Assembly: GCF_000682735.1 (NCBI RefSeq)
Contig: NZ_AWFD01000034.1
Coordinates: forward strand, 124,001-188,000
Reading direction: 5' to 3'
Source: Hyphomonas sp. CY54-11-8
Lineage (GTDB): Bacteria; Pseudomonadota; Alphaproteobacteria; Caulobacterales; Hyphomonadaceae
DNA: 64,000 bases
The position numbers and the translations under genes were made by a program. Under the pieces are notes generated by a model that saw only the letters and a list, made by a program, of their open reading frames with translations, searched no databases and had not been told where the DNA came from. The stretch's first letter is position 1. Every line of letters begins with the position of its first letter. Positions 1 to 64,000 of the stretch are shown here, in pieces.

Positions 1-71
1 AGCGCGGCTCGACAGGGCCATCCGCTGGGGGGTAAAAGGTCCGGATTCTGCTGTGACCAATCGAGGAAAGC

Positions 72-1583
72 ATGTCTGTACGTACCCCCTACACGATCAA
101 GGGCGACACAGGTGACTGGGAACTGGTGATGGGCCTCGAAGTCCACGCTCAGGTTTCTTCCAACGCGAAACTGTTTTCCGGGGCTGCCACGGTTTTTGGC
201 GCCGATCCGAATTGCAATGTTTCGCTGGTCGACGCGGCCATGCCCGGGATGCTGCCGGTCATCAACAAGTTCTGCGTGGAACAGGCGATCCGGACGGGAC
301 TGGGCCTAAAGGCGCAGATCAATCACTACAGCCGGTTTGACCGGAAGAACTATTTCTATCCTGACCTGCCGCAGGGCTATCAGATCAGCCAGTTCGCGCA
401 CCCGATTGTGGGCGAGGGTGAGATCGAGGTGGACGTGGAACCAGCTCACGGTGGTGAAGCTTATACCTTTCCGTGCCGGATCGAGCGCCTGCACTTGGAA
501 CAGGATGCCGGCAAATCCATCCACGACATGGATCCGAATTCCACCTATGTGGACCTGAACCGATCCGGCGTGGCGCTGATGGAAATCGTGTCTCGGCCGG
601 ATGTACGCACGCCGGCGGAGGCGGCGGCTTATGTGAAGAAGCTGCGTGCCATCGTGATCGCGCTCGGCACCTGCGACGGCGACATGGAGAAGGGCAACCT
701 TCGCGCTGACGTGAACGTATCGGTCTGCCGGCCGGGGCAGTACGAGAAGTACCGCGAGACTGGTGACTTCGGCCATCTCGGCACGCGTTGCGAGATCAAG
801 AATATGAACTCGTTCCGCTTCATCCAGCAGGCCATCGAGTACGAAGCCCGCCGCCAGATCGAAATTATCGAAGCTGGTGGCAAGGTCGATCAGGAGACCC
901 GTCTGTTCGATCCGAACAAGGGCGAGACGCGGTCCATGCGTTCCAAGGAAGATGCGCATGACTATCGCTATTTCCCGGACCCGGATCTTCTGCCGCTGGA
1001 AGTGGAAGAAGCCTGGATTGAGGAAATCCGGTCTACCCTGCCGGAACTACCGGACGAAAAGCGCGCGCGTTTTGAGGCGGACTATGGCCTCTCACGCTAC
1101 GATGCGGGCGTGTTGACGGCGGAAGCCGACAAGGCCGCCTTCTTCGAGGAAGTCGCCAATGGACGTGATGCAAAGCTTGCCGCGAACTGGGTGACGCAGG
1201 AACTGTTCGGTTACTTGAACAAGGAAGGCCTGGAGCTGGCAGACAGCCCGGTCTCTGCCGCTGACCTAGGCGGTCTGATCGAGCTCATTTCCAATGATAC
1301 GATCAGCGGCAAGATCGCCAAGGATGTCTTTGGGCGGATGATTTCCGGTGAAGGCAAGCCGGCCGATATCGTCGAGAAACACGGCCTGAAGCAGGTGACC
1401 GATACCAGCGCTATCGAAAAGGTCGTCGACGATATCATCGCCGCAAACCCCGAACAGGTGGCTCAGGTGAAGGAAAAGCCGAAGACCATGGGTTGGTTCG
1501 TCGGGCAGGTGATGAAGGCTTCGGGCGGCAAGGCCAACCCGAAAGCCGTCAACGATATCCTGAAAGCAAAACTCGGCCTTTAA
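72..1583 (+). CDS. gatB: Asp-tRNA(Asn)/Glu-tRNA(Gln) amidotransferase subunit B
   Basis: GatB is the tRNA-binding and kinase subunit of the cytoplasmic GatCAB complex, which converts Glu-tRNA(Gln) and/or Asp-tRNA(Asn) to the amidated forms. The 503-residue length is normal for the family. The family signature GLEVHAQ is at residues 21-27, the conserved [10 protein letters not shown] lies near residue 240, and the C-terminal part has the YqeY-like helical tail. The ATG at 72 follows a GAGGAAAG ribosome binding site. gatA and gatC are not visible; they may lie upstream of the window. The gene converges on the HIT gene with only 3 bp between the stops. An AspRS gene (aspS) also lies in this window; in bacteria with GatCAB it may be non-discriminating, but that is inference. 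Confidence 0.97.
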
Positions 1584-1586
1584 GCG

Positions 1587-2021
1587 TCAGAGCGCTGCGC
1601 GGATTTTTTCTGCGATCGGCTCGAGTTCTTCTGGCTTCGCCATGCCACCTTCGGCATGGCGGCCGAGAGGCTTGCCTTCCCATCGCGGGATGATGTGGAA
1701 GTGCAGGTGATAAACGGTCTGCCCCGCCGGTGCACCGTTGAACTGGCTGACCATCAAGCCCTCAGGCTTAAGGGCTTTCTCAACGGCGCGTGCCACTTTC
1801 TGCACTTTCAGCATATATAGGCCGAGATAGTCGGACGGCATGTCGAGAAAGTTCCGCGCTTTTACCAGTTTCGGAATGACCAGCGTGTGGCCTTCGCTCT
1901 GCGGAAAAACATCCATAAAGGCGAGTGCGATGTCGTCCTCGTAGACTTTGATGCTTGGCATCTCGCCGCGAACAATTTTCGCGAAGATGTTGTTGGGATC
2001 ATAGCTGTCGTGGAGGGTCAT
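1587..2021 (-). CDS. HIT family (histidine triad) protein
   Basis: This is a small cytoplasmic nucleotide-binding hydrolase of the HIT superfamily, HINT/Fhit-like branch, with 144 residues. The histidine triad YHLHFHI is at residues 104-110 (His105, His107, His109), where the middle histidine would be the nucleophile on nucleoside phosphoramidates or dinucleoside polyphosphates. An upstream GHTLVIPK segment (44-51) is also typical. The family assignment is secure; the physiological substrate cannot be told from sequence. It leads no obvious operon, although the gene upstream (DUF482-type GNAT) is on the same strand 42 bp away. Confidence 0.93.
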   Translation of the reverse strand: MTLHDSYDPNNIFAKIVRGEMPSIKVYEDDIALAFMDVFPQSEGHTLVIPKLVKARNFLDMPSDYLGLYMLKVQKVARAVEKALKPEGLMVSQFNGAPAGQTVYHLHFHIIPRWEGKPLGRHAEGGMAKPEELEPIAEKIRAAL

Positions 2022-2063
2022 GTTGAATTCTTCGTTCTTTGGAATTGATGATGCTGAAAGAGA

Positions 2064-3233
2064 TTAGGTCTGCTCACCCTTTTTAAAGGGGGTCCGTTCG
2101 GTCAGGTAGTCTTTATCGTGCTCCACAGCGGCGCGTTCGCGTTCCAGATAGTCTGCGACGGCATCCCGCAGACCGGGGTGGGCAATCCAGTGTGCTGAAT
2201 ACGTCAGTACCGGGACGTAACCTCGCGCCAGCTTGTGCCCGCCCTGGGCACCCGCTTCGACGACGCTGAGGCCGTTCGCAATCGCATAGTCGATGGCCTG
2301 ATAGTAACAGGTTTCGAAATGCAGCATCGGGCGCGGATCAATCGTCCCCCAGTAGCGGCCGTAAAGGGTATCAGAGCCGATCATGTTCAGCGCGCCTGCA
2401 ATCGCTTCGCCACTTTCCATCGCGAATACGAACAGCATATCGTCCGCCATCCGCTCACGTAGAAGCGAGAAGGTCTTACGATTGAGGTAGGGGGAGCCCC
2501 ATTTGCGGCTGCCTGTATCCATGTAGAATTCGAAGAACCGATCCAGATGGTCTTCGGTAATCTCGTCGCCGCGCACATGGACGAAGTCGAGCCCTTCTTG
2601 TGCTCTGGCGCGTTCCTTACGCAGGTTCTTGCGTTTCGAAGATGACAAGGCCGCCAGGAAGTCGCCGAAGTCTCCATACCCATCATTGAACCAATGGAAT
2701 TGTTGATCCGTTCGGGTCAGCATGCCGTTGAGCATGAGGGACTGGGAATCCTCTTCTTCGAGAAAATTGATGTGAAGGGAGGAAAGCTTGTTTTGTTCAG
2801 CGAAGCCTACCGCCGCGCTGAGCAGCAGAGACTTGATCCGGGCCTCGTCCGGTCCAGGCGCGGCAAGGCGCCGCCGGCCGGTAACGGGCGTGAACGGCAC
2901 AGCGCTCAGAAGCTTTGGATAGTATGATCCGCCTGCACGTTCGAACGCATCGGCCCAGGAATGATCGAAGACGAACTCTCCGCGCGAATGCGTCTTGCCG
3001 TAGAGCGGCATCGCCCCGCGCAGCACGTCGTTCGCATCTTTCACGAGGATGTGCCGCGGGATCCAGCCTGTTTCCGGCGTTGCGGCGCCTGAACTTTCCA
3101 GAGCCTCCAGGAACTCCCAGCTCAGGAACGGATCCCTGCGAAACCCCGGCGGGTTGGCAACGCCATTCCACTCATCCGGGGCGACGTTTTCGAGCCCTGT
3201 GACGATATCGACGCGGAAATTCGTTTCGTCCAT
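2064..3233 (-). CDS. GNAT/FemAB-like N-acyltransferase (DUF482, PF04339)
   Basis: This protein of about 389 residues belongs to the DUF482/FemAB-like family of the acyl-CoA N-acyltransferase superfamily. Recognisable parts are the N-terminal EWN...NPFLSWEFLEALE-type region, the central KRKNLRKERARAQ segment, and the C-terminal E-A-G-A-Q-G-G-HKLARGY stretch that is diagnostic of the family. Members are annotated loosely as peptidoglycan-related or GNAT acyltransferases; the true substrate is unknown. The frame stays open to 3338, but that would overlap the GDPD gene by 95 bp. The ATG at 3233 (MDETNFRVDIV) leaves 10 bp to the GDPD stop and is preferred. It is probably cotranscribed with the GDPD and RidA genes upstream. 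Confidence 0.85.
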   Translation of the reverse strand: MDETNFRVDIVTGLENVAPDEWNGVANPPGFRRDPFLSWEFLEALESSGAATPETGWIPRHILVKDANDVLRGAMPLYGKTHSRGEFVFDHSWADAFERAGGSYYPKLLSAVPFTPVTGRRRLAAPGPDEARIKSLLLSAAVGFAEQNKLSSLHINFLEEEDSQSLMLNGMLTRTDQQFHWFNDGYGDFGDFLAALSSSKRKNLRKERARAQEGLDFVHVRGDEITEDHLDRFFEFYMDTGSRKWGSPYLNRKTFSLLRERMADDMLFVFAMESGEAIAGALNMIGSDTLYGRYWGTIDPRPMLHFETCYYQAIDYAIANGLSVVEAGAQGGHKLARGYVPVLTYSAHWIAHPGLRDAVADYLERERAAVEHDKDYLTERTPFKKGEQT

Positions 3234-3243
3234 GGCTCCCAAT

Positions 3244-3978
3244 CTAGGTGCTAAGGCGCCGTGAAACCAGCTCCGGGTCCATATGTTCGAAGATGACCGC
3301 GGCCTCATGGTCCTTGCAGCGGTCGAGTTCATCCTCACTGCGGACGGTCCAGATAACGATGGGGAGATTGCTGCCCTGGGACTTCAGCGCCGCGCGTTCG
3401 ATGTCGGATGTATGCACGGCGAGATAATCAACCCCGTCCGTTACCGCGCGTTCAAGCACTGAGTCGAACGCGTTTTCACCAACCTTTGCCGTCGACCCGA
3501 TCAGCTGGCCGCGCATCAATCCCATCGGCAAGGCGCGGACGGCTTTTTCGGAAAAGCTCATCGCAGCAGCGAAGCCTTTCCAGTGCGCCAGTCGATCACC
3601 GACTCGCCGGGCAAACGCCTCTGGATCAGTTTTCCCATCGATCTTCAGCTCGGTCAGCAGAGGAAGCTGATAAGGCCAGATGCGCAGGAGTTCGAGAAAT
3701 GTCGGAAGGTGTTCCGATGAGCCGGCAAGCGAAAGCCGGCCCAACTCTTTTGCGTTCAGCTCTTCGGTCTTTCCGGACCGTTTTGTCATTCGGTCGAGTG
3801 TGTCGTCGTGAAAGACGACTGGCGTGCCATCACGTGCCGGGCGGACATCGAATTCGACTCCCAGTCCGGCTGCGCGGGCTTGCCGAAAGGCCTCAAGCGA
3901 GTTTTCAGGCGGGCCGTTCGCCGACCACAGACCGCGGTGCGCATAGCGGAACTTGCGGGGGTCGAACGGCGTGGCCAT
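3244..3978 (-). CDS. Glycerophosphodiester phosphodiesterase
   Basis: A soluble GDPD-family TIM-barrel enzyme of 244 residues, expected to hydrolyse glycerophosphodiesters from phospholipid turnover to glycerol-3-phosphate and an alcohol. The active-site signature is complete: His14-Arg15 in YAHRGL, Glu42 and Asp44 in GVEFDVR, and His57 in VVFHDD. No signal peptide is present, so a cytoplasmic UgpQ-like role is more likely than a periplasmic GlpQ role. It lies 2 bp downstream of the RidA gene and just upstream of the DUF482 acyltransferase, all on the reverse strand, which suggests one transcript. Confidence 0.93.
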   Translation of the reverse strand: MATPFDPRKFRYAHRGLWSANGPPENSLEAFRQARAAGLGVEFDVRPARDGTPVVFHDDTLDRMTKRSGKTEELNAKELGRLSLAGSSEHLPTFLELLRIWPYQLPLLTELKIDGKTDPEAFARRVGDRLAHWKGFAAAMSFSEKAVRALPMGLMRGQLIGSTAKVGENAFDSVLERAVTDGVDYLAVHTSDIERAALKSQGSNLPIVIWTVRSEDELDRCKDHEAAVIFEHMDPELVSRRLST

Positions 3979-3980
3979 GA

Positions 3981-4442
3981 CTAGTCGGTAAACTCGATGA
4001 CGGCGTCCACTTCAACAGCGACACCAAGTGGAAGCACGGGGCATGCGACGGCAGAGCGGGCGTGACGGCCGGCATCGCCAAAGACTTCGACCATCAGGTC
4101 GGAGCATCCATTGATCACTTGCGGGATGTCCTTGAAATCGGGATGCGCATTTACGAAGCCGCCCAGTTTCACGACTTGCTTTACACGTGAAAGGTCTCCC
4201 AGGGCTGCCTTGCACTGGGAAATGATATTGATCCCACACTGCCGCGCAGCCTGCTGGCCGGCGGAGAGTTCCATGTTCTCGCCGAGGCGGCCCAGCATCC
4301 GGCCTTCCGCAGTCGCGCTGACCTGGCCGGAGATGAAGAGCAGATTTCCTGTGATGACATAGGGAACATAGGTGGCGACCGGTTTCATCGGTTCCGGAAG
4401 GGCGATGCCGAGGGCGTCAAGGCGGGCTTCTGGGGTACTCAT
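3981..4442 (-). CDS. RidA family protein (enamine/imine deaminase type)
   Basis: A RidA/YjgF/UK114 family protein of 153 residues, the longer subgroup often found in Alphaproteobacteria. Visible family features are the NLLFISGQVS core (around residue 33), a QCGINIISQ helix, and the C-terminal GRHARSAVACPVLPLG segment whose arginine would bind the substrate carboxylate. Archetypal RidA deaminates reactive enamine/imine intermediates from PLP enzymes; the long subgroup has less certain activity. It heads the reverse-strand run with GDPD and the GNAT gene. Confidence 0.92.
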   Translation of the reverse strand: MSTPEARLDALGIALPEPMKPVATYVPYVITGNLLFISGQVSATAEGRMLGRLGENMELSAGQQAARQCGINIISQCKAALGDLSRVKQVVKLGGFVNAHPDFKDIPQVINGCSDLMVEVFGDAGRHARSAVACPVLPLGVAVEVDAVIEFTD

Positions 4443-4515
4443 GTATTTGGCTCCGGATTGGTATCAGCTGTCGAAGACTTGCCGCACACAGCGTCTGGCC
4501 GCAAGCGTTGTGCAC

Positions 4516-5796
4516 CTATTCCTTCGGTTCATGATCCATGCGGGCCGCGCGGCCGGTCATGACTGCGTCTTTTCCGAACTTCGCCCGCGCGGCATCCGAG
4601 GCGCGTTCAGCGGCGGCACGCCGGGCGATACGAGGGTCCAGCAGGTCTACTTCGTCTGCGCGGTGATCTGAAAGTTCGGAAAGTCCAATACCGATCAACC
4701 GGTATTTCCGGCGCCCATCAGTTTCCCGGGCCAGGAGCGGGCGGGCAGCCCGGAAGATCGATTGCGCGATCTGGGTGGGCTCGGGCAGGGAGACGCGACG
4801 GGTGAGGGGCTTAAAGTCGGATGTCTTGAGTTTCAGCGTGATAACGGCGCCGACCACACCGATCTGCTTGGCCCGGTCAGACGTTTTCACGCACAGCTTC
4901 CAGAGTTGGTCTTCAAGCGCTGCATGGTCTGCGATATCTGATCGGAAGGTCGTTTCAGTTGAGACGGATTTGCGTTCTTCATCGGTGCGGACAGGGCGAT
5001 TGTCCTGACCGTGTGCGACGCGCTTCAGCCACATGCCGGTCTCGCCATACCGGCCAAGCAACGCTTTGAGGTCGGCTTTCTGGAGGTCTCCGACCGTTTC
5101 AAAACCGTCCCGTTCCAGCTTGGCCGCGAATTTCGGCCCAACACCATGCAGGAAACCCACGGGGCGAGGTGCCAGAAGTGTTTCAGCTTCTTCCGGAGCG
5201 ATGATCGCAAACCCCCTCGGCTTGTCGAGCTCGCTGGCGGTTTTCGCGAGGAACTTGTTGGACGACAGGCCGACCGAAACGGTGATCTGGAGTTCGTCTT
5301 CGATTTCGGCTGCGAGGCGGGCGAGGGAAGCGGCGGGGGGCGCTTTGTGGATCGCTTCGGTTCCCGTGAGATCCAGATAGGCCTCATCAATCGATACGGG
5401 CTGCACAAGCGGCGTGAGCGCCTCCATCTTTTCCCGGACAATAGCCGCAGCTTCTGAATATTTGTTGCGGCTAGGCTTCACTACGGTCGCTTCCGGGCAC
5501 AGCTTCAGGGCCTGGAACATGGGCATGGCCGACCGCACACCATACAGGCGGGCGATATAGCAGCAAGTCAGGACCACGCCGCGTTCGCCTCCGCCGACGA
5601 TGATGGGCTTATCCTTCAGGTCTGGGTTGTCTCTTTTTTCGATCGCCGCGAAGAAGGCGTCACAATCGATGTGTGCGACGCCCAGCCGGTGGAGTGCCGG
5701 GTGGCTGACAATACGGCGGCTGCTGCAGCTGGGGCAGGAATCACCATCCGTCTGATCGAAATGAAAACAGTCCCGGCACAACAGGCTCATAGTCAT
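4516..5796 (-). CDS. dinB: DNA polymerase IV (Y-family) with N-terminal Cys4 motif
   Basis: An error-prone translesion polymerase of about 426 residues. The Y-family catalytic motifs HIDCDAFFAAIE and SIDEAYLDLTGT supply the metal-binding acidic residues, followed by helix-hairpin-helix and little-finger regions (GVGPKFAAKL; KSVSTETTF). An N-terminal extension of about 35 residues has two cysteine pairs, CRDC and CPSC, placed like a small zinc ribbon. The frame is open to 5979 but would run through the divK promoter; the ATG at 5796 (or the one at 5790) is chosen because it places the CRDC motif at the N-terminus. No clear ribosome binding site decides between them. It is divergent from divK. 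Confidence 0.93.
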   Translation of the reverse strand: MTMSLLCRDCFHFDQTDGDSCPSCSSRRIVSHPALHRLGVAHIDCDAFFAAIEKRDNPDLKDKPIIVGGGERGVVLTCCYIARLYGVRSAMPMFQALKLCPEATVVKPSRNKYSEAAAIVREKMEALTPLVQPVSIDEAYLDLTGTEAIHKAPPAASLARLAAEIEDELQITVSVGLSSNKFLAKTASELDKPRGFAIIAPEEAETLLAPRPVGFLHGVGPKFAAKLERDGFETVGDLQKADLKALLGRYGETGMWLKRVAHGQDNRPVRTDEERKSVSTETTFRSDIADHAALEDQLWKLCVKTSDRAKQIGVVGAVITLKLKTSDFKPLTRRVSLPEPTQIAQSIFRAARPLLARETDGRRKYRLIGIGLSELSDHRADEVDLLDPRIARRAAAERASDAARAKFGKDAVMTGRAARMDHEPKE

Positions 5797-5841
5797 ACGT
5801 TCATGCCATGTTCCGGGGTTGGCGGCAATCTGAAGTGACCC

Positions 5842-5856
5842 GTAAACACCCGTTAA
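5842..5856 (+). promoter_or_regulatory. Possible CtrA box upstream of divK
   Basis: The sequence GTAA, seven bases, then TTAA matches the CtrA consensus TTAA-N7-TTAA with one mismatch. It lies 68 bp upstream of the divK start in the divergent dinB-divK region. In Caulobacter, divK transcription is reported to depend on CtrA. Binding here is inferred only from the motif. Confidence 0.4.
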
Positions 5857-5923
5857 GCTTTTGCCGTATAGCTGGTCTAGTACGGTAAGGTCCGTCGCGA
5901 ATCGCTCGTAATCGTGGGGAAAA

Positions 5924-6313
5924 ATGACAGACGCAAAAGCCAGAAAAGTACTGGTTGTTGAGGACAATGAACTCAACATGCGCCTGTTTTGCGACCTGTT
6001 GGACGCTTACGGTTATGAAACTTACCAGTGCCGGGATGGCGCCAAGGCGGTTGAGATCGCCCGCAGGGAACAGCCCGACCTCATCATCATGGACATCCAG
6101 CTGCCGGAAGTTTCCGGCCTCGATATCACGCGCTGGCTGAAGGATGACGAGAAAGTCGCCCACATTCCTGTGCTTGCTGTCACTGCTTTTGCCATGCGCG
6201 CTGACGAGCAGCGCGTGCGGGAAGCCGGGTGTGAGGGCTACCTCTCGAAGCCGATTCAGATCATGACCTTCATCAAGGCCGTGGAGTCGCTCATGCCGAA
6301 GGAGGCAGCATGA
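5924..6313 (+). CDS. divK: Single-domain response regulator DivK
   Basis: A stand-alone receiver domain of 129 residues. The acidic pocket is in VVEDNELN (Glu13, Asp14), the phosphoacceptor is Asp57 in IIMDIQLPE, the switch threonine is in AVTAFAM, and the conserved lysine is in YLSKPIQ. In Caulobacter, DivK modulates the kinases DivJ, PleC and CckA and so controls CtrA activity and polarity. The identification rests on the sequence plus the downstream overlapping pleD, the same arrangement as in Caulobacter. divK and pleD overlap by 4 bp (ATGA), which suggests translational coupling. Confidence 0.94.
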
Positions 6314-7677
6314 GCGCGCGCATCCTGGTTGTAGACGACATCGAAGCCAACCGACGGCTTCTGCAAGCCAAGCTGGAAGCTCAATATTACACGGTCATCC
6401 AGGCGGAGAACGGACCTCAGGCGCTTGAGGTCGCGAAGAATGAATTGCCGGACATCATCCTGCTGGACGTAATGATGCCAGGCATGGATGGCTATGAGGT
6501 TTGCCGTCGACTCAAGGAAGATCCGGCGACAGCTTTCATTCCCGTCGTCATGGTCACGGCGCTGAGCGACACGGAAGACCGCGTCCGAGGGCTTGAGGCT
6601 GGCGCCGAGGACTTCCTTACCAAACCGGTGGATGATTTTGCGCTCATGTCGCGCGTCGGCGCGCTGATGCGCTACAACGCGGTCGCCTCGGAACTGCGCC
6701 AGAGGCAAGCCAACGGTCTCGGAGGCGGACTCGATCTGGAGACCGCAAAAGAAGAATCCGACCAGCCCGCCCGCATCTTCATCGTGGATGACAATCCCCG
6801 GGCATCTGCAAGGTTGGCGGCAGTGCTCCGTGAGGCAGGCCATACGGTCGTGACACTGGCTGAAGCCGGCACGATGAGCAATCTGTCCCGTCTTGGCGTG
6901 GACCTGATGATCCTGTCGCTGCCTAGCAAGTCCTTCGATGCGCTGAAGCTCTGCGCGCATTTCAAAGTGACCGAGTCCACACGCGCAGTTTCTATCCTTT
7001 TGATCTGTGATCCTGACGATCGCGCCCGGGCCGCCAAGGGCCTCGAGATCGGCGCGAGCGACGTGATCCTGACGCCTGTCGACAAGCAGGAGCTGCTGGT
7101 GCGCGTGCGTACGCAGGCACGCCGGGCGCGCTATATCGAGATGCTCCGTAACCGTGTGGACAAAGGGCTGGAGCTGTCAGTCATCGACCAGCTGACCGGC
7201 CTCTACAATCGCCGCTACATGATGAGCCAGCTGCACCAGTTCATGCAGCGCTCGGTCATGGGCGGGCGCCCTGTGTCTGTCATGATGGCGGATGTCGATC
7301 ACTTCAAATCCGTGAACGACACCTATGGTCACGATGCCGGGGATGAGGTGCTTCAGGAAATCGCAAACCGCCTGCGCGAGAATGTTCGCCCGATGGACAT
7401 TGTCTGTCGTCCAGGTGGCGAGGAATTCCTGGTCATCATGCCTGAAACACCAGGTGATCTGGCCTGTGCAGCCGCTGAACGGATTCGCCGCGCTATTGCG
7501 GTCGCGCCCTTTATTGTGGGTAAGGCCGGGCTCAGAATCCAGATCACCGTCAGCGTGGGGGTCTCCACGATTGCTGGTGAACAGGACACGATCGCAGACC
7601 TGACGAAACGAGCCGACCAGGCATTGTACCAGGCCAAGACAACTGGCCGGAACAGGGTCGAGAGCACAGCCGCCTGA
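6310..7677 (+). CDS. pleD: Diguanylate cyclase response regulator PleD
   Basis: A 455-residue REC-REC-GGDEF protein, almost the length of Caulobacter PleD. REC1 (about 1-120) has phosphoacceptor Asp53 in [14 protein letters not shown]2 (about 150-280) has [10 protein letters not shown] where the acceptor aspartate should be, so it is an adapter domain, as in known PleD. The C-terminal cyclase carries GGEEF, preceded five residues earlier by RPMD, which fits the RxxD inhibitory site for c-di-GMP. It is expected to make c-di-GMP at the cell pole to control the motile-to-stalked/sessile transition. It overlaps divK by 4 bp. Confidence 0.95.
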
Positions 7678-7731
7678 TTGACTTGGCCGTCGGCTGTCCG
7701 CACAGACGGCGCTCAGCTCAGGGGATAAGGC

Positions 7732-8955
7732 GTGACCGACAGGTTTTCCGCGTTCCGGCATTCAGCCTATAGCCGCTATTTCTTCTCGCGGTTCTGCACG
7801 TCGCTCGGCGTGCAGATCGTTTCGGTCTCGGTCGGCTGGCAGATCTATGACCAGACACAAAATGCGGCCCTGCTGGGCTGGATCGGACTGGTGCAGTTCC
7901 TTCCGGCATTGGTGCTGGTGGTGGTCACCGGTGTCACCGCAGACCGGTTCGGGCGCAGAAATGTTATGGGGCTGGCCGTGTTCGTCGAAATGGCCTGCGC
8001 GCTGGCCATTCTTGCTCTCGCGCTCTCCGGCCATTTTGATCCGATCCTGGTGCTGGGAACGCTGACGATCTTCGGCGTTGCGCGGGCGTTCTACTCTCCT
8101 GCTTCCTCCAGTCTCGCGGTCAATCTCGTGCCCAAGGAAGACTTCGCCAATGCTGTGGGGTGGATCACGGCGTCTTGGCAGCTCGCTTCCATTCTCGGAC
8201 CGGTGCTCGGCGGCCTGATCTATGGGATTGGAGCTCCGATTGCCTATGGCACGGCGGTTTCCCTGTTCCTGCTGTCCGGATCGATCATTCTCACCATCCC
8301 GAAGCCTGCCCAGAAAAGCTCCAAAGAGCCGACGACGCTCAAAACTCTGCTGGGTGGCTTCTCCTATGTCTGGAAAGAGAAGGTCGTTCTGGGGGCCATC
8401 TCACTCGATCTGTTCGCTGTCCTTCTGGGCGGAGCAGTCGCACTGTTGCCGATCTATGCGCGGGACATCCTGGAACTTGGGCCATCCGGCCTCGGCCTGC
8501 TTCGGGCGGCACCCGGTGTCGGCGCCGTGATCATGATCGGAATCATCACGGCATTTCCGATACGAAACCATGCCGGAATCATCCTTTTCGTCTGCGTGGC
8601 GCTGTTCGGCCTTGCGACCATAGTGTTCGGCGCGTCGACGCTTGCCTGGCTGTCGATCCTGGCCCTTGCGCTCGTTGGCGCATTCGACATGGTGTCGGTC
8701 TATATCCGCGAGATTCTACTGCAGCTATGGACGCCCGATGATGTCCGCGGCCGCGTGAATGCAGTGAATTCAGTGTTCCTTGGCGCGTCGAACGAACTCG
8801 GCGAAGCAAGAGCCGGTTTCATGGCGCATTTCTACGGCGCCGTATTCACCGTGGTGGCGGGTGGCGCAGCTGCAATCGGGGTGGCAGCGGCCTGGTCATT
8901 CCTGTTTCCTGCGATCCGAAGAACGCGCTACCTGCACCGGGATGAGATCCAATGA
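7732..8955 (+). CDS. MFS transporter (MFS_3 / EntS-like exporter family)
   Basis: A polytopic inner-membrane protein of 407 residues with the hydrophobicity of a 10-12 helix major facilitator. The loop 2-3 signature reads GVTADRFGRRNVMG, and a motif typical of the enterobactin-exporter-like MFS_3 group (DDVRGRVNAVNSVFLGASNE) lies near residue 340. The substrate is unknown; relatives are often drug or siderophore exporters. The start is a GTG 54 bp after pleD. The stop overlaps the start of the rpmG terminator. Confidence 0.88.
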   Translation: MTDRFSAFRHSAYSRYFFSRFCTSLGVQIVSVSVGWQIYDQTQNAALLGWIGLVQFLPALVLVVVTGVTADRFGRRNVMGLAVFVEMACALAILALALSGHFDPILVLGTLTIFGVARAFYSPASSSLAVNLVPKEDFANAVGWITASWQLASILGPVLGGLIYGIGAPIAYGTAVSLFLLSGSIILTIPKPAQKSSKEPTTLKTLLGGFSYVWKEKVVLGAISLDLFAVLLGGAVALLPIYARDILELGPSGLGLLRAAPGVGAVIMIGIITAFPIRNHAGIILFVCVALFGLATIVFGASTLAWLSILALALVGAFDMVSVYIREILLQLWTPDDVRGRVNAVNSVFLGASNELGEARAGFMAHFYGAVFTVVAGGAAAIGVAAAWSFLFPAIRRTRYLHRDEIQ

Positions 8956-8982
8956 AAAAGCCCGCTCCGTGAGGGGCGGGCT
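8954..8982 (-). terminator. Rho-independent terminator of rpmG
   Basis: A perfect 10-bp stem (AGCCCGCTCC / GGGGCGGGCT, one wobble) with a GTGA loop at 8959-8982. Read on the reverse strand it is followed by a T-run, 28 bp past the rpmG stop. It also abuts the stop of the converging MFS gene. Confidence 0.85.
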
Positions 8983-9009
8983 CTTCAAAAGTTCAAAAGG
9001 ATCAAGTAA

Positions 9010-9177
9010 TTACTTGATTTTTCCTTCCTTGAACTCGACGTGCTTCTTGGCAATCGGATCGTACTTCCGCTTGACCATTTTCTCGGTCATGTTGCGCGGG
9101 TTCTTCTTGGTCACATAGAAGAAGCCGGTGTCAGCCGTCGAGTTGAGGCGGATCTTGATGGTGGCTGGTTTTGCCAT
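9010..9177 (-). CDS. rpmG: 50S ribosomal protein L33
   Basis: A 55-residue ribosomal protein, [20 protein letters not shown] at the start and EFKEGKIK at the end, matching the proteobacterial L33 family along its whole length. The [13 protein letters not shown] segment is the characteristic core. No zinc-binding cysteines are present, so this is the cysteine-free (C-) form, which does not need zinc. It is monocistronic on the reverse strand with a strong terminator. Confidence 0.96.
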
Positions 9178-9264
9178 GGCGCGGGCTCGCTTGTGCTAGC
9201 GTCTGAAATCGGAAAGCGGCTTAATGGCGGGGTGCGAGGCTCAAGTCAAGCACCCGTTGCTGTA

Positions 9265-10026
9265 CTACAGCCGCTCGGTGCTGTGGCCGGAACGGGTCCA
9301 GCGCAGGAAAGGCGGGCCTTCCTTGTAATCTCTTGCTTTCAGACGGGCATCAATCTCACCCAGCATGAAGCGTGTCACGCTCGGTAGGTCGAGTGCCTGA
9401 GCATCGTCCAGCGTCACCCATTGAAGGTCGGAGAGCTCGGCGCCGTCCACTGGCGGGCGCTCGTCAATCAGGGCTTCTTCAGCGTCTGCCATGAAGAATC
9501 GCGCGTCGAAGCGGCGCGGACGGTAGGGCGGCGTGACGGCCCGGCCAATAAAGGTGAGCGGAGAAAGGTGCGGGGCGGCATCCAGTTCGTGGAACCGGTC
9601 CCAGCCTTTTGGCGCGGAGACTGGCATTTCGGCGGGCCTTGCCACCAGAAGACCCGTTTCTTCAAAGGTTTCGCGGATGGCGGTGAGGGCGAAAGCCCTC
9701 GGCTGGCGCCGCGCGTTGATGCGGAGTTTCGCTTCGACGTCCGGCTTCAGTTCACACCATGACACGGCCCGGCCGTCATCAGGGTCCACACGGCCGCCGG
9801 GGAAGACGTATTTATCCGGCATGAAGACATGCCCGCCGGAACGCTTGCCCATCAGGACTCGTGGCTTCGCAGCATCGCGCCGGATCAGAATCAGCGTCGC
9901 CGCATCCTTAGGGCGCGGGGAGCGCTGATTCTTCAGAATGACTTCGTCGTCGCTTTCCTTGTCGAAAGCCGTACCGATCAGCTGATTGCCTTTGTCGGAA
10001 CTGTGTTTTTCGCCGTCAGGGATCAC
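9265..10026 (-). CDS. NUDIX hydrolase
   Basis: A 253-residue NUDIX protein. The Nudix signature is visible as a glycine-rich FPGGRVD segment followed, after an insertion, by RETFEETGLLV, which supplies the REtxEExG helix that binds the catalytic metal. The insertion between the glycine motif and the helix is longer than in MutT, as in the NUDT7/NUDT19-like coenzyme A or acyl-CoA diphosphatase group, but the substrate is not certain. Its start overlaps the rnr stop by 4 bp (ATGA), so it is translated as the distal gene of an rnr operon. Confidence 0.9.
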   Translation of the reverse strand: MIPDGEKHSSDKGNQLIGTAFDKESDDEVILKNQRSPRPKDAATLILIRRDAAKPRVLMGKRSGGHVFMPDKYVFPGGRVDPDDGRAVSWCELKPDVEAKLRINARRQPRAFALTAIRETFEETGLLVARPAEMPVSAPKGWDRFHELDAAPHLSPLTFIGRAVTPPYRPRRFDARFFMADAEEALIDERPPVDGAELSDLQWVTLDDAQALDLPSVTRFMLGEIDARLKARDYKEGPPFLRWTRSGHSTERL

Positions 10027-12302
10027 TTCCGGCTCCTCCGCTTATGCTTGGGCAGCGTTTTTTTATTGAATTTGGGCTTGCCCCGGCGGGGAGGTCCACC
10101 CCTGCCGCGAGGTGAACGAGAGCTGGCATCTGCTGCCTTGCGAGCCGCGGCGCGGCCTTTCGGCGCGGGTGCGGGCTCCGATAGCATTTCCAGCAAGAGG
10201 CCGCCCTGAAGCGGCGTCACCTCTTTCAGGCGCACCCGCACTGTCTGACCCATGGAATAGGTCTTGCCGCTGCCGCGCGCGTAAATCTCCATCGCCGCCT
10301 GATCGAGAACCCAATAGTCATCCGAGATGGACGAGATCGGGACGAAGCCGTCTGCACCAGAGCCGGCCAGGGCCACGAACAGGCCTGAGCCGGTGACGCC
10401 CATGATCCGGCCTTCGAACTCGGCGCCCACACGGTCTGCCAGGAAGATGGCCAGATAGCGGTCCGTTGCTTCGCGCTCAGCTGCCATGGAGCGGCGCTCA
10501 GTCGTTGTGATGTGCTCCGCAATCTCTTCTAGCCGAACAGCATTCTGGTCGCTCAGGCCGTCCGGTCCTAGCTTCAACGCGCGGATCAGGGCGCGATGGA
10601 CGATCAGGTCGGCATACCGCCGGATCGGGGAGGTGAAGTGCGCATACTTGGCCAGGTTCAGGCCGAAGTGTCCTAGATTTTCCTCGGAATAGATCGCCTG
10701 CGCCTGGGAGCGCAGTACCATCTGGGTGACCATCTCGTCATAGACGCCGCCGCGAATGTCCTCCAGCAGCTTGTTGAATTTGTGTGTCTGTGGGCGTTCA
10801 CCGATGTGCCATTTGATGTCGAGGGTCTGCAGGAACTCTGCAAAGGCGGCAATCTTGGCTTCCGTCGGCACGTCGTGGACGCGGTAGACAAGCGGGCTGT
10901 TGGCCTTCTCCAGCGTCTCCGCGGCGGCCACGTTCGCTTGGATCATGAATTCTTCGATCAGGCGGTGAGCGTCCAGCCGCTCCTTGGCGATGATGCCCTG
11001 AATCTCGCCTTCCGCATCGAAGACGATCCGGCGTTCGGGCAGGTCCAGATCCAGCGGACTGCGTTTGTCGCGCGCCTTCGAGAGCGCTGCATAGGCGCCC
11101 CAAAGCGGCTTCAGGACGCTTTCCAGCAGTTCTTCAGCCTTGCCGCCCGGTTTGCCATCGATGGCGGCCTGTGCATCCTCATAAGAGAGCTTCGCAGCCG
11201 ATTTCATCATGCCACGGATGAAGCGGTGCGAGCGCTTGGTGCCAGATTTGTCGAAGATCATCTCTACCGCCATGCAGCGGCGCAACTCATTTTCGCGCAG
11301 GGAACACTCGTCCGCCGACAGTTCGAACGGCAGCATCGGCACGACGCGGTCCGGGAAATAGGTGGAGTTGCCGCGCTTCAGCGCTTCCTTGTCAAGCGGG
11401 GAGCCTTCGGTGACGTAAGCCGCCACGTCCGCGATGGCGACGATCACGCGCCAGCCATCGTCCAGCTGTTCGGCCCAGACGGCGTCGTCATGGTCGCGCG
11501 CATCGTGCGGGTCGATGGTGATCAGTTGGACGGCTGTCAGGTCTTCGCGTTCTGCTGCAGCCGGTTTCGGGTCCCGCGCTTGTTCCAGTGCCTCTTCGGG
11601 GAATTCTGTCGGAATATCGTGGGCATGGATGGCCAGAAGGCTGGCAGACCGCGGATCAGTGATGTGGCCGATGACTTCGGTAACGATGCCATAGGCCGGG
11701 CCGTATTGCCGTCGGCTGACGGGCTTCGGCTCGGCGATGACGAGATCGCCTTCTTCTGCGCCGTTCCGGTCAGCTTCCTGAATGACGAATTCGCGCTTTT
11801 CCTTCCGGGAGGAGGGAACGACCTTCCCGCCGCGCGTAGTCTGACTGTAGAGGCCGACCAACTTGTCGGAGAGCTTCTTCTCGAACACGGTGATGGCGCG
11901 GGCTAGCCATTCATCGTCGCGCTCGGAGATCTTGCAGAGCGCGCGATCACCCACGGCGGGCGCCTTGGCCTTTGGCTTGCCGGATGGGCCCGCATAGCGG
12001 ATCTCCGGCCCGAACAGGCCATTGTCGCCGACAGATTTGCCGATCAGCTCGCCATCGTCATCCAGATGGGTGAATTCAACAACGCCCGTGGGCGGCGGCC
12101 GGTCAGCCTGCGCCCAGGCGCGCTTGCCGGTACGCGCCAGCGTGCCATCAGCCTCCATTTCCTTGAGGATTTCGCGCAAGGTGGTGCGTTCCTTGCCCTT
12201 CAGCTTCAAGCCGCGGGCGATTTCCTGCTTGGTGGTAGCGCTTGGGTTTTCGCGAAGAAAGTCCAGAACAGTCTGGCGGTCAGGGAAAGTCATGACTGCC
12301 AT
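10023..12302 (-). CDS. rnr: Ribonuclease R
   Basis: A 3'-5' exoribonuclease of the RNB family, 759 residues, a normal length. Order: N-terminal winged helix (LDFLRENPSATTKQEIAR), cold-shock-like domains, the RNB catalytic domain with the acidic cluster TIDPHDARDHDDAVW (around residue 265), an S1 domain (GAEFEGRIMGVTGSGLFV), and a basic glycine/arginine/lysine-rich tail. RNase R degrades structured RNA and, with tmRNA, defective mRNA. ATG at 12302 or the in-frame ATG at 12293 could start it; neither has a strong ribosome binding site. topA lies upstream on the same strand beyond the M23 peptidase gene. Confidence 0.96.
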   Translation of the reverse strand: MAVMTFPDRQTVLDFLRENPSATTKQEIARGLKLKGKERTTLREILKEMEADGTLARTGKRAWAQADRPPPTGVVEFTHLDDDGELIGKSVGDNGLFGPEIRYAGPSGKPKAKAPAVGDRALCKISERDDEWLARAITVFEKKLSDKLVGLYSQTTRGGKVVPSSRKEKREFVIQEADRNGAEEGDLVIAEPKPVSRRQYGPAYGIVTEVIGHITDPRSASLLAIHAHDIPTEFPEEALEQARDPKPAAAEREDLTAVQLITIDPHDARDHDDAVWAEQLDDGWRVIVAIADVAAYVTEGSPLDKEALKRGNSTYFPDRVVPMLPFELSADECSLRENELRRCMAVEMIFDKSGTKRSHRFIRGMMKSAAKLSYEDAQAAIDGKPGGKAEELLESVLKPLWGAYAALSKARDKRSPLDLDLPERRIVFDAEGEIQGIIAKERLDAHRLIEEFMIQANVAAAETLEKANSPLVYRVHDVPTEAKIAAFAEFLQTLDIKWHIGERPQTHKFNKLLEDIRGGVYDEMVTQMVLRSQAQAIYSEENLGHFGLNLAKYAHFTSPIRRYADLIVHRALIRALKLGPDGLSDQNAVRLEEIAEHITTTERRSMAAEREATDRYLAIFLADRVGAEFEGRIMGVTGSGLFVALAGSGADGFVPISSISDDYWVLDQAAMEIYARGSGKTYSMGQTVRVRLKEVTPLQGGLLLEMLSEPAPAPKGRAAARKAADASSRSPRGRGGPPRRGKPKFNKKTLPKHKRRSRK

Positions 12303-12351
12303 ATAGAACGAATCGCGCCGGATTGCGCGTGGGATTTACGGTTCCCGCCTT

Positions 12352-13068
12352 TTAGTCGTTCGCCGCGGGCAGGGTCATTAAATCGATTGGCGTCAACGCG
12401 AACGAGCCAAGGCGAGGCTTCCACATGCCTGTCAGCACTTCGTAATGCAGGTGGCGCGGGATGGTGTGATCTGCCGTGTTGCCCATGATCCCGAGCACGT
12501 CGCCGGAGCCCACAAGGTCGCCAACGTCCGGCCCGGCGAAGGACTCAAGGTGGGCATAGCGCGTATAGACGCCATCGCCATGGTCGATGACGAGCATGTT
12601 GCCATAATCGCTACGATAGGAGCGGGTACGGACCCGGCCTGCTGCAGCGGCGTAAACAGGCACCGGGCTGTCGCTGTAATAGTCGACGCCCTTGTGCAGG
12701 CGGCCGTTCCGCATGCCGAAGGCGGATGACCAGCAGCCGCCGCCGACAGGCGCCGTGGCGAGGCGCACCTTGTTGTTCACCAGTACGAAAGGCTTGTAGT
12801 CCTGGACTTGAAGATCCGGCCCGACGTCTGATGCTGTTGCCGTGGAAAGGCCGGGGCAGGCGGACAGGTGATCGAGGAAGCCGGAGCGGGAAGGCGTGAT
12901 GGCCAGGATGACCGGGGGCGTTGTGACAGCTTCAGCCAAAGGCGCATCGTTGGTGAGCGTTATTGCCGTGTTCGACGCCAGCACGGCGCTGTCCTGCGCT
13001 GCCTGCGACATCACGAGAGAGGCCAGCGTCACCGCGCCAAGAAACAAGAATTTTTCCGTTCCGGACAT
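12352..13068 (-). CDS. M23 family metallopeptidase, exported (LytM type)
   Basis: About 238 residues with an N-terminal hydrophobic segment (KFLFLGAVTLASLVMSQAAQ) that reads as a signal peptide or anchor. The C-terminal LytM/M23 domain has the zinc ligands in LHKGVDY and in the RHLHYEV motif. Such enzymes cut peptidoglycan cross-bridges or act as LytM activators of amidases; the HxH and HxxxD sites look intact, so activity is plausible. The frame opens at 13137, but the ATG at 13068 puts the signal peptide at the N-terminus. It sits between topA and rnr on the same strand. Confidence 0.88.
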   Translation of the reverse strand: MSGTEKFLFLGAVTLASLVMSQAAQDSAVLASNTAITLTNDAPLAEAVTTPPVILAITPSRSGFLDHLSACPGLSTATASDVGPDLQVQDYKPFVLVNNKVRLATAPVGGGCWSSAFGMRNGRLHKGVDYYSDSPVPVYAAAAGRVRTRSYRSDYGNMLVIDHGDGVYTRYAHLESFAGPDVGDLVGSGDVLGIMGNTADHTIPRHLHYEVLTGMWKPRLGSFALTPIDLMTLPAAND

Positions 13069-13161
13069 GCCAAGCGTCCGTGTTTTGACAACACGGATTA
13101 TTGAGCTACCGAAACGAAGGGGCCGCAAGGGGCGCAAACGCGAAGTTTATGTGAGGTGCGG

Positions 13162-15732
13162 TTAGCCTTCGTCCGACTTTGCAGCCTTCTTGGCAGGCGC
13201 CTTCTTCTTCGCCGGCGCCTTTTTCTTGGCCGGAGCTTTCTTCTTGCCGCCTTTCGTCGCCTTGGCGTTGATCAGCTCAATGGCCTGTTCCAGCGTCACG
13301 GCATCCGGTGTGACATCCTTTGGAAGGGTCGCATTGGTCTTGGCATGCTTCACATAAGGGCCGTAGCGGCCTTCATAGACTTCGATGGCGCCGCCGTCCG
13401 GGTGGTCGCCCAGCGTTTTCAGCGGCGTCGCGCCACCCCGTTTGGAGCCGCGGGCTTTCTTGTCTTCGATCAGCGCCACAGCGCGGTTGAGGCCAATATT
13501 GAAAACATCGGCAGGATCTTTCAGGTTCGCATACGTCTTGTGATGCTGAACATAAGGCCCGAAGCGGCCGAAGTTCGCATAGATCATCTCGCCGTCTTCC
13601 GGGTGCGGACCGACTTCGCGGGGCAGGGAAAGAAGCTCGACAGCGCGCTCCAGCGTCAGCGTCTGCGGCGTGTCATTCTTGGTCAATGATGAGCGTTTCG
13701 GCTTCTCGCCATTGGCCATCTCGACATAAGGGCCGAAACGCCCGCTCTTCAGCCAGATGGTTTCGCCCGTTTCCGGGTGCACGCCGAGTTCGTTCCCGTC
13801 CGGATCGATAAAGCCGGCTTCCTCACCATCGGACGAGAACTGTCGAGTATATTTGCAATCCGGGTGGCGCGAACAACCGACAAAGGCGCCGAACCGGCCG
13901 ACCTTGATGGACAATTCGCCTTCCTTGCAGAGCGGGCATAAGCGGGGCTGTTCAATCACGTTTCCGTCGGAATCATGGTCCGGAAAGACGTGTGCTGCGA
14001 GGGCTTCGTTGAGGGCGTCTAGTACTTCGCTGACGCGCAGGTCTTTCGTCTCGCCAATATCGCTTGCGAACTGTTGCCAGAATTCCCGCAGGAAGCTTTT
14101 CCAGTCGAGCTTGCCGTCGGAAATGATGTCCAGCTTTTCCTCAAGGCCAGCCGTGAAGTCATATTCCACATAGCGCTGGAAGAAGTTCTCCAGGAACGCC
14201 GTAACGAGGCGGCCCTTGTCTTCCGGGATCAGAGCCTTGTTCTCGAGGCGCACATAACCGCGGTCTTCCAGCGTCGAAAGCGTTGAGGCGTAAGTGGACG
14301 GGCGGCCAATGCCCAGTTCTTCAAGCCGCTTGACGAGGGAGGCCTCGGTATAGCGCGGTGGCGGCGTGGTGAAGTGCTGGGTCGAGTCCGCTTTCAGAAG
14401 GTCTGCATGCTGACCTTCCGCCATTTTCGGCAGGCGATTTTCGGAATCGTCATCATCGTCCCCGGCATCATGGCCTTCGGTGTAGAGCTTGATGAAGCCG
14501 TCGAAGACGAGAACCTGGCCGCTGGCCCGGAGTTGGGCGCGCTGGTCCTTGGACAACATGTCGATAGTGGTACGCTCAAAGATGGCAGCTTCCATCTGGG
14601 AGGCGACGGCCCGGCGCCACACCAGCGTGTAGAGCTTCCGCAGATCGTCATCGCCGCTGTACTGCTCCGGACGCAGATTGAAGTCCGTCGGGCGGATAGC
14701 TTCGTGCGCTTCCTGGGCGTTCTTCGCTTTGGAGGAATAATAGCGGGTCTTTTCAGGCAGGTAGCGGGCGCCATAGTTCGACTGGATCATCGAGCGCGCC
14801 GCGACATAGGCCTCCTCGGCCATATTGACGCCGTCGGTACGCATATAGGTGATGCGGCCTTCTTCGTAGAGCTTCTGGGCGGCCTGCATGGTGCGCTTGG
14901 CCGTGAAGCCTAGCTTGCGGGAGGCTTCCTGCTGTAGCGTCGAGGTTATGAAGGGTGGGGCGGGGTTCCGCTTGACCGGTTTGGCTTCGACCGAGCTGAC
15001 GGAATAGCCGCCGACGCGAACCGCTTCGAGCGCCTTGTCGGCGTCGCCCTTGTCGCCCAGCGTGAATTTCTTGAGCGTCTTGCCGTCCAGGGCATGGAGG
15101 CGCGCCTGGAAGTCCGTGCCGTCAGGTGCTCGCAAGTCAGCTGCGACTGTCCAGTATTCCTGCGGCTTGAACATCTCGATCTCGTTCTCGCGGTCGCAGA
15201 TGATGCGCAGGGCAACCGACTGCACGCGGCCGGCTGAGCGGGAGCCCGGCAGCTTGCGCCAAAGGACGGGAGAGAGATTGAACCCCACGAGATAATCCAG
15301 CGCCCGGCGGGCGAGGTAGGCATCGACCAGTTCGGCGTCGATCTGGCGTGGCTGCTCCATGGCCGAAGTAACGGCACTCTTTGTGATGGCGTTGAAGACC
15401 ACACGTTCGACGGCGACATCCTTTTTGAGGGCGCGGCGCTTCTTCAGCGCTTCGATCAGGTGCCAGGAGATGGCCTCGCCTTCGCGATCCGGGTCGGTCG
15501 CGAGGATCAGCGTGTCAGCTTCTTTCAGCGCGTTGGCGATGTCTGAAATACGCTTGGAGGATTTCGAGTCAGCCTCCCAGACCATTTCGAAATCATTGTC
15601 GGGATCGACCGAACCATTCTTCGAAGGTAGGTCCCGGATATGACCGTAGGAGGCCAGGACTTTATAGTCCTTGCCGAGGTATTTGTTGATCGTTTTGGCC
15701 TTCGCGGGCGACTCGACGACGACAAGTTTCAT
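13162..15732 (-). CDS. topA: DNA topoisomerase I
   Basis: A type IA topoisomerase of 856 residues that relaxes negative supercoils. The TOPRIM domain begins at the N-terminus (VVESPAKAKTINKYLG; DPDREGEAISWH), the catalytic tyrosine is in EEGRITYMRTDG, a Cys4 zinc motif (CPLC...CSRHPDC) lies at about residue 590, and two or three topo-C repeats (GRFGPYVE, GRFGPYVQ, GRYGPYVK) follow. The last 40 residues are a lysine/alanine/proline-rich tail, common in Alphaproteobacteria and presumably DNA-binding. A GGAGAGG ribosome binding site precedes the ATG. Confidence 0.97.
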   Translation of the reverse strand: MKLVVVESPAKAKTINKYLGKDYKVLASYGHIRDLPSKNGSVDPDNDFEMVWEADSKSSKRISDIANALKEADTLILATDPDREGEAISWHLIEALKKRRALKKDVAVERVVFNAITKSAVTSAMEQPRQIDAELVDAYLARRALDYLVGFNLSPVLWRKLPGSRSAGRVQSVALRIICDRENEIEMFKPQEYWTVAADLRAPDGTDFQARLHALDGKTLKKFTLGDKGDADKALEAVRVGGYSVSSVEAKPVKRNPAPPFITSTLQQEASRKLGFTAKRTMQAAQKLYEEGRITYMRTDGVNMAEEAYVAARSMIQSNYGARYLPEKTRYYSSKAKNAQEAHEAIRPTDFNLRPEQYSGDDDLRKLYTLVWRRAVASQMEAAIFERTTIDMLSKDQRAQLRASGQVLVFDGFIKLYTEGHDAGDDDDDSENRLPKMAEGQHADLLKADSTQHFTTPPPRYTEASLVKRLEELGIGRPSTYASTLSTLEDRGYVRLENKALIPEDKGRLVTAFLENFFQRYVEYDFTAGLEEKLDIISDGKLDWKSFLREFWQQFASDIGETKDLRVSEVLDALNEALAAHVFPDHDSDGNVIEQPRLCPLCKEGELSIKVGRFGAFVGCSRHPDCKYTRQFSSDGEEAGFIDPDGNELGVHPETGETIWLKSGRFGPYVEMANGEKPKRSSLTKNDTPQTLTLERAVELLSLPREVGPHPEDGEMIYANFGRFGPYVQHHKTYANLKDPADVFNIGLNRAVALIEDKKARGSKRGGATPLKTLGDHPDGGAIEVYEGRYGPYVKHAKTNATLPKDVTPDAVTLEQAIELINAKATKGGKKKAPAKKKAPAKKKAPAKKAAKSDEG

Positions 15733-15800
15733 GCGGGGTACCTCTCCAAGGGCGCGAGTGATGGCCGCGTCGACGAGGCCATGTCAAGGCTGGATGCGTG

Positions 15801-16922
15801 TCAGCCGTCTTCCCGGTAGGCGATGTAAGACAATGTGCAGAAGAGCACAAAAAGCGGTGGACTCCAGGCTGCAACTATAGGCGGTGCTGCACCTGTGGCT
15901 CCTAGGCTGGTCGAAAACTGGGTGAAGAAATAGAGGCCGATGGCCGCCAGGGCACCGATCGCCAGCAGCTGCGATGTGCCGCCCATCCGTTGAAGCCGCA
16001 GGCACACAACGGCGCCAATGAGGCCCATGGCAACAAACAGGGCCGGCGTGGCCATCAATGCGTGCCAGCGCATCCGGTAGCGCGATGCATCAAGGCCAGC
16101 CGCTTGAGTCTGGCGGATGAAGCGGGGCAGGCGCCAAAAGCCAATCGTGTTGGGGGAGGCAAATTTGTCGAACAGTGTGACAGCGTCCAGCGGAGAAGGA
16201 ATGGCGAGGTTTGGTTTCCGCTCCGGTGGCTGGTTCGGGATGTTTTCAATGACGTTTTCCAGCTGCCAGAACCCGTCGCGCAATGTTGCGCGCTCGGCAT
16301 CGATGCGCCGGGCGAAGGCGAAATCGCTGGTCGGCTGGCTGCCGGAATAGAGGCGCTCTTCCTCGATCATTTTGACGTTCCGCAGCACGACGCCGCCCTG
16401 ATCGACATGCTGGGCGTGGATCACGATCTGGCTGGTATCGTCACCCTGGCGTAGCCAGACGCCCGTATCCGAAACGGCCATCGCCGTGCGGCCCTTGTCC
16501 AGGATCTGGGCACGGGTGACTTCGAAAGACTCGGTGAGTCTCGCCGATATAGGATTGAGCAGCGTTGTGGTGGCGATCCCTACGACCAGGCCGAGGACGA
16601 TGACCGGCGTCAGGAAGCGCCAGGCCGAGATCCCGCTGGCGCGGATGATCGAAAGTTCTGACCGGCGATTGAGCCGGGTGAAGGCCATCATCGACGCTAC
16701 CAGCAGCGCAAATGGCAGCGTCTGTTCCATGATCTGCGGCAGTTTCATCAGGGAGAGCTGCAGCGCGCCAAGCAGGCTTAGGCTGACATCGCCGCCGACG
16801 GTGCGGAGCTGTTCCACTACGTCGATCATCAGGATTGCGATCAGCAGAATGCCCAATACCAGCGCCAGGCCGGACAGGCATTCGCGCAGGATATAGAACT
16901 GGATACGGGATCCGAACGGCAT
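15801..16922 (-). CDS. lptG: LPS export ABC transporter permease LptG
   Basis: One of the two inner-membrane permeases of the LptB2FG machine that extracts lipopolysaccharide for transport to the outer membrane. About 373 residues with the YjgP/YjgQ layout: three N-terminal helices (FYILRECLSGLALVLGILL), a periplasmic beta-jellyroll domain, and three C-terminal helices. The frame opens upstream at 17048, inside lptF; the ATG at 16922 overlaps the lptF stop by one base (TGATG), which indicates coupled translation. lptB is not in the window. Confidence 0.94.
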   Translation of the reverse strand: MPFGSRIQFYILRECLSGLALVLGILLIAILMIDVVEQLRTVGGDVSLSLLGALQLSLMKLPQIMEQTLPFALLVASMMAFTRLNRRSELSIIRASGISAWRFLTPVIVLGLVVGIATTTLLNPISARLTESFEVTRAQILDKGRTAMAVSDTGVWLRQGDDTSQIVIHAQHVDQGGVVLRNVKMIEEERLYSGSQPTSDFAFARRIDAERATLRDGFWQLENVIENIPNQPPERKPNLAIPSPLDAVTLFDKFASPNTIGFWRLPRFIRQTQAAGLDASRYRMRWHALMATPALFVAMGLIGAVVCLRLQRMGGTSQLLAIGALAAIGLYFFTQFSTSLGATGAAPPIVAAWSPPLFVLFCTLSYIAYREDG

Positions 16923-18064
16923 CAGGCGCTCGCTCCCCCTGCGCCGCGGAACAGGTCGATCTGGGGACGCTCTATGGCGCCGAGGTGTCGTCCGCGGGAG
17001 AAGTAGACATAGCTGAGGCCCACCATGATGCTGATCGGCAGGACCCATTGGAGCACATTCATGGCCGGATCGTCCGCCGCGGCGGATTGAGCGGTCAGTT
17101 GCACGATCAGGACCGTAATGGCTGCGCTGGAGGAGATGGCGATCCGCTTGGCATAGCCTTTCCGGCTGAAATCCCCGCCCAACACCGCGACGATGGCAAT
17201 CAGCGCCATCACGATATTCAGCAGCGGAGAGGTCAGGCGCGTGTTCGCTTCGGCCAGCAAAGTGTCTGCATCCTTCAGTTCAAAGTAGTTCGTCCTGTCA
17301 ACGAAGAAGAGCTCATGCAGGAATTTGTCCGATGCCTTCAAGGCGAGGTCGGAATCTTCCTTCATGTATTCACTCAGGTCGAACGGATATTGCGCGAATT
17401 CAAGAATGGAAAGTTGCTGGTTTTCGTCCAGCTGCATGCTGATCGCGTCTCGCAGCAGCAGGGTCGGCTTGTCATCGATCTGCACTAGGGCGGCGCTGCG
17501 GGCGAGGATGTCCGTCGGATAGACCGGGTCTGTCATGTCCGAGATGAGGACCCCGCGCAGTTCACCAGCGACCTGTTCGCGGGCATAGAAGGTCAGCCGC
17601 TCGCCATTGGTGGTGAACTGGCCTGGGCGGATCAGGGCGGCGGCAAGATCGGCCCGTGCCACAGCAACAGTCTCTCGCATGGCTCGCTGGGCCAGCGGCT
17701 GCACCCACAAATTCACACCGAGATGCGCAATAGCGCAGAGCACCGCCAGCCGCATGATGGGCGAAGCGATCTGCCAACGCGTCATGCCGGCGGCCTGCGC
17801 CACGACAATCTCACTGTCCTTGTGGATCCGGTTGAGCGACCAGACCCCTGCCACGAACAGGGCTAGAGGCATCAGTAGCGCGATGATCTGGGGGGAACCC
17901 AGCATGACGATGTAGAAATAAGTCAGCGCAGACTGTCGATTTTCAAGGATCAGGTCAGTGCGAGAAAGGCCTTGTGCCAGAAGCGCAAGCAATGCGAGCC
18001 CCCCGACGATAATCAGGACCGCGCGCAAGACTTCATAAAACAGGTACGACTGGACTTTCGTCAT
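16922..18064 (-). CDS. lptF: LPS export ABC transporter permease LptF
   Basis: The partner permease of LptG, 380 residues, with the same YjgP/YjgQ fold. The N-terminal SYLFYEVLRAVLIIVGGLAL helix, the MPLALFVAGVWSLNRIHKDSE region and the VAQAAGMTRWQI coupling segment are typical. It diverges from pepA, as in many Proteobacteria, with about 120 bp of shared upstream region. Confidence 0.95.
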   Translation of the reverse strand: MTKVQSYLFYEVLRAVLIIVGGLALLALLAQGLSRTDLILENRQSALTYFYIVMLGSPQIIALLMPLALFVAGVWSLNRIHKDSEIVVAQAAGMTRWQIASPIMRLAVLCAIAHLGVNLWVQPLAQRAMRETVAVARADLAAALIRPGQFTTNGERLTFYAREQVAGELRGVLISDMTDPVYPTDILARSAALVQIDDKPTLLLRDAISMQLDENQQLSILEFAQYPFDLSEYMKEDSDLALKASDKFLHELFFVDRTNYFELKDADTLLAEANTRLTSPLLNIVMALIAIVAVLGGDFSRKGYAKRIAISSSAAITVLIVQLTAQSAAADDPAMNVLQWVLPISIMVGLSYVYFSRGRHLGAIERPQIDLFRGAGGASA

Positions 18065-18185
18065 CGTGTGTCACGTGCCGGGAAATAAAGCAGAAACTGG
18101 CAGTTAACGGGCATATTTTCCCTGCCTAACGAGTTGCGCTGCGCGCGTCGATGCTTAGTTTCCGTCTCAAACGGAGATTCCTCAC

Positions 18186-19649
18186 ATGAAAATCACCTTC
18201 ACTGACGCCGCCAAGGCTGACGTATTTGCATTCATCGTCGACGAAGACGGCGGCCTGCCTACGGCAGCGGCCTCTTTAGACGAATCGACCGGCGGGCTGC
18301 TTTCGGCCGCCATTGATGGCCGGTTCACCGGTAAGAAAGACCAGCAGGCCGTGATTGTGCTGCCGAAAGGCGCCGAAGCGCGCCGTGCCGTGCTGATCGG
18401 CGGCGGCAAGCCGAAGAAGCGAGATGCCCGTGTCCTGGAAGGCCTGGGTGCCAATCTGGTGAAGGCGTTCAACACGAGCGGCTTCAAATCCATGGCGATC
18501 CATGCCGGTTCTGCCGAGGATGCAGCGCGCATGGGCCTCGGCGCAAAACTCGCTGCCTATCGGTTCGACACCTATTTCACCAAACTCAAGCCAGACCAGA
18601 AGCCGAGCCTCACCGCGGTTTCCTTCGTTGTGGACGACACCAGAGCCGCCAAGGCGGCCTTCGCACCGCTGGGTGCCGCCGCCGAAGGCACGATGCTGGC
18701 GCGCGACCTGGTCAACATGCCGCCGAACGATCTTCACCCCGAAAGCTTTGCGGCAAAAATCAAGGAACTGGCCGAGATCGGCGTCGAGGTTGAAGTTCTC
18801 GGTGAGAAGCAACTGGCCAAGCTCGGCATGAATTCCATGCTGGGCGTCGGGCAGGGCTCTGTCCGCGAAAGCCAGCTTGGCATCATGAAATGGAACGGCG
18901 GCAAGGAAGGTGAGGATCCGGTGATCCTTGTCGGCAAGGGTGTCTGCTTCGACACTGGCGGCATCTCGCTGAAGCCGGGCCCGGGCATGGAAGACATGCG
19001 TGGCGATATGGGCGGCGCAGCCGCTGTGACCGGCACGATCAAGGCGCTGGCTGAGCGCAAGGCCAAGGTGAATGTCGTTGGCCTGATCGGCCTTGTCGAA
19101 AACATGCCGGACGGCAACGCCATCCGCCCGGGCGACATCCTCAAGTCGGCGTCGGGGCAGACGATCGAAGTCCAGAATACTGATGCTGAGGGCCGCCTCG
19201 TCCTCTGTGACGTGCTCTGGTATGCGCAGGAGCATTTCAAGCCGAAGGCCATCGTGGACCTCGCCACACTGACCGGCGCCATCGTGATTTCGCTTGGCCA
19301 CCATCATGCCGGCCTGTTCACCAACAGCGACGAGCTCTCCGAGGAGCTGACCAAGGCGGGCCTGACCGAAGGCGAGCGCGTCTGGCGCCTGCCGATGGGG
19401 CCGGAATACGACGCGCTGCTGAAGTCAAAATTCGCCGACATGCGCAATATCGGTGGCCGGGCAGCAGGCTCCATCACGGCGGCGCAGTTCCTGAAGCGCT
19501 TCGTGAAGGACGGTGTGAAATGGGCTCACCTCGACATTGCCGGGGCTGCCTGGCTTGAAAGCGAGAAGCCGGCACTGGATGTGAGCTGGGCATCCGGCTT
19601 TGGTCCGCGCCTGCTGGATCGCTGGATCGCCGACAATTACGAGGGTTAG
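18186..19649 (+). CDS. pepA: Leucyl (cytosol) aminopeptidase, M17
   Basis: A 487-residue M17 di-metal aminopeptidase. The metal-binding and catalytic signatures are intact: GKGVCFDTGGISLKPG, MRGDMGGAA, and the family PROSITE motif NTDAEGRLVL, with the expected Lys, Asp and Glu residues. It is cytoplasmic and trims N-terminal residues during peptide turnover. The ATG at 18186 follows a GGAGATT element. It is followed after 3 bp by holC, a pairing common in Proteobacteria. Confidence 0.96.
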   Translation: MKITFTDAAKADVFAFIVDEDGGLPTAAASLDESTGGLLSAAIDGRFTGKKDQQAVIVLPKGAEARRAVLIGGGKPKKRDARVLEGLGANLVKAFNTSGFKSMAIHAGSAEDAARMGLGAKLAAYRFDTYFTKLKPDQKPSLTAVSFVVDDTRAAKAAFAPLGAAAEGTMLARDLVNMPPNDLHPESFAAKIKELAEIGVEVEVLGEKQLAKLGMNSMLGVGQGSVRESQLGIMKWNGGKEGEDPVILVGKGVCFDTGGISLKPGPGMEDMRGDMGGAAAVTGTIKALAERKAKVNVVGLIGLVENMPDGNAIRPGDILKSASGQTIEVQNTDAEGRLVLCDVLWYAQEHFKPKAIVDLATLTGAIVISLGHHHAGLFTNSDELSEELTKAGLTEGERVWRLPMGPEYDALLKSKFADMRNIGGRAAGSITAAQFLKRFVKDGVKWAHLDIAGAAWLESEKPALDVSWASGFGPRLLDRWIADNYEG

Positions 19650-19652
19650 GAT

Positions 19653-20126
19653 TTGAGCGAGGCGCCGAAGCCGGAATGGTGGTTTTACCACCTCTCCCGC
19701 ACCACGCTGGAGCAGGCGGCGGCGCCTCTCATGTCCAAATGCCTTGAAGTCGGGTGGCGTGTGCTCGCAGTCAGCCCGAATGCAGACCGGCGGGCCGCGC
19801 TCGATGCGGCCCTCTGGACCTTCGATGACCAGTCTTTCCTGCCGCATGGCCAGGCCGAAGCGCCGGGCCTCGAAGCGTCACGCCAGCCTGTGCTCATTTC
19901 AGGCAAGGCGGACAATGTGAATGGTGCAGCAGCCTTGTTCCTGATGGATGGCGTGAAGGCCCCCGTCGATGCGCCTTACACGCGCTGCATGATGATGTTC
20001 GACGATGGCGATATGGATGCACGCGGCGCCGCTCGCGAAGCATTCAAGGCCGCCAAGGACGGGGGTCTCGTCACTCGCTATTTCCAGCAAACCAGCAGCG
20101 GCGGTTGGAAAGAGGCAGGCGCCTAG
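19653..20126 (+). CDS. holC: DNA polymerase III subunit chi
   Basis: A 157-residue protein with the HolC pattern: [22 protein letters not shown] at the N-terminal end (quoted only as the recognisable EWWFYHLSR), [11 protein letters not shown], and [11 protein letters not shown], where the family has (D/E)xxFLPH. Chi links the clamp loader to SSB at the replication fork. The start is a TTG 3 bp after pepA, so it is probably coupled to it. Its stop overlaps that of the converging yjdM-like gene by 4 bp. Confidence 0.92.
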
Positions 20127-20458
20127 GCCTTCTTCACGAACTCGGACTTCAGGCCCATCTGGCCAATGCCATCGATCTTGCAGTCGATATCGTGATCACC
20201 ATCGACGAGGCGGATATTCTTGACCTTGGTGCCGCGCTTCACGACCTGCGAACTGCCTTTGATCTTCAGGTCCTTGATCACGGTGACCGTGTCACCATCC
20301 GCCAACGGATTGCCATTGGAATCCTTCACCACTTTTTCGTCCGAATTGGCTTCCGCATCCGCTGACCATTCATGTCCGCATTCCGGGCAGATCAGCAGGG
20401 CGCCGTCCTCATATGTGAATTCGGACTGGCATTTCGGACAAGGTGGCAGGGTGCTCAT
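20123..20458 (-). CDS. YjdM/PhnA family zinc-ribbon protein
   Basis: A 111-residue protein with an N-terminal zinc ribbon (CPKC at residues 7-10, CPEC at about 24-27) and the C-terminal PhnA-type SH3-like domain ending in [10 protein letters not shown]. Members are widespread and historically called alkylphosphonate utilisation protein PhnA, but a phosphonate role is not established. It is convergent with holC and divergent from ndk. Confidence 0.92.
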
Positions 20459-20604
20459 TGGGGCAACTTTCCGGTTGAAGGACCTGTCCGGCCCTACGCC
20501 CTGATGAAAGTGTGCGCAAGCGCGGCGCTCTGTCCTTGCCCCTGCGGGCGGGCGCCGCTATAGGCCCGCCAACACTCCAATTTCCGCACAACAGGAACCC
20601 TCCC

Positions 20605-21027
20605 ATGGCTGTCCAGCGCACTTTTTCCATCATCAAGCCCGACGCGACCGAGCGTAACCTGACCGGCGCCGTCAACGCCGTCATCGAGAAGGCCGGCCTG
20701 CGCATCATCGGCCAGCGCCGCATCAAGATGACCCAGGAACAGGCCGAGCGTTTCTACGCTGTCCACAGCGAGCGTCCTTTCTTTGGTGAGCTGGTCGAAT
20801 TCATGACCTCCGGCCCGGTCGTCGTCCAGGTGCTCGAAGGCGAGAACGCTGTCGCAAAATACCGCGAAGTGATGGGCGCCACGAACCCGGCAGACGCTGC
20901 TGAAGGCACCATCCGCAAGCTCTACGCAAAATCGATCGGCGAGAACTCGGTTCACGGCTCTGACTCCGAAGAAAACGCTGCGATCGAAATCGCGCAATTC
21001 TTCTCCGAAGCCGACATCGCCGGCTAA
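20605..21027 (+). CDS. ndk: Nucleoside diphosphate kinase
   Basis: A 140-residue NDK, which balances cellular NTP and dNTP pools by ping-pong phosphotransfer. The N-terminal [14 protein letters not shown] and the catalytic-histidine motif NSVHGSDS (near residue 117) are intact. The frame is open from 20512 but MAVQRTFS at 20605, after an AGGAACC element, matches the family start. A rho-independent terminator follows. Confidence 0.97.
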
Positions 21028-21067
21028 GGCTGGCAACAAGCCCTTCTTGGCAGTGAAGAAATAATAG

Positions 21068-21099
21068 GGGTCCAGCCAGATGGTTGGGCCCTTTTTATT
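21068..21099 (+). terminator. Rho-independent terminator of ndk
   Basis: A 10-bp stem (GGGTCCAGCC / GGTTGGGCCC, two G-T wobbles) with an AGAT loop, followed by TTTTTATT, 41 bp downstream of the ndk stop. Confidence 0.88.
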
Positions 21100-21127
21100 G
21101 GTTGCCTGCGCTGCAAAATGGCGCACC

Positions 21128-21928
21128 CTATTCGCTGCGCTTTAGGAAGGACCTCGTAACGCAGACCGGATGAAAGCCGATCTTTTGATAGAGCACTTTG
21201 GGAGGTTCTGTCGCCATACTACCAATGAGAATCTCCTCACAGGATGCTTGCCGGAGGCGTTCAGCAAACGCGGAAATCAAGGCTGTAGCGATCCCTCGCC
21301 GTCTGAATGCAGGTAGCGTAAACAGATCTTCGATCATTCCCATGCCATTTGGAGCTATGGTGGCTGAGCCATAAGCGCAAAGTGCATCATCGAGAAAACC
21401 CAGGAAGAACTGACAAGGGCCTGACTTTCCACGGTATCCTTCTACAATTCCTCGGGTGACCTCGGCATCAAGGATATGTCCCTGCGTTCGAGCGCCCTCT
21501 GTGTGATCTGCACGAACGAGATCATGCAGATATCGCCAATCGCCATCTGTTGAAACCGGCTTAATTCTAAAGCCGGCGGGACGCCTCACGGAGACCTCAC
21601 TTTGGAGCACCATCTGAATGATGGGCGTCTGTTCCTGATAGTCATCAAGCAAAAGTCGGGCGATGATGGCAGGTGACGTGAACGGTGTTGCGAAGATGTA
21701 AGAGTAGCCCACCAGCTTCGTTCTAGACGAGGCAAACTCCATCATCTGATCAATCTCAGCAGCAGTCCGGGCTGTCATATCAATAATTCGGTTGCGATCC
21801 CAAACTTCGGCTCTTTCCGTATCCTGCAGCGACGAACAGAAGTTCTCTTCAATTACATCCATCCCGATGGAGGCATGAAATTGATAGGTTTCGCAGGCTC
21901 GCTTCGCGAGGTCATGGATGGACGTCAT
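21128..21928 (-). CDS. GNAT family N-acetyltransferase
   Basis: A 266-residue protein whose C-terminal half is a GNAT domain; the acetyl-CoA binding motif A reads LPAFRRRGIATALI, followed by YQKIGFHPV at the C-terminus. The N-terminal 120 residues are not recognised and may be a second, degenerate GNAT half. The substrate is unknown. The coding sequence is visibly less GC-rich than its neighbours ndk and purN, and the upstream region carries repeated TGAGTTCTCGT elements, so recent acquisition is possible. Confidence 0.82.
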   Translation of the reverse strand: MTSIHDLAKRACETYQFHASIGMDVIEENFCSSLQDTERAEVWDRNRIIDMTARTAAEIDQMMEFASSRTKLVGYSYIFATPFTSPAIIARLLLDDYQEQTPIIQMVLQSEVSVRRPAGFRIKPVSTDGDWRYLHDLVRADHTEGARTQGHILDAEVTRGIVEGYRGKSGPCQFFLGFLDDALCAYGSATIAPNGMGMIEDLFTLPAFRRRGIATALISAFAERLRQASCEEILIGSMATEPPKVLYQKIGFHPVCVTRSFLKRSE

Positions 21929-21947
21929 CTGATCCCCCGATTGGTTC

Positions 21948-22041
21948 TGAGTTCTCGTGAGCGATGTTTACTTGTAGAAAACAGCGCAAAATGAACCCGA
22001 ATTCTCAAAACGAGAAGAGCAGGTTGAAACTGAGTTCTCGT
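21948..22041. repeat. Direct repeat TGAGTTCTCGT upstream of the GNAT gene
   Basis: An 11-base element occurs at 21948-21958 and again at 22031-22041, each followed by a partial inverted copy (GAGCGA and AAGCGAGA). A related palindromic stretch, TTCTCAAAACGAGAA, lies between them. They sit in the 158-bp gap between purN and the GNAT gene and could be operators for it. No regulator gene is adjacent. Confidence 0.4.
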
Positions 22042-22065
22042 CAAGCGAGATAGCGGGTCAGCAGT

Positions 22066-22083
22066 ATGGGCGTTCATGCCCAT
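22066..22083 (-). terminator. Hairpin after purN
   Basis: A perfect 6-bp inverted repeat ATGGGC / GCCCAT with a 6-base loop starts 4 bp after the purN stop. There is no T-run, so it is only a weak terminator candidate. Confidence 0.35.
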
Positions 22084-22086
22084 TCA

Positions 22087-22680
22087 CTATCGATTGGATG
22101 ACAACACCTGCTCGCAGGCCAGCGCCAAAGCGCGCGGGTAGAGCTTGTGTTCCTCAACCAGGACCCTCGCCGCGAGGCTGTCCTCGGTATCGCCCGGCAG
22201 GATGGGCACCGCCGCTTGAGCGATGACCTTGCCCTCGTCCACCCCGGCCGAAACCCAATGAACCGAGCAACCGCCCTCGGCATCGCCCGCCTCGATGGCC
22301 CGCAGATGCGTGTGTAACCCCTTGTATTTAGGGAGAAGTGAGGGGTGAATATTGATCATCCGGCCTTTCCACCTGGTCACGAACCAGGGCGTCAGCACGC
22401 GCATGAAGCCGGCAAGGGCTATGATCTCGGTTCCGGCCTTTTCGAGTTCGGCATTCAGGGCTCGTTCAAAGGATTCCCGGTCCTTGCCGTAGAGCTTGTG
22501 ATCGACGGATGCTGTAGAAATGCCAGCAGAAGCCGCCGTTTCGAGCCCCTTGGCATCCGGCCGATTGGAGGCCACCAGAACGGGCTCGGCTGGGTAGGAT
22601 GGGTCGGCCGCTGCCTCCAGCAACGCTTCCATGTTCGAGCCGCGTCCGGAGATCAGGATGGCAAGTTTCAGGCGTCTCAT
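22087..22680 (-). CDS. purN: Phosphoribosylglycinamide formyltransferase
   Basis: The folate-dependent GAR transformylase of purine biosynthesis (third step), 197 residues. The formyl-THF and substrate motifs are visible: ILISGRGSNMEALL, then GFMRVLTPWFV, INIHPSLLPKYKG with the catalytic Asn-His pair, and the aspartate in GVDEGKVI. It overlaps the end of purM by 4 bp (ATGA), the classic purM-purN order. Confidence 0.96.
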   Translation of the reverse strand: MRRLKLAILISGRGSNMEALLEAAADPSYPAEPVLVASNRPDAKGLETAASAGISTASVDHKLYGKDRESFERALNAELEKAGTEIIALAGFMRVLTPWFVTRWKGRMINIHPSLLPKYKGLHTHLRAIEAGDAEGGCSVHWVSAGVDEGKVIAQAAVPILPGDTEDSLAARVLVEEHKLYPRALALACEQVLSSNR

Positions 22681-23702
22681 GCGTCGGCAAGGCGCCCCAG
22701 AATGACCGGCGCTTCACCTGCTGTTTGTAGTGCGGCGCAGACCGTATCTGCGTCCTCAAGCGCGACGGCGAAGACGACGCCGATGCCCATATTGAACGTC
22801 CGGTGCATTTCGTCTTCTGTAACATTACCTGCAGATTGCAGCCATTCGAACACCGGCGGAGGCGTCCAGGCCTTCCGCTCGATGACGGGTACCAGATGGT
22901 CCGGGCACATGCGCGGCGTGTTCTCGGTCAGGCCGCCGCCGGTAATGTGAGCGAGGCCTTTTACGAGCCCTTTGCGGATCAGCGGCAAGGCAACGCTTGC
23001 GTACAACCGGGTAGGTTTCAGCAGTGCTTCGCCAAGGGTAACGTTCGAAAACGGCGAAGCACTGTCATAGGACAAGCCTTCTCGTTCCACGATCCGGCGG
23101 ATCAGTGAATAGCCATTCGAGTGCGGACCGGACGAGCCAATGCCAATAAGCAGGTCGCCTGCCGCCATCGTGTCCATGCGAGGCAGCACTTTATCCCGAT
23201 CAACTGCGCCCACGACAAAACCTGCAAGGTCGTAATGTCCCGGCGGGTACATACCCGGCATTTCGGCCGTTTCACCGCCCACCAGCGCGCAGCCGGACTG
23301 GCGGCAGCCTTCTGCAATACCGGAGACAACCGCTTCAGCAATGCCTTCTTCAAGCTTGCCCGTTGCGAAATAGTCCAGGAAAAACAGGGGTTCAGCGCCT
23401 TGTGCCAGAACGTCATTGGCGCACATCGCCACAAGGTCGATACCCACCGTGTTATGGATGCCGGTTTCAAAAGCCAGCATAAGCTTGGTGCCGACACCGT
23501 CTGTGCCGGAGACTAGGATCGGGTCTGAATAGCCTGCGGCCTTGAGGTCAAACAGGGCGCCGAAGCCGCCCAGACCTCCCATGACGCCAGCGCGACGGGT
23601 CGCTTTGGCGAGGGGGCCAATCGCGTCAACGAGACGCTCGCCTGCCTCAATATCGACACCAGCGTCGCGGTAAGAAAGAGAAGTCTTGGAAGGGTCGCTC
23701 AT
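22677..23702 (-). CDS. purM: Phosphoribosylformylglycinamidine cyclo-ligase
   Basis: AIR synthetase, which makes aminoimidazole ribotide from FGAM and ATP, about 341 residues. The SYRDAGVDIEAGERLV start, GTDGVGTKLMLA, MCANDVLAQGAEPLFFLDY and GGETAEMPGMY motifs define the family. The frame opens at 23768, but MSDPSKTSLSYRDAGV at 23702 matches the known start. It is translationally coupled to purN and divergent from the DUF2066 gene, separated by about 107 bp. Confidence 0.96.
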   Translation of the reverse strand: MSDPSKTSLSYRDAGVDIEAGERLVDAIGPLAKATRRAGVMGGLGGFGALFDLKAAGYSDPILVSGTDGVGTKLMLAFETGIHNTVGIDLVAMCANDVLAQGAEPLFFLDYFATGKLEEGIAEAVVSGIAEGCRQSGCALVGGETAEMPGMYPPGHYDLAGFVVGAVDRDKVLPRMDTMAAGDLLIGIGSSGPHSNGYSLIRRIVEREGLSYDSASPFSNVTLGEALLKPTRLYASVALPLIRKGLVKGLAHITGGGLTENTPRMCPDHLVPVIERKAWTPPPVFEWLQSAGNVTEDEMHRTFNMGIGVVFAVALEDADTVCAALQTAGEAPVILGRLADA

Positions 23703-23809
23703 GATGACTCGCGCGTTAGCATGGGGAATTCGACTCTGCCAGTGCCGAGCGCGGTTCCAGCCCCGCACCGGACTTGCTACAAGGTCGCCAACCGAGGAGG
23801 TCTCTGACC

Positions 23810-24832
23810 ATGATTCGTATGCTTCTTGCTTCCACGCTCGCAGCCATGTTTGCGGTTTTCAGTGCTGCCGCGGATACGCAGGATGTCTACACGATCCCAA
23901 ACCTTGAGGTGGATGAAGTTGCGCCAACCCTGATCCAGGCGCGTGAGCAGGCCATGGCTGCCGCCCGGCTTGATGGCGCCCGGCAACTGATCGACAAGAT
24001 TACGCTGGCAGAGGACCGCATTGCTGCGGGAGGCGTTCCGATAGATGGCGAATTGGCAAACAGGCTGTCTGCCGCAGTCGATGTGCAGGAAGAAACGGCC
24101 GGTGCGGGCCGCTATAGGGGAATCCTGCGGGTGGTCTACAATCCCCTGATGGTGCGGGCGCATCTGGATGCGCTGAAAGTGCCGTATGTTGATACGCAAG
24201 CCCCTCTGAGCCTGATGGTCCCATTGGCGTCTTCCGCACAATTGGAGGAAGACTGGCATGAAGCCTTGGGAGCCGAAAACCCCGGTGCCCTAGCGCCTTA
24301 TGTGACTTCAAACCTGACGGGTTATACCAGCTATAGCGACTGGTATGCGCTTTCGCCGGAAGCGGGCAGCCTGCGCGCCCGCCGTGCAATTCTGGCAGAA
24401 CTGATCGGCCGGGAAGGTGCATGGCGCGTCAGCGTTTCCATTGTCACAACAGCCGGAACGGAAGTGGTTGGGATTACGCTCCCGGCGCCCACACTTGAGG
24501 GGGCTGTGAATGCGACCGTCAAACTGCTTGAGGAAAACTGGAAGCGCGCGTCCATCATCCGTGGCGGCGACCGGACACAGGCCAAGGCAACGGTTCGCTA
24601 CACATCGCTGGCGGAGTGGAACACGTTGCGTGGCGCCCTCGCCAGGTCACCACTCGTTTCCGACTTCCGGACGACGGCAGTCGCTCGCGATGGTGCCGTC
24701 GTGACATTTGCATATCTGGGCGATCCGCAGCGTTTGCAGAACGACCTGTTGCAGCGGGGTGTGGCACTTGGAGATGAGCCGCGCGCGGGCTGGGTGCTCC
24801 GTTCGGCCGTTTCAGCTGCAGGAGTTCCGTGA
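23810..24832 (+). CDS. DUF2066 domain protein, exported
   Basis: About 340 residues with an N-terminal signal peptide (MIRMLLASTLAAMFAVFSAA). The AREQAMAAARLDGARQLIDK segment after the signal is characteristic of DUF2066 proteins, which are periplasmic or envelope proteins of unknown function. In Caulobacter-type genomes a gene of this family often precedes hdaA. The frame opens at 23774; the ATG at 23810 follows a GAGGAGG element. It overlaps hdaA by 4 bp (GTGA). Confidence 0.82.
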   Translation: MIRMLLASTLAAMFAVFSAAADTQDVYTIPNLEVDEVAPTLIQAREQAMAAARLDGARQLIDKITLAEDRIAAGGVPIDGELANRLSAAVDVQEETAGAGRYRGILRVVYNPLMVRAHLDALKVPYVDTQAPLSLMVPLASSAQLEEDWHEALGAENPGALAPYVTSNLTGYTSYSDWYALSPEAGSLRARRAILAELIGREGAWRVSVSIVTTAGTEVVGITLPAPTLEGAVNATVKLLEENWKRASIIRGGDRTQAKATVRYTSLAEWNTLRGALARSPLVSDFRTTAVARDGAVVTFAYLGDPQRLQNDLLQRGVALGDEPRAGWVLRSAVSAAGVP

Positions 24833-25554
24833 GCAAGCGGCCACCCCTATCGACCGGACAACCAGACCAGATGAGCTTCGCCTTTCCGGCAGGGCCGCTG
24901 CGGTTTGGACAACTTGTTGTTACTCCTGCCAATCAGGCCGCCGTCAGCATTGTTCGCCAGCCGTCCAAGTGGCCCACGCCTGTGTTCTGCGTGACCGGGC
25001 CACTCCGTTGCGGATTGACTACGTTGTTGCAGGCATGGTGCGAGGAAACCGGTGGCGTTTATTTCGACGCGAACCGATTTACCAAATTGAAATCCGCTCA
25101 GCTGGACGAACTTGCCGGGAAATTCGTTGCGGTCGACAACGCAGACAAAGTTGCAGCGAACGAAAAGTTACTCACCCTCATCAATCAGATCTCCAAGGAA
25201 GAGGGCCGGTTGCTTCTTTCGTCCTCGAGCAGTCCGTCTCAGTGGCCCGTGAAATCGGCGGACCTGAAATCGCGCCTCAACTCCATGTCCATCGTGGAAA
25301 TCTTGCCACCAGATGAGGCGATGCTGACCGGGCGGCTCAGGGCTTCTGCTGCGAGGCATTATCTCAAGCTTGAGCCGGAATTGGTCTCTTATCTCGCACC
25401 GCGCCTTGACCTTACTTACGAAGCCATTGAGGCGTTCGCGGAGAAGCTAAGTCACGGTGTCACAACGACAGGACGCGCACCTTCTGTTCCTCTGGCAAAA
25501 GAGGTATTGGAGGCAATGGGGCTGGCGGCCCCTGATGAGCCGTCATCGAGTTGA
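24829..25554 (+). CDS. hdaA: HdaA-like DnaA regulatory inactivator
   Basis: A 241-residue DnaA-related AAA+ protein. Hda proteins bind the DNA polymerase sliding clamp and promote ATP hydrolysis on DnaA. A clamp-binding-like hexapeptide, QMSFAF, lies at residues 14-19. The P-loop position reads [12 protein letters not shown], with leucine where the Walker A lysine should be; Walker B appears as FVAVDNAD. Sensor-2-like sequence ([13 protein letters not shown]) is near residue 170. Start is a GTG overlapping the DUF2066 stop. The neighbours ppk1 and ppx follow, as in Caulobacter relatives. The function is inferred from family and context. Confidence 0.82.
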
Positions 25555-25583
25555 TACGACCGGGGCCAACAAAGGGGATGTCC

Positions 25584-27755
25584 ATGGCTGATGGAGTCGC
25601 CAGAACGGCGAAACAATTGATGGCGTCACCGGAACGATTCCTGAACCGGGAGCTGTCCTGGCTGGAATTCAATCGCCGCGTTCTGGAAGAGGCGGCCAAT
25701 CCGAACCATCCACTGCTCGAACGCCTGCGGTTTCTGTCGATTTCTGCAAGCAATCTCGATGAATTCGAAATGGTTCGCTATGCGGGGCTGAGGGAGCAGG
25801 TTCGTGCTGGGGTGACCAAAACGAGCCAGGAAGGCCTGACACCTGCTGTGCAGGTCGAGCAAATTGAAGAACTGTCGCTGAAGCTGATCGCCGAACAACA
25901 GATGCGTTGGCGGCAGCTCAAAGATGAGCTCGAATCTGAAAATATTCATGTGCTTGCGGCAGGAGACCTCAGCAAGAAAGACTTGTCAGATCTGGACGAT
26001 TTTTTCCGCAGCCACATCTTTCCGGTTCTCACGCCGCTCGCCGTCGATCCGGCGCATCCGTTTCCATTCATTCCGAACCTTGGTTTTTCTGTCGCACTCG
26101 ACCTTGTTTCCAAGTATGGCGACGAAGGCCATATCGGCATTGTTCCATTACCAGCCTTTGTGCGTCGCTTCATCCGTCTGCCGAGCAAGCAGAAGGGGGT
26201 GCTAAGGTTCATCCCTCTTGAAGATGTGATCGGCCTGTTCATCGGGGATCTGTTCCCCGGTTACAAGGAGAAAAGCCGCTGCCTTTTCCGCATCGTCCGT
26301 GACAGCGATATTGAGATTGAGGAAGAAGCAGAAGACCTCATTCGTGAGTTCGAAGTGCTGCTGAAGCAACGCCGGCGTGGCCGTATTGTCAGGCTGCGTA
26401 TGCAATCGAGCGCACCAAAGCATCTTCGGGAATTCATCACCCGTGAAATTGGTACCGAGAATGCAGATGTCGTTCTGTATGACGGTATTCTGGGTATGGC
26501 CCAGCTTTCGGAACTGATCGTTGATGACCGGCCCGACCTGAAGTTCCCGCCATATGATCCTCGGTATCCCGAGCGGATTCGGGAAATGGGTGGAGACTGC
26601 TTTGCTGCCGTCCGGATGAAGGACATACTGGTCCACCATCCATTTGAAAGTTTCGATGTCGTTGTTGAATTTATCCGGCAGGCCGCTGCGGACCCGCAGG
26701 TGGTTGCGATCAAGCAAACGCTTTACCGCACCACGAACAATTCCCCAATCGTTGCGGCGCTTGTTGAGGCGGCTGAAAATGGCAAGAACGTCACTGCGCT
26801 AGTGGAGATCAAGGCCCGCTTTGATGAGGAGGCCAATCTGAGGCTGGCTCGTGATCTGGAACGCGCTGGAGTACAGGTCGTATACGGATTTATTGAATAC
26901 AAAACACACGCGAAGGTATCGCTTGTGGTTCGGCGCGAAGGGAGTGAGCTGCGAACCTATACGCATTTCGGAACGGGTAACTATCACCCGGTCAATGCGA
27001 AGATATACACCGACTTGTCCTTGTTCACGGCTGATCCCGCGCTTGGGCGCGATGCGAACCGCCTGTTCAATTTCGTCACGGCGTATCGGGAACCGCCTGA
27101 AGTCGGGCCGGAACTCGAAAAGATTTCGATGTCTCCCCTGAATTTGAAATCAAATCTCATTAAGTTGATCGAGGCAGAGGCGGCTGCAGCCAAGAAAGGT
27201 AGGCCGAGCGGCATCTGGGCCAAGATGAATTCGCTGGTGGACGGGGATGTGATCGATGCGCTCTACAAAGCCAGTCAGGCCGGAGTTCCAATCGACCTTG
27301 TTGTTCGCGGCATATGCTGCCTGCGGCCTGGAGTGGCTGGAATATCGGAAAACATCAGTGTAAAAAGTATCGTAGGTCGTTTCCTTGAGCATTCACGAAT
27401 TCTTTGCTGCGCAAATGGAGAAGCGCTGCCGTCGCCGAATGCGAAAGTATTCATTTCTTCCGCTGACTGGATGCCCCGTAATCTGGATAGGCGGGTCGAG
27501 GCGCTGGTGCCTGTCGAAAACCCAACGGTACACCGTCAGGTTCTGAATCAGATCATGGTCGCCAACCTGAACGACGAATTGCAGAGCTGGCTGATGCGGG
27601 AAGACGGTTCTTATGTGCGGGCGAAACCTGAAGGAGACGGAAACGGATTCTCGGCCCACCGCTACTTCATGGACAATCCCAGCCTGTCAGGGCGGGGCAG
27701 CGCGCTTGAAGTCAGTCTGCCTCCGCGGCTGCAGCCCAAGGGGAGCAAGGGCTGA
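25584..27755 (+). CDS. ppk1: Polyphosphate kinase 1
   Basis: PPK1 reversibly polymerises the gamma-phosphate of ATP into polyphosphate. About 723 residues. Domains in order: N-terminal helical ([19 protein letters not shown]), head, and two PLD-like C-terminal domains. The autophosphorylated histidine fits His442 in [10 protein letters not shown]; a second conserved histidine is His603 in FLEHSRIL. The frame opens at a TTG (25551) overlapping hdaA, but AAAGGGG ends 6 bp before ATG 25584 and favours it; ATG 25578 is an alternative. It is followed by ppx with a one-base overlap (TGATG), so synthesis and degradation of polyphosphate are coexpressed. Confidence 0.95.
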
Positions 27756-29236
27756 TGCCGTTCCCGAACACGCATCGGGCTGCGATCATCGATATTGGTT
27801 CCAATTCGGTGCGCCTTGTCATTTTTGATGTGTTGGGCGCTTCGATCCTGCCAACCTTTAATGAGAAGGTGATGGCTGGCCTAGGCGTCGGACTCTCCAA
27901 AACAGGCAAGCTTTCAGGTCCAGGGCGTGAATCCGCATTGTCAGCACTGGCGCGGTACCGGGCAATCCTGAAAGCATTGAATCTCAGGAATTTCGTGGCT
28001 GTGGCAACCGCTGCTGTGCGGGCTGCAGAAGACGGACCTGAGTTTATCCGCAAGGCCAATCGGGTTCTCGGTCGGCCGATTTCGGTTCTTTCCGGCGAAG
28101 ATGAAGCGCGTCTTTCAGCCCTCGGCGTCGAATCCAGCTTCCATGAACCACAGGGGGTCATCGGCGATCTCGGCGGCTCCAGCCTTGAGTTCATGCAGGT
28201 GGGCAAAGGCAAGGGCAAAGGTGAAAGCCTGATGCTCGGTCCATTATCTTTGATGGAGGTGGCAAGCGACGCCAAGGAACTCCGCAAGGCCATTCGCTCT
28301 GAGCTGAAGAAATCCGAAGTGCTTTCTGGCGCGAAGGGGCGCTTCTTTGCCGTGGGTGGCGCCTGGCGAACCTTCGCAAAAGTGAACATGGAGATGGAAA
28401 ACTATGCGCTTCAGGTCCTGCACGGCTACCAGATGAACCAGGGGCAGATCGCCCGGACCGCAAAGCTTTGCATAGACTCCCTCACGAATTCGACATCCCG
28501 TTCCATGCTGGAGTCGATCGACAAGCGCCGGGCGAAGCACATGCCGATTGCTGCGATCGTGTTGGAAGAGCTGCTGTCGGTCAGCAAGCTTGATGGCGTA
28601 TCGATATCGTCAGCCGGATTGAGAGAAGGTGTGTTGACGGATCTTACGGGCGCCGCGGTGTCCGATCCGTTGCTGGATGGCGTGATCGCATTTGTCCGTC
28701 TGGATCACAACCAGATCGCCTTCGGACAGGCGCTCCACGAATTCATTGCGCCAGCCTTTGCTCCGGAAGAGGATCTATTCGGCTCGCCTGCGGCTGATGT
28801 TCGAATAGAGCAGGCCGCTTGCATGATGTCGGACAGTGCCGGTCGCTTCCATCCGGATCACCGCGCGCAAATGGCTTATGATCAGGCGTTGCGTGCGCCG
28901 TATGCCGGTGTGACACATGCGGAGCGGGCGATGATCGCCTATGCTGTCGGATGCCGCTATCAGAAGGACTTCAAGCGCCCGAGCGAATATGTCGCCCTCA
29001 CCTCCGAGCCTCAGGCCGAGCGCGCCAAGCAACTCGGCAGCGCCATGCGCTTGGGCGCGGTATTTTCAGGACGGTCCGGTCCGATCCTGCGCAGAGCCAA
29101 GTTATCGAGAGATGGCGACAAGCTTTGTCTCAGCGTCGGAAAAGCTGATCAGGCGATGATCTCTGAAACGGTTTCGCGGCGCCTTGCGCAGACGGCGAAT
29201 GCCCTGAGGCTGCAGCCGGAAATCCTTGTCGGTTAG
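27755..29236 (+). CDS. ppx: Exopolyphosphatase (Ppx/GppA family)
   Basis: A 493-residue protein of the ASKHA phosphotransferase fold. The N-terminal phosphate-1 motif IIDIGSNSVRLVIFD, the AVATAAVRAAEDG segment, the GEDEARLSALG acidic motif and the IGDLGGSSLEF phosphate-2 motif are all present. It releases phosphate from polyphosphate ends and may also hydrolyse pppGpp. It starts within the last base of ppk1 and ends 1 bp before the converging rnd stop. Confidence 0.94.
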   Translation: MPFPNTHRAAIIDIGSNSVRLVIFDVLGASILPTFNEKVMAGLGVGLSKTGKLSGPGRESALSALARYRAILKALNLRNFVAVATAAVRAAEDGPEFIRKANRVLGRPISVLSGEDEARLSALGVESSFHEPQGVIGDLGGSSLEFMQVGKGKGKGESLMLGPLSLMEVASDAKELRKAIRSELKKSEVLSGAKGRFFAVGGAWRTFAKVNMEMENYALQVLHGYQMNQGQIARTAKLCIDSLTNSTSRSMLESIDKRRAKHMPIAAIVLEELLSVSKLDGVSISSAGLREGVLTDLTGAAVSDPLLDGVIAFVRLDHNQIAFGQALHEFIAPAFAPEEDLFGSPAADVRIEQAACMMSDSAGRFHPDHRAQMAYDQALRAPYAGVTHAERAMIAYAVGCRYQKDFKRPSEYVALTSEPQAERAKQLGSAMRLGAVFSGRSGPILRRAKLSRDGDKLCLSVGKADQAMISETVSRRLAQTANALRLQPEILVG

Positions 29237-29237
29237 A

Positions 29238-30404
29238 TCAGACGTCGAACAGACGAACCTGGCCGCCTTCAAACGAGACTGCCAGTTTGCCCGACAGCAG
29301 AGCCTGTGCCTTTCGGCCGAACATTTCGTAGCGCCAGCCATTCATGGCCGCGATATCTTCTGATGTCTCGCCGCGGGCAATCCGGTCGATATCTGCAGCA
29401 TTGGCGATCAGGCGCGGAACGACATCATTTTCTTCTGAAACGTGCTTCAGCAGGACTTTCAGCAGTTCAGGCGCGCCAGCCGGGATTTGTGCATTCTGAC
29501 GGCGTGGTTCCAGCTCCGGTGCGAATTCGCCCGGATTGTCGAGCGCGGCCTGCACGGCATCCATCAGTCCTTGTCCGTGCTTTGAGCGGATGAATCCGTT
29601 CGGGACGGCACGAAGCTGATTGTAGTCATTCTCGCTGCGAGGCTTCTGGCTGGCGATTTCCTGAATGGCGTCGTCCTTAAGGATCCGGCGGCGCGGTTTG
29701 TCGAGCTCCTGAGCGAGCTGTTCGCGCCAGGCCGCTACAGCAACAACGAGCGCTGCATAATCCTTCTTCTGATTCCGAAGCTTCAGGCGTTGCCAGGCCT
29801 TGTCTGGGTCCGTGTCGTATTTCGCCGGATCTTCCAGATCCGCCATTTCCTCCTGAACCCATGTGAGCCGGCCACTCGATTCAAGCTTTTCCCGCATGAT
29901 GAGGTAGGCGTCGCGCAAGTGCGTGACATCGCCAAGCGCGTAAACCAGCTGCTTCTGAGACAGGGGACGGCGCATCCAGTCTGTGAACTGGCTCGACTTG
30001 TCGATCTGGCGCCTGAGGACCCGCTGGACCAGATTGTCGTAGGAAATTGAGTCCCCATAGCCAAGCGCCATGGCTGCCACCTGGGTATCGAATATCGGGC
30101 CGGGGGGGTGGCCGATCAGGCGATTGAAGATCTCGATGTCCTGTCGGGCCGCATGAAAGACTTTTACGCGGTTGTCCGCGGCGATGAGATTAAGGAACGG
30201 ACCGATGTCCAGATCTTCGGCGAGTGGATCGATCAGGCCTTCCACATCAGGGGAAGACGCCTGCACGAGGCAGAGTTCCGGCCAATAAGTCGTTTCCCGA
30301 TGAAACTCGGTGTCGACGCAGATAAAGTCGCTTTCGGCCAGCTTCCCGCAGAAATCTTCGAGGGCCGACTGCTCAGTAATGGGAGTCAGGGTGTTGTCAG
30401 TCAT
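29238..30404 (-). CDS. rnd: Ribonuclease D
   Basis: A DEDD-family 3'-5' exoribonuclease for tRNA maturation, 388 residues. Exonuclease motif I is CVDTEFHRE, motif II lies in [12 protein letters not shown], and motif III in [11 protein letters not shown] (DEDDy type); two HRDC-type domains follow. The reverse frame remains open to 31892, but that extension is antisense to aspS. The ATG at 30404 (MTDNTLTPI) is the natural start; its ribosome binding site is weak. It is divergent from aspS and abuts ppx. Confidence 0.95.
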
Positions 30405-30497
30405 CGCGGGCTTGCGTATCGCATCGCCAGAACAAATGCGAGAGTCTATTACCTCCCGCAAACATTTACTGGACCGACCTTTCCGGAGACTGATCCG

Positions 30498-32330
30498 ATG
30501 CACGCCTATCGCACCCATACCTGTGGGGAGCTTCGCAAATCCCACGTTGGTGAAACCGTCAAGCTTTCCGGCTGGCTGCACCGCCGCCGTGAGCATGCTG
30601 GTGCCCTGTTTATTGACCTGCGCGATCACTACGGTCTGACGCAGGTCGTCGTGTATCCGAACGCGGCTTTCTACGAGGACGCGAAGCGTGCCTCCGCCGA
30701 GAGCGTGATGACGGTGACGGGCAAGCTTATTGCCCGGGATGCCGAGGCGGTGAACCCCGACCTTCCGACAGGTGAAGTTGAACTCCCGGCTGAGTCGCTC
30801 GTGATCGAAAGCGCGGCCGAAAAGCTGCCTCTGCCGGTCTTCGCCGAACCGGACTATCCGGAAGACATTCGTCTGAAATACCGCTATCTCGACCTGCGCC
30901 GGGAAACGCTCCACAAGAACATGACTTTGCGCAGCGACGTCATAGCGAGCCTGCGCAGCAGGATGGTCGCGCAGGGCTTCACCGAATACCAGACGCCGAT
31001 TCTGACGGCTTCGAGTCCGGAAGGCGCGCGGGACTTTCTGGTCCCGTCTCGACTGCACCCAGGTGAGTTCTATGCTCTGCCGCAGGCCCCACAGCAGTTC
31101 AAACAGCTGCTTATGGTGTCCGGCTTCGACCGCTACTTCCAGATTGCGCCCTGCTTCCGCGACGAAGATGCCCGGGCAGACCGTTCGCCGGGGGAATTCT
31201 ACCAGCTCGATATCGAGATGAGCTTTGTGACCCAGGACGACGTATTTAACGCGATCGAGCCGGTCATGCGCGGCGTGTTTGAGGAATTTGCTGACTGGGA
31301 TGGGAAAGGCCGGGCAGTGCCATCGGAGCCGTTCCCGCACATTCCCTACGCCGAAGCGATGGAGAAATACGGGTCTGACAAGCCGGACCTGCGCAACCCG
31401 CTGGAGCTTGTCGACGTTACTGAATTCTTTGTCGACGAAGAAAAGACCGGCTTTGGGATCTTCGCCAAGATCATCAAGGGTGGCGGCAAGGTGATCGCCA
31501 TTCCGGCTCCGAAAGCAACGGCTGAGAAGTCCCGCAAATTCTTCGACGACATGGACAAATGGGCAAAGAAGGAAATGCAGGCGCCCGGCCTTGGCTATGC
31601 GCGATTGAAGGAGTCCGATGCCGGTGGCGTCGATAGCCAGGACCCTGCCTTGAAAGGTTTCGCCCCGGATCATCTGGCCGCCTTGCTGGAAAAACTGGGC
31701 CTTGGGGCTGGTGACGGCGTGTTCTTCTCGGCCGGCAAGAAAGGCGATGCCTACAAGCTGGCCGGCGCCGCCCGAAACAAGATTGGCGCCGAACTGGATC
31801 TGATCGAAAAGGACGTGTTCCGCTTTTGCTGGATCGTGGACTTCCCGATGTATGAATGGGATGAGGACAACAAGAAAATCGACTTCAGCCACAACCCGTT
31901 CTCGATGCCTCAGGGGGGGATGGAGGCGCTGGAGGCCGCCAAGACGGATGAGGAGGTCCTCGATATAAAGGCGTTCCAGTACGACATCGTCTGCAATGGT
32001 ATCGAGCTGTCATCTGGCGCTATCCGGAACCACCGCCCCGAACTGATGCTGAAAGCATTCGAAATCGCCGGTTATGGTCCGGAAGTGGTGGAGGCCGAGT
32101 TTGGGGGCATGTTGAACGCTTTCCGTCACGGCGCACCGCCGCACGGGGGAATCGCGCCGGGGGTGGATCGCATCGTGATGCTTCTTGCGGATGCGGAGAA
32201 TATTCGCGACGTGACGCTCTTCCCGATGAACGGTCAGGCGCGCGACCTGATGATGGGCGCGCCCAGCCCTGTTGACGACCGCCAGCTGCGTGAACTGAAT
32301 ATCCGGCTCGCGCCTCAGGTGAAATCCTGA
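30498..32330 (+). CDS. aspS: Aspartyl-tRNA synthetase
   Basis: A class II synthetase of 610 residues with the bacterial-type layout: OB-fold anticodon domain ([23 protein letters not shown] begins it), motif 1, motif 2 ([15 protein letters not shown]), a GAD insertion domain, and motif 3 ([13 protein letters not shown]). The frame is open upstream to 30108 through the antisense of rnd; [12 protein letters not shown] at 30498 is the family start. With a GatB gene in the same window, it may be a non-discriminating AspRS that also charges tRNA(Asn), which would be tested by the presence or absence of asnS elsewhere. Confidence 0.96.
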
Positions 32331-32336
32331 ATCAGA

Positions 32337-32367
32337 AAGCCCCGGGTTCATGATCCCGGGGCTTTTC
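32337..32367 (+). terminator. Rho-independent terminator of aspS
   Basis: An 11-bp perfect stem AAAGCCCCGGG / CCCGGGGCTTT with an 8-base loop and a following T-run, 7 bp past the aspS stop. The A-run on its left side means it can also serve the converging pentapeptide gene. Confidence 0.9.
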
Positions 32368-32387
32368 TGTCATCAAAACCATCGGAC

Positions 32388-33104
32388 TTATTCGCAATCT
32401 GGCAGGTGAAGTCCGCTGGGGAGTAGCGTGCTCTGAGACACACATGCGCCTTCAAAGTCGGCTTCCCGCCAGCCGCGAAGGCCAGTCAGATTGGCGTCGA
32501 CGAACCTTGCATCTTTGAAGGAGGCGCCTTGAGCATTCGCGCCATCAAACTTTGACATCGTCAGGTTGGCGCCATTGAATATGGTGGACATCAAGATTGT
32601 CCCGCTCAGGTCGGCACTTGTCAGATTGGCACCGGAAAAGTCCGCCCCTTCAAGGGATGCAGTGGCAAGATTTGCAGCTGCGAAATTCGCGCCGACCAGC
32701 ATGGCTCTTTGAAGATTTGTGCCGACGAGAACACTCTGCTTGAACTCGGCTCCAGACGCCTGAATGGCCTGCAAACGGGCGTTTACGAGATTGGCGCCGG
32801 ACAATTTTGCGGACGTCAGGACAGCTAAGCGCATGTCTGCGCCAGTGGCCTGAATGCCTTCGAAGTTGGTTTCCTTCGCCTGCGCTCCGCGCATGAACGC
32901 GTATTCGAGGTTCGCTTCACGGTAGTTGGCGCCGCTGAGCGTCCATCCGGTCAGATTACGGCCTGAAAGATTACAGCCGCCGCACGATCCGACATAGCTC
33001 GGTGCCCAGGCAACCGGTTGACTCGGCTGGGTTTGCTCCTGCGCGAATGCATCAAAGGCAGTCGCAGAAGCAAGCGTGGCAAGGCTGAGCAAAACTCGGT
33101 TCAT
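32388..33104 (-). CDS. Pentapeptide-repeat protein, exported
   Basis: About 238 residues with a signal peptide (MNRVLLSLATLASATAFDAF). After a CGGCNLSGRN segment the protein is built of A(D/N)LXX-type pentapeptide repeats (GANYREANLEYAFMRGAQ; GANLTSADLSGTILM; GANLTMSKFDGANAQ), which fold as a right-handed quadrilateral beta-helix. Four cysteines (two at the CGGC, two near the C-terminus) could form disulfides in the periplasm. The function is unknown. The frame opens at 33407, but that extension overlaps the next gene; the ATG at 33104 restores a signal peptide. Confidence 0.85.
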   Translation of the reverse strand: MNRVLLSLATLASATAFDAFAQEQTQPSQPVAWAPSYVGSCGGCNLSGRNLTGWTLSGANYREANLEYAFMRGAQAKETNFEGIQATGADMRLAVLTSAKLSGANLVNARLQAIQASGAEFKQSVLVGTNLQRAMLVGANFAAANLATASLEGADFSGANLTSADLSGTILMSTIFNGANLTMSKFDGANAQGASFKDARFVDANLTGLRGWREADFEGACVSQSTLLPSGLHLPDCE

Positions 33105-33222
33105 GGCATTTTGGATACCGTTTTGTTTCGCGTGCCAAAACTGAACAAGCTGTAACGACTGTTTCAAAGTCACAGGTGTTGCAGAATTGCCATGAGCGCA
33201 GAAGGCACGGGATCTGTCGTAG

Positions 33223-35493
33223 TTACTTCTGTTTTCGACCTTCTTCGCCACAAGTATCGCACTCGATGTCACCATCGTCGCTGATCTCGAATAGGGTGAA
33301 ACTCCCGCAAACGGGACACGCATCGCCGAGATAGTCGGGGGCGTTGAGCTCTTCTGTTTCCTCTGATTCCGCTGCGGCTTCCGCGGCTTCGGCTTCTTCG
33401 TCCGCAAGTTTTTGAGCCCGTTTCCTGTCCAGGATCACGATATTGTCCGGCAATTGCCCCCTGGAAAAACCGCGAGAAATGATCTGAGCAGCTTCTTCGG
33501 TGAAGGGAGCGGGTTCGGTTCGGGTTCCATCAGCTGCGCCCCGGCCAAGGCCGTCATGAGTCACATCGACTTCGGCCAGATCGTCGCGTCCCAAATAGGA
33601 GACGGCCAATTCGCGGAAAATATAGTCGAGAATCGAAGTGGCGCGTGTAATGCGGTCATTCCCGGTGACAGCCCCAGCTGGTTCAAACCGGGTGAACACA
33701 AATGCATCGACGAATTCCTCCAACGGCACGCCGTATTGCAGGCCGATGGAGGTCGCGATTGCGAAATTGTTCATCAGGCTCCGGAAAGCGGCGCCTTCCT
33801 TGTGCATGTCGATGAAAATCTCGCCCAGCGATCCGTCTTCGAATTCGCCCGTGTGCAGATAGACCTTATGGCCACCGACTGACGCTTTCTGGATGTAACC
33901 TTTCCGGCGATCGGGCAGGCGGGTTCGGGCAGCGCCATCCCCGGACATGATGTTTTGAGTGGGGACCGGGGGTGCATCTGCCTCTGCTGCAATTTCTTCC
34001 GCCAGAGCCGTAATATGCTCCATGCGGTCCTGCACGTCATCGTCCGGCGGCGCGCGGTGTCCGATCAGTTGAACCGAAAGCCCTGCAGACAGCGCGGCTT
34101 CAGCCATGTCCAGTCCACCCCGGCCGTCCACCGAGATCATGACATGTCCGCCAAGCGCTTTGGCGCATGCAGCAGCCAAAGCGACTTCCGCTTCCGGAGA
34201 TGCGCCTACTTGAAGGCCGCAATCTGCCATGATTTCGGCGGTGGCATCTCCGTTCTCTCCAGAAATGGTTGTCTCGGCTGCCAGGATGTCCTTGCGCGAA
34301 AAGCCGATGGCCGAGAGGAGGCCGCCACCATCGGCGTCAAACTCTTCCGGCGCGAGCTTCAAATCGCTCGATATGATCTCATCACCCAGTACCCAGCGTG
34401 AAAAAGCAGCGTTCAGCGGCAGGCCTTCACCCAATGCCCGGGAGACTTTGTCGAGCGCGTCATCGGTGAAACCGCGATCACGCAGCCGGTCGAGTCCGAG
34501 CGCGCGGTCGAGATCAGACTCGGCCGAAGCCGCGATACGCTGCAAGGCCATCGGCAGGCGTTCGGGAGCATGATGCGCAATACCAAGACGTGCGGCGCGT
34601 GACAGGGTTGGGGTTTCGTCACCATAGGCGAGCACCGTCGCCAAGGGTGCTGTGCCATGACTTTCGCAATCGGGCAGAAACGCGCCAAGATCCGCGACAG
34701 GCAACAGCAGGACATTGCAGGTTCGCTTGCCCGATGCCTTTCGTGCCGCGAGGTTCAGAGCCTTCGCATGAGCGGCCGTGAAAGCCGCTCCGGTCACACC
34801 AGAACGGACCAGTCCGCAGAGTGCTGCCGCAATGGCGGCGCCGTCGGAAGAGGCGTAATCGACCCCCAGCGACATGATTGCGGCAGACAAGCCGGCAATG
34901 ATGACCGCACCATCCGGCATCTCCTCAGCAGCCGCTTCCAGTGCTTCACAGAGATAGTCCGCTTCAATTCCGTCTGGACCGACGGCCATGGCGACATCGA
35001 CAATTCGGGCTGCAGTGCCGGTCGGAAGGGGCGCTTCTTCCGTGAGAATGATCTCCGCCCCCTCCAAAAGCGCTTCAACCATGAGCTGTTCCAGCACCGG
35101 ATCAAGCGTTTGGGGGTGGAACACGGCGGGCGCGGGCGCTGCGCCACCCACTGCTGCTGCGCGCAGGGCATCCGCTGTCCGCTGGAAACCGCCCGGCTGC
35201 CTCAAAGCCTCCTCCAGCACATCTTGAGGCAATCCAGCTGCAAGTGCTTCAGCCAGATCGGCATTACGAGGGGCATCGCCGAATCGCTCAAGAATCTCCG
35301 CAGACGCGAGTTGTGACACGCTAACCAGTGCTGCAGCCGAACAGGCAGCTGCTGTGGCCTTTAGTGATTCCGGTGTCATTGGCCGGGCTTTCCTGCCAGC
35401 GCCCCGGAACAGCTCGGACAGTGTGGTCTGCTCCGAAAAAAGGCCATCCGATTCGGCCGCAGTCAGGATTTCGGTTGCCCGCGTCTTATCCAT
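33223..35493 (-). CDS. NrdJ-like TSCPD protein, catalytic barrel apparently degenerate
   Basis: About 756 residues. From about residue 531 to 640 the sequence is that of the C-terminal TSCPD region of alphaproteobacterial class II (B12-dependent) ribonucleotide reductase: [20 protein letters not shown], then [18 protein letters not shown] and [17 protein letters not shown] Cys4 zinc-ribbon tail (CPVC...CDTC) ends the protein, as in NrdJ. The upstream 530 residues are alanine-rich and acidic. They keep faint traces of the reductase barrel ([22 protein letters not shown]) but I see no NPCGE-type catalytic motif. It therefore looks like a non-catalytic paralogue. The start at 35493 has a GGGGAGA ribosome binding site; the frame is open to 35784. 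A true reductase must lie elsewhere. Confidence 0.75.
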
Positions 35494-35683
35494 GCCGTGT
35501 CTCCCCAGCGAATCACTTGAACAAGCGTGACCTTTGAACCCGTTTGGGGCAAGCGGTGCGAAGCAATTGCGGTCCTTTGCGCATAAGGGAAATTGCGGCG
35601 CATTGCCTGCGGCGGGGCTATGGATTAGTTGCCCCTGAGCCGCCATATTGCGGCCACCAACACACGGCAGGACAGGCCTTACG

Positions 35684-36076
35684 ATGCTGAAGACACTTTT
35701 TACCTGGTGGAGCGGCCACACGCTCGGCGCGGCGTTCGATATCGGACGGCGCTCCACGTTCGTCGGCACGGATGAATACGGCAACCGTTACTTCGAGGAA
35801 CGGAAACCGTCGATCGAAGGCCGCCGCCGCCGCTATGTTATGTACAAAGGCCTCGCAGAACCGTCCAAGGTACCGGCCGACTGGCACGGGTGGCTGCATC
35901 ACACGGTCGATGAGCCACCGACCAAATCCCCGCTCACTCGGCGGGAATGGGAAACCGATCACAAGCCGAACATGACCGGGACGCCTTGGGCCACCAAGCC
36001 CAAGGGAAGCCTTTCAGGTCACAGCCATCGCCAGAAAGCGGCAGGCGACTATGAGGCGTGGTCTCCTGATGCGTGA
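35684..36076 (+). CDS. NADH:ubiquinone oxidoreductase subunit NDUFA12-like
   Basis: A 130-residue supernumerary complex I subunit (mitochondrial B17.2/NDUFA12 homologue), found in Alphaproteobacteria and mitochondria. Recognisable segments are [53 protein letters not shown] and the C-terminal [11 protein letters not shown], each shortened here to its core. It binds the peripheral arm of complex I at the inner membrane. The start at 35684 (MLKTLFTWW) is taken over the longer frame from 35648. It overlaps the mlaD-like gene by 8 bp. Confidence 0.94.
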
Positions 36077-36599
36077 GTCGATGTTTGAAACCCTGGTTGG
36101 CGCGCTTGTCGTTGCCGTTGCCGGTGTTTTCCTCTGGTTCGCGATCGCGCGCGGCGGGGAAGCATCCGCCGGACCTGACAGGTATGAACTGAAAGCCCGT
36201 TTCAACAATATCAGTGGTATTGAGCGTGGGTCCGATGTCCGTATCGCAGGTGTGAAGGCCGGCGTCGTCAAAGCGATAGAGGGGGACCCTCAGCGCTTCG
36301 AAGCGGTCATGACCATGAGCCTCGACAAAAAGTGGCAACTGCCGGATGATACGGATGCGCGCATCTCGACGGACGGCTTGCTCGGTGGTGCCTATGTGGC
36401 CCTGGAACCAGGCGGTAGCTTCGACAACATTCCGCAAGATGGTTCAGGTGAGATCCAGTATACACGCGGTAGCGTGGACCTGCTGACTCTGTTCGCGTCC
36501 TTCGCCTCCGGCGGTGGCAATGGTGTTGGAGATGCCGCAGCGGCGTCTGAGCCCGATACCGCCGCGGAGGATGCATACCCTCTGGATGGAGATCAGTGA
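36069..36599 (+). CDS. mlaD: Outer membrane lipid asymmetry protein MlaD
   Basis: An MCE-domain protein of 176 residues with one N-terminal membrane helix (ETLVGALVVAVAGVFLWFA) and a single MCE domain (YELKARFNNISGIERGSDVR; GVKAGVV; DGLLGGAYVAL). MlaD hexamers bind phospholipid and sit on the MlaFE ABC transporter in the inner membrane. No mlaE/mlaF is adjacent, which is usual for this alphaproteobacterial arrangement. ATG 36069 overlaps the NDUFA12 stop; ATG 36081 is an alternative. The C-terminus is a low-complexity acidic tail. Confidence 0.9.
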   Translation: MRESMFETLVGALVVAVAGVFLWFAIARGGEASAGPDRYELKARFNNISGIERGSDVRIAGVKAGVVKAIEGDPQRFEAVMTMSLDKKWQLPDDTDARISTDGLLGGAYVALEPGGSFDNIPQDGSGEIQYTRGSVDLLTLFASFASGGGNGVGDAAAASEPDTAAEDAYPLDGDQ

Positions 36600-37063
36600 T
36601 GTTTCGAGCGCTTGCTGCGGTTGCCCTTGTTGCCGGACTGGTAGGGGCGGCGCATGCTGCGACCTATGTCCAGAAAGACAAGGCGACCCTGCGCGCGCTC
36701 GACAAGATCACCGGCCGGTCTACTGATATTGAAGTCTTCGTAGGGCAGCCGGTTGTATTCGGATCGCTCAAGGTAGAGCTGGAAGTCTGCTACCAGACGC
36801 CCCCTGAAGAGGCCCCCGAAAGCGCTGCTTTCCTCAAGATATTCTCCACCCAACCCGTCGCCGTTGAAACCATGGATGCTGCGGTGGACGCGAATGATGT
36901 GGACACGGTGAGCGAGGAAAACCCGGAACTGTTCTCCGGCTGGATGTTCGCCTCGTCGCCGGGGTTGAGCGCGCTTGAGCACCCCGTTTACGACATCTGG
37001 GTGATCCGGTGCACCGCACCAGACCCGGTGAAGCTGCCAGACGGCCCGGAACGCCCGCAGTAA
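36599..37063 (+). CDS. DUF2155 domain protein, exported
   Basis: A 154-residue secreted protein (signal peptide FRALAAVALVAGLVGAAHA) of the DUF2155 family, typical of Alphaproteobacteria. The core is ATLRALDKITGRSTDIEVFV, then CYQTPPEEAPESAAFL, GWMFASSPGLSALEHPVYD and the closing cysteine in WVIRC; the two cysteines probably form a disulfide. The function is unknown. It starts with a one-base overlap (TGATG) with mlaD after a GGAG element. Its last 76 bp overlap the 3' end of the converging aat gene. Confidence 0.9.
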   Translation: MFRALAAVALVAGLVGAAHAATYVQKDKATLRALDKITGRSTDIEVFVGQPVVFGSLKVELEVCYQTPPEEAPESAAFLKIFSTQPVAVETMDAAVDANDVDTVSEENPELFSGWMFASSPGLSALEHPVYDIWVIRCTAPDPVKLPDGPERPQ

Positions 37064-37656
37064 AAGTCCGCTTTCACTTCCAGTGCGGCCTTGAGGCGGC
37101 GCTTGAAGTCAGCCCGTGGGATTTCGATCAGGCCGAATTGTTCCAGGTGCGGGTTATGAAACTGCGCGTCCAGCAGGGTAAAGCCGCCCTCGATCAATCT
37201 TGCCACCAAGTGCACAAGCGCAATTTTTGAAGCGTCGGTCGCGCGGGAGAACATGCTTTCGCCAAAGAACGCCCCACCAAGGGCGACACCGTACAGTCCG
37301 CCCACCAGGGCTCCAGTTTCGTCCCAGCATTCAATCGAATGTGCGTATCCTTCGCGGTGAAGCGCGCTGTAGAGGTTCAGGATTGTCGAATTGATCCAGG
37401 TGGTCTCACGCCCATCGGAACTCTCCGCACACATCTCCATGACGCGTGTGAAAGCCGTGTCGGCGGATACGCGATACGGCTCCTGCTTCACCCTGCGTCT
37501 CAGCCGTTTTGGTATGTGGAAGTCATCCAGAGGCAGGATGCCCCGCATGTCGGGGTCAACCAGGAACAGGTTCGGATCATCCCGCGCATCGCCCATGGGG
37601 AATACACCCCGGCGATAGCAGGCAAGAAGATCATTTGTACCGAACCGTGCAGACAT
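36988..37656 (-). CDS. aat: Leucyl/phenylalanyl-tRNA-protein transferase
   Basis: Aat adds Leu or Phe from aminoacyl-tRNA to N-terminal Lys/Arg of proteins, marking them for ClpS/ClpAP degradation. 222 residues with the GVFPMGDARDD start, PDMRGILPLDDFHIPKRLRR segment, the HSIECWDETGALVGGLYGV core with FFGESMFSRATDASKIAL, all family-specific. The C-terminal 25 codons run antisense over the end of the DUF2155 gene; both C-termini look conserved up to near the overlap, so the overlap seems real. Confidence 0.94.
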   Translation of the reverse strand: MSARFGTNDLLACYRRGVFPMGDARDDPNLFLVDPDMRGILPLDDFHIPKRLRRRVKQEPYRVSADTAFTRVMEMCAESSDGRETTWINSTILNLYSALHREGYAHSIECWDETGALVGGLYGVALGGAFFGESMFSRATDASKIALVHLVARLIEGGFTLLDAQFHNPHLEQFGLIEIPRADFKRRLKAALEVKADFYCGRSGPSGSFTGSGAVHRITQMS

Positions 37657-37709
37657 GGCCCCTATATGGAGACGGAGCAGGTCGGCTGTCTATTGGACGG
37701 TGCGCCGCG

Positions 37710-39101
37710 TCAGGCTTTTTCGTCAGCTGCGTCTTCCTCGACGATCTTGTTGTCCGCGAGGAATTTTTCCAGCCAGTGAATGTTGTAGTTGCCGTTCTGG
37801 ACGTCTTCGTTCTCTACCAGTCGCCGGTGCAGGTCGAGGGTGGTGTGCACGCCGCCAACAACCATTTCGGACAACGCACGTCTAAGGCGCATCAGGCATT
37901 CCCGGCGCGTGCGGCCATGCACGATCAGTTTACCGATCAGGGAGTCGTAATGCGGCGGGATGCGGTATCCGGCATAGGCGGCACTGTCGAGACGCACGTC
38001 CGGGCCGCCGGGGGCATGGAAGTCAGAGATCAGGCCGGGTGAGGGCACGAAGGTTTCCGGATGCTCGGCGTTGATACGGCACTCGATCGCGTGACCGACG
38101 AGCAGGACATCTTCCTGGCTGAAGGAAAGCTTCTTGCCTTCGGCAATGCGGATTTGTTCGCGGACGAGGTCAATCCCGGTGATCATCTCCGTGACGGGAT
38201 GCTCCACTTGAAGACGCGTGTTCATCTCGATGAAATAGAACCGGCCATCTTCGTAAAGGAATTCAATCGTGCCGGCGCCGCGATAGCCCAGCTTTTCCAT
38301 GGCCTTGGCGCAGATCATGCCGATCTCTTCGCGCTGGGCCTGATTGAGCTCCGGTGAGGGGGCTTCCTCGAAGACTTTCTGATTCCGGCGCTGCAAAGAA
38401 CAATCACGTTCCCAGAGATGGGCGACATTGCCGTGCGTATCCGCGATCACCTGAACTTCGATGTGGCGCGGACCCTGAAGGTATTTTTCCAGATAGACCG
38501 CATCATCACCGAAGGCGGCTTTCGCCTCTGTCTTTGCGGTGCGGACAGCGTTTTCGAGATCCGCCTCGGTCTTGGCCAGCTTCATGCCTCGGCCACCGCC
38601 GCCGGCTGACGCTTTCACCAGCACGGGGAAGCCGATCTTTTTGGCAGATTTCTTGGCGTCAGCGATGGACGTGATGGCGCCGTCCGAGCCGGGCACGCAG
38701 GGCACGCCCGCATCGATCATGGCCTGTTTGGCAGCGATCTTGTCGCCCATGATCCGGATATGCGCAGCCGTTGGTCCAATGAAGGCGAGGCCATGTGCTT
38801 CCACCATTTCGGCGAACTGGGCATTTTCCGAAAGGAAGCCATAGCCGGGATGAATGGCATCAGCGCCCGTAATTTCCGCCGCGGCCAGGATCTGAGACTT
38901 CTTCAGATAGCTCTGTGAGGAGGGCGCAGGTCCAATGCAGACGCTTTCGTCAGCCAGCCGGACTGCCATGGCGTCCCGGTCGGCCTCGGAGTGCACGACA
39001 ACGGTGGACAGGCCCATTTCTTTACAGGCGCGGTGAATGCGCAGTGCGATCTCACCGCGGTTTGCGATGAGGACCTTCTGGATGGTGCGTTGTTCGGTCA
39101 T
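37710..39101 (-). CDS. accC: Biotin carboxylase subunit of acetyl-CoA carboxylase
   Basis: An ATP-grasp enzyme of 463 residues that carboxylates the biotin on AccB in the first step of fatty acid synthesis. The N-terminal [20 protein letters not shown], the glycine-rich [14 protein letters not shown], the catalytic [20 protein letters not shown] and the [11 protein letters not shown] segments are intact. accB lies 1 bp upstream on the same strand and aroQ upstream of that: the conserved aroQ-accB-accC order. It supplies malonyl-CoA for the Pfa synthase further along. Confidence 0.97.
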
Positions 39102-39102
39102 G

Positions 39103-39579
39103 CTATTCGATCAGAATGAGCGGCTCGCCAAATTCTACGGGCTGGGAATCGGTGACATAAATTGCCTTCACCGTGCCGGCCCGGTCTGCTTCGACTGGAT
39201 TGAAGGTCTTCATGGCCTCGACCAGCATCAGCGTGTCGCCCTTTTTCACCTTGTCACCAATTGAAACGAACGCTTTGGCGCCGGGTTCCGGAGAGAGGTA
39301 AGCGGTGCCCACCATCGGCGATTTGATGGCATTGTCGGGCGTTTCCACGGCAGCTTCAGCAGGGGCTGCAGCAGCGGGAGCAGCCGCTGCAGGCGCGGCT
39401 GCTGTGGCCACGGGCGCCGGAGCGGCAACAGCGGCCTGCACCACGGTTGGTGCGGGTTTACTCACGCGGACCCGCAGGCCCTCATGTTCAACTTCAATTT
39501 CACCAAGATCTGCCTCACGCAGGATGGCGGCGAGTTCCCGGACAAGTCCGGTATCAAGCTTGTTCTTGCCAGTGCTCAT
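39103..39579 (-). CDS. accB: Biotin carboxyl carrier protein of acetyl-CoA carboxylase
   Basis: A 158-residue carrier. The N-terminal third is a short coiled/helical region ([19 protein letters not shown]), the middle is an alanine/proline-rich flexible linker, and the C-terminal biotinyl domain has the target lysine Lys124 in VEAMKTFN. The usual EAMKM is EAMKT here, a common alphaproteobacterial variant. It is transcribed with accC. Confidence 0.97.
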
Positions 39580-39594
39580 GGATTCTATCGTCCC

Positions 39595-40029
39595 TTATGT
39601 TCCCGACAGCTTTAGCGCGGCCATCAGGGCAAGCTCATAACCATAGGCGCCAAGGCCCGCAATCGATGCGTTCACTGCAGGCGCGACATAATTCACATGC
39701 CGGAATGACTCGCGCGCGGCGGGATTCGACAAGTGTACTTCGACAACCGGCACGCTACAGGCCCGCAGCGCGTCATGAAGCGCGACGGATGTGTGCGTAT
39801 AGGCACCGGCGTTGAGGATTACGGCCGAAGCCTCTCGGGACGCCTCTTGTATCCAGGTCACCAATTCGCCTTCAGAATTGGTCTGACGCGCCTCGATCGG
39901 CGTATCACCAGACCGTGCCTTCAGGCGATTGTGGATATCTTCAAGTGTGTCACGGCCATAAATATCCGGTTCCCGCGTTCCGAGCAGGTTGAGGTTCGGG
40001 CCCCCGAGGACATATATCGGCTTCACCAT
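39595..40029 (-). CDS. aroQ: 3-dehydroquinate dehydratase, type II
   Basis: A 144-residue type II dehydroquinase of the shikimate pathway. The GGPNLNLLGTREPDIYG signature holds the catalytic tyrosine (Tyr24) and the arginine, and the histidine is in AYTHTSVAL; VEVHLSNPAARE binds substrate. It lies 15 bp upstream of accB on the same strand and diverges from thiS. Confidence 0.95.
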   Translation of the reverse strand: MVKPIYVLGGPNLNLLGTREPDIYGRDTLEDIHNRLKARSGDTPIEARQTNSEGELVTWIQEASREASAVILNAGAYTHTSVALHDALRACSVPVVEVHLSNPAARESFRHVNYVAPAVNASIAGLGAYGYELALMAALKLSGT

Positions 40030-40094
40030 GGGGTGTTGTCTTGCGCTGTAACGCCGGGCAAGGCAAGGCCTGCTGATGCGCGGAGTTGCAGTGG

Positions 40095-40307
40095 ATGAAT
40101 ATAACGCTGAACGGGGAAGCCTGCGAAATTGACGCCGGTACGACTGTGGCGATGCTTGTCGCCATGGTGTCAGCGGACGACGGTCGGGATTCGCGCGGTG
40201 TCGCCATCGAGCGGAACCTTGAAATTGTTCCCAAATCCGAGCACGCCTCGACCGTCATTGAAGACGGCGACCGCATCGAAGTGGTGCAGTTTGTTGGTGG
40301 CGGCTGA
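40095..40307 (+). CDS. thiS: Sulfur carrier protein ThiS
   Basis: A 70-residue ubiquitin-like sulfur carrier for thiamine thiazole synthesis, ending in the required C-terminal diglycine (FVGGG). [12 protein letters not shown] at the start is typical. The ATG at 40095 follows a GGAG element; a TTG at 40086 is less likely. thiG follows after 48 bp. No TPP riboswitch is recognisable in the short region shared with aroQ. Confidence 0.92.
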
Positions 40308-40355
40308 CAAGGCTGTCCTGTACGAAAGGCCCCTCTGCAGAATTGGAACAGTCTC

Positions 40356-41126
40356 TTGAACGACCCACTGATCATTGCCGGAAAATCCTATGCCTCGCGC
40401 CTTATCGTGGGCACCGGGAAATACGCCTCCTACCAGCAGAATGCGGACGCCGCTCGTGCGGCCGGCGCAGAGATCGTCACGGTCGCGCTTCGGCGGGTAA
40501 ACCTGTCGAATCCGAATGAGGAACGCCTTACCGATTTTGTGAAGCCTGACGAATTTACCTACCTGCCCAACACGGCGGGCTGCTTTACCGCGGATGAAGC
40601 CGTACGCACCCTACGGCTCGCGCGTGAGGCGGGCGGCTGGAATCTGGTGAAGCTGGAAGTGCTGGCGGACCAGAAAACGCTCTATCCGAACATGCCGGAG
40701 ACGCTGAAAGCTGCCGAGGCGCTCATCGCGGATGGGTTCGAGGTCATGGTCTACTGTTCCGATGATCCGGTTTACGCAAAAATGCTGGAAGAGGCAGGGT
40801 GCTGCGCGATCATGCCGCTTGGCTCCCTCATCGGTTCAGGACTGGGCATCATGAACCCGGTCAACATCCGGCTCATCGTAGAGCAGAGCCGTGTACCGGT
40901 GATCGTCGATGCCGGTGTCGGCACGGCGTCTGATGCTGCGATCGCGATGGAGCTCGGCTGCGATGGCGTTCTGATGAACACGGCCATTGCCGCGGCCAAG
41001 GATCCTATCCTGATGGCGTCCGCCATGAAGCATGCCGTTATCGCTGGCCGTGAAGCCTGCCTCGCCGGACGCATGCCGAAGAAAATGTATGCCGATCCGA
41101 GCTCACCGCTCGCCGGCCTCATCTGA
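40356..41126 (+). CDS. thiG: Thiazole synthase
   Basis: ThiG condenses DXP, ThiS-thiocarboxylate and dehydroglycine to the thiazole moiety of thiamine. 256 residues. The Schiff-base lysine is Lys99 in [11 protein letters not shown]; phosphate-binding glycines are in [14 protein letters not shown] and [11 protein letters not shown]. The start is a TTG ([10 protein letters not shown]). The remaining thiamine genes (thiO, thiE, thiC) are not in the window. Confidence 0.95.
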
Positions 41127-41157
41127 GACAAGTTCAGTTTGCGAACTACCAGGCCAG

Positions 41158-42099
41158 TCAGGCCTTAACGAGTCCGATCTCGCGGAGGCGTTCCATCAGG
41201 TAGTCCTGCGCGGTGACCGGCGGTTCGGCCTTGCCGCCTTCCGCGACACAGCCGGGCAATGCTTCGATCATGACATCCTGATTGAAGTGCAGGAAGAAGG
41301 GCGTTGAGTAGCGTGGGAACCGGGAGCGTTCCGGCGACGGATTCACGACCCGGTGGGTTGTCGATGGCAGCACGCCCGCTGTCAGCCTCTGCAGCATGTC
41401 TCCACAATTGATCACCAGCGCATTCGGCGGCGGGCTGACGGCAAGCCACTTTCCGGAGCGATGCTTGACCTCGAGGCCGGCTTCTTCGGCGCCCAGCAGC
41501 AAAGTGATGACATTGATGTCTTCGTGCGCGCCAGCCCGCACGGAACCTTCCGGCGGTGGGTTGGTCTGGGGCGGATAATGGAGCAGACGAAGGATCGAGT
41601 TTCCGACATTCACTTTGTCTTCGAACCAGGATTCCTCCAGCTTGAGATGAAGCGCGACCGCGCGCAGCAACTGGCGGCCGAATGTGTCGAGCGCATCATA
41701 CAGCCCGCGGGTTGCCGTATCGAACGAAGGTACCTCCGGAACAGACGGAGTATCTGCCATGGTTTCCCGGTAGGGGGAGTCGGCTGGAAGGGCCCGGCCG
41801 GTGTGCCAGAACTCTTTGAGATCGGCTTCGGCTTTGCCTTTGGCATTCTCGGTTCCAAACGCAGTATAACCACGCTGGCCGCCACCGGCGCGACCGTCAT
41901 ATTTCAGCTTCGTCTCCTCCGGCAAGGCAAAGAAGTCTTTGGTCGCCTTGAGGTTTGCATCAATCACGGTTTGGGAAACCGGATGTTCGGAAATAACAGC
42001 AAAGCCGGTTTCGCGGAACGAACGTCCAAGTGCATCAGCGAATGCGAGCTTGTCTTCTGCCCACAGGGGGAACGGGACGGGTTTGAAATATTCGGTCAT
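41158..42099 (-). CDS. 2OG-Fe(II) oxygenase, isopenicillin N synthase-like family
   Basis: A 313-residue non-heme iron dioxygenase. The DIOX_N domain is at the N-terminus (ALGRSFRETGFAVISEHPV). The iron ligands are His and Asp in AHEDINVITLL and the distal His in STTHRVVNP, followed by the 2-oxoglutarate-binding arginine in ERSRFPRYSTPFF. Such enzymes oxidise diverse small molecules; the substrate here is unknown. It is monocistronic and lies immediately left of the tRNA-Ser fragment, so it belongs to the chromosome, not the island. Confidence 0.9.
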   Translation of the reverse strand: MTEYFKPVPFPLWAEDKLAFADALGRSFRETGFAVISEHPVSQTVIDANLKATKDFFALPEETKLKYDGRAGGGQRGYTAFGTENAKGKAEADLKEFWHTGRALPADSPYRETMADTPSVPEVPSFDTATRGLYDALDTFGRQLLRAVALHLKLEESWFEDKVNVGNSILRLLHYPPQTNPPPEGSVRAGAHEDINVITLLLGAEEAGLEVKHRSGKWLAVSPPPNALVINCGDMLQRLTAGVLPSTTHRVVNPSPERSRFPRYSTPFFLHFNQDVMIEALPGCVAEGGKAEPPVTAQDYLMERLREIGLVKA

Positions 42100-42281
42100 T
42101 TGTTCTGCCTAACCGGCTGGATTCATGCTGGAATAGGTAACTACCACAGGACGGGTGACTTGATACAGGCAAAGGCACCTCCAGGTGCCGGGCGATCAGG
42201 GCGAAACCCCAACAACCGCAGCCTATAAGACGATGGGGGCTTGCGGTTATCTCATCCATTCAATAGACCGGCAGTCCGCGC

Positions 42282-42323
42282 TGGAGAGGTGGCCGAGTGG
42301 CTGAAGGCGCGCCCCTGCTAAGG
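42282..42323 (+). repeat. 5'-half copy of tRNA-Ser (attachment-site repeat, left)
   Basis: A 42-bp segment identical to 45032-45073: one flanking T plus the acceptor 5' strand, D-arm and anticodon loop (GCT) of tRNA-Ser. It breaks off just after the anticodon loop, so it cannot make a tRNA. It marks the left edge of the island and is best read as the displaced half of an integration site. Confidence 0.85.
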
Positions 42324-42386
42324 CGAGCGTGGGGAAAATCAAAGCCATGATTTTATTGTAAATAAAGAGGGGCGTTGCTTTTGATT

Positions 42387-42404
42387 CCCCCATATTTCCC
42401 CCAT
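42387..42404 (+). repeat. C-tract motif near left island end
   Basis: CCCCCATATTTCCCCCAT; matches 44926-44943 in 16 of 18 positions and in the same orientation. It could be an integrase arm-type site or a remnant of an integrase gene end. Function is a guess. Confidence 0.4.
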
Positions 42405-42500
42405 TGCAAATTCGGGGGTGAATGCGGGATTTTTGTAGAGTGATTGTTGTGCTTTTCCTGCAAATCGGGGATAGCATTACCCACAACTAAAGGTGGGTAA

Positions 42501-43388
42501 ATGTGGTCTGCGGTAACACCTCGGTTCCGACGCTTTATAACCAATCTTCAACTATCCGAAGCTCAACGCTTTGATGGGTTATCAAAAGCTCGCAATGTCG
42601 CCCGCAAGCTCAATAGCGAGTATTTTGGGGACCCAGATCTAGGATTGGGCTACTATGTCTATGGGTCATGGGGAAAAGGTACCGCGATTTCTCCTCCTTA
42701 TGACGTCGATATGTATTATCGCGTGCCCATCGAAGAGTTTGAGCGGTTTGACAGATACGCTGGGAACGGACAGTCGGGTTTGTTAGCCAGCGTCAGGGAA
42801 ACTCTTCTCGATCGATATCCGCAAACAAGAATAAGAGGTGATGGTCAGGTTGTTGTAATCGATTTCAATTCCTTGACCATCGAGGTCGCGCCGTGTCTTG
42901 AAAGGCAGAATGGTTCGTTTCTTATACCGAACAGCAATCAAGGCGGAGCCTGGATGGTTGCAGAGCCTCGATCTGAAATCAGTCAGCTCAATTACGTGGA
43001 TTCAATTTCAAATAATAACCTTCGTCCGCTGGTTCAGATGGCGAAACAGTGGAAGCGCCACTGCAATGTTCCTATTAAGTCATTCTACATTGAGTTGCTT
43101 GCGACAGAATATATGCGGAGTTGCGAATGGCGAGAGCAATCGCTTTACTACTATGATTGGATCGTGAGGGACTTTTTCCAATTTCTCGTGAATTCACCTG
43201 AGAAGATTGTTTCTGTTCCCTATACAGAAGAAATTATAAATGTTGGATCTGACTGGCATTCTAGATCGATCACAGCGTGGGAACGGGCTGTGTCGGCTTG
43301 TGAGTTCGAGCGAGAGGATTCTATTTGGTCTGCGGGCGAGTGTTGGCAAAGAATATTTGGTGATAAGATTCCGGAGTACGCAGCTTGA
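42501..43388 (+). CDS. CD-NTase (SMODS-type nucleotidyltransferase) of a CBASS-like system
   Basis: A 295-residue DNA polymerase beta-like nucleotidyltransferase. The catalytic signature is complete: Gly55-Ser56 in YGSWGKGTAI, Asp68 and Asp70 in YDVDMYY, and a third acidic residue, Glu128, in LTIEVAP. This is the pattern of cGAS/DncV-like nucleotidyltransferases, which make cyclic oligonucleotides on phage infection and activate an effector. The downstream SLATT membrane gene overlaps by 4 bp, supporting a signal-effector pair. Regulators such as Cap2/Cap3 or HORMA/TRIP13 are absent, so type I CBASS would be the class. ATG 42501 follows AGGTGGG. The product nucleotide cannot be predicted. Base composition is lower in GC than the flanks. 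Confidence 0.82.
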   Translation: MWSAVTPRFRRFITNLQLSEAQRFDGLSKARNVARKLNSEYFGDPDLGLGYYVYGSWGKGTAISPPYDVDMYYRVPIEEFERFDRYAGNGQSGLLASVRETLLDRYPQTRIRGDGQVVVIDFNSLTIEVAPCLERQNGSFLIPNSNQGGAWMVAEPRSEISQLNYVDSISNNNLRPLVQMAKQWKRHCNVPIKSFYIELLATEYMRSCEWREQSLYYYDWIVRDFFQFLVNSPEKIVSVPYTEEIINVGSDWHSRSITAWERAVSACEFEREDSIWSAGECWQRIFGDKIPEYAA

Positions 43389-43891
43389 CTGACACAGAGA
43401 CGGAAATTTTGAAAGAATGTGAAAGGCAAGAAGAAAATTGCCTTTATACGTTCACGGTACTGATGGTTTGGCTGCGGTCCCTAAGGCGGTGGCGGAGGGT
43501 ATTTATATTTGGGCAAGTTGTTTTTAGCGTGTGTGCTGCCGCATTCGCTGTAGCAGGTCATGCTTTGGCTGCGGGCGCATTTGGTTCAATTGCGGGGTTG
43601 TCGCCAATTGTGTGGGGTTCTTTGCAGCTAGATGGACAGCTCGAAGTGGTCTCGCGTCATGCATCTCTATTTGTTGAGTTGCGTGATCGTTTCAGACGAA
43701 TAAAAAATATCGAGGCGACTAAAGGACTGAAGGTCCTTGAGCGGGAGTTCCAATTCGCTGTCGAGGACTTGGCGGGCGCTAGAAAGTATGGCGTTTCACC
43801 ACCAGAAAAATATTTTGCTATTGCGCAAGAAAAAATTCGACGTGGTGACTATGAGAACTCAATAGACGAATTCCCGCCCGGAGACCGTTGA
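43385..43891 (+). CDS. SLATT domain 2TM effector protein
   Basis: A 168-residue protein with two adjacent hydrophobic helices (about 40-60, VFIFGQVVFSVCAAAFAVAG, and 62-81, AAGAFGSIAGLSPIVWGSL) and a charged helical C-terminal half (FVELRDRFRRIKNIEATKG). This is the layout of SLATT (SMODS- and SLOG-associating 2TM effector) proteins, predicted to disrupt the membrane when activated by a nucleotide signal. The start is a TTG with a GGAG 8 bp upstream that overlaps the CD-NTase stop, so translation is coupled and weak initiation may keep the toxic product low. No toxicity has been shown; this is inference from family. Confidence 0.72.
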   Translation: MTDTETEILKECERQEENCLYTFTVLMVWLRSLRRWRRVFIFGQVVFSVCAAAFAVAGHALAAGAFGSIAGLSPIVWGSLQLDGQLEVVSRHASLFVELRDRFRRIKNIEATKGLKVLEREFQFAVEDLAGARKYGVSPPEKYFAIAQEKIRRGDYENSIDEFPPGDR

Positions 43892-43972
43892 AGCTTTCTA
43901 CTTTCTACTGCAACAAGCACCAATTAAGAGAGGGCGATTGCGCCCACGCCTTTGCGTGACGCGATTTCAGCG

Positions 43973-44554
43973 TCACCCCTTAGCCGGCCGCTCTCCTATC
44001 AGCTTCGCCAATTTGGTCTTTGGATGAGAAGACGAACGCCTTTTTTTGACTTTAAATGCCTGTCCTGAAATTGTTGTGGGCTCATATTCTGAAATCGAAA
44101 AAGCTTCGAAGTTCGCGTTCAAGTTTTGGATAGCTAAAAGTACAGCATCTGGTTCTTGAGTAGTTGCCCCCAATAGCTCTTTACGCGCAGCTTGTGCGAG
44201 TAGACCGGATCTTGTTAGGCCTCGTTCTTTAGCAATCTCATCGATACTTCTTAAAAGACCCGCTTCCATAGTGATATTAGCTCGAACGGTTCGAGCGTCG
44301 AGATCAACAAGTGGAACGATCATGAGAAAAGCGCCGCTTGTTAAATCTGCTCTAATGTCGGGATCGTCATGGATTTCGTCCAAACTGCGCGCTTCCGGAA
44401 GGGCTTGGTCCTCTACCCAGAGCGCCAGAGCTTCGTTAGCTGAAGCCTTAAGTTCTTCCAAAGTGTCGGCAGACGTGATGCAGCCTGGGACGTCTGGAAA
44501 ATACGCACCGTAGGCGCCGTCTTCGGCGTGTACGATTGCTACATAGTGGGCCAT
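43973..44554 (-). CDS. hicB: HicB family antitoxin, extended C-terminus
   Basis: A 193-residue protein. Residues 1-65 are the HicB partial-RNase-H-like domain (VHAEDGAYGAYFPDVPGC; EALALWVEDQ). About residues 85-130 form a ribbon-helix-helix-like DNA-binding part (VRANITMEAGLLRSIDEIAK; GLTRSGLLAQAARKEL). A further lysine-rich tail of about 60 residues is beyond the usual 80-150-residue HicB. It neutralises HicA and probably represses the operon. It lies 35 bp downstream of hicA on the strand opposite to the CBASS-like genes. Confidence 0.85.
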   Translation of the reverse strand: MAHYVAIVHAEDGAYGAYFPDVPGCITSADTLEELKASANEALALWVEDQALPEARSLDEIHDDPDIRADLTSGAFLMIVPLVDLDARTVRANITMEAGLLRSIDEIAKERGLTRSGLLAQAARKELLGATTQEPDAVLLAIQNLNANFEAFSISEYEPTTISGQAFKVKKRRSSSHPKTKLAKLIGERPAKG

Positions 44555-44589
44555 ATCATCGCCTCCTTGCTAATGGCCGCAAAGCACAC

Positions 44590-44775
44590 CTAGTCCGCCC
44601 ACCCAGCGTGACGATAAATGCTCCGCACAGTTCCAGTTGGTATGTCCTTCCTTGGGTGGGGCACAATCACTGTAAGGTCGCCCTTACGATATTTGTGATG
44701 CGAGCCCCGTGAGCTAACAAATTCGAAGCCGTCATCCTCAAGCAACTTAATGAGTTTGCGGCTATCGCGTTCCAT
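44590..44775 (-). CDS. hicA: HicA family toxin (mRNA interferase)
   Basis: A 61-residue double-stranded-RNA-binding-like toxin. The typical pattern is KLIKLLEDDGFEFVSSRGSH with the catalytic histidine in GSHHKYRK, then VIVPHPRKDIPTGTVRSI. HicA cleaves mRNA during stress or infection. The frame opens at a TTG at 44787, but ATG 44775 has a GAGGG 6 bp upstream. It precedes hicB, the canonical hicA-hicB order. Confidence 0.9.
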   Translation of the reverse strand: MERDSRKLIKLLEDDGFEFVSSRGSHHKYRKGDLTVIVPHPRKDIPTGTVRSIYRHAGWAD

Positions 44776-44925
44776 TTTAGCCCTCAACTGGTGTGTATTT
44801 ATATACGCATCGATATGGCATGATTCAATGGCAAATTCAGCGGAGCAAATCCGAAAATCTCAAAAACTTTTAGGGTAGGAGGAGTTAATCCGAAAATTTC
44901 CAATACATTTTCTTCCCCCATTCTT

Positions 44926-44943
44926 CCCCCATATATCCCCCAC
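44926..44943 (+). repeat. C-tract motif near right island end
   Basis: CCCCCATATATCCCCCAC; same orientation and nearly the same sequence as the motif at 42387-42404. The 257 bp between hicA and the tRNA hold no gene, only this motif and a short tandem repeat. Confidence 0.4.
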
Positions 44944-44962
44944 GTTCCACGTCTGTTCACGG

Positions 44963-44982
44963 CAATCCGATGCAATCCGATG
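44963..44982 (+). repeat. Tandem 10-mer CAATCCGATG x2
   Basis: Two adjacent perfect copies of CAATCCGATG lie about 50 bp upstream of tRNA-Ser, inside the island's right end. They may be part of an attachment or promoter region. No function is assigned. Confidence 0.5.
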
Positions 44983-45032
44983 CAATTGAGCCTTGCCCCA
45001 AATGCCCAATAACTCTAGGGATTTCGGGCTGT

Positions 45033-45122
45033 GGAGAGGTGGCCGAGTGGCTGAAGGCGCGCCCCTGCTAAGGGCGTATACGTTAACGCGTATCGAGGGT
45101 TCGAATCCCTTCCTCTCCGCCA
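45033..45122 (+). tRNA. tRNA-Ser (GCU)
   Basis: A complete 90-nt class II tRNA. The acceptor stem pairs GGAGAGG with CCTCTCC, the anticodon GCT is at 45067-45069 in CTGCTAA, a long variable arm is present, the T-loop reads GGTTCGAATCC, and CCA is encoded at the 3' end. It reads AGC/AGU serine codons. Its 5' half (45032-45073) is repeated at 42282-42323, so its present promoter lies within the island and not in the original upstream sequence. It appears functional. Confidence 0.97.
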
Positions 45123-45244
45123 CTTTTTCTTTCTGAATTGATTAGGGAATTCCAGAGCAGGGCTGCGCATGTCCCGCCCAGCAGAGCTTCGCGTTGGCCA
45201 ATGTCGCTGGTGTCGATTTGAAGAACGCCCTAGAACGCAAAACG

Positions 45245-45919
45245 ATGCTGCGCCCAAACAAGATCATAAACGGACTGAACCCGCCCGAAACCGGCGCGGA
45301 AGGGGTGTGGTTCTGGCAAACCAACCCTCTGGAAGCGGGGACAAAGGTGCTGTCTGAACCCGAGAACGCGCGTGTTTCGAGGCTTCTTTTGCCTGAGAAA
45401 CGTGACTTGCTCTCCGCCAGTCTCGCGGAACGCCGCCACCTGCTTGCGGGATTGCTCGGCTGTGAACCGGCCGGTCTTCGAATTGCGCATGACGATCAGG
45501 GGAAACCCGGGCTGCCCGACTATCCCGACATCTCTATCAGCTTTTCGGATAGTGAGGATTGGAACGGGCTCGCGTTATTCCGGGATCGCCCTGTGGGCAT
45601 CGATGTGGAGCTTGTCCGGCCTGTCCTCTGGGAGCCGATGCTGAACATGCTGGCGGAAGACGATGAGGCTGACGATATTCGTGCGATACTGGCGGATCGA
45701 GCCGAGTTGGACACTTTCTTCCGTTGCTGGACAGCCAAGGAAGCGATCCTGAAAGCTGCTGGCACAGGCTTGAAAGGCGGTGCGCGCCGCATCCGGTTGC
45801 CTTTCGCCTTTATTTCCAGCGACACGGACCACTTCACCATCGAGCATGATGGACTCAACCTGGCAATCGACACTTTTCCGGAAGACCGACTTATCTTGAG
45901 CCGGGCATTAGCCGTCTAA
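45245..45919 (+). CDS. 4'-phosphopantetheinyl transferase (Sfp/PfaE-like)
   Basis: About 224 residues of the PPTase superfamily. The two signatures are VGIDVELV and FRCWTAKEAILKA, giving the Mg-binding Asp/Glu and the catalytic Glu-Lys. It transfers phosphopantetheine from CoA to acyl carrier domains. Its place next to, and converging on, the Pfa operon (stop codons overlap by 4 bp with pfaC) suggests that it activates the two ACP domains of the PfaA-like protein, like PfaE in marine bacteria. The frame opens at a TTG at 45194; ATG 45245 is preferred, but the start is uncertain. Confidence 0.88.
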   Translation: MLRPNKIINGLNPPETGAEGVWFWQTNPLEAGTKVLSEPENARVSRLLLPEKRDLLSASLAERRHLLAGLLGCEPAGLRIAHDDQGKPGLPDYPDISISFSDSEDWNGLALFRDRPVGIDVELVRPVLWEPMLNMLAEDDEADDIRAILADRAELDTFFRCWTAKEAILKAAGTGLKGGARRIRLPFAFISSDTDHFTIEHDGLNLAIDTFPEDRLILSRALAV

Positions 45920-48900
45920 CCCAGATCTGTCAGCGATACGCTCATCGGCCCCACCTCGTAGACACGAAGGCCGTCGCGCCACAGGCTGCCCCGCGCGGTG
46001 ATCAGAATATCCTCACCGCGATCCTCGATCTTCAGGATCTCCATCACGCTCGTTACAGTCTTCCGCTCAGGCGTCACCTGTCCGCGATAGCTCCATTTCA
46101 TCGGAGCATTTGGGGCAAGCGTGGTCAGGTGCGGCTGGGTCATGCCCTTGTGGAGACCCTTCTTCCAGACAAGCTGTGTCAGCGCCTGGATCAATGCGTC
46201 CAGCCCGAGGGATCCTGGCTGAACAGGGTCCTGATAAAAGTGCGCCTTGAAATACCAAGCATACGGGTCGACGTGCTGTTGCGCTCGGATCAGCCCGAGC
46301 CCTGCCTCTCCGCCATCCGGATCGCAGAAATCGATCTCGTCGATCATTTGCATTCTGCCCAAGGCGCGCGGTTCCTGCATGGAAATCTGCATTGAAGCCG
46401 GCCGCAGGTCGAACGCCTGGGTAAAGTGAGGCTTCGCTGGAAGCCCTGCCTGTCGGACGAGAGAGGAGGGCGGGAAGAATCCGAATTGAGTTTTCAGATC
46501 CAGCACCTGCCTTCCGTCACCCGTGACGACCTCGACATCGAAGGAGACGAGTGTCATCGGTCCGACTTTGGCAATATTCGTTAGAGTACTGCGGATTTTC
46601 AAAATGCCGTCATTCCGGCCAACTTCCATGTGCAGGAAGCCATCACCTTCAAGGTTTCGGAAGCGAAGCGTGCCCACAAGTGCGAAGCCTGAATGACTGG
46701 CCAGCCAGCCGCACGGCTGAAGCGCGATTTCGCAGAGAACTGCAAACGGCATGGTGCCATTCACATTGTCGTCAAAATACCATGCATCTGCAGGAATGTC
46801 GTATTCCGCTGTCATCGTCGCGCCGAGCGTTTCCTCGGCCGGACGCGTCGTAACTGACGTCACGCGGGATATGAAATGATACGGCGGTTGAGGAAGGCGC
46901 GGAACATTCCCCTGATCGTCATAACGCCGGTACATGTCTCCGAATGCGGCAGAAGGCGCGCCATTGGCGCAATCCAGCAACGCGGCGTGATCCCCTCGGC
47001 TTTCGCGCTCTGGTCCGATCCGCAAAGGCTTGGCATCTATTCTCGGCGCCGGCCAGTTGCGGCGAAGCCGGATTCCAAAGCGCGGGCAATGGAACACCTT
47101 GTGGCCGTCGCACCGGGCAAGCAGGGAGGCGTATATTTCCGGCGTCTCCCCATCGATGATTTCGTCGATGAAGACTTCATAGGTAACCTGATGATCCTTA
47201 TCCGGGATCACTTGACCGCGGCATACGAATTTCGCTGTGTGTTCGGGAATGGGTTCGAAGACGTATCCATCCCGCTCGACAGTCAGGCCCACGGCAGCGG
47301 CATAGAATTCCAGCGCCTGCACGGCGGCTTCCGCCATGAGTGTGCCGGGCATGCAGGGGTCGTTGTGAAAGTGTCCGTCATAGAACCATGTGGACGCTGG
47401 CGTTGCCGCGCGTGCCCGAAGGTAGCCGCGTTTCCAAGGCCCACCTTGCGGATCGAATGCAATGACATCATCGAACAGCGATAGCTTTCCGCCGGGAATA
47501 TGTGGTGGATTGGAATGGGCGGCACAGAGCTCAAAACCCTCGCCGAAACAAGCAAAGGCATCACCGTTCCGGAACGCGTTTATATCATCCTCAGAAAACG
47601 TCCGCTTGTTGCTGACACGCTGTGGTTCGAAGCCGGCAGGGTCTGAAGTCGGGGGGGCATTTTTGGCGGCATCCCAGATGACGCCTTTGCTGTTGGCGAG
47701 TTCCTCGTCGGTAAAGAAGCCGGCTTGCCCGTTGCGGACAGAGAACGCCAAACGGTCGTTCGCTCTGCAATCATACTGGAAGAAGAACATCCGTACACCG
47801 CCCAATTCAGCGTGCCCGGTAATTTCGATCTGGAAGCCCAACGTATCGTCGACCGACGGGAGCCCCCCCTCGTGGAAGGTGATCTCGCACCCCAGCAATC
47901 GGTAGACCCGTTCGTTTTTGTTGCGCAAGTCCGCACCCATCCAGCCGATCAGCGTCAGATCAGCCTGACCGCATTCGATCAGCGGACCCGGGCGGATGCG
48001 ACCGTCATGGATGAAGTCCGTATGATTGGAGAGATCTGTTTCGGTCCAGATCACACCGCCGGCTTCTTCGGTTGGGGCGGCATCGATACCGGTGACCCGG
48101 TCAACAAGAAGAAGTGGTGGTGCCGGAAGGCGTACCTGCCGGTCGAAGCGGTCCTGGGCTGCGAAGGCCGGTCCGAAGAAAGCTGACATCTTGCCTCGTG
48201 AGGAAGCCTCAACCTCTCCTCGGTCGCGGGTCGGACCAGACGGCGAACGGCGGTCGAGCGCGGTCGTCCCGCTCACCACTTTCTGCGGAGGCTCAGCACA
48301 TTTTCCGGGAACGGGCTCCGGAGGTCGTCTCGGCATCGTCACCTGCTGGCACGGTATAGTCATGGCATAGTCCGGTATGCGCAGCTTGGGCGCAGGCGGC
48401 AGTCCGCACTGGGCAGGGCGTGGTCGGTTTTTGACAATCTTGGGCATGGGGTAAGGCACCGGTCTTGTAGCGTTCCATTGGCCGGCTGGGGCGGCCTCGT
48501 TTTTTTGGGCGGCGGCGAGCGTTTCGAGCAGGGGGTTCAGGTCGATTTCCCGTCCATCGGCATAAAGAAATGCCGCTGCGTTCGCGATCTGGCCAAGGTC
48601 CGAGGTTTCGATCCTGTCAGTGGCGATGGCCTTGAAAGGCTTATCTTTCAATGTGTTGGAGAGGCTGGTCGTCAACGTATCGCGTGGGCCCAGTTCGAGG
48701 AAAGTCCGCACACCATCCGCCCAAGCCTGACGCACCGTTTTAGGAAAATCCACCGTATCGACTGCCTGCCGGGTCAGCATGTCCGCGACAACGTCCGTTT
48801 CAGGCTCGTAGGCCCCGTGAATTGCATTGGCGTACAGCCGGACATTAGACCCCCGATGTACCGGCCGCGTATGCAGGCGCCGCCAGGTATCCGCGAATGG

Positions 48901-51900
48901 CCGCATGGCCTTGGCATGGACAATCAGGTGCTGGTTCATCTTCACGCCAGCGCGCCTGCCGAACTCTTCACACAGCGCACGGCAAGCCTCGGCAGGTCCG
49001 CCGATCATACAGTCCTCATCCGTGTAGATGATCGTGATTTCCACGCCGGGATGACGTGAGAGTGCGGCCTTTACGTCAGCAACAGGCGCTTGCAGGCGCC
49101 AGTTGGTCCAGTCGGATGGGACGTTTGGCCCCCACGCCTGTTTCGCCGTTTCGAATTCACCGCCGATGTGCCGTTCGTACATTGCAGCTTCTGATATCTC
49201 GTCCAGAAGCGCACCGGGATCCTTCCAATAGCCAAAAGAAAACAGAGCATTGGATTCCCCGAGTGAAAGACCGATAGCAGCATCGGGCTTCACCTTGAGG
49301 ATGTCCAGCCAGAGGATCGCATGTGCTTGGCTGACCAGCGTACCGGCGCAAAGCTGCTCGAATTCAGAAAGGCTGGCACGTGACAGCAGGGCGGCAATCT
49401 CTTCTGCCCGGGACAATTTTGAAAGTTTCTTCCGGACCTCCGGGAACGCCATCAGAAGGCGCCTCGCCATCCGGGGGTAGACTGCAGCCGATCCGGTAAA
49501 CATGAAGGCCAACTCGCCTTCCGGTTGGCCTTCGCCATAATAAATGCCGTCGCCTGACGGCACCCGATCTTTCGAGAGTTGCCGCGCAACACACGCACGC
49601 AGGTTTTGGATGGCATCTGCGCCTGCAGCCAACAAGGCGATCCGGCATCTGCCCCGGCCGCCTTGGCGTCCCGATTTCACGTTCTCCGCGAGCTTCTGCT
49701 TGCTGGCTGCTGCAGTGAAGAAGATGGACGGCGTTGGCCTTAGTGGATCCGGCATCACCAGAGGCGGCGCCAATTCAAGTGAAATCGATGTGCCAACATT
49801 CGCTGCTCCAGCCGGTACATTTATCCGGCTTTTTTTTCGTGGCCAGGACAACTTCGGAACAGCGCCGTCTGGTGTCAGGTGATGACTGTGGGCATTCAGC
49901 AGCAGTTCGATAGCTGCCTGGACTAAAGCATCAGCATCCGGAGCGGTTCCGTAAACATCGGAAAACAGGTTCTCGACGTGCCTGCTTTTCGAGTTTTTCC
50001 ATTCCACTGACGCAACCGATCCAAGTATCGGATCGCCAGCGGCCTCAGCATCCTCACGACGTTTGAGAACCAGTGCAGCTGCCGCGTCGCCTGGGTTTTT
50101 TGTTTGACCCAACTCGCGAAGGGCCTTGGCCCGAACCGGTTCCGACGCAAAATCAGCTGCTGCGACAATGGCCATCGACAGGCGCTCAGAAGCCAAGGCA
50201 TCAACCGCGAGATCCAGCGCGGCAGGACCGCTCGCGGCACCAGCGGATACCGAGTATCCCATGCCCTGCATGTCGCGCCCGAACGTGATCCGGTTTGCGG
50301 TCATGTTCGCCATTGCACCGAGCACCATCGCGGCATCGAGTTTCGGAGCGATATCTTCTGGTGATTGCGAGGAGGAAGAAGAAATGCGCTCCCTGAGAGC
50401 CCAGCGCGCAGAATCTGCCGCGCAAGCCATACCGGCAAAGACTCCCGTCTCGTGACTTTCAACAGGGGAAACCCTGTCCAGAGCTTCACTCACCGTAGAC
50501 AGGATCGCCAATTGTTGCGGCTCGGCCTGTGTCAGGTCTTTGGGAGGTGTTCTGGCATTCGCAGCATTGGCCCCGATTTCTTCCAGTTGCGCCGGAGGAG
50601 CGATTGGCCAGTTCATCAACCGTCTCAACACCGCATCTGTCGTCCGGTCCGAGCCGGCCATAACGGCCGCGGCGCAGACGACAATTTCAGGAGTATGTGA
50701 TTGTTTGAAACTGGTGTTGCGGCCTCTGCGGACGATCGGCTGGTGCTGCTCCATTATCAGGTGCGCATTGTTGCCGCCAAATCCGAAGTTACTGATCGCA
50801 GCGCGCCTTGCTCCATGATCATTTCTCCAAGGTTCCTGCTTCGCTTGTACGATGAGGTTTGAATGTGCGAGAGACTCCAGTACGTCGCCATCGATCGGTG
50901 TCGGAGGCAGGCTTTCCCGAGACATCGCACCCGTAAGCTTCAGGATGCTTGCAAGACCGGCGACGGTAATGAGGTGACCGGTATTCGCTTTGAGAGATCC
51001 GACCGGTAATTGCTCCACAGCGCCATAGACAGACTTTGCCGATGATACCTCCACGCCATCTCCAACGGGTGTGCCGGTCGCGTGGCATTCGAGGTATTGG
51101 ATCGTGAGCGGATCTATTTCGTTGCGCTTCAACGCATCACGCATCGCATCGGCTTGCCCTTCGGCAGACGGTGCCAGCAGACCTTTCCGGCGGCCGTCAT
51201 TCGACAGGCCGCTTGCGCGAATTAATCCGTAAACTTTTTCCCCTGGTTCAACGTCACTCAGTCGCTTCAGGACGATTGCAGCGGCGCCTTCCGAAGGCAC
51301 TAGGCCGTCGGCGCCCTTCACAAACGGCCGGGAACGGCCGGTGGGACTCAGTGCATTTAATGCGTCGAAACCAATGTGAAGGATCAGATTGTCAGCGGCA
51401 TTGACTGCCGCAACGAGCGCGCAGTCTATTTGTCTCGATTGCAGCTTCCGGCACGCAATATCAACAGCATAGAGGGAAGATGCACATGCCGCATCGAGTG
51501 AAAGACAAGGTCCGGAGGCGCCTAGTGCTTCGGCAATCAATCTTGATGGAAGTGCAGAATTCAGTGTCAGATGAGCAGGTGGTGTAGGTTCATCGCGCCA
51601 CAATCTCGAGGCGAATTCGACATGCCCGGCCGAAGGATAAGACAGGTTCGCGGCAAACACGCCTATGGCGGAAGGGTTAACTCTGGGATTGGTGGCATCT
51701 TCCCAAGCATCAAACGCTGCTTGCAGGGACCAGCTGCAGACAGGATCTAGTTCCCCGACGCGAACGGATTTCAGGCGAAATCGGTCTGGTGCGAAGAGCG
51801 CATCAAAACCCCTTACGCGTCCGGACACGAACGACCGGGAGCTGGCTATGTCGCTGGGGAGCCCAAGTTCGACAGGAGAGACAGGGGCGTAAACGACCCG

Positions 51901-51996
51901 TCGCTCCATCACAATATCAGTAAGCTCCTCAGGCGTGTGTGCGCCCGGAAGAACACATCCCTGTCCAACGATAGCGACAGGTTCGAAATAGGTCAT
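45916..51996 (-). CDS. PfaC-like polyketide/PUFA synthase: KS-CLF-AT-DH-DH
   Basis: A giant protein of about 2025 residues, the second core subunit of a Pfa-type iterative lipid synthase. Domains in order: ketosynthase (about 1-420) with the triad Cys171 (DAACASS), His305 (ECHATGTP) and His341 (NTGHL); a chain-length-factor KS-like domain (about 435-745) in which the cysteine is replaced by Ala587 (SAGAAS); an acyltransferase (about 820-1130) with Ser910 in GLSLGE; then four hotdog folds, of which two carry FabA-type histidines, His1541 (HFHNDPCMPG) and His1918 (HFYQDPVQPG). The layout resembles myxobacterial Pfa3 without its terminal acyltransferase. ATG 51996 overlaps the KR stop by 4 bp and follows GGGG; an in-frame ATG at 52008 is the alternative. 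The product is unknown. Confidence 0.9.
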   Translation of the reverse strand: MTYFEPVAIVGQGCVLPGAHTPEELTDIVMERRVVYAPVSPVELGLPSDIASSRSFVSGRVRGFDALFAPDRFRLKSVRVGELDPVCSWSLQAAFDAWEDATNPRVNPSAIGVFAANLSYPSAGHVEFASRLWRDEPTPPAHLTLNSALPSRLIAEALGASGPCLSLDAACASSLYAVDIACRKLQSRQIDCALVAAVNAADNLILHIGFDALNALSPTGRSRPFVKGADGLVPSEGAAAIVLKRLSDVEPGEKVYGLIRASGLSNDGRRKGLLAPSAEGQADAMRDALKRNEIDPLTIQYLECHATGTPVGDGVEVSSAKSVYGAVEQLPVGSLKANTGHLITVAGLASILKLTGAMSRESLPPTPIDGDVLESLAHSNLIVQAKQEPWRNDHGARRAAISNFGFGGNNAHLIMEQHQPIVRRGRNTSFKQSHTPEIVVCAAAVMAGSDRTTDAVLRRLMNWPIAPPAQLEEIGANAANARTPPKDLTQAEPQQLAILSTVSEALDRVSPVESHETGVFAGMACAADSARWALRERISSSSSQSPEDIAPKLDAAMVLGAMANMTANRITFGRDMQGMGYSVSAGAASGPAALDLAVDALASERLSMAIVAAADFASEPVRAKALRELGQTKNPGDAAAALVLKRREDAEAAGDPILGSVASVEWKNSKSRHVENLFSDVYGTAPDADALVQAAIELLLNAHSHHLTPDGAVPKLSWPRKKSRINVPAGAANVGTSISLELAPPLVMPDPLRPTPSIFFTAAASKQKLAENVKSGRQGGRGRCRIALLAAGADAIQNLRACVARQLSKDRVPSGDGIYYGEGQPEGELAFMFTGSAAVYPRMARRLLMAFPEVRKKLSKLSRAEEIAALLSRASLSEFEQLCAGTLVSQAHAILWLDILKVKPDAAIGLSLGESNALFSFGYWKDPGALLDEISEAAMYERHIGGEFETAKQAWGPNVPSDWTNWRLQAPVADVKAALSRHPGVEITIIYTDEDCMIGGPAEACRALCEEFGRRAGVKMNQHLIVHAKAMRPFADTWRRLHTRPVHRGSNVRLYANAIHGAYEPETDVVADMLTRQAVDTVDFPKTVRQAWADGVRTFLELGPRDTLTTSLSNTLKDKPFKAIATDRIETSDLGQIANAAAFLYADGREIDLNPLLETLAAAQKNEAAPAGQWNATRPVPYPMPKIVKNRPRPAQCGLPPAPKLRIPDYAMTIPCQQVTMPRRPPEPVPGKCAEPPQKVVSGTTALDRRSPSGPTRDRGEVEASSRGKMSAFFGPAFAAQDRFDRQVRLPAPPLLLVDRVTGIDAAPTEEAGGVIWTETDLSNHTDFIHDGRIRPGPLIECGQADLTLIGWMGADLRNKNERVYRLLGCEITFHEGGLPSVDDTLGFQIEITGHAELGGVRMFFFQYDCRANDRLAFSVRNGQAGFFTDEELANSKGVIWDAAKNAPPTSDPAGFEPQRVSNKRTFSEDDINAFRNGDAFACFGEGFELCAAHSNPPHIPGGKLSLFDDVIAFDPQGGPWKRGYLRARAATPASTWFYDGHFHNDPCMPGTLMAEAAVQALEFYAAAVGLTVERDGYVFEPIPEHTAKFVCRGQVIPDKDHQVTYEVFIDEIIDGETPEIYASLLARCDGHKVFHCPRFGIRLRRNWPAPRIDAKPLRIGPERESRGDHAALLDCANGAPSAAFGDMYRRYDDQGNVPRLPQPPYHFISRVTSVTTRPAEETLGATMTAEYDIPADAWYFDDNVNGTMPFAVLCEIALQPCGWLASHSGFALVGTLRFRNLEGDGFLHMEVGRNDGILKIRSTLTNIAKVGPMTLVSFDVEVVTGDGRQVLDLKTQFGFFPPSSLVRQAGLPAKPHFTQAFDLRPASMQISMQEPRALGRMQMIDEIDFCDPDGGEAGLGLIRAQQHVDPYAWYFKAHFYQDPVQPGSLGLDALIQALTQLVWKKGLHKGMTQPHLTTLAPNAPMKWSYRGQVTPERKTVTSVMEILKIEDRGEDILITARGSLWRDGLRVYEVGPMSVSLTDLG

Positions 51997-53369
51997 GCAC
52001 TGCCCCATTCGTCACCAACGACGAACCGAACCTGATCGTGAGAAGAATTCAGAAGTTGATCTGCGAAAATACGGGCGCCTTCTTGCTTTGAGATTAGGCC
52101 TATGCCCCGCTCGGTAAACATTCGCGCCAGGGATTCATCGACCATTCCACCTTGCCAGGGGCCCCAGCAAAAGGCCTTCACTTGTGTATCCGGTATTTTC
52201 CCGGCGAGGTGAACGGCCACATTGTTCAGCCACTCATTGGCTGCGGCATAGTTAGATTGCCCTTCGTTTCCAAATACAGCGGATGCTGAAGAAAAAAGAC
52301 CAATATAACGAAGGGCAGAAGGCTTGATACAAGACAAGATCGTTTCAAGTCCGGTGACTTTGGGCGAAAAAACCTTCTCAAAATTCTTCAGACCGAGCGC
52401 TTCGGCGAAACCATCTGACAGAACACCTGCGCCATGAACCAGGCCTGTGACCGGGCCTTCTTCATTTATGAGTCTGGAAAGGGTGGTACGAAGGCTTGCC
52501 TGATCCCCAATGTCTGCCTGTACGTAACGGGCTTTGGCCCCGCCAGACTCGATGGCTTTCAGGGTAGAGACGATTTCCGCCCCGGCCAGAAGTATGCGGG
52601 CGAAGCGGTCAATCTCTACCGGCGTCTTGGGAGCATCGGCACGACCAGAATTCTTTGCCAGGGCACCACGCAGCGCTTTGAGATCGGTTTCTCGCTCAAG
52701 CCAGGCAGGCCAGGCAACGAGATCGGACCGACCGAGCAGAATGAAACTACCCCCTGTTCTTTTTGCGAGTTCAATCGCGCAATCGGCAGTCACACCCCGG
52801 CCGCCACCGGTTATCAGCCAGACTGGTGATTCAGGAACAACCGATGCGGTTGACGGCGGCCGGACAATTTCGCCGGGAACATCTTGATAAATTCCGTCGT
52901 TACTCAGTGTATAGGTACCTTCAGACAGGATCAGAGACATCGCAATGCGAGATGCTTCATCCTGGATATCTCCAGAAATTTTGAGAGACGAGGCACTTAC
53001 GCGTATTTCGGGGCGTTCAATCCGAAGCGAACGACAAAGGCCTGAAACACCTCCGATCGCTGACAAGGAGCGGGCTGACGTGCGGTCCAGCGCAACGACA
53101 TGCACCCCTTCGTGCGCCGACAGGATCGCCTTGAGAACGTCATGGTGTCTTTTTGCCTGTCGTTCCTCGGTCAACCCTTCCGTAAGAAGACACGTCCTTG
53201 CGCTTTGAGGCTTGCTGACGATGCTGGCCTCTCCACCGCGACTTTCAATCTCTTGTTTGATCGCTTCGGCAAAGGCTGGAGCAGCATTTGTTATCTCGAT
53301 CGCGTCGGACTCGTCGAACGATACAGTTTGGTCATATGAAGCCACTTGTACAGTCTCGAGTACCCGCAC
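51993..53369 (-). CDS. Stand-alone ketoreductase of the Pfa cluster
   Basis: A 458-residue protein of the polyketide-synthase KR type. Residues 1-180 form a degenerate structural subdomain. The catalytic half has the NADPH site WLITGGGRGVT (184-194), VHGAGVLSDG, and the active site SSASAVFGNEGQSNYAAANE with Tyr374 and Asn378. In marine and myxobacterial synthases this domain is part of PfaA; here it is a separate gene. It starts at a GTG, 71 bp after the PfaA-like gene, behind a long hairpin, and overlaps the PfaC-like gene by 4 bp. It would reduce beta-ketoacyl-ACP intermediates. Confidence 0.88.
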   Translation of the reverse strand: MRVLETVQVASYDQTVSFDESDAIEITNAAPAFAEAIKQEIESRGGEASIVSKPQSARTCLLTEGLTEERQAKRHHDVLKAILSAHEGVHVVALDRTSARSLSAIGGVSGLCRSLRIERPEIRVSASSLKISGDIQDEASRIAMSLILSEGTYTLSNDGIYQDVPGEIVRPPSTASVVPESPVWLITGGGRGVTADCAIELAKRTGGSFILLGRSDLVAWPAWLERETDLKALRGALAKNSGRADAPKTPVEIDRFARILLAGAEIVSTLKAIESGGAKARYVQADIGDQASLRTTLSRLINEEGPVTGLVHGAGVLSDGFAEALGLKNFEKVFSPKVTGLETILSCIKPSALRYIGLFSSASAVFGNEGQSNYAAANEWLNNVAVHLAGKIPDTQVKAFCWGPWQGGMVDESLARMFTERGIGLISKQEGARIFADQLLNSSHDQVRFVVGDEWGSA

Positions 53370-53408
53370 GGCGTTCAGATATGGAGCATTCCCTGCGTCT
53401 GTCGCGCC

Positions 53409-53440
53409 GGGACGGACCGCCTCAGGAGGCGTACCGTCCC
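53409..53440 (-). promoter_or_regulatory. Hairpin between pfaA-like and KR genes
   Basis: A 32-base imperfect inverted repeat (7-bp outer stem GGGACGG / CCGTCCC, a 2-base internal mismatch, then CGCCTC / GAGGCG closing) starts directly at the pfaA-like stop codon. No T-run follows, so it is more likely an RNA-stability or attenuation element than a terminator. Confidence 0.45.
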
Positions 53441-56400
53441 CTAGGCAAAAAAATCAGCGATCGCCCTGATCGTGCGGAGTTCAACGAGGACTTCCGGGTC
53501 CACTTCCGGGAGGTTTGGATGCTGTTCACGAAGGGCCGAAAGGATTTCAACCTGTTTGATGGAATCGACGCCCAACTCACCCTCAAGATCCATGTCGTCT
53601 TCCAGCATATCACTCGGATATCCTGTTTTGTCAGCAATCAGCTCCCGGACGACATCCGGTGTGATTGAGCCATTTAACTTACCAGGGGTAGACGCGGCCG
53701 GTGCAGAAGAAACTTCAACGGTGATGGGAGCGATTTTCTTGACCGCCGGAGCGGGCGAGACACCATTTGATCCTGTCACCATGTCGGCAATTGCTGCGAT
53801 CGTGCGCAATTCCACGAGGCGTTCTGGGTCTATCTCAGGAAGTTCCGGCAGCTGCTCGCGGATCGTCGACAGGATTTCGACCTGTTTGATGGAGTCGACG
53901 CCCAGCTCTCCCTCCAGATCCATATCCACATCCAGCATGTCTTCTGGGTAACCGGTTTTATCTGCAATAATGCCACGTACCAGGGCGACGGCATCCACAC
54001 CTTGAGTGCTGATAGCGCGAGCAGCAGTTTCCGTGACAGGTTGGACTGGTGGGGTGGTTGCCGTTGATGCGGCTGGTTGAGCGTGTGCTGAGCGTCTTGC
54101 GGGTGTTTTTGCCGGACCAGGTACAGCAGGCGCGTCTGCAGTCGCAGGCTCGGGATGTCGTGGTGCTGGGGCGACCGGCGCGATTGGAGCCGGAGCGGGT
54201 TGAGGTAGTGCTTTTGCCGGTTCAGGTAATGATACCGCGGCGCCATTCATGACTTGCGATACAGTATTCAAATACGCGGCATGAGCCGAAGAGGCCATGC
54301 TCATGAACTCCGAATGACGGCGAGATACCTCCATCAACACCCGTTCAACTGGGGTTTCGCCCCCGGACCCGGAAGGGTCATAGGATGGCATGGAAGGAAA
54401 CGACGAGTAGGATGAATCCGGCATGGCAGGTTCCTGGGGATTAGAGGCAGAAGAGGATTGAGTTGGGCCTGCCTGAGGAAGGCGATCGGCCATCGTACGG
54501 TTATTTTGCGGGGTAGAAGCTGGTGTGCGATCGGGATTCGGCGCAGCTTTGCCCGCCGCACCGTCCGGTGGCGGATAAGGTTTGCCGAAATTCGCCCCGG
54601 AAATCATGACAGCGTGCTTGGGCGGAGCCGGGCGAGGAGGTTCCGCAGGCAAGTCTTCGAACAGGGTTGCAAAATCGACGGGAATGCCCGCAACGCTGAT
54701 TGCGCCAAGTACTGACAGAAATTGTGTAACACCATTCATTCGCTTGTTGTCGAGCGAATAGGATTTGTGCGGACGGTCACGAAGGACGTCATCAACCAGC
54801 CCGGTGACGACCGACCCTGGGCCTATCTCAATGAACACGCGCGCACCGTCGGCGTACATCCGCTCGACCAGTTCCCTGAACCGGACAGGAGAGGCGAGTT
54901 GGCTTGCGACTTCCACGGGCATCTGTGTGCCGGTGCAGGCGTAAGGCTCTGCTGTTGCATTAGCATATACCGGCAGAGAAGGTTTGCGCAGGCGTAGTTT
55001 CCTGAGTGCCGTTTCAAATGGTTCAACAGCAGACGCAACAATCTTCGAATGAAAAGCGGTAGCGACGGGAAGAAGGCGGGCCTTCAGTCCTTCCTGTGTA
55101 CATAGCTCCAGAGCATCGTTCACAACTTTGGTGGGACCGGACAGCACGACCTGGCTCGGCCCATTGTCGTTGGCGAGTACCAGATCTGGAGCGAATTCGC
55201 CCAGGATGTGACCAATATCCTCTGATGCGGCCTGAACGGCCATCATGGATCCGGAACTGGACTTTGCGGCTTCGGCCATCAAGGCACCACGATCGACAGA
55301 CGCTGAAAGAGCACCGGAAGCGTTCATAGCGCCTGCATAGTGCAACGCCATGATCTCACCGAAGCTGTGTCCGGCCGCCATCTCACCCTGGATCCCGGCT
55401 TGCGACAGCAAGGCGAGGTGCGACAGGGTTACGGTAGCGATTGCAGGCTGGGCATGCTCCATGGCTTTCAGGTGATCAGTTTGATCGCCATGTTCGACCT
55501 GATCGAATGCTGCTGGCGGAAATGCCAGTTTATGGAGTTTCAGCTCACCCGCACGTTTGTGACTTGCGGCTTCATCCCAGACTGCTCTTGCGGCCGGGAA
55601 TGCCATGGCCAGATCAGCGCCCATACCCACATATTGGCTGCCTTGCCCTGAAAACATGAAGGCGACTTTTTCATCTGCCGGCTGATCGAGAGATACATGG
55701 CAACCCATTTTTAGGGGGCGGTTACCAATTTCATTGCTATTCAGGGCATCGATGACGCTGTTGACTTTAACGGTGAGGTCTTCCGGAGATTGTGCCACAA
55801 TGGCCGCGCGAGCGGGTGCCGTGGCATCAAATGCCTCCTGGCTTTCTGATGCTCGGAAAGCGAATTCCTTTTCTGTGAGACCGGTCTTGAACGCCGCAAT
55901 TCTGGAAGAGAGTGTCGCGGGAGACTCTGCCGAAAACAGGAAGAGCTCTGCGGGCAATGATCTCCAAGGTCTGACTGCATTAGGGCCGGTATATTCTTCC
56001 AAAGTGACGTGGAAGTTGCTGCCCCCGAAACCGAACGAACTCACAGAGGCTCTGCGAGGCCGTTTTTTTGGAGAAATCCAGGGGCGGGCCTCGGTGTTCA
56101 GATAAAAAACCGGGCTGTTCTTGATGGCGTCTGCCGGTTCTTCCACTTTGATGGTCGGTGGCAATGTCTTCCGGCTTAAAGCATGCGTGACTTTAATCAG
56201 GCTGGCAGAACCGGCCGCTGCTTTTGTATGGCCGATCTGTGCCTTGACTGAACCAATGGCGCACCAGGGTTCGTCCTGGTTGTGCTCTCCAAAAACGAGA
56301 TGGAGCCCTTCGATTTCGGCCTTGTCGCCAGCTTTTGTACCAGTACCATGAGCTTCTACCAGGTCTACTGTAGACGGATCATATCCAGCCTGATCGTATG

Positions 56401-57376
56401 CGCGCTTCAGCGCTCGGGCTTGGCCGTGTGGAACCGGGCTGTAGATTGCGGTTCCTTTGCCATCTGAAGCCCCGCCAAGTCCTCTGATGACGGCATAGAT
56501 CTTGTTACCATCCCGCTCGGCGTCATCTAGTCGGCGCAAAGCGAGCATGCCAATACCTTCGCCCAGCATGGTGCCATCCGCTCGCGTGGAAAATGGCCGG
56601 CAGTCTCCGGACGGCGACAAGGCCGGTGTCTTGGAGAAGCACATATACATCAGAATGTCGTTCAGGGCGTCCACGCCGCCTGTCAGAACTGTGTCGCTGT
56701 CTCCGGACCTCAGCTCATGCAGGGCGATTTGTAGTGCCGAGAGGCTGGAGGCGCAGGCGGCATCGGTTACGTAATTGCTGCCGGTCAGATCAAATCGGTT
56801 TGCGATCCTTCCGGCGATAACGTTGCCAAGCAAACCGGGGAAGGTGGCTTCCTGCCAATCGACATAGTGATCTTCAATCCGCCGGGTGATGTCCTGAACC
56901 TGGCTTTCTGGCAGCCCGGCCTGACGCATCGCATCCACCCATGCAGGACGCTGAAGCCGACCCGCCATGTGGGCGGTCATCTCCGTTGCCGATGCGACGC
57001 CGAGAATGATGCTCGTGCGAGATTTATCGATCATTCCGCTGGAGTCTTGTTCAATGTCTTCCAGCGTCATTTGTGCGGCGATCAGAGCCAGAAGCTGAGC
57101 TGTGTCGGTGCCCTCCATCGCTTTGGGGGGAATGCCGAAATAGAGCGGATCAAAAGCGAGAGGATTGATGAACCCGCCACGACGTCCGTACGTCCGGTCT
57201 TTCGTTTTGGGATCTTCATCATAGTAGTCTTCAATCAGCCAATGACTTGGTGGTACATCGCTGATCAGGTCCCGGCCTTCAAACAGGTCACGCCAGAAAC
57301 CCGTAACATCACCCCGTCCCGGATAGACGGCCCCCAGGCCGACGATCGCGACAGGAGCGGCGGTTTGTTTGGCCAT
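53441..57376 (-). CDS. PfaA-like polyketide/PUFA synthase: KS-AT-ACP-ACP
   Basis: About 1311 residues. The N-terminal ketosynthase has Cys208 (DAACASS), His343 (EAHGTGT) and His383 (IGHTK). The acyltransferase has Ser671 in GHSFGE and His776 in AFHS, as in malonyl/acyl transferases. A proline/alanine/serine-rich linker (about 910-1125) leads to two nearly identical ACPs with phosphopantetheine serines 1162 and 1272 (both in GELGVDSIKQVEIL). EPA/DHA-type PfaA usually has four to nine ACPs plus a KR, so this is a reduced version. The start is ATG 57376, one base into the pfaD stop (TGATG), with GGAGG 7 bp upstream; the frame also has a GTG one codon earlier. Confidence 0.92.
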   Translation of the reverse strand: MAKQTAAPVAIVGLGAVYPGRGDVTGFWRDLFEGRDLISDVPPSHWLIEDYYDEDPKTKDRTYGRRGGFINPLAFDPLYFGIPPKAMEGTDTAQLLALIAAQMTLEDIEQDSSGMIDKSRTSIILGVASATEMTAHMAGRLQRPAWVDAMRQAGLPESQVQDITRRIEDHYVDWQEATFPGLLGNVIAGRIANRFDLTGSNYVTDAACASSLSALQIALHELRSGDSDTVLTGGVDALNDILMYMCFSKTPALSPSGDCRPFSTRADGTMLGEGIGMLALRRLDDAERDGNKIYAVIRGLGGASDGKGTAIYSPVPHGQARALKRAYDQAGYDPSTVDLVEAHGTGTKAGDKAEIEGLHLVFGEHNQDEPWCAIGSVKAQIGHTKAAAGSASLIKVTHALSRKTLPPTIKVEEPADAIKNSPVFYLNTEARPWISPKKRPRRASVSSFGFGGSNFHVTLEEYTGPNAVRPWRSLPAELFLFSAESPATLSSRIAAFKTGLTEKEFAFRASESQEAFDATAPARAAIVAQSPEDLTVKVNSVIDALNSNEIGNRPLKMGCHVSLDQPADEKVAFMFSGQGSQYVGMGADLAMAFPAARAVWDEAASHKRAGELKLHKLAFPPAAFDQVEHGDQTDHLKAMEHAQPAIATVTLSHLALLSQAGIQGEMAAGHSFGEIMALHYAGAMNASGALSASVDRGALMAEAAKSSSGSMMAVQAASEDIGHILGEFAPDLVLANDNGPSQVVLSGPTKVVNDALELCTQEGLKARLLPVATAFHSKIVASAVEPFETALRKLRLRKPSLPVYANATAEPYACTGTQMPVEVASQLASPVRFRELVERMYADGARVFIEIGPGSVVTGLVDDVLRDRPHKSYSLDNKRMNGVTQFLSVLGAISVAGIPVDFATLFEDLPAEPPRPAPPKHAVMISGANFGKPYPPPDGAAGKAAPNPDRTPASTPQNNRTMADRLPQAGPTQSSSASNPQEPAMPDSSYSSFPSMPSYDPSGSGGETPVERVLMEVSRRHSEFMSMASSAHAAYLNTVSQVMNGAAVSLPEPAKALPQPAPAPIAPVAPAPRHPEPATADAPAVPGPAKTPARRSAHAQPAASTATTPPVQPVTETAARAISTQGVDAVALVRGIIADKTGYPEDMLDVDMDLEGELGVDSIKQVEILSTIREQLPELPEIDPERLVELRTIAAIADMVTGSNGVSPAPAVKKIAPITVEVSSAPAASTPGKLNGSITPDVVRELIADKTGYPSDMLEDDMDLEGELGVDSIKQVEILSALREQHPNLPEVDPEVLVELRTIRAIADFFA

Positions 57377-58920
57377 CACGCGGCCTCCGTTTCAGCGAAT
57401 TGATGCGGGGTGTAATCGAAGGCCGTTGGAGGCACAGCGACACCGACGGCGCGCAGTTGAGAAGCTCTAGTTATGCGGGCTGCGCCTTCCATGAGGTTCC
57501 AGGCAATCTGGCGGACCGTCCGGTTGGATATGTCCTCCAGGAAAGTGCCCGCGGCCCATTCGTTAAACGCCCCCTGCGCGGGGCCGCACCAGATCTGGTA
57601 GTCAGCTAGATGTTCAGGATCGCCGTCACGGGCGAATTGTGCGCCGGAGAACAGGTAGCGCCTTGCGACGAGAGCGAGACGCTTGTTGCCGTCGGATTCC
57701 GCCCGTTCAGCTTCTTTCGGGTTCACGTCCCTGATGTAGCTGCGTGTCGCCTGCCAGGCGGCTTCGAACGGCTCGCCAAGAATATCTTCGATCCAAACCT
57801 GGTCTTTTGGATCCAGCGTTTCGAACGACGCGCCGGAACGATAGAGCTGAAACAGTCTCTTTCCGCGCATCGCGAAAAGGGTACCGCGCTTCAGAACCTG
57901 AACTTCCACGCCTTGCTCGAACATGTCCGCAGCCGGCGCCATCGCAACGTCGGCCGGCCCGGCTTTGGCCAGCAATTGGCGACCGGGCAGGGACAGGCCG
58001 GATTCTACGGCTGCCTGATTGATGGAACCCGTCAGCACATAGGCCGCACCCATGCCGAATGCTGCCGCCACAGCGTGCGGTGTGGCGATGCCGCCAGCCA
58101 GACCGATCCGGATGGCGTTGGGGTCAATTCCGAATTTTGAGGCAACCCGATCCCGGGCTGCGGATATCGAGGAAAAGAGGGGGGCTGCTGACCTCCGGTC
58201 TGTATGCCCCCCGGAATCCGCCTCTGCTGTGATTTCTGCTGCGACGGGAACTTGTCTGGCGAGTTCAGCCTGCGCTGAGGAAATCGCACCAGAATCGACC
58301 AGGGAGTTCAGAATGGCATCCGGTGCAGGCGACAGGAACTGCTCGGCGACTTCTGCGCGGGACACTTTCGCGAATACATGGTTCGTCCGGATGATCTGAC
58401 CATCGGGACGTCGTGCAAGCCCGAGCGCCGTATATCGCACGATTTCGGGAGATAGGCGCATGTAGGCCGACGCGGAAACGCGCCTGACTTTCTCATGAAG
58501 AAACAGGTCAACGACGGCGGCCTCATAACCAGGCTGCTGGGGTGTGTGAATCAGGTTGGCGCCCCAGCAGATCTGATCAGAAGACAATTCCGATTTGATC
58601 TGGAGCAGTCCTAGCTCGATTTCATCAAGAGCAAGTCCGGCGCTACCGTAGAATCCCAAGCAGCCGGCGCGCACGGCTTCGACAACCATACGTGGCGTGG
58701 CGATACCGCGTGCCATTTCCCCAACGACATAGTTGAATCTGCTCCCGTGGGTCGCAGAAAAGGCTCGGTCACCCAGCCATTCGGGGTAAATTGGTGGGAG
58801 TATCGCTGCGCCGGTTGAGGTGCCTTCGGTGATGGCAACGGCTTTCACCTCATCCGCGGAAAGCTCTAGGCTGACCGGGAGGCGCGGGTTCTCAATGATC
58901 GTGGTGCACACGTTCATCAT
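57376..58920 (-). CDS. pfaD: PfaD-like enoyl reductase (FMN-dependent, NPD/2-nitropropane dioxygenase fold)
   Basis: About 514 residues, the trans-acting enoyl reductase of Pfa synthases. PfaD family hallmarks seen are YVVGEMARGIATPRMV, LGFYGSAGL, WGANLIHTP, RRVSASAYM, EADSGGHTD and AAYVLTGSINQAAVESG, the FMN-binding TIM-barrel parts. It is the first gene of the reverse-strand operon and overlaps the PfaA-like gene by one base. The start is ATG 58920 (the next codon is also ATG) after an AAGAAGTG element; the frame opens at a GTG at 58944. A near-consensus promoter lies at 58974-59003. Confidence 0.93.
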   Translation of the reverse strand: MMNVCTTIIENPRLPVSLELSADEVKAVAITEGTSTGAAILPPIYPEWLGDRAFSATHGSRFNYVVGEMARGIATPRMVVEAVRAGCLGFYGSAGLALDEIELGLLQIKSELSSDQICWGANLIHTPQQPGYEAAVVDLFLHEKVRRVSASAYMRLSPEIVRYTALGLARRPDGQIIRTNHVFAKVSRAEVAEQFLSPAPDAILNSLVDSGAISSAQAELARQVPVAAEITAEADSGGHTDRRSAAPLFSSISAARDRVASKFGIDPNAIRIGLAGGIATPHAVAAAFGMGAAYVLTGSINQAAVESGLSLPGRQLLAKAGPADVAMAPAADMFEQGVEVQVLKRGTLFAMRGKRLFQLYRSGASFETLDPKDQVWIEDILGEPFEAAWQATRSYIRDVNPKEAERAESDGNKRLALVARRYLFSGAQFARDGDPEHLADYQIWCGPAQGAFNEWAAGTFLEDISNRTVRQIAWNLMEGAARITRASQLRAVGVAVPPTAFDYTPHQFAETEAA

Positions 58921-58973
58921 CCAGGACACTTCTTGCCATCTCACTGCACAATTCTACGCAGTCGCTATTTAAA

Positions 58974-59003
58974 ACTATACGAACGGAATACACCCGCTGT
59001 CGA
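58974..59003 (-). promoter_or_regulatory. Candidate promoter of the pfa operon
   Basis: On the reverse strand TCGACA, 18 bases, then TATAGT; each hexamer differs from the sigma-70 consensus by one base. It would start transcription about 45 bp before the pfaD ATG. Confidence 0.5.
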
Positions 59004-59337
59004 AAACCCGTCTTTCACAGTTAAGGAAATGTATGTGCTTTCGCACCCGCTCTCCGGATCTGCAGTATTCCCAACACATCAGACCTATCAGCTCACTCTA
59101 GGAAGATGCAAAGTATTTCATTCAATACGTGAAAGATTAGACGTCAGAACGACAGATTCGCGAAGATTAAGCATATCGTTCTGGCTGTGATGAATGAATT
59201 CCGTTCAGAAATTGATCCTGAGTCGCCGCCCTCCGACAGGAAGACAGGTGATTCGTGCAAAATGAGGCTTCGCTGGAACCGACCCGGCCGGAGCGTTCGG
59301 ATTGCCGGTTTCTGGTGTTCATTCCCTGAAACTAGAA
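59004..59337. other. Gene-less stretch upstream of the pfa promoter
   Basis: No credible gene is found. The sequence is AT-richer than its surroundings at 58950-59200 and short frames on either strand have no ribosome binding site or recognisable product. It may hold regulatory sites for the pfa operon, but I see no clear palindrome in it; the next structural element is the hairpin at 59338. Confidence 0.5.
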
Positions 59338-59369
59338 GGTGTCATGCCGGTTCGGTTCGGCATGACACC
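59338..59369 (-). terminator. Hairpin downstream of the SDR gene
   Basis: A perfect 12-bp inverted repeat GGTGTCATGCCG / CGGCATGACACC with an 8-base loop, 55 bp past the SDR stop. Only a broken T-run (TTCTAGTTT) follows on the reverse strand, so termination is likely but not certain. Confidence 0.55.
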
Positions 59370-59423
59370 CTCTATGTCTCGTTCTTATTCTGAGAGTTCG
59401 CTTAGGTTGCGAACTTGAACAGG

Positions 59424-60233
59424 TTAGCCACCGGCGGTCATGGCGCCATCAACGACATGTTCCTGTCCATTGATGTAACTGGATTTGTCCGAAGCAAGAT
59501 AAACGATCAGATCGGCCACCTCATCAGGGCGTCCCGGTCTTCCCATTGGTGAAGCCTGAGCACCCAATGTGTCGGCATCTAGCGCATTCGCACCAGCAGG
59601 AACATCGGGAATAATCGGCATCCCTTCACCCAGACGCGTGATGGATTTCTGCCAGATCGGAGTATCGATGATCCCGGGATGGACCGAATTGACCCTTATC
59701 GGCCAACCGGCGCGGGCGCATTCCACGGCTGCAGCCTTGGTGAAGAGGCGAACCGCGCCTTTTGACGCGCAATAAGCGCTGAGCCCCGCTGCGCCGCGGA
59801 GACCTGCAACCGATGAAATGTTGATGATCGACCCGCCGCTTTTCTGCATCTTGCGAATGGCCGCGCGGGTGCCCAGGAAGACGCTGTCCACATTCACAGC
59901 CATTTGCGTTTTCCAGTCGTCCAGTGAAAATTCGGGAATGGCGCCGCCAATCGCGATGCCGGCATTGTTGACGAGAATGGATGGCGTGCCGAGTTTCGTC
60001 TCTGCTTCGTCCATCACTGTGTCCCAAAGCGCTTCGTCGATGACATCTTGAACCAGTGTTGCCACTGTGCCGCCGGCAGCGGATATGTTGGCTGCGGTGG
60101 TCTCCAGACCTGCTTTGTCGATGTCGGTTGCGAAGACGGCAGCGCCTTCTGCTGCCATAGCTTCTGCTGCTGCCCGTCCGATGCCGCTTCCAGCCCCCGT
60201 TATCACGGCCACGCGGCCATCCAGTATTCCCAT
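59424..60233 (-). CDS. SDR family NAD(P)-dependent oxidoreductase
   Basis: A classical short-chain dehydrogenase of 269 residues. The cofactor motif GAGSGIG is at residues 13-19 and NNAGIA at 89-94. The catalytic set is Ser141, Tyr154 and Lys158 (YCASK). Asp37 after the second beta strand suggests NAD preference. It probably oxidises a secondary alcohol or reduces a ketone; the substrate is unknown. It is on the same strand as the pfa operon but separated by about 500 bp and a hairpin, so a link to lipid synthesis is speculative. Confidence 0.92.
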   Translation of the reverse strand: MGILDGRVAVITGAGSGIGRAAAEAMAAEGAAVFATDIDKAGLETTAANISAAGGTVATLVQDVIDEALWDTVMDEAETKLGTPSILVNNAGIAIGGAIPEFSLDDWKTQMAVNVDSVFLGTRAAIRKMQKSGGSIINISSVAGLRGAAGLSAYCASKGAVRLFTKAAAVECARAGWPIRVNSVHPGIIDTPIWQKSITRLGEGMPIIPDVPAGANALDADTLGAQASPMGRPGRPDEVADLIVYLASDKSSYINGQEHVVDGAMTAGG

Positions 60234-60349
60234 GTATTCCTCCCTTGTGATTGCAGTAGCTGTAGCAGGTACGGAGCTTGACGGAAGGGTCGGTTTGGTG
60301 TTTTACCCGCCGCTTCAGAACGGGATGGTGCGGAACCGCCGTTGAAATC

Positions 60350-60372
60350 GTGGGCAAGATGAGCTTGCCCAC
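60350..60372 (+). promoter_or_regulatory. Leader hairpin of rpsD
   Basis: A perfect 9-bp stem GTGGGCAAG / CTTGCCCAC with a 5-base loop lies 28 bp before the rpsD ATG. No T-run follows. It could be a translational control site, for instance S4 autoregulation. A possible promoter (TTGACG, 17 bases, TTTTAC) lies upstream at about 60280-60308. Confidence 0.45.
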
Positions 60373-60400
60373 CGGTCCGCGTCGCCAATGAGGTACTACA

Positions 60401-61018
60401 ATGTCTCGTCGCCATAGCGCGAAGTACAAGATCGACCGTCGCGTCGGTGAAAACATCTGGGGCCGCCCGAAGTCCCCCGTCAACAAGCGCAACTACAAGC
60501 CCGGACAGCACGGCCAGAACCGCCGCAGCAAGACGTCCGATTTCGGCATGCAGCTGATGGCGAAGCAGAAGCTGAAAGGCTACTACGGCGATCTCACCGA
60601 GAAACAATTCGCGCGGATCTATGAAGAAGCGGCCCGGATCAAGGGTAACACAGCCGAGAACCTGATCGGCCTTCTGGAATCGCGCCTCGACGCTGTTGTT
60701 TACCGCGCCAAATTCGTTCCGACGATCTTTGCTGCACGCCAGTTCGTCAATCACGGCCACGTCATGGTCAACGGCCGCCGCTGCAACATCGGTTCAGTTC
60801 GCCTGAAGCCGGGCGATGTCGTCCAGATCCGTGAGAAATCCCGCAACATGGCGCTCGTGCTCGAAGCACTGGGCAGCCCGGAGCGTGATCTGCCGGACTA
60901 CGTGGAAGTCGATCCGAAAGCGATGAGCGCGACTTTCACGCGCGTTCCGGAACTGGCTGATGTGCCATATCCGGTGAAGATGGAACCGGCCCAGGTGGTC
61001 GAATTCTACTCCTCGTAA
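60401..61018 (+). CDS. rpsD: 30S ribosomal protein S4
   Basis: A primary 16S-rRNA-binding protein of the small subunit, 205 residues, with [20 protein letters not shown] at the start and the S4 RNA-binding domain ([31 protein letters not shown]) in the centre. In Alphaproteobacteria rpsD is typically a single gene away from the alpha operon, as here. It has a leader hairpin and a strong terminator. Confidence 0.97.
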
Positions 61019-61044
61019 GACAGCCAGTTTCTTGAACTACGTAA

Positions 61045-61078
61045 AAGGCCGCGCCAGACTGGTGCGGCCTTTTTCTTT
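61045..61078 (+). terminator. Rho-independent terminator of rpsD
   Basis: A 12-bp stem (AAGGCCGCGCCA / TGGTGCGGCCTT, one wobble) with a 3-base loop followed by T-rich TTTCTTT, 26 bp past the rpsD stop and just before the PPK2 gene. Confidence 0.9.
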
Positions 61079-61092
61079 GGAGATTCAATCCC

Positions 61093-61920
61093 ATGAGCAT
61101 TCCCAGCATTTCCGACGTCCGCGAACATCTTATTGCGGAACCGGGAAAGCCTTTCGATCTCTCGAAGCGCGACAGTGGCGACCGGAGCCTCTTCGAAGAT
61201 AAGTCTCTCGCGAAGACCAGCCTCAAAAAGGATGCTGCCGTCATCAATGAATTGAAGGACATTCTTTACGCCGAAAGAAAACGTTCCATACTGGTGGTGC
61301 TCCAGGGCATGGATACGGCCGGGAAATCGGGCACGATCAAATCGGTCTTCGCTGATACCACGCCGCTCGGCATGGAAGTGAAGGCGTTTAAGGCTCCCAG
61401 CTCCAATGAACTCGCGCGCGACTATCTATGGCGGATCCACAACGCGATTCCGAAGAAAGGGCATGTCGGAATATTCGACCGCTCGCACTATGAAGATGTC
61501 CTGGTCGCAAAAGTGAGAGGCTTCGCGAGTCCGGAGGACGTGGAGCAGCGGTATGATCAAATCAATTCATTTGAAAAGCACCTGTCCGAGAACGGTGTGA
61601 CCATCATCAAATGCATGCTCAACATTGGATACGCAGAGCAAGGCGTCCGGCTTCGTGAGCGCCTCGAAGAACAACACAAGTACTGGAAATTCAATCCAGC
61701 GGACCTGGACGACCGGGCGCTGTGGAAGGAATTCATGGCGGCATACGAAACCGCGGTGCAGCGGTGCTCCACGGAACATTCCCCATGGTACGTGATCCCG
61801 GCAGATAGCCGAACGCGCCGCAATGCCATGATCGCGCGGCTGGTGCGTGGTGCGCTGGAGGAGATGAACCTCAGCTGGCCTGAGTCAGATTACCGGCTCG
61901 AGGATTTTGATTTTTCCTAA
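61093..61920 (+). CDS. Polyphosphate kinase 2 family protein
   Basis: A PPK2-type polyphosphate:nucleotide phosphotransferase of 275 residues. The P-loop reads QGMDTAGKSG (71-80), the lid/Walker B region has FDRSHYEDVLVAKVRG, and RRIH-type sequence (WRIHNAIPKKG) lies between. PPK2 enzymes use polyphosphate to phosphorylate ADP, GDP or AMP; the class cannot be fixed by eye. It complements ppk1 and ppx in this window. Its own ATG at 61093 follows TGGAGATT and lies after the rpsD terminator; its stop overlaps the converging DUF2807 gene by 4 bp. Confidence 0.92.
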   Translation: MSIPSISDVREHLIAEPGKPFDLSKRDSGDRSLFEDKSLAKTSLKKDAAVINELKDILYAERKRSILVVLQGMDTAGKSGTIKSVFADTTPLGMEVKAFKAPSSNELARDYLWRIHNAIPKKGHVGIFDRSHYEDVLVAKVRGFASPEDVEQRYDQINSFEKHLSENGVTIIKCMLNIGYAEQGVRLRERLEEQHKYWKFNPADLDDRALWKEFMAAYETAVQRCSTEHSPWYVIPADSRTRRNAMIARLVRGALEEMNLSWPESDYRLEDFDFS

Positions 61921-62546
61921 TGAAAGTCGGTGCTACCGCCACTAATGGAGTGGTTGGACGTGCGATCCGGTGGATCGCCCCAGATATCAATGCTGCCGCC
62001 GCTTGAGGTTTTTCCAGTCGCGCTTTCGGTGGCATAGGCAGTCGCCGAGCCTCCGCTGCTGGCTTTGGCGATTAGTCGATGACAATGGAGATCCTTGGCA
62101 TCCGCGTTCCCGCCTGAGCTGACCCTTAGCACCAGCGCATTGCAGGTGCCGGAAAGCTCTGCAGATGCACCGCTCGATACACTGAGACTAAAACCTTCCG
62201 CATCGATTCCGGTTGCGTCGATCCAAGACCCCGAACTTGCTTCAACTGCGTTCAGTTCCGGAGATGTAACCCGAACGGTGACGCTGAGATTGTTTCCCCA
62301 ACCGGATTTCATTTTCCGGGAAATATACAGCCGGCCGCCGTCCTGGCGGATCTTCATGTCTTCCGGACCGCCGCGCTGGAAATCAGCAATGACGCTATAG
62401 GTGTCTGCTGTTTCGTATTTGACTTCGACGCCCGCCGAGATATCGAGTTCGTCGAAGCCGAAGAAGTCATACGTTTTGGACGTGTCTGCCCATGCCGCAC
62501 ACGCTGATGCCGCGAAGACGGTGGAAACGATCAGGGACTTCATCAT
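61917..62546 (-). CDS. DUF2807 (GIN domain) exported beta-roll protein
   Basis: About 209 residues with a signal peptide (MMKSLIVSTVFAASACAAWA). The rest is a DUF2807 domain with repeated turns such as VEASSGSWIDATGI, LSVSSGASAELSGT, VSSGGNADAKDL and ASSGGSATAYATE, each strand alternating small residues. It folds as a right-handed beta-helix/roll at the envelope; the function is unknown. A GGGGG lies 8-12 bp before the ATG at 62546 (a second ATG follows directly). It is 16 bp downstream of the other DUF2807 gene and probably cotranscribed. Confidence 0.85.
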   Translation of the reverse strand: MMKSLIVSTVFAASACAAWADTSKTYDFFGFDELDISAGVEVKYETADTYSVIADFQRGGPEDMKIRQDGGRLYISRKMKSGWGNNLSVTVRVTSPELNAVEASSGSWIDATGIDAEGFSLSVSSGASAELSGTCNALVLRVSSGGNADAKDLHCHRLIAKASSGGSATAYATESATGKTSSGGSIDIWGDPPDRTSNHSISGGSTDFH

Positions 62547-62562
62547 CTTTTTTTCCCCCAGG

Positions 62563-63495
62563 TCAGCTGCCGAACTCGATGTCACCACCGCTCGACAGGG
62601 AAACATCGCGGATTTCCGGTGAACCGGAGATGTAGATATCCCCGCCGCTGGAGGCGCGCGCTTCTACAGATTCAGAAGCGGAAACACTTATGTCGGCGCT
62701 GCTGGACGCCATGATTTTTGCACTCAGGCAGGTCAAACCGTTGGCATCAACATCGGCGCTGGAGGATGCTTCAACCTTGATGCTTGTGCACTGGCCGGAA
62801 AGCTCGACATCTGCACTGGAAGATGCCTCAACCAGAAATTCGGCGGCGTCGAGCGACTTCAATTCCAGGTCCCCACTTGAGGAAGCTTCAATCCGAACCT
62901 GTCCGGTCCCGACCATTATTGCTTTGATGTCTCCACTTGATGACGAATGAAGGTCGAGTGTCTCCGCACGGAAATCGGACGCGAAAATATCTCCGCTGGA
63001 CGACGCATGGAGGCTGGCAATCCTAGCTGAACCTGCGAGTTCGAGATCTCCGCTGGAAGACGCGCGGGCGTCGAAATTGTCGCTGTCGACTCCGGTGGCG
63101 GTTAGTTTGGCTGAACGCTTCACCAGCACGCCGTCGAGATCCGGTCCGGACACGCGCACGACATAGTAGGGCACCCGCTTGCCATTGACCTTGATGACCT
63201 TGCGGTCATTCTTGGTATTGATCGACACGTTGTTGAACCAACCAGAACGGTTCCGGACACTGTTACGGGAAACGACCAGTGTGTCGCCTTCAAAGTCCAG
63301 GTAGATGTCGCTGAAGTCGTTTTCAGCTTGCTCCACAACAATCGACGGTGTCGCCGCTGCTTGATAGATCACATCGATCGGTCCCGCGGCTTCGATCTGG
63401 GAGAATGATTGTGCGCTGAAGGTTTTGGATTCAGCGAGTGCGGCCGGTGCAGTCAAAGCGAGCAGCGCGGCGAGGCATGTGGCTGTACGTTTCAT
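62563..63495 (-). CDS. DUF2807 (GIN domain) exported beta-roll protein, longer paralogue
   Basis: About 310 residues with a signal peptide (MKRTATCLAALLALTAPAAL) and an extended DUF2807 beta-roll of many near-identical turns: DARASSSGDLELAGS, LHASSSGDIFASD, VEASSSADVELSGQ, VEASSSADVDANG, MASSSADISVSAS, RASSGGDIYISGS. The turn length is about 17-20 residues. The start at 63495 has an AAGGAGAT ribosome binding site; the frame opens upstream at 63519. A TTGACA promoter with two operator-like palindromes lies at 63518-63563. Confidence 0.87.
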   Translation of the reverse strand: MKRTATCLAALLALTAPAALAESKTFSAQSFSQIEAAGPIDVIYQAAATPSIVVEQAENDFSDIYLDFEGDTLVVSRNSVRNRSGWFNNVSINTKNDRKVIKVNGKRVPYYVVRVSGPDLDGVLVKRSAKLTATGVDSDNFDARASSSGDLELAGSARIASLHASSSGDIFASDFRAETLDLHSSSSGDIKAIMVGTGQVRIEASSSGDLELKSLDAAEFLVEASSSADVELSGQCTSIKVEASSSADVDANGLTCLSAKIMASSSADISVSASESVEARASSGGDIYISGSPEIRDVSLSSGGDIEFGS

Positions 63496-63517
63496 GAGTG
63501 ATCTCCTTGATAGAAGC

Positions 63518-63563
63518 ACTATGAATTATCGAAATACGATATGTCAATCGTCGAATAACGATA
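63518..63563 (-). promoter_or_regulatory. Promoter with paired palindromic operators for the DUF2807 genes
   Basis: On the reverse strand a perfect -35 TTGACA (63542-63547), an 18-bp spacer and CATAGT (63518-63523) read toward the DUF2807 genes. Two similar dyads, TATCGTATTTCGATAAT (63525-63541, inside the spacer) and TATCGTTATTCGACGAT (63547-63563, upstream of -35), begin 22 bp apart, two helical turns. This layout suggests a cooperative repressor. The regulator is unknown; the neighbouring GlxA-type gene is a candidate but its family usually binds differently. Confidence 0.6.
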
Positions 63564-63592
63564 ATATTGGTTGGGTCTGTGCTTTATGCCGC

Positions 63593-64000
63593 TCAAGAAC
63601 GCACCTGACGGCGCAAGACCATCGGTGGTTGCCCGTAGGCCCGGATGAAGGCAGTGCGCATCCGTTCAGCGTCCACAAATCCGGTATCTTTGGCAATCTG
63701 CTGCAGGGAACTGCTGGTTGTCTCTACATACTGCCTTGCCGACTCAAGCCGTAGTTTTTCGACGAAGCGAGCCGGTGTCGTGCCAGTCTCTGAACGGAAA
63801 ACCCGAGCGAAATTTCTCGGGCTCATTCCAGCCTGTTCCGCGATTTGTTCAACCTTGAGATCACTGGATAAATGGGTCCGGATCCAGTCAATGAGCGCAT
63901 CGAAGCGGCCGGATACCAGCTTCACATCCTGCATAACCGAGAACTGGGATTGCCCCCCATGCCTGCGGTGGTGAACCACCAGCTCGCGCGCGGAGCGGCG
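63593..64000 (-). CDS. GlxA/AraC family transcriptional regulator (partial, 5' end outside window)
   Basis: The C-terminal part of an AraC-type regulator. Two helix-turn-helix motifs are seen: LKVEQIAEQAGMSPRNFARV and LQQIAKDTGFVDAERMRTAF. The frame continues without a stop to the window end, and the residues just before it (RRSARELVVHHRRHGGQSQF) match the join between the DJ-1/PfpI-like domain and the DNA-binding domain of GlxA proteins. So the true start lies outside the window; GTG 63979 is not the start. It reads toward the DUF2807 genes 98 bp downstream. The ligand is unknown. Confidence 0.85.
   Translation of the reverse strand, partial: RRSARELVVHHRRHGGQSQFSVMQDVKLVSGRFDALIDWIRTHLSSDLKVEQIAEQAGMSPRNFARVFRSETGTTPARFVEKLRLESARQYVETTSSSLQQIAKDTGFVDAERMRTAFIRAYGQPPMVLRRQVRS

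Follow-up and report, generated by a model that had tools for sequence, protein, structure and literature searches.

A 64,000-nucleotide stretch of the Hyphomonas sp. CY54-11-8 genome (hereafter the window; the genome comprises 3.9 Mb in 38 contigs) carries a Pfa-type gene cluster that is real and complete, occurs across the genus and represents a synthase of known kind; its gene layout has been seen before, but one standard dehydratase part is missing. From its domain content we consider it probable, though far from certain, that the cluster encodes a Pfa-type synthase working iteratively to build long acyl chains, which are probably polyunsaturated. A more specific proposal, which we advance tentatively, is that it represents a branch of PUFA synthases that has dropped the PKS-type dehydratase (DH_PKS) and may split saturation and cis-double-bond formation between two FabA-type dehydratases alone, as a genus-wide core trait of Hyphomonas that would yield an undescribed long-chain polyunsaturated lipid.

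Organization and domain content of the cluster

Four of the five genes lie on the minus strand, beginning with pfaD, which encodes an enoyl reductase (ER; 57376..58920, with an ATG at 58920 in a frame that is open from a GTG at 58944). This is followed by pfaA1 (53441..57379), encoding a KS-MAT-ACP-ACP protein without a KR as identified by Pfam, NCBIfam and domain HMMs; by pfaA2 (51993..53369), encoding a free ketoreductase (KR) with structural and catalytic KR subdomains and no DH_PKS; and by pfaBC (45916..52008), for which Pfam, NCBIfam, domain HMMs and active-site columns give the order KS-CLF-AT-pDH1-DH1-pDH2-DH2. A PfaE-like PPTase gene (45245..45919; PF01648, 45.7 bits; the TTG-opened frame starts at 45194) lies on the plus strand, converging on pfaBC and overlapping its end by 4 bases. 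An earlier note on this DNA had placed five genes at these positions and read them as ER, KS-AT-ACP-ACP, free KR, KS-CLF-AT-DH-DH and a converging PPTase, all of which is borne out by coordinates and domain matches; two details absent from it are the lack of a dehydratase after the KR and the presence of CBASS-like and HicB-like genes beyond the PPTase.

PfaD scored 530.5 bits against TIGR02814 (cut-off 449.25), placing it in the PfaD family, and matched the PfaD structure PDB 4yx6 with a phmmer E value of 1.5e-115. Within pfaA1, the KS spans residues 8-460 and the MAT residues 571-876, with a Pro/Ala-rich linker listed between the MAT and the two ACPs (1129-1206 and 1239-1312), the latter corresponding to two PP-binding stretches among the profile matches. 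The KR of pfaA2 matched PF08659 at 110 bits, and ordinary ketoreductases were among the matches listed for its model in structure searches. Two FabA stretches were found in pfaBC (236 bits for the protein), together with an AT that matched weakly, at 26 bits in Pfam and 74.7 bits against the PfaB family model TIGR02816, both below cut-off, and that keeps its Ser and His motifs (GLSLGE and H). The motifs of KS1, the MAT and both ACPs are present in the translation, and active-site columns of pfaBC show C-H-H in KS2, no Cys in the CLF, GHF..DP..PG with Glu in DH1 and HF..DP..PG with Asp in DH2. When the PPTase was compared by eye with PUFA-type motifs (hRxhLS, x(G/D)xP and (F/S)NxSH), QGKP fitted P1a, while SRLLLP and FSDSE came only near P0 and P1b. 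Judged from the translations, the catalytic motifs are intact among those inspected, and all parts of a predicted elongation cycle are present.

Beyond the PPTase the next conserved gene encodes a 2OG-dioxygenase; in between lie a SMODS CBASS-like nucleotidyltransferase gene (42501-43388; below cut-off for the NCBIfam CBASS model), a small companion frame and, at 43973-44554, a HicB-like gene (42501-44554 for the group). At locus L010 the dioxygenase gene starts approximately 340 bases after the PPTase, and the CBASS-like, companion and HicB-like genes are all unmatched. Some 6 kb beyond the PPTase lie accC and accB (37710-39579), which relate to malonyl-CoA supply.

Conservation and phylogenetic placement

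In all 23 close loci (L009-L031), genes for ER, for a KS-MAT protein with two ACPs and for a KR with its own frame are consecutive, followed by pfaBC in 22 of them (the contig of L029 ends before it), with broken frames in L017 and L030; recurrence of the same gene order in these loci indicates that the arrangement is not due to chance. A convergent PPTase occupies the same place in 15 of 22 relatives and was not found there in the other seven, among which the contig of L026 has only 877 bases left. Of 42 genomes assigned to the genus Hyphomonas, a name inferred for this sample from the nearest records (Hyphomonas jannaschiana VP2 and other Hyphomonas), 41 have PfaD; the sole miss, G421, is 93% complete. 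At broader levels, 59 of 105 family genomes carry a PfaD match, which in one of them amounts to 65 residues at the edge of a contig, and these 59 come from 3 of the 10 family genera. Among sampled genomes, a match is present in 13 of 385 from the class and in 24 of 398 from the phylum. Three matches in each of the latter two samples are weak (G052, G027 and G361 at 20-25 bits in the class; G685, G561 and G361 at 20-21 bits in the phylum) and were set aside as presumably other flavoproteins. PfaD comes close to being a core trait of the genus and is rare outside the family, and from its near-universal presence in the genus we infer that the synthase is part of the ordinary lipid repertoire.

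Identity of the window KS to its relatives reaches 94% (Hyphomonas sp. NAT16). The full set of genes upstream of the cluster was recovered in 4 of 25 loci searched (L009, L010, L012 and L024) and partially in L011, where the contig starts; since these genes are shared with few loci and the cassette with more, the cassette is conserved beyond its neighbourhood. In the same four loci, which are the closest relatives, the KR and PPTase diverge faster (56-59% and 48-53% identity, respectively) than PfaD, pfaA1 and pfaBC (77-82%). Spread of the cluster to Acidobacteria was considered and rejected, as the KS sequences of L015, L029 and L031, from contigs titled Acidobacteria or Sulfopaludibacter, are nested among Hyphomonas rows with end branches of 0-0.02; these contigs are probably misbinned.

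Phylogenetic trees of KS sequences were built from 42 rows and from 37, the smaller leaving out FabF, L032 and the misbinned contigs L015, L029 and L031. In both, the Hyphomonadaceae join G335, Azospirillum lipoferum, G365, G432, Embleya and G522 (98/93 and 96/91, respectively), apart from Persicobacter and from the EPA/DHA-type rows. The latter were anchored by architecture and by two PDB matches: the PfaD of G722 aligns to 4yx6 (omega-3 synthase PfaD; 1042 bits), and the KS-CLF of G564 to 6riw ('ORF10', which we take to be Moritella PfaC; 1176 bits). As resolved by these trees, the window KS belongs with clusters that begin with ER and is separate from EPA/DHA-type and Type-D-like clusters. 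In the 42-row tree the window clade joins the EPA/DHA-type clade, leaving Beijerinckia (Type P), L032 and FabF outside, on a joining branch (92/70) that is not strong. The ER tree (27 rows) gave the same split as the KS tree (99/97); the KR tree (26 rows) did not recover the whole clade, separating the Hyphomonadaceae and G335 (95/87) from Azospirillum, G365, G432, Embleya and G522 (98/91). Only nine Hyphomonadaceae loci were included in the ER and KR trees.

Constraining the Hyphomonadaceae and the split-KR cluster of Persicobacter to one KS clade was rejected (log-likelihood loss 134, AU p 1e-71); the equivalent clade with split-KR G432 was not (AU p 0.18). Over 35 of the 37 rows, the KS tree requires at least three changes of the KR split; G028 and Streptantibioticus, in which the KR lies in a second frame after a possible sequencing break, were omitted from this count, and G754, with a PfaA likewise broken, is absent from the KS trees. 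Given that the window KS clade is apart from EPA/DHA-type and Type-D-like clusters, the trees indicate that the KR split arose more than once. We accordingly rejected the KR split by itself as the mark of a new subfamily: it changes repeatedly on the tree, and Types D and H are already split.

These results bear on the proposal, made in the earlier note from an unusual distribution of domains, of a distinct subfamily of secondary-lipid synthase. Placement of the KS outside the EPA/DHA-type clade speaks for distinctness; the gene split is not unusual, being shared by Types D and H and by Aureispira marina, so that contrast with Types A and B does not show novelty. Passages of PMC3098273 show that Types D and H have been in print since 2011. 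A tight placement of the KS within a characterised clade with the same split, which would have spoken against the proposal, was not seen, the comparison here resting on Persicobacter as a Type-D-like stand-in (AU p 1e-71).

Loss of the PKS-type dehydratase and the predicted product

The KR protein, pfaA2, ends 3 residues after its KR match, with no dehydratase following. Post-KR stretches are similarly short (2-19 residues) in the window, in 22 of 23 relatives (L029 is cut), and in G715, Azospirillum, G335, G365 and G432, and measure 277-361 residues in 12 clusters that include EPA- and DHA-type ones (Embleya, G522, S. globosus, G722, G564, R. opacus, G582, L032, G754, G028, Streptantibioticus and Persicobacter). 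The Type P cluster of Beijerinckia indica also lacks DH_PKS, with 13 residues after the KR. Presence of DH_PKS was scored by post-KR length, with a Pfam check for G722, whose stretch corresponds to PKS_DH_N and PS-DH, and a check by eye for Persicobacter. No PS-DH match was found anywhere in the window genome, in a search whose control was positive in B. subtilis only. On the KS tree, Embleya and G522, outermost in the window clade, keep the long stretch, and the 26 clade rows that lack it are set apart together by one branch (94/95, not starred). At least two changes of this trait are required on the tree, the other one falling at Beijerinckia. As scored in this way, the inner part of the KS clade, including the window cluster, is without DH_PKS, a loss among ER-first clusters for which no earlier description was found in the titles, abstracts and passages covered.

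In prokaryotic PUFA synthases, as summarized in passages of a review (PMC9702510), a DH_PKS dehydration is followed by ER reduction, and one by DH_FabA results in a cis double bond. With an ER present and DH_PKS absent, saturation would have to route through a FabA-type domain, DH1 or DH2. Residue differences are observed in both: the DH1 loop reads DP..PG in the Hyphomonadaceae and their clade (including G522, which has the long stretch), with AG replacing PG in EPA/DHA-type DH1, and at a position where the DH2 of other aligned rows carries Glu, that of the Hyphomonadaceae carries Asp. These differences might reflect a new division of labour. In the proposed cycle, the PPTase would arm both ACPs, the MAT would load malonyl, elongation would be shared by the PfaA1 KS and the KS-CLF pair, and the 3-keto group would be reduced by the free KR. 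Every dehydration would fall to the two FabA-type dehydratases: in one branch the product would be isomerised to a cis double bond, and in the other it would pass to PfaD to be saturated, such that DH1 or DH2 would have taken over the saturating branch, which starts at DH_PKS in characterised PUFA synthases. The chain would be ended by the PfaB-like AT, in keeping with the role of PfaB as a terminal acyltransferase given in the abstract of PMC12895367.

A polyunsaturated chain is favoured by the complete cycle, the FabA-type pair and the PfaB-like AT. FabA-type domains need not isomerise, and the chain could thus be saturated or mono-unsaturated. Also counted against polyunsaturation are the presence of only two ACPs and the absence of DH_PKS in Beijerinckia, whose type makes saturated chains; in addition, the titles, abstract starts and passages covered hold no report of polyunsaturated acids made by Hyphomonas. 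An unlikely, though credible, alternative is that the acyl chain is very long and saturated, hydroxylated or keto-bearing and serves a special envelope lipid, like the chains made by Type F (heterocyst glycolipid) and Type P (phenolic lipid) synthases. Beyond the shared lack of DH_PKS in Beijerinckia, this would be consistent with H. jannaschiana, whose strain VP2 carries the cluster (L009), being cited in passages of PMC3368421 as without phospholipids, through the title of a reference quoted there, and as having unusual lipids. However, the cluster has two FabA-type dehydratases with their catalytic residues, whereas Type F has no DH domains; the Beijerinckia KS falls outside the window clade; and Pfam searches found no glycosyltransferase or type III PKS in 16 flanking frames. 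The same 16 frames contain no NRPS or further PKS by Pfam, and the flanks are confined to the closest relatives, in contrast to the more widely conserved cassette. Both points argue against the product being the acyl tail of a specialised metabolite, or of an unusual glycolipid or aminolipid, in place of an ordinary membrane fatty acid. Even though PUFA-synthase-like enzymes that feed hybrid metabolites are known (abstract of PMC13291983), we regard this as somewhat less likely again.

Two further roles are far less probable. A role in place of FabB, which is missing from primary fatty acid synthesis, would fit the finding that FabB exceeds its cut-off in 20 of the 105 family genomes, none of them among the 59 with PfaD, as well as the growth of P. 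profundum suppressors without mono-unsaturated acids that is supported by a Pfa synthase (passages of PMC8174602). Loss of FabB does not require the cluster, however, since 26 of the 105 family genomes have neither FabB nor PfaD; moreover, the two traits both follow genera and are not independent, and FabF can replace FabB in P. profundum and Shewanella (same source). This role was rejected as very improbable. We give still less weight to a hydrocarbon product, an option raised in the earlier note, here as a precursor of a long-chain polyunsaturated hydrocarbon formed through head-to-head condensation by OleABCD. Model NF006720, which presumably covers OleA, had no match over cut-off in the window genome, and PF08541 gave three matches, two of them over cut-off and assigned to the KAS III proteins FabH (428 bits) and PRK07515, the third falling below. 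The absence of an OleA-type protein over cut-off in the genome weakens this option and makes an OleA-derived hydrocarbon unlikely, despite an earlier survey in which 44 of 80 genomes had both Pfa and ole genes (passages of PMC3098273).

With respect to primary fatty acid synthesis itself, at L099 (G000:C1 near 106251) fabI follows fabA directly with no fabB between; FabZ is over cut-off in 0 of 42 genus genomes and in 9 of 14 control genomes; and PF07977 matches in the window genome are confined to FabA and the two pfaBC domains. Primary fatty acid synthesis thus looks reduced in the genus.

Returning to the polyunsaturated reading, the choice of a PUFA synthase between saturating and keeping a cis double bond is now explained by two dehydratase types with separate jobs. 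If the reading is correct, a compact synthase with one dehydratase type, five genes and two ACPs would put this two-dehydratase model to the test and might offer a small production system, and an overlooked lipid would be predicted across a whole genus of marine alphaproteobacteria.

Comparison with known synthase types

A genus-directed literature search, mostly of titles and abstract starts, returned no description of the cluster in Hyphomonas, a prior account of which the earlier note had allowed for. The genus is absent from two membership tables of PMC3098273; the data set of PMC10902248 includes a Hyphomonas MAG and the hglE-KS cluster class, and its passages do not say which MAG carries hglE-KS; in passages of PMC8984609 and PMC12614181 Hyphomonas is mentioned in other contexts. 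Shulse and Allen (2011) define 20 types of Pfa-type secondary lipid synthases (passages of PMC3098273). Such synthases have at least one KS, ACP and KR, usually with tandem ACPs, and the window cluster has a KS, two ACPs and a KR; the proximal KS of such synthases also groups with those of validated Pfa synthases, and here the window clade joins the EPA/DHA-type clade, on the branch (92/70) that is not strong.

Type A and B EPA/DHA synthases (Shewanella, Moritella) have the same enzyme activities, and their Shewanella-like representative G722 has a PfaD 44% identical to that of the window. However, the Type A/B-like clusters G722, G582 and G564 carry KR and DH_PKS in PfaA, encode the AT as a protein of its own, contain five to seven ACPs, end with ER and have a KS of another clade, whereas the window has a free KR ending without DH_PKS, an AT within pfaBC, and a score against TIGR02813 (995.6 bits) just below the cut-off of 1010.1. 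Two FabA-type DHs set the cluster apart from Type F (heterocyst glycolipid) synthases, which are described as lacking DH domains in passages of PMC3098273, and it differs from Type P (phenolic lipid) clusters in KS clade and in having no type III PKS in the 16 flanking frames.

Closer in layout is Type D (Psychroflexus torquis, Ulvibacter), given in passages of PMC3098273 as pfaA1 KS-AT-ACP5, pfaA2 KR and pfaBC KS-CLF-AT-DH2, making arachidonic acid and EPA in Bacteroidota; the characterised Aureispira marina arachidonic acid synthase, in which the KR stands alone and pfaC includes the AT, has been put in this type (a passage of PMC4882568). Here the gene split is the same, with a free KR and with AT and two DHs fused to KS-CLF, but Type D has five ACPs in print against two in the window. 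The Type-D-like cluster of Persicobacter is also unlike the window in its 289 residues after the KR, ER last, six ACPs and KS grouping with EPA/DHA-type rows. Type H, compared through the published text, shares a split pfaA and fused pfaBC and has one alphaproteobacterial member; passages of PMC3098273 list Agrobacterium vitis S4 and Saccharopolyspora erythraea, with the product unknown there. The window cluster may be a plain Type H.

By KS phylogeny, the nearest clusters are those of Azospirillum, G335, G365 and G432, for which we know of no product. The cluster on plasmid AZO_p1 of Azospirillum lipoferum 4B (L036) resembles that of the window in ER first, two ACPs, KS-CLF-AT-DH-DH, no DH_PKS and the same KS clade, but has its KR still fused to KS-MAT-ACP2. 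G432, from the same phylum and another class, has the order ER, KS-MAT-ACP2, KR and KS-CLF-AT-DH-DH, also without DH_PKS, but pairs with G365 in the KS tree.
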